64,000 nt of DNA from Echinococcus granulosus (taxonomy: Eukaryota; Platyhelminthes; Cestoda; Cyclophyllidea; Taeniidae): contig NW_020170422.1 of assembly GCF_000524195.1 (NCBI RefSeq), positions 66,791 through 130,790 on the forward strand, read 5' to 3'. The notes under the pieces were generated by a model. That model was not told the origin of the DNA. It worked only from the letters and a program-made list of their open reading frames with translations, and ran no database searches. Every line of letters begins with the position of its first letter. The first letter of the stretch is position 1. Position numbers and translations under genes: made by a program. This document shows, in pieces, positions 1 through 64,000 of the stretch.

Positions 1-1509
1 TTGAAATGGCCTTTAAAGTAAATAGTGCTTCCACATAGTATGCCATACCGGTGGGTGTATTCACAGCGTCACATAAACAAAGCCTCAATTATTCCTCCAC
101 GCGTACTGAAATTTACGTCAGTTGGCGACGCCAACATTCTGTTTTTCTTTAACTCCAGGTGTGCCTTCAGGCTTTTTAGGCAATCGGCTTGCTGGAGGAA
201 TGAAGTTACTTCTTAACTCCTACTATTTAATGAAAGTCATTTGCTAGTCTAATAAGCATGACGTGCTAGTGGCACTAGTGTGAAAGTTTGGGTGCTTTAT
301 TTCGTGTGAAAAATCACCCATAGAATCATATGACAGTGGTTTTCTTTCAAAAATAATAGATGGCAAAATGGATAACGCTGATAGCTTCACCCGTCGAAAG
401 GTATGCGTGGGGTAGGGGGGGGACAAAGCTAGTGGCAAGAAACCACTTATCCTTCTGCCCGTTCGAGGAAGATGCTGCACGTCACTGTGAGTCCAACTGT
501 TGAAAAGGAACTATTACACAAACCTCTAGTTATGATAATATGTTCATTTGGAGTAGTTAAACTTTTGTAGATAAGTTTAATTACGCATTTGTCCGCGTTT
601 CCCCACTGCTGTTGACTTATTTCGTCTTTGCGAGTCGCCCTTTTCACATCCTTCATCTAGCTCCGCCATTTGATGTTGATTGTTTGATTCCTCCAATAAG
701 TTTTTACCATCTTATTCACAGATTACATCATTCCATTTGGCAAATTTTGTCCAAATATTCCCTCCTTTCCTTGGAACTGTTGTACAATCTGTTATCTGTA
801 TGTTGTGGATGTCGTAAGTTCACGCCATTTCCGGCTTATTAAAGCAGTAGGATTAAGTTTTTTTTGTCGCCTAATCTTTAAAAAGCCTTGCCTGGTCCAT
901 GCAAGTATTTATGCGATTTCTCTCTTCCATTTGAAGACAGCTTCACAATTATTTCCCCTCGAAGTCTCCATTGATCCCTGTAGAGTATTCGGAAGGAGCA
1001 CTGCGAGTCGAACAAATTTGTATCAGTTTGTCTGGTTCCCCTATTCATTCGGCCCTTTCCCTTGTGAATGGTACAAGCCACCGTTACTCCCTTTATCTTT
1101 TTTCATCTTTGAAACGGCCTCATGACCTTTTTTCTGTGAAGTTGTCGCATGAAATATCTTTGATTCCCACTTAATCTTTGGTACGAATACCGTGTTCAAT
1201 TTGTTTTGGTAATCTAACTCCTCTTTTCATTTCTCATAATCGCTCAGTGGCGGTCGAATAAATTTTCTTTGCTTTTATCTACTTCCTGAACGAGCCTACT
1301 TGAATCCTTTAGGAATATGTTCGGTTTTTTTTGGGTGATAGTTCTTAACTTCTGACCTGATTTTCTTTGTTGAAATTCTTTCTTCTCTCATAATGTCCCA
1401 AAACGCATTATCAACTCCTCTACAATCTTCACACTGTTCACTTCACTGTAAATGCTTCGAATCAACATTGATTTAGTTCCTTATTTCCTCTCTTCTTCCG
1501 TCTTCCCAG
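1..1509. other. Upstream region with no resolvable exon
   Basis: No exon can be supported here. The first resolved exon of the downstream coiled-coil gene starts at 1510 after a pyrimidine-rich tract ending in cag, and it opens in phase 0 in the middle of a coiled coil. Upstream exons must therefore exist, either hidden here as small exons or before the window. The short open frames on both strands have no codon pattern or motif that I recognise. Confidence 0.5.
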
Positions 1510-4500
1510 AAACAGCTTCAAGAAGCCATGGCTCACACCTCTGAAACGGACACTGAAGTCTCTCGTCTCCGCGACTTACTCGCTCAGATGCAAACCAAAC
1601 ACGACACCATGGAGACGGCGTTGGTGATGGCACAAGAGGCACAGGCGGCAGCCGACATGGCACGCCGCCACCTCACTGATGATCTTGGTACTCTGCAGGG
1701 TCGCCTGGCCTTCGAGGTCACCGCCGCGGGTTTGTTGACTCCCGAGGCAATTGCTTTTGCGGAGGCGTTGGCTGCGGCCCTCTCGCGGCGCAACGCTGAG
1801 GTGGATCAATTGGTGGAGCAGTTGCGTGCTTTCAGGGATGTGGAGAGGAAGGAGGTGGGCTTGCAAGCTTCTGTGGAGACAGTGAGTACACAGATATCAG
1901 CATACTCTGCTTATTTGTCGTTTCTTTCTGTGAACTCAGACAAATACTTGTTAATAGTACCTTTATCGGTAGTTGGAACATGATTTATGGCCTCGATACT
2001 ATGTTTTTCTAGAATTTAATGCTCGTCTAATTACTAATATCATGTCTGTTTCAGTCACCTACTTAACAGCTAATTTTCCATATTTGAAGTCTGTATCAGG
2101 GAATTACTCTGAGGATCTAATTATATCTTGGAATCATCGAGTTTTCCTCTCCTTTTTCTTTTCGCCATTGGTTTCATTCACTTCCTGAGGATTGATTTCT
2201 TTCTTTATTTGTCAGGACAATTGTGTATTGTTTGCGGACCGCGACTACGATTTTTTCTCACCTCCTGAACGCATTTTATTCATTTAACGTACGAGTATTG
2301 CATATAAATGTTGATTGAAATTACTGCAATTGTTAGTGGACACCTTCAGTTTATGGCGGTCGCTTTAGTAGGTTGAACAATCTCCCATCTTTCCACATAA
2401 GTGATCTAGTCCTGCTTTCTCTTCCCTTATCCTCTGAAAAGGGTAGACGGGCCCATCACCCACTCTCGTTGAATTTGCCCTTATCTGCTCACTTCTAGTT
2501 ACACAGACACGAAACACACTCCCTTGGGATTAATTGCAGTCTTTAGCATGACATTTCGAATTCTGACCTTCCGACTTCCTCTTAAGTAAATAGCTCTTCA
2601 CTTTCCTTACACAAGTTCGCTAAAACTAGATTTACTGGGTGAGTTGGTAAGTCTGTTTTTCCTGCATGATAAATTAATTGACATTATGCGATCTAGCCCT
2701 TCTAAAACGATTTATTTTAGCAGTAGGCGATTGTGAAACCTGGTTAAAATTTAATGTGTGTGTAATAAAGCATTATCCCAAGCGATGTCTCGTTCCTTTT
2801 TTTCGGAACAAAGTTTGGCTGATGTCGTCGTCACTTTAATCTCTATATTCATCTTTCGCAATTTATTTCCCCTTGCAGCCCCATAAATATAGGCCTGTCA
2901 ACTGTTGGCTTTCGAGCCCAAGGTTTTTTATTGGTCTCAATAAAGGATCTGCCAACTGTGGTACTCACTTATCCCCGGCAGAATCTGTCTAGCTGGTGAG
3001 GCTAATGCTCACATGTTCTGTTTCTTTTATTTTTCTTAACGGAAATAAATCAGCTGCTCAACAGTAGGCATTCCTTTGGCTTGGTCACCTTCGCTCTGGA
3101 GTTTTTAGGCACAAAATTACCTGTCTAGAATTTTTGTTTCCGAAGTTGGCATTTCAAGCTTAAAGAAACTAAACCACAAACTGCGATTTGGTTATCCGTG
3201 GCTGGTGGTGGATTTGAGCAAATTTTTGTCCTATCTTCTTCCCTTTGTATGTAAGCTTATTCGGCTAGTGTGAAGGCGTGTGACGGATAATTCAAGTTCT
3301 GTGTTTTTGTGTGGTACGATTTATGTCGGCTCGCTATTTTTTTCCTTCCCTCAATCGGTGCGTCGCAGTTTTACCTATGCCGATTCTCTCTGCCAAATAG
3401 ATTAAAAGATTTCACTCTTTTGCTCCCCGTTTTAGTGTTATATGATTTTTGTTTCAATTTGAGTTATTATAAATTTTGACTTATCCGAAGTTAACGTTCG
3501 TCCCTAAGTTGGTTCTATTTTCCACTTTAGTTCTAGATATATTGCCTGTGAATTTAGCTGGGCTTGTTTGATTTTAGATTTGTCGTCTTTGTACAAATTT
3601 CCTCTTTGATAATGATTAAAAATGGCCCCGTGCATAGGTTATAAAGCCCTGTGTTGCACTTTTTCCCAATTTTCGTTTAATGAATTGTAAAACCGGTTGA
3701 ATAACTGTTTTTAACATAATTCAATTTAAGATCTACGTTTCCATATTAGTGTCTTTTCTACAACTTGCACTCTAAGCTGTTTTTGTCCGTTTTTAAACTT
3801 GTTTTAGATTGAACGAGACTAAATATTAGATGCATCACTTGCTAACTTTTTGCACTTAGATCTCATCACCTTACCACCCATACTCCTTCCTTACTATCTC
3901 ATGCAATCGTCCAACTTACGAGGTCACGCCGTGATTCACGTGCGTCTTGTAGAAATCCACTAGTGCATCAATTCAAACAGAGGCTGCGGAGGAAGAGGGT
4001 CCGGTGCAGGCGAAGGATAAAGAGATCAATCGGTTGAACGACGACCTCATTCAAACTTCAGAATCCCTTGCCTCCGCCACAGAGCAAATCTCACGTCTGG
4101 TAAATTATTCACTTTGCAAAGGGAATAGTAGCTGCATCCACATAATTTCTGTATTGTTCAGGCCGCTATCGAATGTAATTGGTCAACACTACGGTATTGT
4201 TATCTACGAAAATATCTAGAAATCGCAATCAGACGGCAAATTAATTTTGGGCTTGTTTTGACTGCAGACAGGAGATAGCGCCTGATGCTGCTCTGCTAGC
4301 TAGACAGGATTTCTGCTTTTGAATTTGATAAATTAATTTTGCAGGCTTTTCGGAAGGATTAGCAAGTCCCTTTTACCTTTTTATATTATAGTTTCAGGTT
4401 GTCACCAAGTAATACGATTTTGGGTCAATGAGTGAAGTCCGTTTTGTTGCTAAGTGAAAATAGAACACGTGTAATTTGTCCTTTCGACAGTACGACGGGT

Positions 4501-7500
4501 ATTCTGCGGGTAGAATGATTGTTTGCCAGCCTGTAGCGCAACCTCCCATCAGAAGTATCTTCAGAACGTTTGACAGACATTGACCATCTATTAAACAACC
4601 TGGTTTTGTACAAAGCATACTACAACCCTAAGTCTTGACAGAAATCGACAGGTAACTTCATAAGCTGCGACGCCCAGTTTATAAACGCCTTTAGCTGAGA
4701 TCGTCTTTTTGAGCTGAAATACTTTTAAAGGACCAAGACAATACAATCTGTTCATTGAATAGCGCAACAATCGTTCTTTAGATCTGATGGCTGAATATCT
4801 GAGAGGTGATATGCACACCATCGTGACTTGAGGCACAGCATGTGTCGGTTTGCTACTGCCTTTTAAGTCGGGATAATTTCTGAGCAAATACTGTGAAATA
4901 ATTAGTTAGGCTGCTATAAATTCCCTGAGTTGTGGTGTGAGGTTAATCCACCTAACAGCAAAGACGTCATAAAATATCAATGACGCCTGACCGCTAGTAA
5001 GTGCTCTTTTATACCATTAACTGATTCTTTGGGATGCCTTTTAAAGACGGACAACTCAGGCCTGGAGGGCGAAGACATCCTAATCTAATAGTGGGTTTCT
5101 GCCCAGGTTTTAAAGGATTGACCTATTATATCCTGATTACGAACCGCATTATTATACGCTGTATATGACTGAAATATATTCTCCAGAGTCAGCATAGCGT
5201 AGAATTATCTTACTGAAAGAAAAACAATAAATTGTACGATATTAAATATATTCATGGAGTCGTGTTCTTCGCTATTGTCTCTCCTCCTTTAATACTAATT
5301 ATTTTCAGGCTCTTGTAGCGTGCAGGGTCATTAACTGGTCATATTTCGCCATTGCTAGCACTTTTGTGGAAGAATCGGACCTGACTCGTCGTTTTCCGTG
5401 GATTGAAGTTTGAATAGTTGAAGGAAATCGATTCCAATTTGATGATCCTTCTGTTGGAAGCTTCTGCACGCTTGGTCACTCAAGGGAGATGTCATCCTTC
5501 CGCGACTTTTTGCTGCAGCATCTTGACTGGTAGATTTGAACAACGCTGATGGCAACTTCGTTTCTGAGTTACTTTTGTCTAGGCGATGGAATACGCATGT
5601 CTGGAAATAGTTGCATCGTTCAGCATATATAAATCCTGGTTGAGAAGACTGGAAAAGGCTCGGCTGATCAATTTTCATCTAGTGCAAATACCAGCCTTGT
5701 TAACATTCTGTTGACCACCTCTCCTCGACTGTAATATTCTGCGGTTCGTTTGGGTGTCTTGCAGTGAGGGCTTCCAGACGGGTATTCTTCTAGACCGATA
5801 AGTGAATACAAACATAGGTGGTGGGATACGACTCTTATCCATCGAGTAATACCTGCTTTCTGAATCTATTTAATTGGTTTTATTCGTACTCATCAGCGAG
5901 AGCAATTGGAGTCGATGGAGGAGGAGTGCCGACAGGAGCGGGCGCTCTCGGCACGAGCACACCACAACTGCGAGCTAAACGAGCGCGAGGCACGTCGTTT
6001 CCATGCCCTAGTGGAGCACCATCGCTCTGCTACCGTCGCTTTCGTGGCGGGTCTAGAACGTGGTGGTCTGATTGAACGCGGCACCTCCTCCTCAGCCTCC
6101 TTTACGGAGAGTGATGTATCCTACCAGCTCAACTCCCTGTGCTCTCAACTATTACTCACCTTTGGCAATCTAGAGGTACGTCTTTTTGTCTGCGTATCCA
6201 ACCACCCCTTGGTCTATCAGGAAATCACTATTCTTCCCACTTATCTTTGCGCCCATTCATTCATTCATGGGCTGACGTCTGATCCATTTGGCTGTGCATC
6301 CGTCAGTTAAACCTTTAATTTCCATCTGCTAGAGAATTACTTCTCCATTTAAGGTCTTTAATAGACAATCCATCTATTCCTCCACCTACTTACCTGTGTA
6401 TACCTCCTTCATTTTCCATTTCAATCGGATGCAAAACCTAGATCGCCGGAAGGCTTGTCTCTGCAACCTTGTTCTGCGGCCACTGCATCTCCATATGCCT
6501 TAGTTTCCAAATTGTCTCAGTTTTCACGAATATTTTCTTCCATTTTGTCTAATTGTGTCCAGCTTCCACTAAAGCTCGACTGTCTTTGTGTCTGTGCATC
6601 TGTCCGGTAATGTGATTATAATGTCTATGGCTTCTCTTTGCATCGTTTTCTACTCTGGCTTAGCCTCCTCCCAGTTAAATTTGCAGTTGAATCATAGTTG
6701 CCATGACGTGTCATTCTGTATTGTTACAAGATACCTATAAAGTCGTTAAAACGATTTCCCTTTATTTGACCTTGACTCGGCTCTCTAAACTGGAGTTATT
6801 TGAAAATCTACCTGTCCGCATTTCCACCCATTATATTTTTTCTCCAGCTCAATCGCAGCTAACTATGTCGTGTTTATAAATGCTTTTGATGGAGCCAATT
6901 CCTATTCGCCACTTGCTCCGGTATTTGACTATACAATTGTGCTTATAATTGGCACGCTTTACGTCATGTGATACTCTCGCTTTTCCTACAGAAATGAATT
7001 AGTGCCTGTTGTTTACCACGTCGCTTGCCTACCCGGCAGTCTGTTGTGTAACCGTTGCATCTCACAGAGTGGATATTAAAATTACGGAAAGCTGCGCACT
7101 TTCCCTTTACTAACTGACTTTTATTGGCACACTCCTTGGCTCCACCCTTCCGTATCTGATCTATCCGTGTACTTGAATTGATGTAGTACCTCAGCTAGTA
7201 GTGCTTGGCACTTCTTTAGTCAAAACTGCCGACATTCCTTTCGTTTTCATGCATCGCTTTTGTGCCTACGTTTTCGTCGTCTGCCTTAGTTGTAAGCACT
7301 ATTGTGCTTCAAACCAAATAAACCAATACGTTTCTTGAGGTGAACATTTTTGACAGAACTCTGTCGCCCTCTAGAATCCCCTGAGGATGAGAGAAGACAT
7401 TGCTCTGGCAGAATATGCATTGACGACCTATAGAAGGACTTGGTGCCATCAGCATAGCCCAAAGGCCAGGCTACCCGACAAGGAACAACGGCGGAACTCC

Positions 7501-10500
7501 TAGTTGACTTGTTAACGAACTCAAGAGTTCAACAAATGAAACATTATAAAACATCCTTGAGAATTTATCCTCTGAAGCTTTGATGCACTTTTTCAAATTC
7601 AATAGAAGATTTATCTCGGTTTTCTTAGCGTAGTCTTGTGAATTTAGGCATAGGTGAAACTCGGCCTTCCACGTGGATCAACAAAGCTCATGAGGACTTT
7701 TGCAATTAGCTTATCGAGTCAACGATTCGGATTTTCACATTTCTTTTTGATCCTCCATCTCCACACCCCAATACAAGTAGTACTGCAAAACTTTGGTATT
7801 ATTTGCAAACTAAATGGTGATTTTTGGGTTTTGTCGAGTGAGGTGTAAAGTGTAATCCACTTTATTTTCATAGATTGAAGATTAATATTAACGAATATTA
7901 CTAGGTCTCCATTGCTCCAAGGTTGTTGATGCTTATGGCGAACACTTGTGGATAATATTACGTCCTCTATTGAGGAAAGAGCGTTAGCAAATCTACTTGG
8001 TGACATTGGTTTCGTAGTAAGCAGCTCCCAGTCTCTACACAGTTAATGTCTCTTGGGAGATCTGAATCTGAGGTGAGTTTAAAATGTAGAAAATGAACAT
8101 GGACGAATTCCGGTCCTTCATCGTTAGACCTTTTGCGGCTTCTCTCCAAATGTTCCATGAAGAATGCCGAAGGTGTAATTACTGCCCTCCGAAACCGCAT
8201 TATGGCTCAGATGTCGTCAGTATACATTTTTAGAGGTTCATGGTTTTTGCCGACTTTTAAAATCCATAAAAGGTAATGATTTATTTGAATGGAAGTTTAT
8301 GGATTTCAATGTAACCCCCCACTCCCAGTTTGGTCGACTGAGTAGTCACAAGTATTAATGGTTTCATTTTCTGGTTCCAACAGCAACAACAACAACCTGA
8401 CTAACTACGATATTGTGCTGTTTGACCAAATCGGCGCAGATTTATTGTGTAATTTAAAACAGTGCAGATTGCTATCATTTGTTTTGTTGAGCTATATGTT
8501 CCATGAAGCGTTGACTCTGGCATGAAAATTTTTGGGCTGAATTGAATTTGGTCTCGAGAACATTTTTTGATGGGAGCGAGGCCAGTAGGATCGCTGGCGT
8601 CCTTCAGCCTCAGGCGCCCAACGCATTCATGACCCACTTGCCATCACTGGAATGCTAATGGCGTAGGTGGTAATTACGCCTCCCTACTAATCGGTTACTG
8701 CTGGGATTTCCGTTGGTAAATATTGTCTAAGTCTTGTTTTCGCCAAGTTGTTTCTATAAGTTTCACAGACTTATTCAAAATATTTAACATTTGGTCTAGT
8801 TCAGTAGGTGGGACGGTTTACATCGGGAGAACTAGAAATAATTGGCTAAAGTCCAGTTAATAATGCTGGATCTGTTTGCGTCACGCTATGCTATAAAAAT
8901 TATTTTGATTCATGCTTCATTGATAGGCTTTCGGTCTGTAAATGGGTCTGTGCTCTATTTAACTAACAATAGGAGTTAGCAGGATTATCCTTGTTTACTT
9001 TCTTCCCCTTTACAGGATGTGCTCAAAGAAAACTGTCGATTGAAGGATGAGGTCTGTCTTTTGCGCCAGAAAGTGGAGAAGAGCCGCGAACTGAAACGTG
9101 AGAGTGGTTTCCTTTTATACTTTTAGCCTTCTCGTGACACTTTGTTTGCTTTCTAACTCTATCTCTTCTTTTTTCTCAGAAAAGCTGCGCAGCTTAAACG
9201 AGAACTCTGAGTACCTGGAATCCGAGGTGCATCGGTTGCTGAGGAAGGTGCGTTTCCTTGTTGAAACAGTTAATTTCGAGATGGTTACTTGTTCATCTCG
9301 AGCCTTGTTCTATATTCCAGGCTAATCCTAGAGATAATACAGGACGAGTATGCTTGTAAATAAATTCATTTTTGCAACCCAGAAGGACTGAAGAGCAGGA
9401 AATACGAGTGGTACGATATCAGAGCCATCCACAATTATCGTGGGAATCGTATCGTATCGAATGGGAAGTCAAACTGGACGATTTCCAAACGAGGAGGCAT
9501 TACGCCTTGATTTGCTAGGCGATCCTAAAAAGTATATTTGTTGCTAGCTTCTTTTGGGGAGCACTTGGATCGGAACAAAGGCATCATAGGAATGAATTCG
9601 TTCTACCAATCAACAGCGAATGAGTGATGGGATTTCGTGTAGTCAATAAAAAATAATCGAATAAAAGCAAACTTTTTGGAATATCAAGGATTACTGTTTT
9701 ATTCAAAAGATGTTACAATATTCTTGGTGCCAGTGGTACTCGGCTCGAGGCCATTCGGTCAGATTGTTAATGCAACTTCACCGGGTTGATTGTGGATAAT
9801 TATCCGATTCGGGGTCGCTAACTCGCTCATAGGTATCAGGAATGACCGTGCTATTTGCACCTTCAAGGTTCTCTGGAAGACGTATGAATAATTAAGTTAC
9901 TGGCAGAGGAGATGATGGACGCTCCCGTTTGGGAATGTACGCCTTAGTACCAAAATTTAACTATTTCGATGTTTGTTTTCTTGCAAAGATAAACCGCCAA
10001 CTTGAGGTGGGTTAACGACTTGAGTGCGGAATGATTTAAGAGCTTTGAGAGTTGTCCTCTTGCTTGGATGCGTGGCTAGGGCAAAAATATCCAGCCATTA
10101 AACTGTGTTTAAGCGATTAACATGAACAGTTTAAACGCCTGAAAAAATATAATATTGAAAATATTGCTATCTTTTAACCGGTACATCATACCGGTGTCAC
10201 GATGAAGTAGCATGGGATAAGTGAAGGGGATGGGATTTGAACTCACTTCTGGGCTCTTGGAAGGACCATTCTCTTGGGTGGTTCGAAGAGATGGGGAAAC
10301 CCGATAAGAATATTTGCCCATCGTTCTTGGCCTTCATTGGTAGCCTCACTGGTGTCTGTTTCTTTCACTTACAGCAAAGCCTCCCCAGTGAGCTGCGAAG
10401 GTGCCCACACATTGCAAGACCAATTGGTAAGCCTTTCATAATTTGATTGTAGTGGTCTCACCTTACCGGTTTGGTGTGGTAAAGGTCTGGTTACTTCACT

Positions 10501-13500
10501 TTCTACTAATTTTCTAGCCTATTGAGGTGTTCGGTGCGCCACTTTGAATGTGGTCAATCGCCGTTTATAGTGACCCACCCCCATCCTCTGCAAAGTGGAT
10601 TGTGGGAATGCCGAAGTTTTGTCGGTTTCCAACAGTAGGTTCGCTTGTTTAGAACACCGTACTTAAGGTTAGGGGTATTCGGCTCGTCTTTTGCCTTCAT
10701 CACTGCTTTATTGTTACCACAAAGGTACTCAAATGAGTGAGACTCGTTTTCCAAAATGCTTGCTGACTTATTTTAGCATTGATAGGTGGTGCTCAGCTTG
10801 AAGGTCGTGTTTAACTGTCTCGTTAACAGATATTACATTTCGAAACGTTGAAGAGTAGTGTGTAATTAATGCGCTTTTGAAATCGCCGCAGACCAGTTAT
10901 GGGTTTTGTGGTAAACACTGTTAAGGTTGGAGCGGGCTAATAACCTTATTCGCCTTTTTCTGGAAAATTCTGGTCGATTGCAAAGCTGTGTAATATGCGT
11001 GTATTTCGGCTTGAAAGTAAAGTAATTTTCTCTTTGCTAAAGCGAAGTAGAGGGTTGTGCGCATGGGCTGGTATTTGGTATCAACGAATTTGCATTTCTA
11101 ACAAGCTTTATTTTCCCATTATGATATGTAGAGGGAGCGGATGGGGGGTACACTTTTCAAAGAGTTACCGCTTTTCGCTTACCTTGGTTGGACAGAAGCG
11201 TTGTGAGCAACTATCCATCTGCCGTCTGGCATACCGCGGCTAGTTAGCGTTCGTGTCATTCCCTAGGACCGCATAAGGCTTACCGACTCAGTAGATTTAT
11301 TATTAATAATGCTTACCAAAGAGAGTCTAAGTAGCATGAATATATTCGGTATGCGAAGTACTGAAGAAACTCATAGGCAAAGTACACAATCAAAATACTC
11401 TTAGCCGAAGGCAATGCCTTTATGATACTTGCACAATCGGACATCAAGTGGTCATCCACTTTTTGGGTTGGGATGTTTTTTTTTTTTAAATTGAAGGATC
11501 TCATCGCCATTGTTTGTCTTCCTTTTCGCTCAGTTGAGGACGCGCAAGACACTGAGGATGACAGCGTGGCCTACACCGACCTGAGTCAGGTCTCCTCCCA
11601 TCTTCCCTTCTCCTTACCCTCCGATAGCCCTCGTGATGATGATGGTGGTGTTGAACCAGTGGCCCAGCGCCCTCATCGCCCCCGCGTTGGCGGTAGTGGA
11701 GGTGGTTCAATGCCCCCACCTCCGCCCCCGTCCTCACTCCGTCGTCCCACTACCTTCGAAATATCCCCTCCATCACCGATCACAGGGCGAAGTAGGAGAC
11801 AACCTAACCCTTTGCCTCCGCCTCCTCTACCCACTCATCCTCGGTCTGGTAAGCGCGACATTTCTGGCTAGAAAGGGCTATTTAGTACTAACTGACGTGC
11901 TTCATTTATACATGAAGCCATTCGCATTGCTCTAACGAGTTGCTACCAGCCGTTAGTTAGATCTGCTTTTCTATGCTCGGAAATATGCTCCCTTAACACA
12001 ATACGGATAGAATGGAATGCTTTTCTTGTTGCGAGCCGGACAGATTGGTTGAATAGATTGTAGTTTTAGGATGTTCTTGGTTTACGGTTAATCGAAAAAA
12101 GGACTGGAAACATTCTCGTTTTACATCACATTAGAAGGGGAAAGCAGCTGAGCCGTGGAACTCGATTTTCCACCAAGATCCTGGTAGCAAACATGTTACT
12201 GTCGCTTTATTCTTGTAACCTTTGATGTCGCTTATTTTTCCATATTGTAAAAGAAGTCCGTGGTGATGACTTCACCATCTTGGATTGCTTCAGATTAACT
12301 CTTCTGTTCTCAAATTTACTTCTGATGTTCAGCATCCAGGAGATCATTTCACATTTCAGGTGGTGACGCATAACTTAAGGTCATGCATCAAGTCATTGTA
12401 ACCCGGGTATTTTTTGTAGGCTCTTGCCTATTCTCCTCATCAAATGGATTCTGTCCCTTCGTGAACTCATATATTCCTCAATTTTTTTCTAATACCACCC
12501 TTCACTATTTAATTAGCTTAAGTTCCTGTCTTTTGAGGCTGGATGCTCAAGCAGGTGCAGATGTAGATTAATCTTCGTTTTAGATGCTTCTTTTTCAATG
12601 GTAGTATTAATTGATTCTTATTTAAGAAAGACAATAGTGTCGAGAAGTTAGATCTTTGCAGGGGTTTGTATTTCATTTCCAAAGAACGAGGAATAATTAG
12701 GATTGATTAGGTAGACGTTTGTTGACGTAGTGCATCAAGCATTTACCAAAGTCTCCCGCCTGACACCCACTCTTACGTATTCACTGCTTGAAGTTTGTAT
12801 TTATTTTTAAAATCAAGGCCTCCGTGTTTTAACCGTGAATCCTCAACGAACGATAATAACAAGTGAATGCCACTGCCAAGTGTTGACCGTGGATGCATAG
12901 TTGCGATTTTGAAATAACATTGGGTTTGTACCATTGTTTTTCGTTCACACCTAGTTCATACAATTGCTCCCCTACCCTTTGATGGCTCTCCCCTACTTAG
13001 CCCTGGTGGATACGGGGATTTAATTTCGTCCCATTTTTTCAAGGCATCATCTGTTATTCTTCCCTTCTTTCTAACGCATGGAAAGGTGCTTTCATCGCCA
13101 CTTCGCTTTTTACCTAGTATTCAAATTATGATCCTGTGCGGATGTTTGTTTCCGGGGCACATTGCCACTTTAGAAGGATCCTGTGTGAAGTATTTGAGGT
13201 AAAGCGGAATAACTTTGTAGATTCCATCCAACCTGGGTCTCAACAGCCCTGTCACGATGCTGTGTCAGTTTAATTTTACAAGACCTCTTGAGATGGACAG
13301 AATGTCTGCGATTAATCATTCCTATTTCGCTATTGTATGTATTAACGGATTGGGACGTTAGGCTGTTAACAAGGAGAGGTTGTTTTTTGTTTCATACTTG
13401 TGTCAGAATGTTTTACCAGAAAAAATGAACCTGTTGACAGGCGAATTCATGGCACTAGTAGCTCTTGTGTAGCTTTTCTTAGCTGCGCCAAAGTTAAGAC

Positions 13501-16500
13501 TCCTCTTAGTCCACGGACACATAATCCCTGAGTTACACCTGAAGGCCTTACGATATACGGCCCTAGACGTAGGATTGTTGTGGAAAAGAAGAATTGAGAG
13601 CCTGAAAACGTGGGTGGAAGTCCAGCAGTATGCTTTTACATCCTGACTGGAATTGGCTAGGCACAATTGTCCATCGGGTGCAGAACAATTTTCAAATTTT
13701 TATAGCAACTTGCCCTGTCCTCTTTTTTTCAGCCGCATTCGCTTTGATACAGGTGTTGGTCTCTGCTTGAGATTGCCAAGTTTTAATGAAAGCCGTGATG
13801 AGAAGTTATGGTGTTTCAGCATGAAAATATTGCAAAACAGTTTTTCTATGGTTTGTTTTGACTTACTGAATTCTGGTCTTGCTGGGTTGGTAGCTGTCAT
13901 ACGAAACCCGAGATGAAGATAATTGCTGAAAGTAGGAAAGATTTCGATACCACTTTTGTCGTGGGCACAAAATTCACGGTCAATGACCTTTTGGTGTAGT
14001 ACCGAGTCCGCGATATCGAGTTTTGTGAAATCGCCAGAACTACTGCCATTGCGATGCCTAAACCATCTCTGGAGGAGTAACGAAGCATAAAATTTGGAAG
14101 TAGCCTTTTTTGTAGACTCCAAGGCGGACTAAGAGACTAGCGGCATGGGCACTTTAATGCCACTGGCGTGGGTGCTGAAAAGACGACTCGCATGACATTA
14201 CCTATTTAGCTGAGACAAATGCTGTTCTGCTACTTCGCCCTTCAAGTCTCTAGCTCTTTTATCCCTTTAACCACGCTAGCACGCTATAATTCCATGGAGC
14301 CCTCCACCGCAAGCAATGTGACGCAGACCTATCCGGCTGCGCACAGCGGGAATATTCGGACACACAATGCCAAAACCGTCCCCACCCCAGAACGGCCCGG
14401 TAAGTTACCCATGGATTCTCGCTGTCGCTCTTTTATGTGAAGAAAAATTACGGAGACCTTTGGACTAGAAGACTTGCTTCATCGACCTAGCTTCTAGAGA
14501 GATCTGCTGTTGTCCAAGGTTGTCAGAGGCGTTTTTATTTTGAACTCCGTGTTAACGCGTCAGTAACTGTTATTATGTCGTTTATTCACCAAATCGAACC
14601 GATATTGGCGCATGAACTGGTTCTGAGTGTTGTTGAAATAAATTGCAAGATCAGCAGCGACTTCTTGCATAGCGTTTACCGAATCCTTGTCCTTATTATC
14701 TGAACAAGGGCTTTAGGTGTTGAGGTTTTTCAAAAAACTCTTTGGTGTATTCATCTTTGCACGTCACCTTTCAAAATGAGTCCATTTTGCTGGCATTCAG
14801 CGGAATAGCGGCAGTGGTCCACCTAATCTGCATTTGAATCAGTATGCATGCTCGATATTGTTATAGGCCGCAAGGTTTATAGGTGACAGTGTGGAGTTTT
14901 TCGCTGTGTATGCCGGACTCACCATGTGATTGTGTATGCGGTTTTTGAAGTTTAATGGGGTGAAAATTTGCCTGCGCAAGTGGACGAGTCAAGCACACAA
15001 CGTAATTTGAACATGAATCGTGGTGAACACGCAGGGTGAAACAAACAACTACTCGTGTTTGGTGTTTCCACCCTCCCGAAGTCATAAAAGGTTAATGTGA
15101 TGAATGTAAATTAATACCTTAGGTACTGTCTTTGTGCCCTTGCTTTTGAAGACGCAGTTTAAGTGGTTCAGTTCTTCTTTCACTGACTGCAGTTGATGGA
15201 CCACGGAGGTTTAACTTCGAGCGTCAAATTAAAGAAAGGTATCTATTTCTGTGTGGCAAACCAAAGGCAACTGTTTCAACGCCATTTACCAATGATAGAT
15301 CGTCTTTAGGAAAAAAGTTTCGTGTTAGGACGGAGCAACTGATGAAATCCAAGTTTTGCGACATCTCGATTGGTATTGTTTTGCGAATCTGGCATCGTTA
15401 ATAGACGACTTGTCGGGCTAATTGTGCCGATTTAAGCAATATTGGCCCTTCATTTCGGGAAAATCATTGGAGTAGGGATTACACTGAAGGGAAGATATGA
15501 CTTTTAAAACCAAACAACGCGCTGAATGCTGTCTTATTTCCCCAAGTTCTAAAATTATGCTGAGGTGCGTTAGCGTGCGATTTTTAATGACTAATTATGG
15601 AATGGCAATGACATGACGTACATACACCTAGCGGTCAGGTGGGTTAATTTGTTGCAAACTTGCTTTCACTTCCTCCCGTCTCTTTTTTTCAGAGGATCTT
15701 TTCGCTCGTTTGGCTGAGCTTCGACGACGCAACGACCTTCAGCCCTTCCATCTACGCACCAACTATCCCGTGGAGACTCAAGTTCGTTCTTTTTTTGCCA
15801 CTTTTGGTTGTTTTACGCAGGCTAAAGATGTCAATCTAACTCTTTTTGTGATGCCGATGAGTTTACTGTTTGCCATCTTGATGGCTTTGTGTTCTTTGAA
15901 TGCCAGAAGCTGGTTGCTGTAGCCCTGAATTGAGTCACTCTGGGCTCTCTGTCGTCTGCTTGTTGTCAAAAGGCATCTTCTAACAGCGAGCGAACTTTTC
16001 AGTTCTTTTCATCTTAACATGCATTTGTTCCGACCTTGGAGTTCAAGATTTAGTCAGGGAACTGTCTGCTAAAAGATTGCATCGGTTGCTTCCTTAAGAG
16101 GGTCTCAGTTTAGCTTTAATGATGCTATCTTTCACACCCATTGTCGTAGCTCTTCTAACCCGAGTAATTACTGCCATAGACTATTTCTAGGATGAAAATC
16201 TTAATTTTGTGCATTCAATATTGGGAGGCTGTGTATGGTTCCACATAGATTCTGATGTAGGCTACCATTAAATGAGGATTACCTGAAGTACCTTTGATCG
16301 CGTAATATGAAACCGTACATGCTGAAGTTTTGCTTTCCGCAGCGATACGGGTACTATGAACTCTGAAGGCGCTAAGGCATTGAGAGGTGTGTTTGAGACA
16401 ATTTGGGAGTTTTGACCTCATGAAAGACAGGAACACAGCTTTTGAGGAGTTGTGACTGCTTTGGGTTGTCATTCGTTTCCTTACTTGGGCGTAGAAAGCT

Positions 16501-18655
16501 TTTTCAGTATCGGTTGAACCATTCTAGGAAGATCTGGGCGTCTTGGTGCCTACCATGTACTAACTTTTTGAAATGGTAGATCCCTTTGAATGATTGTGCC
16601 CACCATTTTCTATAGAAAAATCTGTCGCCTATTGATCATGGGTCCATGACCCGGGGGGTTCTCGCTACTGCTGGTAGGCAGCATTGCCTGTTTCTGTGCA
16701 TGCCATCACCACGACGACATTCTCTTTTTGTCTGTAAACTTAAGTGCCCATTTGATGTTTTGCTCAATCATCAACGGGAATCACTTAGCCTTCTTAAATA
16801 AGGCTTTAACAGAATCTTTTAAATGGCGTGGGCTGATCCCTTTTTTCTATTATGCTCAGCTACGGAGTCCAAATGAGCTCTACTCGATGCTGCAGACGGT
16901 TCACAAGAGCGGTCTGGAGCAGCAGCAACAACAACAGCATTCAGAGGCAGCTACATCTGCGGTGTCAGGGTCGGGGGTGGAGAGTAGAAGGGATGCTTCG
17001 CCGATGCCGGCCGGTCGCTCGCTGCGTCCCAAAGGCCTCCAGTCAATATCCGAAGTGCTTTTGACTGGTGCCTCGGGTATTGTGGGCGCGGAGCATCTTG
17101 ACCTCTCCTCCACTCGGGCTCGACCCACTGAGTCCTTGCTCGTACCCCGCGGTGGACAGAGTACTACTGGGGTTTGTGGTCTTTACCTCTGACATGGAAT
17201 TTCCGATTCCAACTTGTTCAGTGTGTTATTGCTCGTTGAGGTTGGCTTTTCTTCAAAGCTACATTTCATTCAGATTATGCAGCTTATCTGGTAGAGGTAT
17301 TAACGACTCATGCACTTGACACGAGTTTTAATTTTGAAACTTTTAACACCTTTGGAAGTTTATTTGGCCGGTCTAGGGGAAGTTGATTGTTACTCCTCAT
17401 TTTGCACCTTGAAACTGTTGCCCTAACGAAATTTGTTAAATGCGGGTTTTTTCTCTCTTCAAGATGGCTAAAAGTTCCAGTTAGGAAAATTTCGACGACG
17501 TTAAATCCTTTCGTGGTATCTTTGCTCCTTGGCATTGGTATTAACCATGATCGTAGTTTTTCTCCTTTTTTTCATTTCTTTCTCTTCATTAGTTAGATTA
17601 GGATTTTATTTTCCCTTGTTTAGGAACTGTCGTTATTATGCTGGAAGAAGTGCCTTTTGGTATCACTAAAAGTTATTCCTAGTTCGATAAACCTCTTTCT
17701 AAGTTATGCATTTCCACTTGAAGTCTGGAATTTTGGCCATTCACAGCCAGTTTTTTGTACCAGAAAATGACGGCTTCTTTGACCCAACATAGCTTCCTAT
17801 TTCACGGCGCGAAGAGGAGAGCGAGATGCAACCGGAAATGGTATCTATTGCAGTCAATTTTGCCCTAAAAGTGATATTTAAACGGTGGTAGTGTTTAGTC
17901 CACGCCTTTTAAGCATTATTGTATGGTACATTTTCAGGACATTCCATCCAATCGCTGCACAGAGGACCAGTTAATGATTGTAAGATGCTTTTTTATTGGC
18001 AAGATTTGCTCTCCTATTCGCTCTGTGTGGCGTTTTGGACTGAAAATCTATCCTTGTTGCGTGCTGTTTCTGTGCCGACCTTTGCTCTATTGAATAAATA
18101 CACTACTGATGTGAATTAGGAAAATATCGTGTTTTCTGTTTTTCCTAAATTTAGACCGCATCTGCACGAAACACCAGTCCATCTTGTACTGCCGTTAAGA
18201 AGGTGAGCGTTTGGAGTCGACTTACTTCTCTGTTGAGATTGTCATTCGAGTGCTTACTAGTTAGTGAATGCGTTTCACCAGCCACCTCTGGCCTTCGAAG
18301 TGGAGCTAAGCCCTCGGCAAAAACGGAGAACGGCTCCAGCTCTGATTCAGCGGAAGACGGCCTCTGAGGAGGGCGTCAAGCGTTCGAATGGTACTACCTC
18401 GAAGAGCACTGAGGAGAAGGCGCCCTCTGTAGCCAAAGTTTCCTCGACATCGGCAGCCGACCCCTCTACCTCCAAAGCCGGCAAGGACTGGGTAAGCGGT
18501 TTGGAAATTTTGGGGCTGTCGATGAGCAATAACGCATTTGGTGTTGGCAGCCATCTTGTCATTTTACCCTGCAGGTCAATCCTGTGGCGGTGGGAGCGTC
18601 AAATTCGCGGCGGCCGCTGAAGGAGGCGACTGGGAAGGTGAACAGACGCACCTAG
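1510..18655 (+). CDS. NuMA/Mud-like spindle-pole coiled-coil protein, 3' part (14 exons)
   Basis: Exons read from GT/AG borders with matching phase: 1510-1881, 3983-4099, 5897-6175, 9016-9097, 9180-9247, 10375-10426, 11534-11848, 14280-14399, 15693-15781, 16860-17171, 17938-17979, 18155-18202, 18282-18491, 18575-18655 (TAG). They sum to 2187 nt, 728 residues plus stop, in one frame throughout. The first five encode charged alpha-helical coiled coil. The 11534 exon is acidic, then Ser/Pro-rich with polyproline runs. The 15693 exon encodes RLAELRRRNDLQPFHLRTNY followed by PVETQ. Its spacing matches the human NuMA LGN-binding stretch, which has RIAELQQRN, then PPHLKTCYPLES (recalled from memory). 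The tail is basic (SPRQKRRTA), like the NLS/microtubule-binding tail of NuMA. In the family this C-terminal region links LGN/Pins to dynein for spindle orientation. The N-terminal region is not visible. Weak points are the 52-, 42- and 48-nt exons, the GTTCGT donor after 15781 and the GTTTGT donor after 17171. Extra phase-0 exons may lie in the long introns. Confidence 0.72.
7362..7535 (-). repeat. Solo LTR of TRIM-like element (diverged)
   Basis: The reverse strand matches the LTR family of this window. The shared central core reads GGCCTTTGGGCTATGC, and the right end TAGAGGGCGACA corresponds to the family end CGGGACGCTACA. The copy lies inside an intron of the NuMA-like gene, antisense to it. 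No internal element sequence is recognisable on either side. The outer 5' boundary is approximate. Confidence 0.6.
15693..15781 (+). other. Exon encoding the NuMA-type LGN/Pins-binding motif
   Basis: This 89-nt exon (2 nt of a split Glu codon, then 29 codons) reads E-DLFARLAELRRRN, then DLQPFHLRTNYPVETQ. The pattern R-x-AEL-xx-RN-xxx-P-xHL-x-T-xYP-x-E is shared with the NuMA segment that binds the TPR domain of LGN, and with the NuMA-like motif described in Drosophila Mud. The exon has a clear polypyrimidine acceptor. The donor is GTTCGT, weaker than average, but the next exon continues in phase. Confidence 0.72.
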
Positions 18656-19482
18656 CTGCCGCCTGGCCGAGACTCCAAGATTCCCATGTACACTACTGAG
18701 CCGATTCCCTTCTTTTTGTAGTCCTCCTTTTACATGGTTATGTTGTGCGCATGGGTGCGCATTATTTTAACTTTTTGTGCTATTGCGGTTTTAGTGATTA
18801 AGTAGGCGTCTTCTTATTGTTTTATTAAGTTTTGCTTTTGCTTTTTAAGAAAATCTGGGATGGTGGGATGGAAAAGGTTTGCTGTTTGTTTGTTACCCAC
18901 ATGCGGTGCTCCGATGGTTGATGCGGGTGAGGGCGGCCTGATTCGTCCCTTGAGTAGGTCGTGGCTCTTCGTAGTCCTCTAATTCTCGGTATGTTCAACG
19001 GGGGTGGGAGCGTCGCCTGTGCGAAGATTAAATCATTTCTAGTGGGAAGTGAGGTCATATTCGCGGTTATGGTTAGGTCGCAAAGCCTTGGGCTTGGTCG
19101 TGGGTCGGTTTCGTTGTACAGGTAGGGTGGCGGTGCTGTTTTGTTCGTCCGATCTTCGTTGAGGTTCGGAGTCCTCTGAAGATCTCTGATTTTACAGCAT
19201 GGTTTGCAACTTAATGACCTTGTTAGTAGAGGTGGCTATAGGGCTCGTGTTGAATGTGGGGCGCGTCAAAATGTGTCTACTGAGTGAAAGGAAGGCAGAT
19301 TATATCGTACCCATAAACTCATGCCTGTTTTATAATGTTTAAGAAAGAGCCGATTTAATGTAGACGAAGAAGGGCGTTGGACACGTAACAACAGTTGAGA
19401 GGTGGTTGGGTGATTGTAAGCATCTATCCTTATAAAGGATAGAATCATCCAAGGTTTTCAAGCACCCAGGAGCTGTGTAATA
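18656..19482. other. 3' flank of NuMA-like gene; nothing else recognised
   Basis: This stretch presumably holds the 3' UTR of the NuMA-like gene. It is T- and G-rich and has no clear AATAAA signal that I can place. Minus-strand open frames here show no recognisable protein. Confidence 0.4.
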
Positions 19483-20571
19483 TGTTGGTTGTTTGTTTAC
19501 TGTTGGTTTTGGTGAGGAGCCACTTGGTTTTGTCAATTGTACCTCACTGGGCAGGCTAAACAGTAGCCCTAACACCATTTGTAAGTTGGATACGCATGCT
19601 CTGCCCGAGAATTATGTATTATTTCTTCTTAAGGGAGGCATCGGGACGCTACATTGGTGGCAACGGAAAGCGAGTTCAATCCTAAAGGACATCTCTCCTG
19701 GTTTCTACTGCTGAGTGATAAATCCTAGCGGGACAGAAGAAGTACATTTACTATGGATGGGAGAATCGGTAATGACCCGAAACAGAAGGGCTGAAATTGA
19801 CGTCTACTTATGGCTACTACCGCAGTCAGGTGTTTTGTAGGAAAGCTATTAACAACTGAAGCTACATTAGCTGTAAACTATATGAAAGTTTCGTTGCAAG
19901 AGTTTCCTATCGTACCTGCATAAAGTTGTCAATAAAGTGAACTCATGGTACCTCCTCCACTTTCCTACTAGCTGGATAGAGCCCGGATAGGTGTGGCTAA
20001 GCAGATCCGAAATGAGAACAGCATGGCAAGGAGGAAGATCCGCGAGACCCTTCCCCAAGAACACGTATTAAAGCCCTTCCTTCCTTACAGAAATCTATTT
20101 TTAGGTCAGTGTTTCTACATCTCTATGGAGACGTATGAGAGCCAGCACAATTCACCTTTCCTGAACTCACTTCTCAAACTGGACGAAACTCCAAATGCAG
20201 TTGAGTTGCCAAGAGGGATCAACGACGTTGCGATCAAGTATTTCCTCAGTGGTGTAAAACTTTGATACCTGGCATGGCCGGCAAGTGCTTGTTTCCTTCC
20301 AGCACTGACAACGCTATAGTGGTTGGCAGAGGAGGTTGACCAGGGGGAACGCCGGAGGCGACGCTCCAAAGAGGAGAGGGCTATGCAACACGTTGTTTGT
20401 TCGCTTAAAGGTCGGTTTAAATAGAGTCACTTTTTCGGTCACTGTACTTTGCAGGGTGGGCTGATCTTTGGGCCACAACAGTACCATAATGTCTTCGATA
20501 TGCCAAGTATACATCTTCTTCCCCCAACATTACGCCTTCTTCCGTCTTCAGCGAAGTCACGGGCTGCTACA
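19483..20571 (+). mobile_element. Complete non-autonomous LTR element (TRIM-like), copy 1
   Basis: The 5' LTR is 19483-19653 (starts TGTTGGTTGTTTGTTTAC, ends CGGGACGCTACA). It is followed at once by TTGGTGGCAACGG, a plausible tRNA primer-binding site of the TTGGTGRC type. The 3' LTR is about 20394-20571 and ends GGGCTGCTACA. A purine-rich tract (AAAGAGGAGAGGG, near 20378) sits before it, as a polypurine tract would. The internal region of about 740 bp aligns with the internal regions of the copies at 53.4 and 54.9 kb, including TTGCCAAGAGGGATCAACGA. There is no gag or pol. A 90-codon open frame at 19993-20265 is not preserved in the other copies. The structure fits the terminal-repeat retrotransposons in miniature described from taeniid cestodes; identity with that family is inferred, not tested. 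Confidence 0.82.
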
Positions 20572-21070
20572 GCTCATTTATTCAATAGAGGCAGAAGCCA
20601 CATACTTTAATGTATGACTCGTCTTAAAAACGTGAAGTTTAATTGTAAGAATTAAGAGATGGAATATTTTAGTGATTATGTAGAAAACGTGAGAATTCGG
20701 CAAAGAAAGGAACAAGTTGTACATAAATAACCCAACTAAAATTTTTGGTGGTACAGAGAACTTGTTTTCTGATTAGCTGCTAAAAATCGCACTGTCCCAT
20801 TAGAACAGGCCTGAATTATTGACATTTTAACAAAATTATACCGTTCAAATATAATAATATGCTGCAAAATGCTTGTGTTGCTTTCCACTTATGTCCGCGC
20901 CTCCCATAATAGCCTCTAAATTTTGCAAGCCTTAGTTTTACCTATGCGTGGCTGAAACACTTTGTAAAATCTTCTAAATCCACTTTTTCTCTCTATTAGT
21001 CATATGCAGTGACCATGGTAACATATGCCTTGGTCTCAAGGCCATTGGGGGTGTATTAGGTTTGGTGGTA
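20572..21070. other. Intergenic; probable promoter side of PSTK
   Basis: AT-rich DNA between the LTR element and the PSTK start codon. A pyrimidine-rich tract ending in ttag at 20999 lies about 70 nt before the start codon, so it may be a spliced-leader or intron acceptor. No other feature was seen. Confidence 0.35.
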
Positions 21071-22123
21071 ATGTATCCCGATGGTACATGTGACGACATT
21101 AATGGCGTCAGAGCATTAATTTTGCTCATTGGTTTACCTGCTGCCGGCAAATCCTACATTTCTAATAAAATTGTGGATGAAAGCTCCAAATTTACCTGCA
21201 TTTTAATAGAGTTTGATGACAATATTGTTTTTGGCCAGTCGAAGGATTTTAATGTGGGTTTTTGGTTAAGTAACAAGTGTTGTAGTGGAAGAGTGAGAGA
21301 AATGCCATATATTCTAGCATCCAAACGTTTATAACAGAGTTTGGAAGTGGAAATCGTTCCTTCGAAACTCAAGGTCTTCATATTCGCCTCCCTAAAGAAA
21401 CAACAGGGGATCTTCCCGTGGTTGTCATTTTAGATGATAATTTTTACTATCGGAGCATGAGAAAGCAGTACTTTTTACTGTCAAAGGCATGTAGGTTGCT
21501 GAAATTCTCACTTTTTATGATAAGGCAGGTGTGCATATCTAACAGTTAGTCTCCGTACTCCGTTAAATTTGTGTATTGAAAGGAATGCCAAAAGAACTCC
21601 TTCTATTCCTTCGTCGGTCCTTGATCGGATGAATGAGCGTTTTGAATGGCCAGACGCCTCAAACTATCCTTGGGAACGACATAACCTGGACTTAATTGGA
21701 ACGGAAAGTAATTACCCAATCGGCACCATTGAGGCCTTCATCGACTCCGTTTTACAACAGCCCCTAATATTCATAGATATGACGAGAGTGAAAGCTGAAA
21801 AGGAGAAGTCTCGTGCTATCAACAAAGCTAATCCAATTCACGCTCTTGATGATGTCTTACGTTCCCTTGTAAATGCCTGTGTCGCATCTTTATGTAAGTT
21901 TGGCTTCTCATCTATCTCCTGATTTACCGCTTTTATAGCTTCGGACCTTAGGAAGGAGTTTGGAAAGGATTTTAGCAGGGCAAAAGTTCTCACACTCTTG
22001 CAACTGAAGCCTTTAGCCGGCGAAAAATTTGTGTTACCACGTGTGGATTTCGAGGCGTGGATTCAGGCCGCTTTCACCAAGAATGTTGCCAAAATCATTC
22101 CATTAAATATAAATCTCTTTTGA
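21071..22123 (+). CDS. PSTK: L-seryl-tRNA(Sec) kinase (PSTK)
   Basis: Four exons: 21071-21253, 21340-21494, 21529-21893, 21939-22123 (TGA). Phases agree and give 295 residues. The enzyme phosphorylates Ser-tRNA(Sec) to O-phosphoseryl-tRNA, which SepSecS then converts to Sec-tRNA, so it serves selenoprotein synthesis. A P-loop GLPAAGKS is at residues 21-28. The VVVILDDNFYYRSMRKQY block is the PSTK/KTI12-type DDxxYYxSMR signature, and LNLCIERNAKR followed by the WPD...WE region matches the family lid. The 34-nt second intron (21495-21528) is supported because the joined peptide CAYLTVSLRTPLNLCIERN has the spacing of vertebrate PSTK. The open frame continues upstream of the ATG without a stop, so an earlier start or upstream exon is possible. 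The first intron border could shift by 2 nt. Confidence 0.93.
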
Positions 22124-23976
22124 ATTAATGTCGTTTTTTTGCAATATCCCCTTGAATCGAATGGTTCACTTATAATGCGCTTTCGGTTTTTTCTTTTATT
22201 GTTTGTAGTTATCTCTATTTTTTGGCATGGGAGCTATTTTCCTATGAAATGTAAATTGGCAGAATGCCATCTTTCATTGTTTGAAATTTGCATTTTAGTG
22301 GATCAGGTCGAACTTACTATTTGTGGCTTATCGGTTACAATCCTTGCAAAGTATGTCAACGTTAGGGGCTCCGAACGGATTTGCCAAGTTCTAGCTCAAA
22401 TCTGAATATGAAATACATTTAATTTAGAGCAAAACTTACACAAGTTTGCGCGGAGTTTGGATTTCTGACACTCTTACGAGTCTGTTAAGGTCACGAAGTC
22501 GGGTTTTATTGATTCTTCCATCTGTGAGGCTCGCTCTGTGATTGGCGGATGGGATGCGGTCACGCATACAGAGTGGCAGAAGCCTATGAAAGGGCGCTAT
22601 GCACCGGTGTCCGCAGAACAATAAGGCAGCTTATGTGTTCGCTAGCCTGCCCATTGTGAGAACAGCATATGATCGACTGAAAAATGACCCGTAAGATATC
22701 AGATGTAGATTTCTTGCAGGTGAAAAGGCACTATTTTTGCTAATAAAGAGACACAGTCAGCAAAATTGTTTTATTATCCATAAACAATTTGTCAACTCCC
22801 GTAGATATTTTTAATATACTCTTCTCTTTCTTTTCTTTCAAAATAAAAGGTCAACTTTAATGCGGCATGTTTACAGTAGCGGCGTCTGGCAAGTGTTTTG
22901 AACTACTTCTCAATACTTAATCTTCTCTAGTTCCCCTATCTGGCAGTTTATTTGCGACATACCCCGTTTCCTGAAAAATGGGCCTGTACCACAGCCCACT
23001 TCGCCTTTTGATCGCTATCCCAACAGGCATATGTTGCATGAGGCGTTCTTTAGTTACACTAGGATGGACCCAAATTCCTTGGTTCCGCCCAACTTCAAGA
23101 CTCAGTGTAGTTTTCATTAGCCTAATCTGTTCTGGGCCCGTGTAGTTTCAGCTTTTTGCATCATTTTTGTGTATTGACTAGTTGATCAGGTCTAACATGA
23201 GCCTACGCCATTGCACCGCGATAATATGCATAGTAGTTTGGAGACTGGTAGTATACGTGCATGAGCAGAGCCTTATACCACCGGTGTAGAAGTTGATTTA
23301 GAAGTAGAACAAATATCGTCGTACTGTGAGGCCTCTCTGCGATCACTTCTGCTTTGGTGAACCACGATGCAGGGTGGTAGATCCAAGAATGAATTCTAAC
23401 CGCTGCAAGACCTCGGAATCCACCACTAGTTGTGCATATCCCAGATTTTACGCCTTTCTGTAGAATTTAAGGTCGTTGGTTCATTTGCAAGCGACTTATT
23501 TGGACCGGATAACTCTCCATATACTTACCTTATTTCGTGGAACGATTTATAAAGGTATAGAATTACTTGAAAGACAGCAATTATGATCTATTTTCATTTA
23601 ACCCCCACTCTTTTGCCAACGACGTTGCTAAGCGACCTGTAGGAGTTTTCCTTAGATCTGCAATAAGGAAAATCATTCTGACAACCCATTTTGCAAATGT
23701 CAACTATTTAAGCAAATATTTTATTTACTATTCTGCTTTGTTCAATTCTGGGATTGAAATGTCTTGGTAGATTTCCCAATACACGTCATCACGGATCCAT
23801 TTATTTGCAGCAGGTCCTCCTCTTTGACCTATTCAGTAGTATTGTCCTTTCTTTAAAACACACCATAAGATGTTTGTCAAGAGGCAGCTTCAATCGGGAC
23901 CCAAATCACGGGTAACATAGGCAGAATTCCATGTTAAGTGATCCCCGTAATAATATTTCTGACTTAAAATTGCCTC
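22124..23976. other. Intergenic PSTK-RSPH3, no feature recognised
   Basis: No exon-like reading frame, LTR or RNA gene was recognised in these 1.85 kb. Small open frames at 22139-22405 and 23567-23770 are AT-rich and low in codon structure, and I do not count them as genes. Confidence 0.4.
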
Positions 23977-26326
23977 ATGTTAAGCCACAAATCCACCTCA
24001 CTGTCTTCATCCGATCAGGCTGGATTTTTCAGAGCAGACTCTGTAATCTCACCTAATCAGCCATCGAAGGGCTTTCTTCCTCCTCACAGGCAGAAAACAA
24101 TAACCTTACTTAATGCCAATCCGGGCACCCATCCGAAGCTCACGCCCCCACCACCTAAGCTGTCCGACTGTGCTGGCATCCGCGTCAACCACAAGGCTAA
24201 ACGAGCCATCAATGCACGCAAATTCGCCCCTAAGGAGTACCGGACTGGAGACACCCTGGCAAGCTTCATTGGACCCAGTAGTGAGTACCCTATTTCGCAC
24301 GTATTCCATAGCGTTTTTCTGTTAGCATTTGAAATAAGCTGGGTATGTATTTGAAATGGGCTTACTTTTGTACACCTCAATCCTTTTTCACCTCTGATTA
24401 TTGACGTCCACTAGCTATTCACCTGTCCCCTTCTCACAATGCGTGTTTTAAATAGCCGTCTCATTTCGTCCTGCTCCGCTTTGTAGGCATGTTATACGGT
24501 AGGTCAACGAAGGCTGTCGACTTAAAAAAACATTTAGAGGAGATTGATCAGCCGGTGGAGCGCGACGACTTTTGGAGTCAGACCGACGAGTTTATGGCTC
24601 GACCCCCTAAACCAGCTTTCGTGCCTGCCAAGACGGGAGCAGACGTTGCAACCCAGGTTGAACCGTGGGAGGTAAGGTGGCGCTTGTGATTTCTGGCCTT
24701 CTGCTTAATTTGAAATACATTATTTTAAATTTATTTGGTCGATACAAATCTTTGGGAAATTCCTAGTATCCCGACATTAGTAAGGGTTACTTAATTTGCC
24801 TCCTCAATTGCACGGAACGCCGTAGGAAACGAATAGTCACGGACGACCAATTGCAAAGTTGGCTCATCTTATTTTGTTAACTTCATGGACGGCAATAAAC
24901 ATCCATGTGTGCTCACCCACGCTTCTAGCTCTTTGACTTCAATTTGGAAGTGACACCAGTGTTGGAAGTGTTGGTTGGCAAGACGGTAGAGCAGGCGCTG
25001 CTCGAAATGGCCGAGGAGGAGGAGCTCCAAGAGCTTCGAAGACGGCAGTACATCCAGATGGAGATCCGCGACGCCGATCTTGCAGAAGTTGAGCGACTGG
25101 AGGGGCGCAATAGGCGATACAGGTGACTTAATTCTGTCATCTTTGGGAGCGTAGCTCACTACCCACGGATTAGTAAAGTATTTTATAAACTTTTTTCTGC
25201 CCCTACAGAGAGGAACAGAAGAGACGCAAAGCTCAGGGCATACAGGCGGCTTGGATGCGAAAACGGACTGCAGACAAAATTGCGGCCCGGTGTTTCACCA
25301 AGGCCTACCTGGAACCACTCCTTCCCAATGTTTTCGAGCAGCTCACGCAACGCAGCTACTTCTACGACAATGTAGAGTATGGTAATTGCCTCTCATTCCT
25401 TTTGTACACCTTGCAACCTGTGTCAGGCCTAACATAATTTACGTCGGGAGAGAAGCGATCCTAGCTGAAGCAAATGTTGTGGTCGCCCTTTTTCAGAAGT
25501 CGAGGTGGAGTTCCTGAGTCCAATGGTGGAGCGCGTTTTGTGGCTCAATCAGCTTGAAAGACGCGCTCGCATTCTCGTGGATGGTGTCATACGAGAGGTA
25601 AGTAGTCCAACCACATTTCTCTGGAATGCATATGAAGCGATCTCACCCATTTAAGCACCCATTTTATCGTACCAGTTTTTGGTAATCAGTAGAACATTGA
25701 ACAGCTTAAAGATGGACTTAATTCGACTCCACAGATTAAAGTCTTATAATCATTGATAAGAGAGTAGTCTTTGAGACTAATAAATGAAGTAGTAGTGTCT
25801 TCTATGAAAAAAACTTGCCTGATCTTCAATTAAGCCTTCTTTGTCAACTCAATTCGCCTTTTTAACAATAGTAGTGCCTTGTGCACCGATCCAAGTTTAT
25901 TTTCCATGGCCCAGGCCTATAAAAGACCCAGGGAGTACTTGAGTTAAGAATGTGATATCTGTCACCAATTACTTCCCAGTCGAATTGCTATGCAGCCCCA
26001 CTAAAAGTGGTTGGATTTGCTTCTCTTACACAAAGGCTGTTGCCCAGCGACACACCGAATGGCGTGAGTTGGGTAGGGAACTGATGACACAGGCGCTAAT
26101 CAAGCTCTGCTATCCCATCATCGAGCTACGCGTTGCATTATGGGTAATAGACGAGATGGTAGACTTCCTTGTCCAATGCGTGTTTGTGGTCGCTACAGCA
26201 CACAAGGTGGTCGTGGAGCGAATGGTACAGGAGACATTTGAGATGGTACTCGATGAGACAGCCGAGTGGATGGAGAAGCAGGTGACTTCAACGGCTGAGA
26301 CAAGCCAGTTGCAAGACCGGCCATAG
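23977..26326 (+). CDS. RSPH3: Radial spoke head protein 3 homologue (RSPH3/RSP3)
   Basis: Six exons: 23977-24280, 24487-24671, 24929-25122, 25209-25381, 25497-25597, 26036-26326 (TAG), in phase, 415 residues. RSP3 forms the dimeric stalk of the axonemal radial spoke and anchors PKA in cilia and flagella. Diagnostic sequence is the family core from residue 164, LFDFNLEVTPVLEVLVGKTV then EQALLEMAEEEELQELRRRQ. The basic and acidic helix YIQMEIRDADLAEVERLEGRNRR and the block AARCFTKAYLEPLLPNVFEQL follow. Helical sequence ends the protein. The N-terminal 100 residues are Ser/Pro-rich. All donors are GT, four of them GTAAG/GTGAG-like. In a flatworm the expected sites are flame cells, sperm and ciliated sensory cells. 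Length is close to invertebrate RSP3 proteins. Confidence 0.95.
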
Positions 26327-27444
26327 CGGAGATAAGATTGGTCCCCGCTCTGACATAAATCTTTGAAATTACTCCATAATGTGTTAAAAGTGATAGTAAA
26401 TACAAATTCTCGCATTTTGAAGCAGTTGATTCAGCTTCATGTTTTCTCAACTAATTTGATTTTAAATTAACGTTTTGCGGTTGATAAAGAGAGGAAACAA
26501 GAACTCTAACTTTACGTATTATTATGGATACTACGAATGAAAAATATTCATTGACAAGGAAAAACGTTGGGAGGTCCCAGTGTGGAAGATTAAGGGGGGG
26601 GGGGGGGAGCTGGATGTGAGGAGGACTGGTCTATGTGATGGGATGGGAACAATAATGCTTACGTGCCGATAGTACAATATTCGTCAAGGCAAATAACATA
26701 AACCTCCACATGATCCTACCAAGTACGGAAGGAAGGCTAATTAGTGTTTATTGCTTGTCTTTACTGCTAATTAATCAAACAATGGACCTAAGGGCAGTAG
26801 AATGAACCTGTCCTCGGATTCCTGAGTAAAATAGGCGGAGAAGTCACTTGCAGGGGGATATTCTGGACTGCAGGAAAGAGAAGTGAGCAGTGGTAAGTTG
26901 ACAGAGGTGGTGGCGACGTACTGATGCTGCAAAAAATAAGAGGTTTCAGTTAAAATCGTTAATTCTTTAGTCAGTTTAGGAATGCCTCAGTTTGCACTAT
27001 CGTCTTCCACTGCGCCTAGGTTGGTCGTGTTGGGAGGCAAGGGATGAGTGTGAAGCTTCTTTGGCTCCATGATCTGAACAGAAATAAGAATTGGATGGAA
27101 CCAAGCAAAAATCTGCTTTTTTACTAATTAAAAGTCATTGGATGCGGAACGGTTAAAGAGACTACATATTAACCTTCCTATTTCAGTCAGGGAGACATTT
27201 CGTTCCCATGATGAAAAGGGTTCGTAGACTAGCCTTTTCGGGTGATGGCGGATCTTATATTTAAGTCAGTGGCAATTGATTCCATTGTGTCTGGTGGAGC
27301 AACCAACATCAAGTCTGAAGGCATTAGGACGTTCGTTAAAAGCTTTATTCAAAGATAGGCTGATTCTTTTGCACAAGCGCGGAGCCGCTAGTATGTGCTG
27401 AGTTCTTTATTGGTCTGTAAGTCTACTAGTTTAGTGTAATACAA
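26327..27444. other. Intergenic RSPH3-LTR, includes a poly-G run
   Basis: This presumably includes the RSPH3 3' UTR. A 14-G run is at 26594-26607. No gene was recognised. Confidence 0.45.
26594..26607. repeat. Poly-G homopolymer run
   Basis: Fourteen consecutive G residues on the plus strand in otherwise AT-rich intergenic DNA. Such runs are unstable and error-prone in assembly, so the length is uncertain. Confidence 0.95.
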
Positions 27445-27631
27445 TGGTGGTTTATCCCTCGATATTGGTGAGGCGCCACTTTTGGATTTTTGATTTAGCC
27501 TTCTTGTACCACGCTGGATGGGCTGGCCTTTGGGTCATGCCAGTAGCCCAAACACCTTCTCTGTGCTGGATTTATATTCTGCCCGGGTATTGCATTTTCT
27601 TTCGTCTTCAGGGAAGCCTCGGGACTCTACA
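27445..27631 (+). repeat. Solo LTR of TRIM-like element
   Basis: About 187 bp. It starts TGGTGGTTTATC, carries GGCGCCAC and the family core GGCCTTTGGGTCATGCCAGT, and ends TTTCGTCTTCAGGGAAGCC then TCGGGACTCTACA. It is one of the best-preserved LTRs in the window. The sequence just after it begins TTAGCA and later has GAGTTCGAG, which may be a short remnant of the internal region. No partner LTR lies within 2 kb downstream. Confidence 0.8.
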
Positions 27632-28570
27632 TTAGCATGTTGTATATTCAGCCACAGAGGCTTCGGTTGGGATCGAGTTCGAGTGAGGTAAACAAAGTTG
27701 CGTAGTAGATCGAGAGTCTCATTACAGATGATGCGAAAAGTCTACTGTGAACATTTGTTGTTATCCTAATAATTCAACTAGGTTTTATAGCAATCAGGTC
27801 CATGAATTCTGATAAGATTTGGTAGCTCTAATCTGACTGAAGGCATGATTTTTGGATGATGTCAAACAAAGCAAAAATGGGCGTGAAAATTTGGCCACTT
27901 TTATTTACTGTTCTTATTTTGTCACCAACGGCGTTAAAAACGCAGTTTAGTCACAGTAAACAGAAACAAAACGTCACGATACGTACGCTTTAGCTATCCT
28001 AAGTGCATGATTAGTTGTACGTAAATATACTTAACTTATACCCAATAAGTTCTTTATTAAGTCAATCTCTTATAGGAGTTAACCCGCGCTTTAAAAATGC
28101 ATTGCACATCTTTTAGATCTGTAATCCAACCATAACAAAATGAATTAAGTTATTTGTATTTGATGCAAGGAGCACACGCAGACACTAGCTAAATGTTCAC
28201 TGCATTCATTCCGGGACGATATTTCAGCCGCGTTTCTTAAATGTACGCTTCTATCAAATCACCTGGCAGATGCGCGTACATGGTGTGCAGTAAAATTCGC
28301 ACGGTAGCAGGTTCATTTTTCTAAATGGATATTGCATAACATGTGACTTACAAATATTAGGCTCCTTTACACATAAGCTGTATGGTATCTCCTAAGTCCC
28401 TTATCTTGACTGTGGGCAGATTAGAACCTGTCTAAGGGATTGTAAAGTTAGGTAATCTCAAAGATTGCGGATATTTTATTCGGCTATGTCGTGTCTTTTT
28501 GTACCTCATTCGTCTTGTGAGTTCTCCATCAAGGTTCTCTACCGCCTTCTTTTGCAACTTTAGAAGGACA
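27632..28570. other. Intergenic before RRAGC
   Basis: AT-rich sequence with no exon seen. A possible decayed internal LTR-element segment occupies the first ~100 bp. The promoter of the Rag GTPase gene should lie in the distal part, but no element can be assigned. Confidence 0.35.
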
Positions 28571-31500
28571 ATGGATCAATCTGACACATTTGATCAAAAG
28601 CCAAAGATCTTTCTAATGGGCTTGAAGGGGTAACAGTTTCTTGTGCTTTATCACAGATAAAAATGTTAGAAGCGGAAAATCCTCTATTCAGAAAGTAGTC
28701 TTTCACAAGCTCGCCCCGGCAGAAACCCTTTATTTGGAAAGTACCAATAAGATTGAGAAGAATGGTAGGCAGCGCACTTTTGTTATTGACATCTCTTGCG
28801 TCCCTACGCATTCATTTATCGTCTTGACTTTTTGCAGACATTTCCGATTGTTCCTTCATCAAATTTCAAATTTGGGACTTTCCGGGTCATATTGATTTCT
28901 GTGACTCAAATTTCCTCTCCGACACTCTTTTCTCTGATTCTGGCGCCATCGTTTTCGTAATAGATGCACAGGTACATGCATGTTACGATTTACCTAAGGT
29001 TTTAAGTGCAAAGTAACTTGGTATCTCAATTATAGGATGACTACATGTCGGCGTTGCATCGCCTGACCTCAACAGTTGAATACGCCTATAAGAAGAACCC
29101 AAAAATCAAGTATGAGGTTTTCATCCACAAGGTGGATTGTCTTTTGGACGACCAAAAAATTGAAATTCAGCGGGATATCGCGCAGCGCGTCAATAACATC
29201 ATCGATGACATCGTCGCTTCGCACAATCCGGTCAATTGCAATTCATCTAACGTTACGATCGGGTAGGCATTCACTTTTCAATAGTTAAAGTTTTGATGAT
29301 TTTTACCAAATGCTAAATGTCCTGCTAGGTACAATTTTCGCCGTCAACACCACCTAATTTGATGTACAGGTTTCCAAAGTTTGTTGCCCGTTGTACAGTT
29401 TTACCGCCATCATTTTAAAAACTGCTACAGTCAACTACATTAGTGACAGCATTAACATCATCCTGTTAACCATTTGTGAGTGACTAATAGTTTCTTTTAT
29501 AAGATTTTGGAGCTGTCAAAGCGAGTTGATAACAGCTTGGAGTTAATCAAATTCATTGCTGTTCTCTAAATCTGTTTTTTTCGTCCATAGCCTCTCACTT
29601 AGAGGGTATTTCGTTATCAATGAGTGGGAAGGTTAGGAGGCTGTTGAGATGTACTGGATAGGTTAAACCTTGCTTTTTGCAAAGCCCGAACAGAAGAAGT
29701 AAAAAACTCCTGGCTGAGACACGGCTTATTTGAAGTCTCCCCCATCCCATGCTGGAAACAGAGCTTACATGTAAAAAAGGCTGACCAATTCCAGGGGCGG
29801 CTGTGAGTCTAGGGCTGTCGGTATCCCCCTAATGCTACCTAATTTGTTGCCTTGAGGGAGGACACGTCCAAACAGCAAGCGTGCTAGCTCTAGCCGTAGA
29901 TTCGGTGGTTTTGTGATCATACCCAATGGTTCATGTCGCTATGACGGAGGTACAAATTGCGGTGTTCAAAAACCCCCCGTAGCTAGATGTTTAATTAAAA
30001 CAAACGTCTTTACGTTGTGCAGTCTTCCCTTTCACGACTCTTCTGCGTCGGTGTCTGCGAAGTAGTAGGTGCTTGAAATACCATCCACAAGCTAGGAATG
30101 CAGGTCATACGCTGAGAAGGCGTACTATCCCCTTGTCAATGATGCAAATAGTCTACTTCAGTGGATCTACGATCCAGTTTTCTTCCAGGATTTACTGACT
30201 TTATATCTCTCAATTCTGGAAGGGCCAACTGTAATTTATTTTTATGTGTCGATCGCGAACGTGTAGAAACGGTTTCCTAAAGGCAGAGCCATTTAACGAG
30301 GTATGGTTTAATATAGCTCTACAGAGGCGAGATGCAGCATCCATTTTGGCTGTAGGCATAGCTGGAAGGCCATGTCACCGATGTGGTACGGGAAGTGAAG
30401 GGAAGTGTAATGCATCTTGCAGATTCAATCTGCCTGTGGTCAAAAGGTTTGTCAACTTTGACAGTTTGTTATATTTGAAAAAAATGACTGGTTATGGCTA
30501 ACACTCACTGAATTTTCTTCAGTGGATTTGGGAAAGGTCTCACCTGCTGATGAGTGTAGTAGAAGAAGGTAGCAACTTCCATGGAATGTTCGTTTGTTTA
30601 GATTCCACCTAACCACCATCTACGATCATTCCGTCTTCGAGGCGTTCAGCAAGGTGGTTCAGAAACTCATTCCCTATTTGGATGCATTTGAGGACCTCCT
30701 GAACATTTTCATATCGGTAAGTGTCGATTAGTCATAAATTGATGCTCACGCGATGGTGTTGGGGGAACCTCTTTTTTCTCTTCCTTAGAGCTCCATGCTG
30801 GACAAGGCGTTCCTGTTCGACGTAGCCACCAAAATCTACCTCGCGACGGACTCTACGCTGGTGGACATTCAGACGTACGAACTGTGCTGCGATATGATAG
30901 ACGTTGTGACCAACATTTCCTCCATCTACACGTAAGTGAGTCCACATTTTCAACCATGCTAATTATATCACTTAATCACTGTGGGTACTGGTGCGTGTGA
31001 GTCGAATCATGCCTGTCTCAACTGCGCTACTTATTGCTGCATTTCAGAAATTGCAGTGAGTGAGTTTAGCCATTGTCTGGAGTTCTCTGTCCGCATTTTA
31101 AATCACGTTACTCAGTGGCTACGCTTTGTATAGTTATATCTGTTTCACTCTTCATGTTATCCACGTAGTCATTGCAGCAGAGGCAGGGGAATATATCTGC
31201 CCTTTCCTGTGCTACAGTCCCTCCTCGGAACTCAGTGATCCACCCTTCTCGGAGCAGACTTCTTCGACCATTGTGTTGAATAATGCGACTGTCATCTACC
31301 TTCGCGGGATCAATCGGTACATGGCGTTGGTGTGCATTCTGAGGGAGGAGTCTCTGGAAAAAATAGGTGGGTAAAAGTTTCATTATTTTCAAGAGTTGGT
31401 ACTTAAATACTGAGACGGTCTTGTTGGTTCTGTTCGGCTGCCATTTTTGTGGGATTTTGGGGGCTGACAAAAGTAGACTAGATAGGCTAACTAAGTCCTG

Positions 31501-33049
31501 TGCTTCATGATAGTGCTTTTGCGTGGTAACAATTTCACAGTACATAAACGATCTGATTCTGGGGGAAACTGCATTGATATAGGACTGGTTGTAAAAACCT
31601 AGGCATAGATGGCGAAAGACTATTTCACAAAACTGTGATCAGTCTCGTTATGGCTGACAATACGACCATATGCTTTTTGGTTAACAGCCTAGCACTTGGT
31701 ACTATAATCATACTTGTTAATGGTTCCTTTGACGACTCCAGGTGGAGGTTAAACTCAGCCGAGCTGGAAGTCGCGTGCATCTATGAATAGATCAGGCGGA
31801 GACCACATGAGGTCTCGCAGTCAGACCTTTTGTCAACCGTTTTCTGGTTCTGAACATAGACTGCTGCACAGAAAAATCTTGCCTGACGAAGGATAATAAT
31901 TCCTGTATCTTGAAGACTTTGTGAAGAGGGTACACTCTCAAAATCGCTCTTCTTAGGCTAGAATGTTAGAGACGTCATTACCTCCTTGCCATCTGCATCC
32001 GGTTCAAAGGTTATTTGTGAGGGCTGTTAAATATCAGTAAGATGTATTAGTTTAGATGGAACTTTGTTGGAAGCGTGGACAAGGGCTTGTGGATTTTCAA
32101 CATGAATGACACAAATGGATGGTAACCAAAACCTGCGGAGAGCGAAGTGCTCCCGTCTGAGACTGTGACTTGAGGCTAAGGTCACAATGTTGGCATGCTT
32201 TTCTCTCAGTTGTGTTTGACTTGGGTGAAAAGGTGTGGTTGTTCAAACTAAGAATTGGATTGCGTCGATAAACTGCGAGATTAGAGGATCAAACCATATT
32301 CTGGTTGTGCCCTGTTGACTCCCACACACACACACGCAACATCAGATGTGTGGGGAAGTTATTCATGAAATCACTGAGACAGTTAAGCATCTACCCCCAT
32401 TAGAAGGGTTACAATTTTGCCCCCAGTGGTTATGGTGTTCTATTATTGTCAGTTTAACCCTACCTATCTTTGGATCGGTTATTATGGGTTTTTTCTTTAC
32501 CTCAAAGAGAAAGGGCTTATTTCACTGCGCTATTGAGAGGCCTCGCGTCCGTCTTGAAGAGGTTGGAGGAGAGCAAGGCCTAAGGATATGGAGTGATTAA
32601 CTGCCAGTTTTATTCACGCGCGTTGTTAGTATCCGCAGTTAGTTTACTTCCGAGGAAGAAGGCACCATGTCATTGAGCTTTGCTTATCAATAACTGCTTT
32701 ACCAAAATTGAACTTCAAGTGCAAAGTGCAAATTATTTACTTAAAGTGGAGTGTTTGATTTTCAAAACAGTGTTGTGTATTGTGTCACCTCAAACGTGTA
32801 TGTCACCCACCTTCTAACCAAACGCTGCCTCCACCACATTTCCTCCCAGGCATTATCGAATACAACTACCAGGTCGTGAAGGATGGCATTCAACGCATGC
32901 TGAGTGTGAATCAGCAGGCAATCAAGTCCCAGCGTTCTTCAATTTACCTCACTGACCCTAGCAACGAAATGTCCGAGGGCAACGGTGACAATGTGGCCAG
33001 TAGTAACAGCAACAACAATAGTAACAACGTCGAAGATCCTGTGGTGTGA
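28571..33049 (+). CDS. RRAGC: Ras-related GTP-binding protein C/D (Rag GTPase)
   Basis: Eight exons: 28571-28629, 28670-28764, 28838-28971, 29036-29262, 30602-30716, 30789-30931, 31218-31366, 32850-33049 (TGA), in phase, 373 residues (vertebrate RagC is about 400). RagC/D pairs with RagA/B on the lysosome to recruit mTORC1 when amino acids are present. G1 loop GLKGSGKSS is at residues 17-25, WDFPGH at 64-69, and guanine-specificity HKVD follows [10 protein letters not shown]. The C-terminal roadblock-type region reads [20 protein letters not shown] and [17 protein letters not shown]. The N-terminus is shorter than in vertebrates. The last residues are Ser/Asn-rich low complexity. Position 69 is His where RagC normally has Gln. 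The first intron is only 40 nt; introns 4 and 7 are 1.3 and 1.5 kb and hold no recognised gene. Confidence 0.96.
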
Positions 33050-34370
33050 GCAGGAGGGGAAAGACCCCCTTGCCTATTTTCTAGTAATCATTATACTTCC
33101 GTACCTTTTTCTGATGAATGCGTGATGTTTGAAGAAAGAAGACAGTACTAATTGTGCTTGATTGTTTGCAAATTGATGCCTGTAATTCCCTTTTCTTAGG
33201 CCTAAATCTAACTGATGCAGTTGCCTATTTTTCGTTGGATGCAATGGTTGGGTGTTGCCGGTTTTGGATCATGTAGTCAAAGAGTTCAAGGTTAGTGGAG
33301 ATGGTACCTGTTAGTCAGCCTCCAGATAACACCGGTGACGCTGACCAGCTAGTGTGTGGGTTTTTCTTCACAGACTAAACTTTAGTATATTTGGCTTATT
33401 TAACAAGAGCATATCGGTTGAACCAATACCCAATTTGGAGAAGGGTGCTTTGGGTATGAATATAAAGAGACACTCTATCAAGAACAGAATGAGGCGCTAA
33501 CATTGCAACTGTGTCATCTGAAGGACGGAAACGGGAGATTGTCTGAGGATTTGCTCTATGCGACGGTACTTGTGCCTTGACCTGATTATTGCTGCAGAGG
33601 ACGTTGTTTTCTCACCTGATAAAGCCATCACACGTTAGCCCCTTAGGGATTCGAATAATACCGATGATTTACCTATGAGCCTCTCTCTACTTACGTATGG
33701 GTGGAGTTGGCAATGCGTCATTAATCGCCTTGTTTTGTAAGAATGGTTTAAATTGGAACAGGTAAGGTTACTAGATTCCCAGTGTGACACCAATGAATCG
33801 CCACCAGATTCAGGAGAATGCTTGACACTCGGATAGAGTTCCTGATAGGGTCAGGTGGTGAAGCTCAATCATAATTTTTTCTTCACCAGAAGGGTTATTT
33901 ACCGATCTTATTTTGATGATGGGAATGTGCTCAACTTTTGTGGATGGATGGAATTTGGTTGTTTATTCAAGATTAGGAATAATTCATTTACGCCTAGAGC
34001 TTCGAAATCATTGCCAGATATCCAAAAGCGAATCTGATTATCCTTCCACTGCTAGTAACCTCGGGCATGGATACAAAGGCATTTGCTGTTGTGGTTTTGT
34101 AGTCCTTACTGATACACACATAAGTAGGGTCACGAGCGCCATGTGAAATTCGCTGACCCTAGTAGACCAGGTCTGTAGGAAATCGGTGACCTTTGTGGGT
34201 AGAAAGTGACAAATACACACCCATGGAGTTTTGGAACGTACCGGAGGTAAGACGGGACCGTGACCTCCATTCTCAGTTAGTTATAGCCTGTCTCCCACTG
34301 TGCTAATGGTGCGTTTGTTGAAACAGAAGGGATAAAATCCTTTTTGGTCCTTCCTTGGTTAAGTGCTGGC
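33050..34370. other. Intergenic downstream of RRAGC
   Basis: It should contain the 3' UTR of the Rag gene. No polyadenylation signal, gene or repeat could be assigned with confidence. Confidence 0.35.
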
Positions 34371-35300
34371 AATTTTGCCAGTCATCAACCCAGGAGGCTG
34401 ACAGCTGCAGAGGCGAATAAACTGAGACAAGAACCACACACGTGAAACGCCATCACAGTTCCCAAGGCGCATATGGTAACTCCGAGACTTGAACGCTGGG
34501 GACACATTAATACTCTTACCCACTCGGGGACAGAAAGATTCATTTGTTCTACTTCAGACCGCTGCGTTATATCAGCCCCTAACCTGAAGGCTACTAATCA
34601 CAATAGAGATTTGCTAAGGTGTCGCAGTAACTTGTGCCATCAAAAGGCCTCCATCTTATACTTTCAAGAACTAACACAAACAACAATTCATAAGTGTTGA
34701 TCATTTCAAACCCCGCGCCTAGAACATTCCAAAGACCTGGAAGAAAGCCATCACAACTCCGAAGACAGAAAACTACTGGAGCCAAGGTAGCCATATCCGC
34801 ATAAGTATGTAGACAGAAGCGATCAAATCTGCTTTTTTTCCTTTTTTGGTCCAGAGTAATGACAACTTTTCCACTCATACTCATCCCAGGAGGCTGACAA
34901 ATGCAGAAGCAACCAATTTGACAGGAGCCAGCCACGTGAAATGACCCAGCACGATGAAGCATCACCTACCCCACTGTTACAGTTCCCGAAGATAATATGG
35001 TAATTCCGAGATCTGAACGCTTTGGACGTATAAGCACCCTTATACATATGGAGATAAAACAGGTCGTCAGTTGTACAGAACGCAACCGAAGTTTCCTAAT
35101 ATGCAACATCTCAACTCCCCAATCTCATATATTTAATAAAGGTGTACCAAAAAATAAACATCGATTCACACCTGCTAGACATTTGGAATTCGGCGCCTAG
35201 AGCAATACATGGCCCTGGGAGAAGGCCATCAAAACCCCAGAAGCAGCAAACAACCTGAGTTAGAGTCTGCACGCACCCAAATACGTACATGCGCTTAAAT
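34371..35300. repeat. Two-copy diverged tandem repeat, unit about 490 bp
   Basis: Unit 1 begins near 34371 and unit 2 near 34860. Shared blocks in the same order include CCCAGGAGGCTGACA, a CACGTGAAA block, ATATGGTAA(C/T)TCCGAGA followed by a TGAACGCT block, CGCGCCTAGA versus GGCGCCTAGA, and GAAAGCCATCA versus GAAGGCCATCA. The copies have diverged by many substitutions and small indels, so the duplication is not recent. No coding frame is conserved across both units. It ends just before the small one-TM gene. Confidence 0.75.
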
Positions 35301-35436
35301 GCGCACACCCTATCGACCGTGCTACGCAGACGAATGACTGAGGCTCTTAAACGCCATTGGTCACTTCAGCCACATCTGTTTTATACGTGCGCGTGCACAT
35401 GGTCTTTGACTTCATTTCGTGGGGGTTGTAGCTGCC

Positions 35437-35805
35437 ATGATTTTTTCACGTCCTCGCGTGCTGGATCCTCTATCCAATAAAGTAGCTGTAATTCCACGAC
35501 GTAATGGAGCTGTATTAGCGTGGATGAAGAAGAATTTCGCCGTTTCCTACCTCATTTTTGTTGTGGGAAGCGGTCTGGTTTCACTGACCTTGTACACTGT
35601 GACTTGCCTCCTTCGAAATCCCGACATCCGTCTTCCCTTCTACGACAATAAACCGCGGGATGAGTATTACTTCAACAAACACTACTTCGGTGCTAGTATA
35701 AACACAGATCCGCGGTTGCCGCCTGTTAGAATGCACTTTAATGGTGATCTGGAGTTCCCCTACGATAACCCACGGAGGAAAGCCAGGACGCCTGACGATA
35801 TTTAG
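35437..35805 (+). CDS. Small single-pass membrane protein, family not recognised
   Basis: A 122-codon open frame from ATG at 35437 to TAG. An acceptor-like ttgtag lies 5 nt before the ATG, so the transcript may be trans-spliced or have an upstream exon. The protein has a basic N-terminus (RPR, IPRRN, MKKN), one hydrophobic segment at residues 34-59 and a polar Tyr/Pro/Asn-rich C-terminus with DNKPRDEYYFNKHY. ATTAAA polyadenylation-type hexamers at 35812-35817 and 35849-35854 fit a compact 3' end. The layout suggests a small mitochondrial or ER inner-membrane subunit, but I cannot assign a family. Codon composition is more balanced than in the surrounding non-coding frames, which supports it as a real gene. 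Confidence 0.6.
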   Translation: MIFSRPRVLDPLSNKVAVIPRRNGAVLAWMKKNFAVSYLIFVVGSGLVSLTLYTVTCLLRNPDIRLPFYDNKPRDEYYFNKHYFGASINTDPRLPPVRMHFNGDLEFPYDNPRRKARTPDDI

Positions 35806-35811
35806 CTGCCA

Positions 35812-35854
35812 TTAAAGGCGCTTTTGGATACAAGGACATTTTTTGTGCATTAAA
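35812..35854 (+). promoter_or_regulatory. Candidate polyadenylation signals of the small membrane-protein gene
   Basis: Two ATTAAA hexamers, at 35812-35817 and 35849-35854, begin 7 and 44 nt after the stop codon. Either could direct 3' end formation. Confidence 0.4.
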
Positions 35855-38800
35855 TACGTAAACACTTTATTCTGGCCACATCTTCGAATGTTCGTTAAAG
35901 AAGGTATTTCCAAGTCTTATTCTTTTTTCATAATTGCAGTTAGCGCAAAAAATGGAATCCTTTACTTATAACATATTAAGGCATCCACCTCTAGCTTGGT
36001 CATGTGACTGCGTGTAAGTGCTGGCAAAATGCTTTATTATTAACTACTTCATTAGCGGTGGAATTTGTCTGTTTTCAAGGTGTTCTCAAAGTTTTGCTGT
36101 ATCTATTTAAATATATTTACACCATTTTACTCTCTAACTTGATATTTATGCCCAAATATTTTTTTGTCTGCATATTGGCGAGTTTATGAGACTGATCGAC
36201 CGCGAAAGCTTTTTGCAACATAGCATTCATATAGTTTACTCAAAACACTGCTCCTAAGGCGTTTGGATTCAGTCGACTTCATGCAATTTCAGTTTGCTGA
36301 AAATCTTAGGACCCCTCACACATCTGTAGATATTTGAAAATCACAAAGATTAATGTGTTTGGCTACGCTAGATCCAATTGACAACGATAAAGGCACCGCT
36401 CTCGCCACACGAGCTCGTTATGATAGGCCGTTCAAGGCACGTATATATGGTAATGCTGAGTTTGATAGCTTATCTAGAAAATTGCTCTGCCCGTCGTTAG
36501 GTTTGTTGACTGCGGGTGGTACACCATACCTTGAAACGGTATTCAAGTCATGTGACATTCAGGTTTCCCCACCTGAGTGCATGACCATTTGACACATTTA
36601 GTTGCAAGATTTCATCCTCGTCAAGTTTCAACACTTACCAATGATGCATGAGTGTTTGTAGCCCAGAGTTGGCCACCTTACCGGAGCAAAGCTACCAACT
36701 AGTAGAGGGGGGTGGCGCATACATTTGATGTCGAAAAAGCAATGTATTATGCTTTGGAAACTGCTTCACGTTGATTGGGTGGAAGCAACTGTGTCAAGAA
36801 GAAGGGCAGCCCTAGTGAAATTTGGAGGGAGGATGGAATAAATATCCATCCTTCAGTACAAGAACCACGACCTAGTGTCTGATCGTCGATTCCTCCGCGT
36901 TCTTACAGGGTTAAAATATTGTTTCATCTTACCATCGTCAGTCCATTGGCTCATCTACCACAACTTTGTCGTTGACCGTTCTACATAGTTCTTGCCCTAA
37001 GGTAAGTTCGATGTCTTGAAAGGGTGTAAATGAGGTGAGTTTGTTTTAGTTCGAAATGGTTGAAACCGTTCAGCTTATTCATCAAATAAGAGACTGATGT
37101 TAGGATGGTCAGTTTGATCATTGAACAGGTGCAGTTTCAGGCTTTTACAGATCACGGAAATCGAACAGGTATTTTCATAGCAAACGATGAGAAAACGTCT
37201 TTTGATGTATGAATCACTCATGTTTAAGTATATTCTAGCTTGTAGGGCATATGAAGTAGCCACAAATAGAAGACCACGTGAAGTTATTACACTTTGATTC
37301 TGTTTTGATACTGAGTTTACATATCACAATTGGCGCGGCTTTTTTGTTTTCGAGTAGAATGCAAATGTGGTATGCTATTTTGGATGTCAGTAACCATACT
37401 TTGGGCACTATTGGGAAATCCTTAAGCTTAGAAATTTGGAAATATCATGGACACGAGTATCCGGTGCTGACAAGTATCATTCTGAGGCACCGCTGGTAGC
37501 ACCGTGTTTCACCACCTGACCATTCAAGGTCGTTACTACTGATATTTCACTCAGTAGTGTGTAATGCCATCAAATGGAATAGTACGGTTCCCCAAAATAG
37601 CAATTTAAGCACTCTAGTCGTCAAACTAGGCATCATTATAACTTGCATTCCTTTCCCAATGAGGGATGAGCTGTTTACGGACTCCATTAAAAATCCAGCT
37701 TTAGCCACCTCCGTTCCTATCTCACTTATTTTGCATGTGATTATCTAGTGCCAAAAAAGATGCGAATGACGATGAAGCAGCAGTTCTCCCATTCATAAGT
37801 GGGTAAATTCTGTTGACGTATGAGGCCCAGAGTTGCTTTCCGACTGATTCACTGGTTTTGGATATCTAAAGAATTGTATCCCATTGAGTATGTCGGTTTC
37901 AGTCACAATTGACTGGTAAGAAGATGAAGGAACTATTCACAGCGAACAATTTCATCCACAGTCTGCTACATGCAAAACAGTCTTCTGAGGCTGAAGTGGT
38001 GCTCGACCTAGGGGCGGGGGTGGATGATGGAGGAATGGTTCAGTTGGACTTATCCAATGCTGTCTACAGTATTGGTAGCAGGTGTGAATGTCTGTAGCCC
38101 CCGAAAATGCTGCTGTTTCGAATTTACTGGAGATTTCTTTTCCTTGGCTAATACTCCGGTCATTCTTGAACGCCGCTCTCTCGCCCACCTTTGATTGACC
38201 GATACCACGTGGAGATATACTTTAAGCGCACCAATGCTGTAGGGCTAAGGCCAGTCGAATGCTACGAATATACGAGGCTGAAATCGCCTCGTGTTTCCGA
38301 TACTGTGCTTTAGCAAAGTTGTTGTCACGCCCGCTCGCACGCCTCCTTTGCTGCCCTCTCTATTTTGGCAAGTCGGCGTCTGCAGCAAGGTCTTTCGCTT
38401 TATTACAAAATAATAGTTTCTGGCAACTGCTATAAGGGATGCCGATAAAATAACATTAAAGTCATTAAAGTGGACAAACGCTTTTGACCGCTTGTTATCA
38501 AAGAAGTAATAGGATTCCCTGCAGAAAAATGGCTCTATAGATTTAGTATGTGATTACTTTTAACATAATAACATGGTCAGAAGGTAAACATCGCCGTCTA
38601 ACCTAAAAAACTATCGACGGCGTCATATTTCCTCCTTGCTTTCTCATTACAGATACGCTGTTTACAAACAGATGTGCCGCATAGTTGTAAGGCTCCCATG
38701 AAAGAAACTGGTTTGTCAGTTTATGCACTTTAAGCGGCTGAAATCTAAGAGGCACAGCATGTGACCTGTCTCTGAAAGAATTCTGAAACGATCAGTCCAC

Positions 38801-39843
38801 AGGCGTGTTTAGTATCAAAACTCCAAACTGATGGGTGAATTTGGCAGAAGGTGAAAATTGACACAATATGATGTGTAGTTACCAATTTATTGTCTTATCG
38901 CAGAACTGTGTAGGAATGTGTTTATTCAGTCGGAGAGGAAGGTCCAACATTTGAATTTTTTAAATTGTGCACTTAAGTCACCTCTATGTAGCAGAGTTCC
39001 CCCCATATAGTTAGATAGCCCACCATTAAAGAAAATGAATTGATTAAGGGGAAAAATGACATTTGTGGATTATAATATTTTAAATTTTAACGACACCCAT
39101 GGATTTACGCGAAATTTTGAGTCCAAATTGTTTTACTCAAGCAATGAAAATTTTGATTGTGGTTGGAAGCTATGTGACTATTTCGAAATCGTAACTACTT
39201 GTTCTCAAAAATAGGTTGCAGACCTAGTCATTGAGTAAGACAAAATCATCGGTTAATTAGACACTTTGGAGGTGAATTAACCGGCACGAAGTGCGCTTCC
39301 TTCAGGTCGAGCGTGTCATTCTAAAATCTGGCACCTCTGACCTCGGAATTTGCTATAAGCGGCGCTGACACCTCTGACAACTGCGTGTCACACGAGTCTC
39401 GTATGTCTTCAAAGTGCGCTAAAGTGGCATTTAGTAGGAGGATCTCCTGCAGGGATGGGTAAAGAGTTACGGAAAAAACTTTTGATGATAATCAGAAGAG
39501 CGGTGTAATCGAAGCCATGTTCTCGTAAAATTGGAGGATTTTGCTTTTAATCACATAAAAGCTGGCATCACACCGAAATCTAACATACGAGACTGGATTA
39601 GTAAGGCGCCGACGGGTTGAACATGCGGTAAATTGACATAAAGTATCACACCTTAGAATTAGTACCTATGGCTAATAAACAAATTGCAAAGATGATTTTT
39701 TCGTCAAATTACCTAATATGAAGTCGGTTTGTTTTACAGAACAAATTTAGTGTAACTAAAGGCTTCATCATCTTCATTTCATTGGTTCTCGATTCTTTCC
39801 TGTAATTTTCTGGAACTCTAAAAGAGGATTGCCGAAGGAGGAA
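35855..39843. other. Four-kilobase gene desert
   Basis: I find no exon structure, RNA gene or assignable repeat here. Open frames at 36353-36592, 37278-37499 and 37909-38097 show no family signature or flanking splice sites that join them. Confidence 0.35.
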
Positions 39844-40051
39844 TGATAACTGGTGATTTTGTGGCCGTCGCGCACCGTACGCTCACGATTGTAGCAACGG
39901 GTCACCCTAGGGCTCCGCCGTAGTACTTCCACCGGGTAGCCCGGCCCACGCGCCGTTCCGGTGGCCCCCGAACTCATCTGTCTATCGACAATGCAAACCC
40001 TCCCCAAGTACTAAGTTTTCTTTCGTCTTCGAACAAATCTCGGGAGCTACA
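39844..40051 (+). repeat. Solo LTR of TRIM-like element, GC-rich variant
   Basis: The right half reads ACCGGGTAGCCCGGCCCAC, then TTTTCTTTCGTCTTCGAAC and CGGGAGCTACA, matching the LTR family core and 3' terminus. The left end is approximate. The middle is unusually GC-rich relative to its surroundings. No internal region or second LTR was found nearby. Confidence 0.6.
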
Positions 40052-41701
40052 CAAGTGCGGTTTGGGTATCATTAATAGCTTTTCAAAAAAAAATGCTGTT
40101 TTGGCTTTCATACATAAAGAGCAAGTAAATTCCTTAAAAAGAAGTGGAATTGCAAGATTTTGTAACGTTTCATAAAAATAACCAGGTAAACATGAGGAAA
40201 TCTACTGCAAAATTCAGTAAAATAGGTAAATGTTATAAATGAGAGTTTGTGAAATCCACGCCAACATTATGCTCCCTGGTTAATGCTTTTTACGCCGTCA
40301 AGTCCTTTGTCGTGAAAATGTATAATTTATTCACCATGATATTGCACTATTTATATTTTTTTACTAAACACTACCAGAAATGCACCAAGGGAACGTTTTA
40401 ACTCCAGTTGGCTTAAAATACATTTTGGCCAAATTACTGTCCCAAAACAAACTCCGCTAAGACAATTGCCTTTCTCTAGTGAGTTAGGGCTTTTCAAACA
40501 TTTTCTGGGCAATTAAATGACACGGTGGTGACTATAAAATAAGTGTTCTTGATTTTGAGACAGTGAACATTACTACACCTTCCTAAAAGAGACGAAAAGG
40601 AATGGCATGGTGATATTTGCTGGGTATTGTCTCTTGGAAATACGGTTGGAGATTCTATGAGACATGAGAGCGTGGAAATTGAAGAACCAGGGAAAATTTA
40701 GTGATATGGGAACTAACATTCGGTACAGGTGGCGGTATCTTACGATAAGATAGACATTTCCCAGCGCTTTTTAATTACAAATTCATCTACTGTCTGGATG
40801 GATTCAGTACGGGTCTCATCCTACCATTGGTTAGAGTAGATAAGGGATTTGTGAAACGACTGAGGCGTTTTTGTGTGGGTCCCCGTATTATCTTTTTACT
40901 TATTAATCGTATTTCACATGCAAGCGGAAATTCTCCATTCAGCCATCTGGGAGTTAGGCACTGTTGCTTTAGTGTCATCATCGAAGACACTTTGGGGCAT
41001 ATATAGCTATAGATACACTCTTTGTAGTAGTCCGCTATTTCCAGAGACAGTAATCACAAAGTCCTTAAAATTGTATGACGTGGAGGCATCATTTTCGATA
41101 CTATGTAGTACTAAGTGATGGTCGAATAAGAAAGCAGGGGAAGATTCCGGGTGATGACCACAGTAGCATGGGTCGATGTGGCACATCGATGCTCACGGCT
41201 ACCATTGACAACCCATGGAATAAAACAAGATCCTCTAAAAGACGATATTTCTGTTAGAAAATAACCCCTAAAGTTATTAAGAGATAAAACAGACGTTCGG
41301 CGGAATGAAGATCCAGAAAGAAAGGAAGCAGTAACCGTTAACTTTCCAGAGGAAAATTTATCTAGAAAAGGGGGACTTATAAAAATTGGAACCTAGGGCA
41401 AAATAAATAACTGTCAAAATACACTCCAAATTCCTTCTGACCTTAAAAATCCGTTAAAACTACAGTAGGAGCTCCTGCTTCCTACAGAATAATTCCAGAA
41501 ACAAAATATATTATTATTTAGGAAGGCTTTAACCCGAAGACTTAAGAACGTGGAAATGCGTCCAAATGGTAGCAATATATTATCTTGTCAATGTTATTAA
41601 TTTACAGGTCAAATTCTTACAAACATATGCATGCGCGATAGCGGAGGATGCGAAACTAGATGCCTACTGGAACTTGAATCACAGAGAGGTATGGATGAGG
41701 A
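40052..41701. other. Intergenic; 3' flank of the chloride-channel gene
   Basis: AT-rich sequence with no gene recognised. No clear minus-strand AATAAA signal was found close to the channel stop codon. Confidence 0.35.
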
Positions 41702-43198
41702 TCACTTCTTAACAATGGCCAAATAGTAAGTCCAGTAGAAAATGTTGTACATAATGTAGCAGGTGGGAAATAAAAAGCGACTGTAAGCGTCGATTTCCGA
41801 CTCCACAGCCACTGGAACACGACTCTTTTTGTCACCCTTCTTAGCTCGTGCCTCCTCAATCACGGACTTGGTTAGGAAGGCATCTAGATCGTTAAAATAG
41901 GCCAGTTGCTGTTGGATAAAGCCCTGATCACCTCTCACACCTCCACTTCCCTGAATACTTGCCATTTGACCTTGCTCACATGCTGCTAACCACCGGGTTA
42001 ATTCTTCCTTCACTATCAATTCAACATCGCCTCGCCATGTCTCCTTCCTCTTCTGTCGAAGCATCGTGATTGCGATCGCGTATTCTACCAACACTCCAAT
42101 GACAAAGATGATGGAAAAGATGAGCCACAGGTCGATAGCTTTTATGTATGATACACGCGGAAGGTTGCCCGTGATTGAGGAAGCTTGTGTCAACAAACCC
42201 AAAAGGCTGAGTAGCCCTAGAGGAACTCTGGCTGGCGCGGCATCAACGGAAACGTAGAAGCTCAACCAGGAAACCATGATGATTAGGATGTTGGGGATGT
42301 ATGTGGTCACGAGATAGCTGCCTAATTGACGCTTGAGACTAAACTTAGCCATAAGGCAAGTGTAATTGCCAGTGGATGTGGAGGACTGGGCTGTGCAATC
42401 CAGGGTCGTGAAATTCGTAGGCGTATTAAATTCGGAGAGCTGGAGGTTATTCTGCAGTTCTACAGGCTCCTTTTCTCTCCAGACGAACTGAAGTTCACTC
42501 AGAGTATATCCATAACTGCCGATATTCATGTGGCAGTACTGAGTGTCCATAGGGAAGGTGGCAAGGTCCATTTGGCAAGAAAATCTCATAGTGATTTTCT
42601 GGCTATATAGCACTTCCCCATTGGGATGAACACGAAGAAGGTAGTTAGGGAGAGTCATTTTGTGCAAGTACCCGTCTTTTCCGTTACGAAAGAATAAATC
42701 TGGTAACCACAGGTTCTCTTTTAGCGTAGGGGAGACTAAGGGTTGAGTGTAATTTTTGAAACCTTCCCGGTGATTCCATGCCAAACGAGGGTCCGTCCAT
42801 GTCTGACGAAGCAGAGCATCGATGTAGTAGTCCATGGTGCGCACGTCGACAGAAAAGATTGCTAACACCTTCATATTTATCTCCACGACCGTGGGAATGT
42901 CCAATTTTTCTGTTGGACGTTCATGTGTCTTGTAGTTAGCGAAAAGCATCCCAACTAGTCGATCGCGTTGGGTAACTGCTTGAGGGTCCGTCTGGAGGTG
43001 TTGGAGTAGATCGCCCCCGTAGCCCTGACCTGTGTTGTAGGTCTCGTCACGGCGGTTAAGCGCCTCGTGTTCGGGCTCAACTGGACCTGTTTCAGTAAAT
43101 GGGAAGACACCAAATCCACCTTCTAGTTGAAAGCCCATTGTAGACTGGAGTTGGTAGTACAAGAGATCCAAAAATAGCAGTATTTCTAAGCAATGCAT
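41702..43198 (-). CDS. Cys-loop ligand-gated chloride channel, glutamate-gated (GluCl-like), intronless
   Basis: A 498-residue open frame on one exon. A hydrophobic N-terminus (residues 3-20) is a likely signal peptide. The Cys-loop is C208-C222 with 13 residues between. A second cysteine pair C268-C281, as in glycine receptors and GluCls, lies in loop C. Transmembrane segments are TM1 about 293-315, TM2 324-342, TM3 354-377 and TM4 474-495, with a long intracellular loop of 95 residues. Ala-Pro-Ala-Arg at 321-324 is the anion-selectivity filter before TM2. Flatworms use such channels for inhibitory glutamate transmission. The gating ligand is not provable from sequence; GABA or acetylcholine are alternatives. 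An AG acceptor lies directly before cATG (minus strand), so a 5' UTR intron or trans-splicing is likely. Odd residues are P2', L6' and a bulky Ile at the TM3 ivermectin position. Confidence 0.88.
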   Translation of the reverse strand: MHCLEILLFLDLLYYQLQSTMGFQLEGGFGVFPFTETGPVEPEHEALNRRDETYNTGQGYGGDLLQHLQTDPQAVTQRDRLVGMLFANYKTHERPTEKLDIPTVVEINMKVLAIFSVDVRTMDYYIDALLRQTWTDPRLAWNHREGFKNYTQPLVSPTLKENLWLPDLFFRNGKDGYLHKMTLPNYLLRVHPNGEVLYSQKITMRFSCQMDLATFPMDTQYCHMNIGSYGYTLSELQFVWREKEPVELQNNLQLSEFNTPTNFTTLDCTAQSSTSTGNYTCLMAKFSLKRQLGSYLVTTYIPNILIIMVSWLSFYVSVDAAPARVPLGLLSLLGLLTQASSITGNLPRVSYIKAIDLWLIFSIIFVIGVLVEYAIAITMLRQKRKETWRGDVELIVKEELTRWLAACEQGQMASIQGSGGVRGDQGFIQQQLAYFNDLDAFLTKSVIEEARAKKGDKKSRVPVAVESEIDAYSRFLFPTCYIMYNIFYWTYYLAIVKK

Positions 43199-45639
43199 GC
43201 TAATTTGAAGCGAGTGATTCTACTGGGGGGCAGCTGGAGAAATGCGTTCGTGTAAAGGGTAAGCTGGGAAATGAGCAAGATTATGCGCAGTCACCTGATT
43301 GGTTCATTGGGAGGGCTTATATTCAGTTAGCCTAAGTGTTCACACACACGCACTGTCGATTGACCGCGCACCACGGATAGGCGCCTGTCTGTCCTCGCGC
43401 CTGTCCATGCTTCGCCACGCGAAGCTGCGGGAAGTGGTGTGCTTCCTAGTAGACGGGTGGCCGAGGTAAATCAATGATGTCCCTGCGGCGAGAGGTTGTT
43501 TATCTACGGAACCATGATGTATGGCTGCATGGGGTAGGGGAATATTACCAAATGAATGAGTCCTATTTGCTATAGCAATTAAAACTCATGTTTGCGCGGT
43601 TTATGTTGCATTTATCTTTATTTTCCTTTTGCTACAACTATTTAAATTATTGTTGTCCTTATTTTGAATTGCTGGGCGGCGCTCGAATCGCCACCATAAT
43701 TACTCATTCCATTCCTGTGCCGTGAGATTGGTTTGTGCCCTGACCTATCATCACGGCTAATACGATAAAGGCGACTTTCCACCTGTATTATTTTCTTGCC
43801 CAATCTTGTGTTCTGCCCTTGCCGTATGTTTACTTTAGTGTGACTATGCTGATGACCTGAACCATAAAATACTACCAGTAAAACTATAAAACTAATCGGA
43901 TGGCCATTGGGTCAACATTTTTGACACACAAATTCCTCTGCATCTTACAAATCTGCATTCCGAGGGATGTACAGGTAGAACTATCAAGATTGCGCCCATT
44001 ACGAGTTGGAACTGGTTCAAATTATGATGAGGAAACTGAAGGCGCAAGCAATTATAAAGGTTGAGGCATTGAAGGAAGCTTGGAATTGGGAAGAAAAAAG
44101 GAGTTTTTGCAACTAATCTAACTGCCGCAACAACCACTCCTCTAAACAAGTGATATTTGAAACCACTCGCACTGTGTATTCAAGTGCCTCATAATATCTG
44201 CTTATCCAAAGTTGCATGAAACTTTTCACTTGTTGCTTGTTCAAGTACAGCAACACCTCCTAAACTCCGTTGACCTCATTCCAAACCTTCATGCAGCCGT
44301 AGTTAATTGCAAGGAGAATAATGTCCACTTGTTGAAGTCCTTCACTGCAGCTTGAGAAGGCCAGTCTACTTGAACCAGTCCACGTTTCGCAGACCCCAAA
44401 CCTCAATAGGACATTGCAGAAGCCTTTCAAATTCTGGAAGATTATTTAGGACTTCGTATGTTGATAGATTAATGAATGGACCAATTCTCAAGTCCTAAGA
44501 CGCGAAATCACCGACCATATTTCCTTATGACTTAAAGCTTTGTTTGACACTACTGAAGCAGCCTAATAATTAGTCACGTCTAAAACCCTACAGAACTTTG
44601 TTGAGTAGATGATTTAGAAGAATATCTTCTCATCACAGTGACAGGCCATAAGCCAGCTTTTGATAAACTCTCAAGCCTACGCTAGTGACTGATCTGAGTC
44701 TGAGAGCCTTGGAGCCACTCAGAGCTCCAGTTTCCGTATGGAGTCTGTTCTGCTGATGCAACCAGAGTACGTGTCCATTTCAGTAGATAAAAGTGAAGTT
44801 CGTATTTGAATTGGAACTAAAATTTTAGGGAATCGGCGGGGTGGGGGGTAAAACAACATCTTAGCGATTCTGATAACCCTTACGGAATAAAAGGCCTACT
44901 AGGTTGGGAAATTCTAGGTCTAGTAGCATCCACGTTCTCAAAGATGCAGGGCGTCAGGGTGAATTATATCATCAGGAACGACAAATTGTACGCAAATCTA
45001 GAACACATGTTCACCCTTGAAGAAGAAGGTGATGCCGAAAGAAGATACGAAAACACTATTTTACATTGCTTCTTAAATGCGCATAATTGGTGGGCATAAT
45101 AAAGCGCCATCGCAATGAAAACCTGGCTAATTTTACTTGCTAGGTAACGCGGTTCGGCTGTGTGAAGGTTAATGGACTTGAAGAATGGTCTCGAAGAGAG
45201 TGGACCAATTGGTCCGGAATATCCCACAGCTGAAGGTAGTGCTGAATTAGGACCTAACTGAAAGCAGAATTAGACTGGACAGAACGGGCTGCATCTCACC
45301 TGCAACCAGCAACTTTTTCCCAAACTAAGCTTAGTAAACAATTTGTGTGGGGTGCTCTCGAAGTTCCGAGAACTCTCATATACCCTAATTGTGGATTTCG
45401 AAGCCGCTCCACTGGTTGAAGGTGCGGACTGATGATAAGAGGATTTGGAGATTCCTCCTGCGATATGATGGTGACTTGACCCCCAAATCTGAGATCTTCC
45501 ATATACAGTGCATAGGTTTGCAACTACATGGCCTACTTGTTTGCGTAAATTAAACCCAAAAGCGAACTGTAAAGTGTCACAAGGTTAAACCAGAGCAAAA
45601 CGAGTATTCTACATTGATGACTACCTACTAAGCTTGTCT
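43199..45639. other. Upstream of channel gene; mostly unassigned repeat-like DNA
   Basis: The first few hundred bases should contain the channel promoter. From about 44960 to 45540 the minus strand has open frames (45 to 87 codons) separated by stops. A short stretch near 45115 (ATGAAAACCTGGC) recurs near 62557, hinting at another decayed repeat. No family was assigned. Confidence 0.35.
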
Positions 45640-46510
45640 TCAGTTAAAGAAGTTGATCTGATGGCTAAGGCCACAACAGTGTAGTCGGCGCTGCAAGAAA
45701 ACGTAGTCGGTGCAACTAAGAAGATGACTGATTGCAGCATCACTGATCTCTCTTGGAAATTTCACTGAATCTGGAGTTTCGTCCTGTTTGCGAACTATGT
45801 TAGGAGAAGGGAGGAAATGTTCTGGTAATATTTCATAGCCACCATTGGTCGTGATAACACCGGCCTAAAAGCAGTCATTTAATACGATGAAGTTTGGAAT
45901 TGTTTCGTGGTGTAAAGATCCGCGTCTGTACCCTGTCGACACATTTGACCCCACTATAGTGCTGCCCAACTACATATGAATTTTATCCTGCCAGCAGAGA
46001 GCTAAGGAGATATCTCGTGTTCTCTCCAGTGATATTTTTATAAAAGTACTGCAGACAGCTCTGTAACGAACATTTCCAAGGGGTCGTGGCCACGGTTAGT
46101 GCCGTTTTGTGTGCTAGTAGCATCCCTCTAGAACACGAGACTTGGGTAGTTGCTAATGGACGAAGTTATTATGAATATTTCTGTTAGAGATCGTCATGTA
46201 TTCTCCCATCTACGGTATCTACCCCTATTCCGACACATCAAGATTTTCCATCTCGTCATAGAAACAAAGACAGTTATCCTATTAGATAGAGTACGCTTTG
46301 CCTCGCAGAAGAGGACCATCTGTTGAGAATGACTGAATTTGTAGGCTCCTAACAGAAAGAAAAATACTGAATTCTGCTTTCGAAATCACTCTAATTTCGC
46401 GTCTTGGAAGAAGGCTGCTAATAAATACCATTTGTCACCGGTATAAAGAAGTGTTATTTAGGTGAAAAATTAAAACCGTCATTAAGCCACTACCATCTGA
46501 ATGGGGGGAC
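45640..46510 (-). mobile_element. Decayed TRIM-like element internal region, with doubtful LTR
   Basis: The reverse strand aligns in order with the internal regions of the complete copies. Matching blocks are CCGTAGATGGGAGAAT, GGCACTAACCGTGGCCACGA, GATTCAGTGAAATTTCCAAG followed by AGAGATCAGTGATG, and CACCGACTACG. The upstream LTR may start at 46340, where the reverse strand reads TTTCTTTCTGTTAGGAGCCT then ACA, but the rest of that LTR is weak. The downstream LTR could not be identified. It appears to be an old, eroded insertion. Confidence 0.6.
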
Positions 46511-47355
46511 GGCTTATTGCAAATGAAATGCGAACATATTGGTAAAATTTAATAGATGGGGAAAAACGACTCCTTAAAGACACCCTAAAACTTTCCCAAA
46601 AATCTAACTTTTGGCTTCTCCTTCCTGCGAATAACGATTAGCCTAAGGAATACACTCATTGTGGAGCATCGTTCTAGCTTGAGGATTAAGAAGCCAGTGA
46701 ATCCGTTAATGCTTTATCACCCTCAGAATTGGTAAGGCTTAATCAGAATAGAATTCCAGCAGAATATCGAAATGCGGTAGTGGAGCTGTAATCGCTTTAG
46801 GTGTCAGATTTAAATATTTTTTTAGTGGAGTACAAGTGACAGCTCCAAACTCTTTCGCATAAAATTCTGGATGCGTTTCCAAGCTACCCGAATACGCTAA
46901 TGATTTATATTAAGGCAGTTCAAAGGACATGGCAAAAGGGAAAGTGCAATCTGCAGGAACCCAGGCATCCGCTCACCCAAGCACAGAGTTAAATGGATTC
47001 TTAAAGCATTGCAGTTGTTTTGGCAAAAGAAAATGAATTTTTGGGACCTCTTAATAGTTTTGCTAAACAGTCTTCATTGACATATTAAATACAAACTTTT
47101 CAGCAAAACCCTTTGCTAGATTAGTCAAAATGCCTTAGGGGTCGAGTATATAGTAAAACTAATTTTGGATATTTGCCATCTCCCCTTCTGCAAGCTTTAT
47201 TAATTTTTGTTATAGCAAATTTGCAGCTTGATCAGTTTTTGGCAGCATTTTAAAGTTGTCTTGCTATTAATGTAAGTTAATTGATAATTCTGCTTGTTTG
47301 AATTCTTTGCGTCCTGCGGTTCATTTAACCTTGTCCGTGCTTTTCTTTGCTTACA
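46511..47355. other. Intergenic before mtSSB
   Basis: AT-rich DNA with no gene recognised. The promoter of the mtSSB gene is expected within it. Confidence 0.35.
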
Positions 47356-48856
47356 ATGCTGGGGCGTTGTCTTACTGGCTTTCGTCACTCGTCACTGAGG
47401 CAACATTGGAGGTCTTTTTCAGATTCTGGTGTAATTTTCTCATCCGATATTAATCAGGTAAACACACAACTTTACTCGATGGTCACCGGTCTGATCATGC
47501 AGCCTTTGTGATTGATTTAGCAGGTGACTTAATAAGAACACTTATTTCCATTCTAAGGTTTTATTTATCGTTTTTCGGAATTTTGCATGGTGCGCTTAAG
47601 CCCAGCATTCCTGGCGATAATAAATTGACGGGTTCTGTGCATTTTTTGTCATAATTGTTCTGTCTGTTCCGTCTCTTAATCGCCCTAGTTTCCAGTTGAG
47701 GATCAATTTCCATTTCAATGTCGGGTGAAGCCAATATATACAGGGAGACCGACTTGCGGGGATTTAGGTTTTAAACTTGTGGTGCCATGCAATTTTGGCA
47801 AATTCGTTCCCGATTATTCATTTTTCCACTTTTTTCTGAATACGCTTTGTTGTAAACTACTCATTACCTTGGATTCAGATAACACTGCTCGGTTCTGTTG
47901 CCTCATCCGGGGTCGCGATAGAGAAATCTCAATCGGGACGGCCCACCGCCACGTTCAGCCTCCTAACTCGCGCTAGGTACCGTGGTGCTGATCGCTACAA
48001 GATGAAGCTTGTCTATCACAGGTTCGTCTTCTTTTGTTTTATCCTCCTTTTTAGAGTAAACTCCATGCTGGTTTAGGACTACTTTTACCATTGTGCTAAG
48101 GCATCAAGTGGGTGGTTTAAAATCTGCTAATTTTTGTTAGACTCTTGCTTCCTCAGCGCTATGGTCACCTTTAAGTGTCTCTACTGAATTCTTGAACCTT
48201 TTGGAGGCAATTTCGTCGTGATGTGGAGATATGCAATGATTGCGAGAGAAATAGCAATGATCAATTAGTTTTGGACAGGATGAATCTGATCAGAATGGTC
48301 TTTCTTCTGTTAACCCTCCTGAGAATCTTCGTCTTTGACAATTGTCTGGCAGAGGGATCCTAGTTCCGAGTCTAAGTTTTGCGTCACGATTACATTGTCG
48401 ATTTGTTTTTTACTGGTTTAGGTTCCTTCTAAAGGTCTGAATTAGTCCTAGAGATTTGTGAAGAATCTTTCTACAACGATACAGGGGCGATGAATGCTGA
48501 AAGCATGAGTCGGATGATCGGCGAGATTGTTGCAGCTTGGCTTGATTCTTGAGAGAATAGAGCTGATGATTGGGGACTGTATACTCTGCTGAATCTCATT
48601 TAACCACTTTTTTCTCAGAATTCAAGTTTTTGACAAACCACTGATAGAACGAATCAAGAATGTCTCTTTGGGTGACCGCGTGTTTGTGCAGGGTTGTCTA
48701 TCGTCCTTCAAGAAGAGCACCAATGATTGGATGCAAGCTATCACTGCGCAGAATATCATCCTCCATTCTGAGGCTGGAAGACAGTCCGCCAAGGAATCAG
48801 TGATGGGAGAAGTAGGTGAGGAGGAGAAAGAGGGTACGGCAGGCGAGAGCTTTTAA
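47356..48856 (+). CDS. SSBP1: Mitochondrial single-stranded DNA-binding protein
   Basis: Three exons: 47356-47457, 47879-48021, 48619-48856 (TAA), in phase, 160 residues. The protein coats single-stranded mtDNA at the replication fork and stimulates Twinkle and Pol gamma. The first 25 residues (MLGRCLTGFRHSSLRQHW...) are basic and Ser-rich, typical of a matrix-targeting peptide. The splice joins INQ to ITLLGSVAS, equivalent to the family VNRVTLLGRVGQ. Then come PTATFSLLTRARYRGADRYK, a W/Y-H-R position as YHRIQVFD, and the OB-fold end GDRVFVQGCLSS...AITAQNIILHSE. The acidic C-terminal tail (GEEEKEGTAGESF) is longer than in mammals. Sequence divergence is high, so the call rests on order and spacing of these blocks. 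AATAAA follows at 48989. Confidence 0.88.
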
Positions 48857-48988
48857 ATCCTTGATTTAATCAGATGCCGACTACTTTTTTTGCTCACTGT
48901 AAATAAGGCATGCTACTTATATTTATGTAAATAGCGACCTTTTTCTTATCACTGTCGACATATCTCCGCATTTGTTCTACCAAAATAT

Positions 48989-48994
48989 AATAAA
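48989..48994 (+). promoter_or_regulatory. Polyadenylation signal of mtSSB gene
   Basis: AATAAA about 133 nt after the mtSSB stop codon, in an AT-rich tract. It is the only canonical hexamer I noticed close to the gene. Confidence 0.6.
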
Positions 48995-51865
48995 TCAAGC
49001 CAGCGCGGGAAACTCCTGACGTCGACTAATAATTTTTAGTAGAAATGAGTATATAAATTCAACCAATACTACGGTCTGGTGCGTAGTCTTTGCAAGAAAT
49101 TTGGTCAAACCCGATATAAGCATCAGTTTCTCAAAAAGGACTTCTTAATTTTGTTTCATATTGACGTTTAAGGTAGTGAGAGTTACAGGGTGGTATTTCA
49201 TATCTCTATAGGCAGATTTAATTTTAGCATTAATAACTGCCACTAAATTATGTTTTGTTGTTTATTAGAGTTATTTGCTCGTGATTGATATGAAACTTGC
49301 TTTTAGTACGGATGAGGTCTAGCTACCAAAAGTGGACCGTGTCACCTTCACTTTTCGACTACAGGTTTCTTCACTTCTACTGATGGTTGTTGTGGTTGAG
49401 CGTACGGAGGATTCAAGCCTAGGAAGTTTCGGCATAAATGGATATGTTATTACAAATGAACCATCCATGGACAGCCTCTACGTCTTGATTCTTTTGCCTA
49501 TGCTAGCTGGAATGACAAATGTTTTTAGGTGCTTGTGTTCACTGATCTTATTGGAAGGTTTGCTTTCGGCGGAATTTTACGGCATTTTAGTCGTCTATTA
49601 GATTGGATTTTTTACGCGTTGGATGTTTTGTCCTCATTAGTGATGTCTGGACTGCGGACTGAGAGTCACTAAAGCCGGGAGCTTCGCTGACGGACGCAAG
49701 ATCGGTCGTCTTAGGAACGTTGGCGACTCGCATGCCTCAATGCTGAGCGACTATGCTTGATGTCTGCCCATGAACAGGTGTTCGCTGGTTAGACTTTTAC
49801 ACCTTCCTTCATCACCGCGCACTCTTCAGTGTGCGTATAGTCGCCGGTGTGTCATTTTTACTAGCGATCTCTGGGTTGGTCTACGATATGTGGGTTAATT
49901 TAACAACACCGCAGTAGCAATTCTAATAGTGGGATGAAGAATGCGAAGCCTCGATTTGACTTGAAAGTCTCTGTGCGTATGCTGCAATAATGCGACCGTC
50001 TGGCGACTTTTTGGTCTACCATTAGAGGACTCGGGAAGTGGGCGAGCTTTCAGTGGCCATAAGTTGGCGTTCATGATTCGCCTTTGATCGCAATGTTCGG
50101 CTCAATGCACTCCCCATTTTGCAACCCCTACAGTGAAGCTCAGAGATATTTCGCAAGTTGGACAAACTTGTTTACATAAAGGGATTATTTACGATAAATT
50201 ACTACGTATCCTGTTTCCTAGACAAACTTCTCAGCCTTGATCAAACAACAGAGTAACTGACCGTAAAAGTGATTGTGTCGTAGTTTACTGTTCCTACCTG
50301 CAAATTTCGTTCCCAGTGTTCTACCAGTAGGCCCTTGAAATCCCATAATGCATTATTCTTGCATAAGATTGGATTTGGATCTGTGAAAGTCGGAAATATG
50401 TACCACTAATTTCCAAAGATATATATTGTATGGATGTTAACTAAATGGGAACCTATGAGACAGTTGTGTGGGACAAAATTGACAGGCCATTGTTTACTCT
50501 TTATTGCAAACATAAAAAGCGCAAGTTCACTTTTTTTTTTGTTCCAGAATGCGACCTAAGTTAGCTGCAACCTCTCAGGTAGATTTTCATTCCGTATTTT
50601 AAGCACCCATTTGCACATCGTTTCATACCCTCGTAGTGAGTCTAGAATGGAAATCTGAGTAGGGGGTAGGACGGCAGTTTAAAAACAAGCAGAAAATTTA
50701 CATTACTACCGGAAGAAAAGTTTAAAAAAATTTTGAAACCTGCTTGACAGAAATCTGTTCTCATTGTTCTGAGAGGTGATTTGCTGGATTTGTCATAAAT
50801 ACGACATGTTTTCCGATTAATTATATAAATATCCGACATCTTTTGTAATCAGTCGAATGTATTGTAAGTTGAAAGTCACTTTGAATAAAAATGTATATTC
50901 AATTCCCAAAAATCGTCATGGAAGGCGATTATGGTCACCATCGCCATTTTTGTAAATGAAGCCTTTAAATGTTAGTTGAGCTATATCGCATGCGTGCCAC
51001 TTTGAAAGTGGACTCCGTTTCTGACCTTTCAACATCGGTTTCAAGTGACTAATTTGACATGCTGCGGCCGGGACAAGCTCCGTTACCAAACCGCAATGTA
51101 AATGCATACAGTGTATGCATTTCCGAGGAAATTCGCTGCCCACATGCCTATTCACACGGAAAGCGCTCCTGTTTAGTGAAAACAAATGTCGCGTTGACAC
51201 TTGTCAAATGGTCGACTGCGCCTATGCGCCTTTCTTGAAATTCCCAACCAGATGAAACCCAACTGAGCAGAACCTATGCCTAAGGCAATGACTCTTTTGA
51301 TGCAATAAGCAAATGGCTAATTCGTCTTTTTCTCTTTTCTGATTGAACATTACAAAATTTCAATCTTAAGGTTATTTCGGCAATTCGCAGATTCATAAGC
51401 GATTTTAACCAGATTAATCTGCCCCACTCTCCGAAAAAAGCTTTAGACTGTGAAATGGGTGGTTTGTCAGTGATCGGCATTGCTTTCTTTGTCTTTCAGT
51501 CATGCGTCATCACGGAGTCCATCCGTTTAGGAGCAGCTTAACGATGCTGGAATACTTGGCTTTCAAGTCACCCAGAGCGACTCGGGTGCAAATAAATCTG
51601 CGATTTTGATTTAGACATTTCATTTAGGAGCGCATGATTAGTAGTAGTCCGCATGAATGTGCCTTGAGTAATTTTTCTGAATGCCCTTTGTGAAGCCGCA
51701 TGTCTGAGGTGGCATTTGAATAACTAGAAATGCGGTAGTGCACCCAGTTTAACGAAGCGTAAAAGTGGCGTATTTGGCGTGGGCTCTATGAGAATCAACA
51801 GTGTTTAAGGACGGAACCTTTGAATTAAGGCGAGGAACTAACACAGACAAGTGAAGGATTCCTGA
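48995..51865. other. Intergenic, no gene recognised
   Basis: The 49332-49601 open frame is hydrophobic but starts at GTG and has no recognised family. A near-perfect short hairpin occurs at 51100-51122. Nothing else could be supported. Confidence 0.35.
51100..51122. repeat. Perfect 10-bp inverted repeat with 3-nt loop
   Basis: AAATGCATAC, a 3-nt AGT loop, then GTATGCATTT. The arms are exactly complementary. The arm itself contains the palindrome ATGCAT (Oct/NsiI-like core). No transcription unit is known around it. Confidence 0.85.
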
Positions 51866-51866
51866 T

Positions 51867-51954
51867 TTATTAACCCCTGGTGGTGCTACCCATTACGTGG
51901 TCAGTCACGCACAATGGGTGACTGCCACTTGCGACCAGCTAAAAGGGTTAATAA
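51867..51954. repeat. Imperfect 88-bp inverted repeat (hairpin-forming)
   Basis: The left arm TTATTAACCCCTGGTGGTGC and following CTACCCATTACGTG pair with the right arm containing CAATGGGTG...GACCAGCTAAAAGGGTTAATAA. Outer arms of 10 bp are exact, and inner segments pair with mismatches. It could be a small MITE-like element or a chance foldback. Confidence 0.65.
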
Positions 51955-52343
51955 GAAGGGCTTAAAATAGGGGCAAATAAAACACACCTCAAATCAAGTC
52001 ACGGAGCAGCAAATGGTTGTGCTCATTGACTTCAATGTTGAGATCGTTTATTGCCCGATCGTTGATTACTGTTAAAATGGAGAACTCTCTCGGTGCTATC
52101 CACCACATTAGTCGAAATAATTCCCTCTATTTCTTTGTGCACTTTTGAAGGCAGCTATCCCTCTACTTGATTCGTCTCTAACTGTTGACAGCTTCTTATT
52201 GGAGGCTCATTGTCAACATTGAGCACATGCTTAGTTTGCGGTCATTTTTCAAGCCACCTTTTCTTAGGCATTTTTTCCCTACTACTGCGAATAAATTAGA
52301 GAACCTAACCCTAGAGAAGTCAAAATTAAGACTTGTGCTGTTT

Positions 52344-52501
52344 TGATTATTTGTTTACCTCTGTTTTAGTCCGAAGGGAAGTTAAGTCTTCACGAATTAT
52401 ATTTTTACCGGGCGGCTTTGCCTCCGGGGCATGCCAGTAGCCCCTCTCCTGCCCTAGTAGCATGATTTATTTCGTCGTTAAGGCAGAATCGGGGCGCAAC
52501 A
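52344..52501 (+). repeat. Solo LTR of TRIM-like element
   Basis: A 158-bp copy starting TGATTATTTGTTTACC, with core ACCGGGCGGCTTTGCC then GGGGCATGCCAGTAGCCC, and ending ATCGGGGCGCAACA. The clean start matches the 3' LTR of the element at 53.4-54.3 kb (TGATTATTTATTTACC), which fixes the family 5' terminus. Confidence 0.82.
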
Positions 52502-53403
52502 AAACTATTATAGCCAAGTAATTTACATAAGACGTGGGGAATGAAGCGTTCTTTGTGATCGACGATGGGGGTAACGAGCACGTTGCCTGTCCACCAAATG
52601 TTTACTAGCTTACCTTCCTACATCCGACCCCGATATTTAAGGTGAAACATCTACGTAGATGATGGATAATTAAAAGCCAATTGAAATGAAATCTGACACC
52701 CATCCGAATCAACAAACTGATTCATAAGCCATTATCGGTTCACATGAAAGTCTCGCTTAAGAACGGAACACGCTATCACTGACGAGTTAAGTATAGATGC
52801 TTCAACCCATTACTTCTTATTTGGGCTGTAATTCATGTGCTTTATAAGCTGCGATGTTGGTCTTACATATTTGCGCCAAATCCTTTTCCCAGTTTGCACT
52901 TTTTATCGTCTATTGCATATCTATCTTTTCCATGCCTACATCTTTAAACAATCACAAATTGTACAAAGCCAAATTTGGTGGGTAAACCTCAGTCAGACAC
53001 ACCTATCTGTTATTAAGCTGTAAAACCTGAGTGCAGCTGTTAATAGCATCGATGACACGGCAGTCCAAGAAAGGCTTCCCGCCTGCTAAACAGTAACATT
53101 CGGTTTTAGGTAAACATTAAGCCTGCCTTGACGGGGGCTCTTTCAAAAAAGTGAATTTTCGGGGTACAGGTGTGTTTTGCAACGCGTGATGAATGCTTGG
53201 TGGGGTAGTAAATCAAAACATAAATTGCAAGAGCTTCTGTCCCTGTAAATGTGTGCACTTCACCCATAAAACCGTTTTGCGTTTCTCAAGGTTTAGATTT
53301 CATTGGTCAATTTCTTTCCAAAATGTACTGCCGAGGAATATGTGAATTGATCACAACTCAATACAAGAAATATCAATTCACAAATTAAAATACAAATATC
53401 GGA
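52502..53403. other. Intergenic between LTR copies
   Basis: AT-rich sequence without recognised genes or repeats. Confidence 0.35.
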
Positions 53404-54344
53404 TGTCATACTTTAGTTTTTTTGCGTAGCTCCTTGCTTTAATTTCATGGGCACTCAAGACTCTGCCTTTGTAGCCCCCAGCTCTTCTGCACATCGTCTT
53501 CAGCGAAGCATCGGGCCGTCACATTGGTAGCAGCAAAAACGAACTCCATCTTAAAGGACATCGACCCTGATTTCTATTACTGAGTGTTAAACCTTAATGT
53601 GAGGGAAGAAGGGCATGTACCATAGATGGGAGAATCTGTAACGACGCCTTAAAGGGGGGATGGAAATGATGCCTCTCTTCGGCAACTACCCAGTCTCGTG
53701 TTCTGTAGCAGCGCTGTTAACAATTGAAGTGACATTGCCGTGAATCACCTGGAAATGTTCGCTATGGGCCTGTGTATCGTACCTGTATAATGAGATTAGT
53801 TGAGTGAACGCGCTTAAAAGCATTAAAATGAGATCAAAGTGGCAATGGGGAATAGACACTGAACCTTGTCTCCACGGTACGATTTAAGACTTTGACCTTT
53901 TTTTAAATCTCTTGGCTTTTAGACCAGTGTTCTTTCGACTGCCGATAGATACGCGTGATGGATTATGCATTTTCCCCTCTTTCCCCAATACCATTCCCAA
54001 AGGGGAAAAAACTCAAGGTACAGTAAAATTGCCAAGAGGGATCAACGATGTTGAGGTAAAAAATCCCAGCTGCGCACAAATTCGATGAGTGGTGAGGTTG
54101 GGTGGCAGGGTTTTTTTTCTACAACACCGACTACTTTGTGCTGGCCGACGTGAGAGCGCCAAGGACAACGCTCAAAAGGGAAGGAGAGCCATATAATACT
54201 TTGATTATTTATTTACCTTGCCGTTTTGGATTCGTAAGCACTTAAGTCTGCTTTTTAATTCCTCTGGGCAGCATGGTCCTCGGGCCACTTTTTGCCCTAG
54301 TGTTATGCCTTCTTTCGTCTTTGGGGAGGTCTTGGTGTGCTGCA
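53404..54344 (+). mobile_element. Complete non-autonomous LTR element (TRIM-like), copy 2
   Basis: The 5' LTR ends at 53523 (TCGGGCCGTCACA) and is directly followed by TTGGTAGCAGC, the same primer-site position as copy 1. Its 5' end (about 53404) is uncertain and the LTR is shortened. Internal blocks shared with copy 1 include TTAAAGGACATCGACC, ATTTCTATTACTGAGTG, ATAGATGGGAGAATC and TTGCCAAGAGGGATCAACGA. A purine tract AAAAGGGAAGGAGAG near 54174 precedes the 3' LTR at 54202-54344 (TGATTATTTATTTACC to GTGTGCTGCA). No coding region was found. Confidence 0.8.
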
Positions 54345-54871
54345 GCAAATATTTTAATTAAAGATCAGGGGTTAATGCAGAGCGGAGAACCTTCATTACT
54401 TGAAGGAAGACTCGGAAACCACCCAAGAAACCTGGCGCGCTCATTTTAAATGTAGTCTGAAACACGGGCGTGGTAAAAGCAGTAAAATATGAAATATTTG
54501 CACAACACAGATAAAGTGAAATGGATGTGCACTTTGAAAGTGGGAAACAAATAGTNNNNNNNNNNNNNNNNNNNNNNNNNNNNNNNNNNNNNNNNNNNNN
54601 NNNNNNNNNNNNNNNNNNNNNNNNNNNNNNNNNNNNNNNNNNNNNNNNNNNNNNNCCTGACGGCTTTAATTAAGCTAGAATTATTAACCAGGTAAGACGT
54701 CAAGGCAAGGGGTTCCTAACTGTGTAAGTTTAAAAAAGGATAAGAGGGTCAATGTGCTTTATGACTACTTTTTAGCAGGCACAAGTAGCAGCAACATGAT
54801 TAATTTGATGCAGGGTGAGTCAATTTCAAAAGGCGAACGAGGAAAATAGTTGTGTAAATGGCAGTTAATTA
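54345..54871. other. Intergenic with assembly gap
   Basis: The stretch between two LTR elements contains the N run at 54556-54655. No gene was recognised. Confidence 0.5.
54556..54655. other. Assembly gap of exactly 100 N
   Basis: A run of 100 N bases, the conventional placeholder for a gap of unknown size. Translations across it are meaningless. Confidence 0.99.
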
Positions 54872-55924
54872 TGTGGCACACGAAGCCTTTTCTGAAGACG
54901 AAGAAAGTCATCATATCAAGACAAAATATGTATTACCGATGTATGAAAGGGCTGGGGAAGCCACTATCGTGTCCTGGAGTCCGCTCAGCGGAAGTACGAC
55001 GGCAGAGTCTCATTTACCCTCCGCGTAATCAAAACGAGGGGATAAAGTGATCAAAGCATTACATAGCCCCAGACTCCTTTTGAACAATTTCCCCATCGCT
55101 CCCTTTGATCAACTCCCCGCGCTGGTCATTACGACGTAGTCGGTGCTTTAGGAAAAACACTCGCACGAGCCAACCGCTCCAGTCATCAAATTTGCGTGCA
55201 ACTGGGAATATATCTGACTGTAACCTCAAAGATCCCTCTTGGCAACTCCACTGGATCTGAAGTTTCCGCCTGTTTGGAAATTCTGTTGGGGGCATCAAGG
55301 AAGCCCATCGCTTGTCGTAAGAACGCTACCGTAAAAGTAGTCTTAATGAAGGGGAGAGTTTAAAATAGTTTCCTGGGGATAAGATTTGTGCGTCTATTTA
55401 CCCTTGCTACATTGTCTTCAATTCAGTGTTGCCCTGACATTTATTTGGATTCTTTCCAGATAGTAGAGATGTGGAGGTATCGCGTATTCGCTTAATTAAC
55501 ATCTTCATACAGGTACCGGAGGTAGCTTTGCAACGAGCCTACCCGGATGGTTCGCGGCTAGTGCCTCTTCAGTTATTAGTATCATTTTCGCTGAACACGG
55601 GACGGAGGTAGTTACCAAAGATAGACGTCACAAATTCGTCAATCTGTCGTATGTTCCCTTTTCCGTCAAGTTAATGTTTGGCATTTAGCAATAGAAGTTG
55701 GAGTAGATGGCCTTTAGGATGGGGATCGCCTTTTTCTGCCACCAATGAAGATGCTGGAGTCTTTCCTAATGACGAGAGAAGTCAAAATACCAGGGCAGTA
55801 CATTTATTACTGGCGTGCAGAATATCTGACATGGACCGAAGATCCTGCATCCCAGGGGAATCACGAAGGCGGAACCTTAAGTGCCAGCAAAACCAAACCG
55901 AATGATTAAAAAATAATTAAAGCA
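54872..55924 (-). mobile_element. Complete non-autonomous LTR element (TRIM-like), copy 3, reverse orientation
   Basis: Read on the minus strand, the 5' LTR is 55924-55746 and is followed by TTGGTGGCAGAAAAAGG, the primer-site position. Next come CCTAAAGGCCATCTACTCC and the internal region with CAGTGGAGTTGCCAAGAGGG. The 3' LTR is 55053-54872 (TGATCACTTTATCCC to TTCTTCGTCTTCAG, ending TGTGCCACA). The PPT junction CAAAAGGAGTCTGGGGCTAT then GTAATGCTT aligns with that of copy 2. Length is about 1.05 kb. A minus-strand frame at 55059-55298 lies in it but is not conserved in the other copies. A flanking TAATTA on both sides is a possible but untested target duplication. Confidence 0.8.
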
Positions 55925-56864
55925 TTGCAGTCATACAAAAAGGTCAAAATTTTTTAGGCACAATAGGAAGACCGGTGTCTCTTTTGAAGCTTAAATTTGT
56001 CAGCCCTCGATTTTCAAGATCGAAATGCTCTTCAGAGTTAGGTTTTAAAAAATAACAGAGAGCTCAGCAAAGATGTGATTAATGAATGATTACTTAACTG
56101 CCTGTCCCCATCAGACCTACATTTGCTTAAGATGTATATATTTTTTTAATTGGGTTCTTCTATCTTAGTGATTTTGCCTCCCAGATTAGCAGTATGACAC
56201 TTTATATCGCTGCTTTTTTTTCTGTCGGCTTTTTGCAGATAAATACACCCCCTAGGAGGACATGGACGCGAGAGACCTGACTTGATCCTAAATTGGATAA
56301 AAAGATCAACAAATGATAGAAAGAGTCAGCTTAACCCCAGTAAACCTTTTGAAATATTTGTTGAAGAAAATATGCCCAATGCATGCTTGATTTACGCGAA
56401 TGCCAGTAAAGAAATTATTCAAAAAATTTTGAAGAAACTCTGTTTCGCTCTTCTGTTTTTTGCATTTGGGTAGGTTAAATCAGTGCATTACACGAACAGC
56501 ACTGCACCCTTTTCTGCAACACATCTGAACTATTCTCTTTTCCCAACTTGAAAGCGAGCTCATGGTACTAGTGTCTATAAATGAAGCCGTCTTCCAGATC
56601 CGACTTTCCTACAAATTAGCAAAGTTATCCATAAAGGCTGATAAATTAAGGCGTAAAGTCGGTAAATTAGGCGAATGTGACTAAAAGATTGACCATACTG
56701 ATAGGCACATTGGTACACTCTCATCTATCGCGCGCATGCATCTGTGCGTACCCTCATCAGCCAATTAGGGAAGAGTATTTTCTGTGCCACAATGTAAACA
56801 GTCCATACTGGCATTCGCGTGCTTCGCCACTCCTCTGAGTAATGGACTGCTGTCACCAAGTGGA
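55925..56864. other. Upstream region of LRR gene
   Basis: AT-rich DNA with no exon or repeat recognised. The frame of the LRR protein is open upstream to 56784 but contains no ATG before 56865. Confidence 0.4.
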
Positions 56865-58541
56865 ATGAAGTTCCATTTCGGCCTTCTCCTTCTGCAATTC
56901 ATAGTCTCTAAGGCTGGTACAGTGAACGTTGAAGGCGTCAGATGCGAGGAGACCCCAGCTGGAGGAAACAGCTCCAAACTGACTGCAGAATGTTGGATTC
57001 ACCCAGAGGCTAAGATCATCCCTTGCATTACTACCTGGGACACTTTACATTTGGAGATCATGGGTGACCAGGACAAAAAAGAGACAGTATTGCAGCCTTC
57101 TCTTTTCTCGCATTGTGGTCATCTACGTGTCCTCGCGATTTGGGACGGCGGTCCACTATCACGGCTTCAGCGCGATGTCTTCCAACCGTTATATAATCTG
57201 GAACGTCTTGTTGTCCGCTCTAAGAAACTGCAATTTATTGATCGAAACTTCTTACTCTTTCTACCTCATCTTCAACTGCTCTCGATTACCGACAGTAAAG
57301 CATTAGAGCGTCTGGGTCAAAATATTCTGGAACCCCTTCCTCGTCCGTTGACTACGCTAGATCTCAGCAACAACCAACTAATGGACTTACATCAACTGGG
57401 GGCCTTCGGAAATCATGTCTTGCACAATCTCTACCTCCAAAACAATAAAATTTCCAGACTCTACAGAGATAGTTTATTCGAGTTATCAGAATTAAGGCTT
57501 CTTCGGCTTTCCGGCAACCAGCTGTCGGGCTCTTTGGAAACCGCACTTGGAATAAAGTCTCCCGGTGGTGAGTCACCACTGATTTCAGTGCCAAAACTAG
57601 AAATCCTTGATCTGGCAAACAATTACCTTACAGAAATTTCTGGTTGCCAATGGGCTGGTGGCTGTGGAGAGCACTCAGTTTTGACCAAACTCCGGGTTCT
57701 TAATCTCGCAAAAAATCGTCTAACTTGGATTGATCCTACGGCTTTTCAGGGTCTCTCTGCTCTCACAGAACTCAGACTAGAAGGAAATAATAACCTTTTC
57801 CAGGCTGGCAGCCTTCCAGTAGTGCTGTTCTCTCTGACTCAGTTGACCCATCCTGACTTGAAACATCTTGCGATTCCCCAGGAGGTACCTGGCAACGGAG
57901 CCATTGAAATGTGTGCAAACGATCCTTTAGTAGGGAGTCGGATTGTTCTTCGCGCAATGGAGCATTTGAGCAAGAACTTTTGTGAGAAGACATCGCCGTT
58001 ACCGCTTTCATTGGAGACAACAGCAGCCCCAACCATGAATTTTACGCCTATGATCCCGGATCTTCCTGCCAATGAAGGTCCCGTTTTCACATTTATTCGA
58101 AGGACGCATCGATGGGTACTGACTAGTATCGCTATAGGCCTTCTTCTAACCGGTGTTCTCATCTCCGCCCTAATATTTGTCTGTCTTCACTTTGGACTTC
58201 ATTCTGATCCCCCAAAGGAACAGGAAATCGCCAAAGAGCCGGTTAAACCTGCCATTGTTTATGCACCATCGAGAATGTCACTGCAGCATATTTACACGCA
58301 AGAGGGATGCTATCCTGCCTACTTGCCCCTGGCTCGACCTCCACCGGGAGGGAAGAGGCTGAGCCGCCTTAAGATAAACGGAACCCCTCTAATAAGGAAT
58401 CAGGAGCTGGCTAGACGAAGGAATGCCTCAAACTCTGTTTATAGCCTCTTGTCTGCTCCACCAAATGCAACTGCAGCTTTGGTGGCTTCTTCCATAAACC
58501 TGATTAATGCACAACCCACAACAAAGCATGCTATTGTGTGA
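56865..58541 (+). CDS. Leucine-rich-repeat single-pass transmembrane protein, intronless
   Basis: A 558-residue protein on one exon. 56865 is the first ATG of the open frame and begins a good signal peptide (MKFHFGLLLLQFIVSKAGTV). The ectodomain is about 410 residues, with cysteines near its start and a run of LRRs such as LTTLDLSNNQLMDLHQL, LHNLYLQNNKISRLYRDSL, LRLLRLSGNQLSG, LEILDLANNYLTEI, LRVLNLAKNRLTWIDPTAF and LTELRLEGNNNL. A C-terminal cysteine region follows, then one membrane helix WVLTSIAIGLLLTGVLISAL then IFVCLHFGL. The cytoplasmic tail is about 110 residues and basic, with Tyr and Pro motifs (YPAYLPLARPPPG) and no TIR or kinase domain. The layout resembles LRR adhesion and neuronal guidance receptors, but no specific family can be named. 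Confidence 0.85.
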   Translation: MKFHFGLLLLQFIVSKAGTVNVEGVRCEETPAGGNSSKLTAECWIHPEAKIIPCITTWDTLHLEIMGDQDKKETVLQPSLFSHCGHLRVLAIWDGGPLSRLQRDVFQPLYNLERLVVRSKKLQFIDRNFLLFLPHLQLLSITDSKALERLGQNILEPLPRPLTTLDLSNNQLMDLHQLGAFGNHVLHNLYLQNNKISRLYRDSLFELSELRLLRLSGNQLSGSLETALGIKSPGGESPLISVPKLEILDLANNYLTEISGCQWAGGCGEHSVLTKLRVLNLAKNRLTWIDPTAFQGLSALTELRLEGNNNLFQAGSLPVVLFSLTQLTHPDLKHLAIPQEVPGNGAIEMCANDPLVGSRIVLRAMEHLSKNFCEKTSPLPLSLETTAAPTMNFTPMIPDLPANEGPVFTFIRRTHRWVLTSIAIGLLLTGVLISALIFVCLHFGLHSDPPKEQEIAKEPVKPAIVYAPSRMSLQHIYTQEGCYPAYLPLARPPPGGKRLSRLKINGTPLIRNQELARRRNASNSVYSLLSAPPNATAALVASSINLINAQPTTKHAIV

Positions 58542-58618
58542 GTCTGTCTGTCTCTCTGTAGGTAGGTGGAAGGAGTTTGAACGAATTTTAAATGGGAAAT
58601 TTTTCGGTATTATTTTCA

Positions 58619-58624
58619 AATAAA
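58619..58624 (+). promoter_or_regulatory. Polyadenylation signal of LRR gene
   Basis: AATAAA 78 nt after the stop codon of the LRR gene. This implies a very short 3' UTR. Confidence 0.75.
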
Positions 58625-59137
58625 GTCAACCGTTCACTATAAAACAATCACTTTTACTTGTGGTCTTGATTTACTTGTTTTCGATGTTGCTAGTAGAACT
58701 GGACTATCATGGAGTAATTACTCTCAGAATTGAGATTCTAAGCAAATTTTACATTAAGCAGAATAATGTTTAACTAAATCGCTGGGGTGTAAACGCCGCA
58801 CGAAGGTGTGGGAGCAAATTCAAGTTTTCACCACCATATGAGTCAGCCCTCTTCTGCCTCCGCTTTGTGTACCTGAATGGGGCAGCTTCTAATTGTTACT
58901 TGTTTGCACTTTTCGTCTAGAAGAAATTAAACAGCCCTGGTAGGTCATAGCCATAATTTTACTTTACTTCAGAAAAAAGTTTTGAAATTGTGAAGGCAGA
59001 ATGTCTACACAAGTCGGTGGGGAAGATGTAAAGAAAACGACAAAACCCTAAGCCAAACATCACATTTCTATGCCGATGAAGACAATCAAACAAGGCACCC
59101 GGGTTATTCTGTAAACAGTAATTTTTAGTTTAATAGA
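58625..59137. other. Intergenic
   Basis: No gene or repeat was recognised. Confidence 0.4.
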
Positions 59138-59325
59138 TGTAGTGGTCTGATGTTTTACTGAAATCGAAAGAAGGCACAGTAGTCAGACAGAATGCATGAT
59201 GTTGACCTAGAGATGAGCGGAGGGGCAACTGGCATAGCCCAAAGGCCAAGCCGCCCGGTAGAGGTGCAAATATTGAGCCCTCAAGTGGTCCGTTACCAAA
59301 ATTGGGAGTTAACCAAGTTAATAAA
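59138..59325 (-). repeat. Solo LTR of TRIM-like element
   Basis: The reverse strand carries GTGCCTTCTTTCGATTTCAG and ends GACCACTACA, with the family core ACCGGGCGGCTTGGCC then TTTGGGCTATGCCAGT. The outer end near 59325 is approximate. No internal region flanks it. Confidence 0.78.
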
Positions 59326-61876
59326 GCACTACGAAAAGTCTTAAGTCTTACCCCTTTTTGGCTTAAATAATCTAGAACTGATCCGTCTCCTTAAAATTTA
59401 CATCTCTCGTTGGAAACACCCGATCACTGACAAAATTTCACTCAGACGTACTGAAACAATTACCTACCGACCAAAAAACGAACAGGAAGGAGGTATTACC
59501 AGAGTCGTAGCTATCCTTATTTTAGTATGAAATTCGGGTGCAATTACGGTTAATCTCTCATGCGAGAACCAAGCAACCCTCCCTAAATTGATGATAAGGG
59601 AACCTATTCAAATGACCACTACTACATCCTACATTTTTCGATCTTCAAGGCGTTTATTCTAAGGGTATGGATTGGTGTCACCGGAAGTTCGTTTAATAAC
59701 CTTCAAAATCGGGAAAATTAAATAGATATGCAGATAAGCAACACCTTAAAAAGTGTTGTAGGACGTTAAATCCTTAATGACTTACAAGAATGCCCTCAAA
59801 AATGAAACCTCCCAATTGAGGATGGGAGTGTTGGCATTTTCTATGTACACGTAAGTAGAGGGACCTAATAAATGGCAGGACATTTATACCTTCCAGTTAC
59901 GTTTTTGTGAACTCGGCGTATAGTAAAATGTCAGAGGTGAAAACTTGATAATTAGCATTATCAGGCGATCATAGAAAGGCACACCCAGTTCCCTACATAA
60001 TAACTGTCAACCACGGATGAAAGGATGAGGACTTCATTTTCTGAATTCGTTTTTAGTTAACTCATGCATTTCTCAAATATCCTTGTCCGGTATATTTTTA
60101 TTTCACATGCTGCTTTTGATGTTTCCATGACTGCAGACAAAGTTATAAAAGGTTAAAAAATGGCTGCAAAACTGTTTGTCCAAAGCCAAGAAATCAATGA
60201 ACAGAATGCCATTAGACTAAACGCTCGTGTTTAGATGGACACAAATCTTTAAGGCCGAATGTTGGAACGGAATTATAAGGCCGTTTATACCACACTAACA
60301 ATCTACCAAGTCTAAAAGCACCTACAGAATTCCAATGGCTCCATGGCCATATTTTATGCCTAAGATCGTTCATTCAAACAACTTAAAATGTAGCCTTGGA
60401 AGTTCTACTAAAGGGAGAAATTTGCCCCTTAAATGACATAAATTTATAGAGGAAAAAATGAACTTACAGTCATTCAGTTTATTTGAGTCATTCTACTGGA
60501 TAGGCTTTCACCATTGTCAACTCTTCAAAATGTGGCATTTAATATGGTCGTTAAATAAACAAAAATTTGTGTTTAACTAAAGTTGCGGGACATTAATCGA
60601 GCGACTTAATCTTTTACGCGCTCAGAATTTATAAATTATCCATTAAATAATTATGGAACGTCAATGGGACTTGCCTTTCCTAGACGCTATAGGTACCAGT
60701 ACAAATGCGTTGGATTAGGATATAACCAGTGGAATTTTGTGCTAAAATCTCACCTCAGCCGAAGTAATCTCGCCTTGAACTAGATAGCAATGTTTGAATG
60801 CCAAATGGAAACCTGGTTTGATGCACAGACAAAACACACGTGCCAATTGTGTCCGTTAAGTCTAAAAGGCGCACGGACTTCGGTGCTTTGGGGCGCAAAG
60901 TACCTCATAAGACCTAAACTCGCGTTATTAGTTGGTGGTAGAGATTTGCGCTTCCCTCAACTTGATGTTGCTAGAAGCGTGAAATCAAATGAGGGCTGAT
61001 TTGGACTGCTAAGATTCGCAGCCATGTGTTGGGCTTGCAACTTAAATTATTGTCTTTGCAAGTGTTCACTCCCACAAACCATATTTCACAGATTATCCAC
61101 AAATTATGCGCTAACATGTACCCCCTGATTAATGACCTTCCGCTAAACAAGTAGACTGCAAATGTGACAGAAAGAGCTTAACACTGGGAGGGTTGGATAC
61201 ATCCAGACGATGTACGATTGGAGTCGTAACCGGGGCTGTCGCGTAGTTGTTAGGGAGGTAAAGTGGGTCCTCAGGTGCGTAGGTAAGATTAATAGATTTA
61301 GGTGTTGTTTACTTGTGTACCTATAGTTTTTTGATCCAGACTAACATGGTACGGAGGATGTTTCGTAATATCGAGGCATAAATAGGTAAGTAACTTAAAC
61401 AAGACAGTAGCAAATACTAGCTTTTTACTCACAAAGTTGAATCACTCTAATAGAATAAATCTCTTTTTTAAACGAAATTTTAAATTAATTAATGCATCTT
61501 TTTGTCCAATTCTCTACAACAAAGGAGCAAATTTAAGTCGAAACAGCAAACAATGCAGTGAATTCGTTGCCAATTCAAATATGAAAAGTCGAGATTGTGA
61601 ATCGGAGGACTGGAAAAGCGTGTTTTGAAAAGCTAAGGTCACCATTCACCATCACACCCAAGGCTACCAGGAAAATTTAATGAGATAAGTCATTTATAAC
61701 AGGTTAGGAGATACTTAGACCTTCTACTTGGTGGATGCAACTGTATGCAGTTATCTGATGTCCAGAGGCCTCTTCGAAACAGATTTCTGGAAAAATAACC
61801 ATCCTTTACCTTAGAGATGACGTGCATTGTGGCCATAGATGAATGAATTCCCACGGGTCACCATGTACGAAAGATT
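59326..61876. other. Gene-poor AT-rich region
   Basis: No coding exon, RNA gene or mobile element was recognised. A 69-codon plus frame at 60790-60999 (ATG at 60790) has no family signature or splice context. Confidence 0.35.
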
Positions 61877-62370
61877 TTAGAGGCTGACGTTAGGAGATAA
61901 CTGGTAAATTTCATATGGGAATGGCGTTTTATTGCCAGTTTGCCACAAGTCCAAGTAGTAGTATACGTGAGTGATACAGTAGTCACTGCCGAACAGTAAC
62001 TCAAAAATGCTGTGGATGCCTGCAACCCCAGAAATAGCTTTTCTGTTTACGAGCTCCAGGATTTTCCACAAGTTGCCATTCTTGAACATCGTGGACTATT
62101 CCGCAGTTGGCTCTCATACTAGCTTCACCCTAAATGGCCAATACTCGCGTAGATAGCCACAGTCAATCAAAGCACTGTAAACATTCCAGCCAATGGACGT
62201 GAAAGAAGATTGTGTGATATGTTTGACCATGCTCACCTTGTTGGAGTTAAAAGTCTCGTACTCCCCTAAGTCCTGCCTCTTGGTTGCGCCGGTTTGCACC
62301 AGCTCGCAGCAGGAAACCTGCGTTGAATTCCATTTCATTACATCAAAGCTAAGACTTTGGAGGTTTTACA
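61877..62370 (-). pseudogene. Decayed minus-strand reading frame with two in-frame stops
   Basis: Two open segments lie in the same frame: about 83 codons upstream (containing KHITQSSFTSIGWNVYSALI then DCGYLREYWPF) and 70 codons downstream (GNLWKILELVNRKAISGVAG, then HSIFELLFGSDYCITHVYYY). Only TGA and TAG, six codons apart, separate them. The composition (many W, Y, C and hydrophobics in a helical pattern) looks protein-like, not random. A splice that removes the stops is possible (a GT lies after YWPFR) but the intron would be very short. I cannot name the family. It could be a broken gene, a TE fragment, or chance. Confidence 0.35.
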
Positions 62371-64000
62371 CAATATTCAGCAGCGAAATCGTATATCTAT
62401 GTGCTTATGCTATTTCGTGACTGCTGAATTGGTGTCATAATGTCCGAGGGAAACGCCATGAATCAAATTCGCTAATTTAGCCAACTTGATCGCAACTTTA
62501 TCGGATGGAAAGGATTAACACCTGAACATTCGTTCACCAGGAAATAGGCGATGAAAACCTGGCCAGCTTGTTTTCCGTTTAGCACATTATTGAAACATTC
62601 AATACGTGTGGGTCAAACCTATGAGATTAGTTAGAATGCCATGAGTGAAGTCGCAATAACATAAAAGCGACATTCAAACTTAATTCAGCCTTAATTGTAT
62701 TTACAGAGGCGTCTGATGTGGTACTGTGAAATATACCACCTAAGAATGAGCAAAAAATTCATTTAAGATGAAGGTGGCCGGCACCACAATGGCATCGACT
62801 TGTTCAATGCGATGGTTGCAATCAGCATCGAATCCACTTTTTCGTTAAAACGGATTGTTCTGTAAACTTTCTTGGTTCAAAACTTTCACATTTACGGTTG
62901 CTTAGCCCACTTTGTTCCAAATTCATAATATCGACGTACTCACTAAAAGTGTTTTAACAATGTCCTACACCTAAACTTATCAGGCCTCATCTAGGCCAAA
63001 TGCACAATTCTACATATTACTTAGGAGAATAGGTCTCATTTTAACAATTTTCTGCACCGAATTATGCACATTTGTGTAATAATAAAAGCCTCACAACTCT
63101 AGAAATATATTTGTGTATCCAATATACATTAAAGGTGTTATCTTCCAGTTTAGCCACAATTTGAGATTACTGTGTCGAAAATTGGAGGTGGATGAAATAA
63201 TAATATCGTCTGTATGATCTTATAGCTTTAGATTCGCTTACTGCCGAAACCATGTGTACCCTTATAGGCAACATCAAATGCTTCAATTTGGTAGGTTTTA
63301 AGGTTTGACACAGTTACTTAAACTTTTGTAAGCAGTATCTTTTTACTTGGTTCACACGTGCTTGTACTGATGAATGTGATGGACAACTTTATGTGGTGCC
63401 TTTTAAAGCATTGACGAAAAGAGAAATAAAAGAAAGGCCACTATAGTGTTAAAGGGAACTAAACCCCCATTTTACTGATTAACAAAGTCCTTCTTAATAG
63501 GCACAAATTTGCCATTTAATCCAAATTACTAATGATACATTTTCAAGGTCAGACAATTAACTGTTAGTTTAATTATGGACAATACGAATCCGATATAGTG
63601 AGTCTAGGATCCCCTTTTTCCTTGAGGCAAATCATGGCTTTGAGACTTATTCCTTGCTTTAATAGTGCAAAGAGTACTTGCTAAAGAGCAAAAAGCGCAG
63701 TTTGTTGCTCCTGAGGTTACAGTTCCTAATAGCAACACAAACACATTTTGATTTGAATTGAAGTAAGGTCTTCATTGTTATCATTGTCACATTCCACTTC
63801 AAGATGTTTAAAGTCATCTACGTGTCGTTAGAATGGAGGCCGTACTTTCTTTTAAAAAACAACTTAGCAAAAAGTTAACTTTTAGGACCTTAAAAATCAT
63901 TTTTTTGAGATAATTAGCTAAACAAAGAAGAATTGTAAAGTTTTGCATTCTTTAGCATCGCTTACATTGGTGAAGGTGAATGGATTTTAGAAGTGTGAAA
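62371..64000. other. Terminal region, nothing recognised
   Basis: AT-rich sequence with no supported gene or repeat to the window end, apart from a short resemblance near 62557 to DNA near 45115. Confidence 0.35.

What the first reader, a model, noticed from the sequence alone, without database searches (positions are those of the whole stretch)
1510..18655. Divergent flatworm NuMA/Mud homologue recognised by its LGN-binding motif
NuMA, Mud and LIN-5 share almost no overall sequence identity, so flatworm orthologues are easily left as hypothetical coiled-coil proteins. Seen here: a coiled coil, an acidic/polyproline linker, then RLAELRRRN...PFHLRTNYPVETQ in a basic C-terminal tail. The motif agrees with the human NuMA LGN-binding segment at roughly half its positions with identical spacing. 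If right, it gives tapeworms the missing link between Pins/LGN and dynein for spindle orientation in stem-cell divisions.
Basis: partly seen in the sequence, partly recalled or inferred. Interest (0 to 1): 0.85.

Follow-up and report, generated by a model that had tools for sequence, protein, structure and literature searches.

The report
Tapeworm NuMA, hidden under wrong names
This tapeworm gene, filed in databases as a hypothetical protein or under unrelated names, carries the short signature of NuMA, the protein that links the cell's edge to the motor that turns the dividing spindle, so spindle orientation in tapeworm stem cells can now be tested.

Summary
The claim holds in its core. Exon 15693-15781 (+) encodes [E]DLFARLAELRRRNDLQPFHLRTNYPVETQ. 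A human NuMA peptide matches one place in the 103.6-Mb genome, this exon (48% over 27 aa, E 0.043); its local score stands alone (64, next 24, of 56,211 windows). The motif is in 12 of 12 homologues found, from 10 tapeworm species, and is the most conserved stretch of the five compared. No listed name says NuMA.

Corrections: the gene begins about 17 kb before the window (25 exons, 1,247 aa; 13 exons inside). The solved LGN-binding peptide ends at ...IAELQQR, so only the front third of the motif overlaps it; the rest is the adjoining NLM (NuMA-LIN-5-Mud) motif. Two further NuMA landmarks, each weak alone, occur in the right order: a proline motif where the coiled coil starts, and GENLGSVF, matching human GEVLGDVL, the predicted dynactin-binding Spindly motif. 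An LGN/Pins orthologue is encoded in the same genome.

Not shown: the N-terminal Hook domain (sequence and fold searches did not recover it), transcripts, and any binding. A new, shorter member of the NuMA/Mud/LIN-5 family.

The parts
1510..1881 (+). coiled-coil exon (13th of 25; first exon inside the window, not the gene start)
   Evidence: matches E. multilocularis P0001
3953..4099 (+). coiled-coil exon
5897..6175 (+). coiled-coil exon
9016..9097 (+). coiled-coil exon
9180..9247 (+). coiled-coil exon
10375..10426 (+). linker exon (QSLPSELRRCPH...)
   Evidence: end set with P0001 as guide (the script had ended it at 10387)
11534..11848 (+). linker exon, acidic start then proline-rich
14280..14399 (+). 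linker exon ending in ...TVPTPERP; leads into the LGN/NLM exon with phase 1
15693..15781 (+). exon with the NuMA signature: [E]DLFARLAELRRRNDLQPFHLRTNYPVETQ
   Evidence: skipped in the strict run
15707..15733 (+). RLAELRRRN: corresponds to the C-terminal helix of the human LGN-TPR-binding peptide (end of PDB 3ro2_B and 6hc2_B)
   Evidence: R-L matches Arg1905-Ile1906 that insert into LGN (PMC3438535)
15716..15781 (+). first 22 residues of the NLM (NuMA-LIN-5-Mud) motif, ELRRRNDLQPFHLRTNYPVETQ
   Evidence: motif bounds from PMC8047419
16860..17171 (+). C-terminal tail exon
17010..17084 (+). AGRSLRPKGLQSISEVLLTGASGIV: second most conserved block among five tapeworm proteins; function unknown
18155..18202 (+). 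C-terminal tail exon
18282..18491 (+). basic C-terminal tail exon
18575..18655 (+). last coding exon, ending ...SNSRRPLKEATGKVNRRT and stop
   Evidence: Spirometra P0012 ends SNSRRPLKETTSRTNRRT

Best explanation
The locus is the tapeworm orthologue of NuMA/Mud/LIN-5, one copy in this genome as far as the searches saw. Shown by sequence: a protein of about 1,250 aa with an N-terminal segment of about 150 residues of unproved fold, a proline-marked start of the coiled coil, a GENLGSVF motif where human NuMA has GEVLGDVL, broken coiled coil spanning about 600 residues, a proline-rich linker, the LGN-helix/NLM motif and a basic tail. Inferred mechanism: the coiled coil makes a dimer; the front end engages dynein/dynactin (coiled-coil start to dynein, GENLGSVF to the dynactin pointed end, and possibly a Hook domain to the dynein light intermediate chain); the RLAELRRRN helix docks in the TPR groove of the LGN/Pins protein encoded on contig C144, which is tied by GoLoco motifs to G-alpha at the cortex; the overlapping NLM segment and basic tail hold microtubules. 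The complex would pull astral microtubules and set the division axis, including that of germinative (stem) cells.
For: Whole-genome search with the human peptide gives one place, this exon. Local score 64 vs 24 next best of 56,211 windows and 39 best of 200,000 shuffles. Profile-profile NLM match: probability 92%, E 6.7e-7, 36% identity over 53 columns. Motif in 12 of 12 homologues found; most invariant 25-residue window, 20 of 25, across five tapeworm proteins, with GENLGSVF third. The Spirometra protein P0012 maps only to this locus, 6 of 6 matches, in order. Proline motif SP..LVESPHW vs human SPASPMGDILQTPQF, whose P212 marks the coiled-coil start, in 6 of 12 records. GENLG[SA][VIF]F vs GEVLGDVL keeps E407, L409, G410 and in some V412; in 11 of 12 records. 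LGN/Pins TPR exon in the same genome: GPSM2 E 2.6e-47, Pins E 7.2e-43; GoLoco above cut-off. Dynein light intermediate chain present.
Against: The Hook domain was not detected: Pfam, the NuMA-Hook family in the genome (where no control rang either), a vertebrate Hook HMM at maximum sensitivity (ranks 28 and 198 of 489 listed, among 600 shuffles), PDB sequence and a low-confidence AlphaFold2 model (pLDDT 59) without fold match. The N-terminal half of the LGN peptide is weak: no counterpart of Phe1888 by eye, Glu-Pro-Glu in 2 of 12. The Spindly and proline matches are weak alone (P about 0.02 each, HHalign probability about 2%). My first gene-finding run left out the motif exon, and the script's own N-terminal exons differ from the ones that I placed by hand. 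Four Hymenolepidid records carry Pfam PF13851 (GAS, a microtubule-binding coiled coil), a possible other reading of the coil. The coiled coil is much shorter than in vertebrates. No transcript or binding data were available.
Confidence: 0.87

Rival explanations
1. It is a NuMA descendant that has kept microtubule binding through the NLM motif but no longer docks on LGN; cortical recruitment uses another route.
For: The best-conserved letters are NLM rather than the LGN peptide; the upstream part of the LGN peptide is poorly conserved. PMC3438535 (section 6) says the common LGN-binding signature has not revealed a Pins-binding peptide on Mud either.
Against: The helix residues matching Arg1905-Ile1906 are R-[LV] in 12 of 12; an LGN orthologue with TPRs and GoLoco is retained.
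Confidence: 0.2
2. It is another coiled-coil protein, as the database names say (Rab6-interacting protein 2/ELKS, keratin, TRAF3-interacting protein 1, CHMP7) or as the PF13851 (GAS) match of some records suggests, and the NLM resemblance is accidental.
For: Names attached to P0001, P0002, P0005, P0007, P0011 and PF13851 in P0005, P0006, P0007, P0011; PF13851 in P0005 is above its cut-off (46.3 vs 32.3 bits).
Against: Of the 12 records I scanned three (P0001, P0005, P0012): besides GAS the strong hits are KTI12 in P0001 and MIP-T3 in P0005, both behind the NLM and best read as neighbouring genes fused in annotation; P0012 has no family at E 10. GAS is not found in P0001, P0012 or my model, so it is probably a coiled-coil cross-match. 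Chance is ruled out for the NLM.
Confidence: 0.03
3. The motif exon is a prediction artefact and not part of the transcript.
For: No RNA evidence was available here; the donor site of this exon is weak (score -0.4) and the strict gene-finding run skipped it.
Against: Same exon spliced in frame in independently annotated tapeworm proteins; 20 of 25 residues invariant from Spirometra to Echinococcus.
Confidence: 0.02

Closest known systems
Human NuMA (NUMA1), Pfam PF21670 for its Hook domain
   Same: LGN-helix/NLM motif (13 of 27 identical, no gap), order of landmarks (proline at coiled-coil start, E.LG.V Spindly-like motif, coiled coil, LGN helix + NLM, basic tail), an LGN partner in the genome
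   Different: 1,247 aa against about 2,100; coiled coil spans about 600 aa; Hook domain not recognisable by sequence; upstream half of LGN peptide diverged; Phe and Glu-Pro-Glu contacts not clear
Drosophila Mud and C. elegans LIN-5
   Same: share the NLM motif by its definition, and have Pins and GPR-1/2 partners (PMC8047419 passages)
   Different: their sequences were not fetched here, so no residue-level comparison was made
Public tapeworm records: E. multilocularis 'rab6 interacting protein 2', T. solium 'Keratin type I cytoskeletal 12', T. crassiceps and Spirometra hypotheticals, Hymenolepis diminuta and Rodentolepis 'TRAF3-interacting protein 1', H. microstoma 'CHMP7'
   Same: orthologues; 95.9% (over 1,157 aa) down to about 33-34% identity
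   Different: named otherwise; several truncated at the N-terminus or fused to a neighbour

Membership tests
[quoted passage not shown]
NuMA/LIN-5/Mud | LGN/Pins-TPR-binding peptide just before the NLM | tested here: inconclusive
   C-terminal helix with R-[LV] in 12 of 12, Glu-Pro-Glu in 2 of 12; no Phe1888 counterpart seen by eye; binding not measured
NuMA/LIN-5/Mud | N-terminal Hook domain | tested here: inconclusive
   not found by sequence; fold model too poor to judge. By eye the segment has a Hook-like pattern (untested impression)
NuMA/LIN-5/Mud | long central coiled coil | tested here: met
   home-made, uncalibrated heptad scan finds seven segments between 258 and 842; shorter than vertebrate NuMA
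NuMA (dynein adaptor) | NuMA-type Spindly motif E.LG.V[hydrophobic] | tested here: met
   GENLG[SA][VIF]F in 11 of 12 records (P0004 begins behind it), one hit in the model; 247 of 20,000 shuffles contain the pattern; profile P 0.021, probability 2.3%; human assignment is an AlphaFold-based model in PMC11623564 (passages)
NuMA (dynein adaptor) | proline-marked start of coiled coil near the heavy-chain contact (P212) | tested here: met
   profile P 0.025, probability 2.0%; pattern, written after seeing the match, in 13 of 20,000 shuffles; present in 6 of 12 records, the other six missing it, most of them N-terminally short
NuMA/LIN-5/Mud | LGN/Pins partner encoded in the genome | tested here: met
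NuMA/LIN-5/Mud | cortical and spindle-pole localisation, spindle orientation phenotype | not testable with these tools
   needs experiments
ELKS/Rab6-interacting protein 2 | family domain of ELKS/CAST in the coiled coil | tested here: not met
   no such family among the six Pfam matches of P0001 at E up to 10; that Pfam holds an ELKS/CAST model is recalled

The most novel reading that the evidence does not exclude
Tapeworms keep a compact NuMA whose distant sequence independently picks out the dynactin-contact motif: GE.LG.[VIF]F is among the three best conserved blocks, while the earlier proposed human Spindly position (TLKQEA, 417-422) has no obvious counterpart. If right, the E.LG.V element, so far supported by a predicted model in human NuMA, is an ancient core of the dynein-activating front end, and flatworm stem-cell divisions use the full G-alpha/LGN/NuMA/dynein machine.
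Probability: 0.45. Interest if true: 0.65.

Novelty: new member of a known kind. Interest (0 to 1): 0.5.

Why it matters
NuMA-type proteins are so divergent that they are missed by name and by domain scans; here 0 of 12 tapeworm records carries the name in the (cut) listing. Identifying the gene, together with an LGN/Pins orthologue in the same genome, makes spindle orientation directly testable in germinative cells, which are said to be the only mitotically active cells of the Echinococcus larva (PMC10850878, abstract). The divergence also helps to separate NuMA residues that are kept (LGN helix, NLM, E.LG.V) from those that are not.

Tried and rejected
Rejected: gene start at 1510 (12 exons lie upstream); micro-exons proposed by my own gene finder near -1825, -963, -332, 9989 and 17793 (not in P0001 and removed); ELKS/keratin/TRAF3IP1 names. 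The first gene-finding run (stricter splice sites, start allowed only at -17500 to -16000) gave 22 exons, left out the motif exon and ended at 17192; I then relaxed the thresholds. The script's N-terminal exons (-17058/-17028, -16875/-16759) were replaced by hand-placed ones; these agree by eye with the Spirometra N-terminus, and the exon from -16989 is matched by P0012 at C231:49801-50019, but the first three exons rest on reading alone.
Full report
What is there. The exon at 15693-15781 (+) reads, with the split codon from the exon before, EDLFARLAELRRRNDLQPFHLRTNYPVETQ. The window lies at C231:66791-130790 of a 103.6-Mb, 272-contig genome. The encoded protein is 95.9% identical over 1,157 aa to an Echinococcus multilocularis protein, so the window is from an Echinococcus-like tapeworm; no call names the species.

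Gene model. I fetched 30 kb upstream and ran a small gene finder (codon usage plus splice-site scores). A strict first run skipped the motif exon, whose donor is weak, and stopped at 17192. With relaxed thresholds it carried the frame through the motif exon to the stop at 18655; its codon table had been trained on seed exons that included this one. Guided by P0001 I removed five false micro-exons and fixed two exon ends; the first four exons were placed by hand against the script's choice. The result is 25 exons, 1,247 aa, all internal junctions AG/GT, no internal stop. Thirteen exons are in the window; twelve lie at -17321 to -4952 (contig position minus 66790). The Spirometra homologue P0012, one protein, matches this genome at six places, all on C231 in order from 49801 to 83910. 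That ties the upstream exons, from the fourth on, to the motif exon, and no second copy appeared among the ten candidates scored. The first codon and first three exons are not proven.

Is the motif real? Against the human 27-mer the exon scores 64; the next best of 56,211 stop-free windows scores 24, and the best of 200,000 shuffles of the exon's own letters 39. A search of the whole genome with the human peptide gives one place, this exon, E 0.043. Profile against profile, tapeworm and vertebrate segments align over 53 columns with 36% identity, probability 92%, E 6.7e-7. All 12 homologues found (10 species; Mesocestoides corti gives three records) keep it. Across five of the tapeworm proteins (two of them from M. 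corti) the top 25-residue window of the 1,247-aa model is exactly RLAELRRRNDLQPFHLRTNYPVETQ (20 of 25 invariant; whole model 117 of 1,247).

Which part of NuMA is it? The solved LGN-bound peptides end at ...IAELQQR (3ro2_B) and ...IAELQQRNR (6hc2_B). A review (PMC8047419, passages) gives 1900-1926 as minimal LGN-binding region, 1922-1957 as NLM motif and 1914-1985 as microtubule-binding domain 1. So RLAELRRRN is the end of the LGN helix, and what follows is NLM. PMC3438535 (passages; section 6) names Arg1905 and Ile1906 as inserting into LGN; these are the R-I of RIAEL in the 2,101-aa human record P0035, and tapeworms have R-L or R-V in 12 of 12. Phe1888 has no clear counterpart by eye, and Glu-Pro-Glu occurs in 2 of 12, P0005 and P0006.

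Other landmarks. At the start of the coiled coil a profile comparison picked MSPLANIRSLVESPLWS (Spirometra) against GSPASPMGDILQTPQFQ (human), P 0.025 but HHalign probability only 2.0%. PMC11623564 (passages) describes a conserved proline, P212, at that place near the dynein heavy-chain contact. The tapeworm motif is in 6 of 12 records; the others lack that stretch in their annotation. The same paper assigns the human Spindly motif to LGDVL, with L409 and L413 in the p25 pocket and E407 outside. Tapeworms have GENLG[SA][VIF]F there, in 11 of 12 records, P0004 beginning behind it; it is the third most conserved window, profile P 0.021 with probability 2.3%, pattern in 247 of 20,000 shuffles. 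Each of these is weak alone; their order with the NLM makes the case. The tail after the motif has net charge +13.

What did not work. The Hook domain was not found by any sequence method, and the fold model was poor. To my eye the Spirometra segment EVYKLALLVLLGCLQTPSAVLFMDAALTLEVNMQREILHLIEEPM has the Hook pattern (recalled), but this impression passed no test. I mark it inconclusive. A GAS-type coiled-coil match (PF13851) in four Hymenolepidid records was not seen in P0001, P0012 or the model.

Partners. In the same genome a TPR exon on C144 matches human GPSM2/LGN (E 2.6e-47) and Drosophila Pins (E 7.2e-43) best among PDB chains, with a GoLoco motif over the Pfam cut-off further along the same strand. 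A dynein light intermediate chain is present. Inscuteable stays open.

What is known. Public tapeworm records carry unrelated names or none (names are cut there). Two of them, P0001 and P0005, contain domains of other families behind the NLM (KTI12, MIP-T3); KTI12 exons lie just downstream in this window, so at least that case is a fusion of neighbours. Literature searches for NuMA with planarian/LGN, Echinococcus, schistosome/stem cell/LGN, Schistosoma and Schmidtea, for spindle orientation in planarians and cestode germinative cells, and for the E. multilocularis name listed no paper that I recognised as describing a flatworm NuMA. I saw listings, and passages of PMC7349303, PMC12579930 (NuMA only in a reference), PMC8576264 (no flatworm), PMC10850878 and PMC11732142 (no NuMA). 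The Taenia crassiceps genome paper (PMC9128525, passages) mentions NuMA only as the partner of G-protein modulators. The held library lacks most subscription papers, and one search showed 12 of 225.

Verdict. A real, correctly recognised NuMA-family gene: a new, compact member of a known kind, mislabelled in databases. LGN binding is likely but unproved.

Noticed in passing
P0001, P0002, P0005, P0007, P0011: Tapeworm NuMA orthologues carry unrelated names; P0001 is joined to KTI12 and P0005 to a MIP-T3 domain behind the NLM, probably fused gene predictions.
   Followed up: partly
P0008 and P0010: Mesocestoides corti has two different NLM-bearing proteins, 384 of 843 columns identical (46%): a possible NuMA duplication.
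   Followed up: partly
17010-17084 (+): AGRSLRPKGLQSISEVLLTGASGIV, 16 of 25 invariant across five tapeworm proteins, about 50 residues behind the NLM; function unknown, no counterpart looked for.
   Followed up: no
20978-21919 (+): KTI12-like exons downstream of the gene: PF08433 at 21524-21919, a weak 6PF2K match at 20978-21331.
   Followed up: partly
41708-43219 (-): A 504-aa uninterrupted reading frame of a Cys-loop neurotransmitter-gated channel (PF02931, PF02932).
   Followed up: partly
56769-58535 (+): 589-aa reading frame with leucine-rich repeats (PF13855).
   Followed up: partly
25943-26323 (+) and L003:960-1355: Two similar-looking frames (radial-spoke-3-like by eye, no Pfam match) on either side of the NuMA gene.
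   Followed up: partly
L010/L011 (G000:C144): A tandem copy of about 3.9 kb near the contig end, upstream of the LGN gene.
   Followed up: no
54556-54655: Run of 100 N: probably an assembly gap.
   Followed up: no
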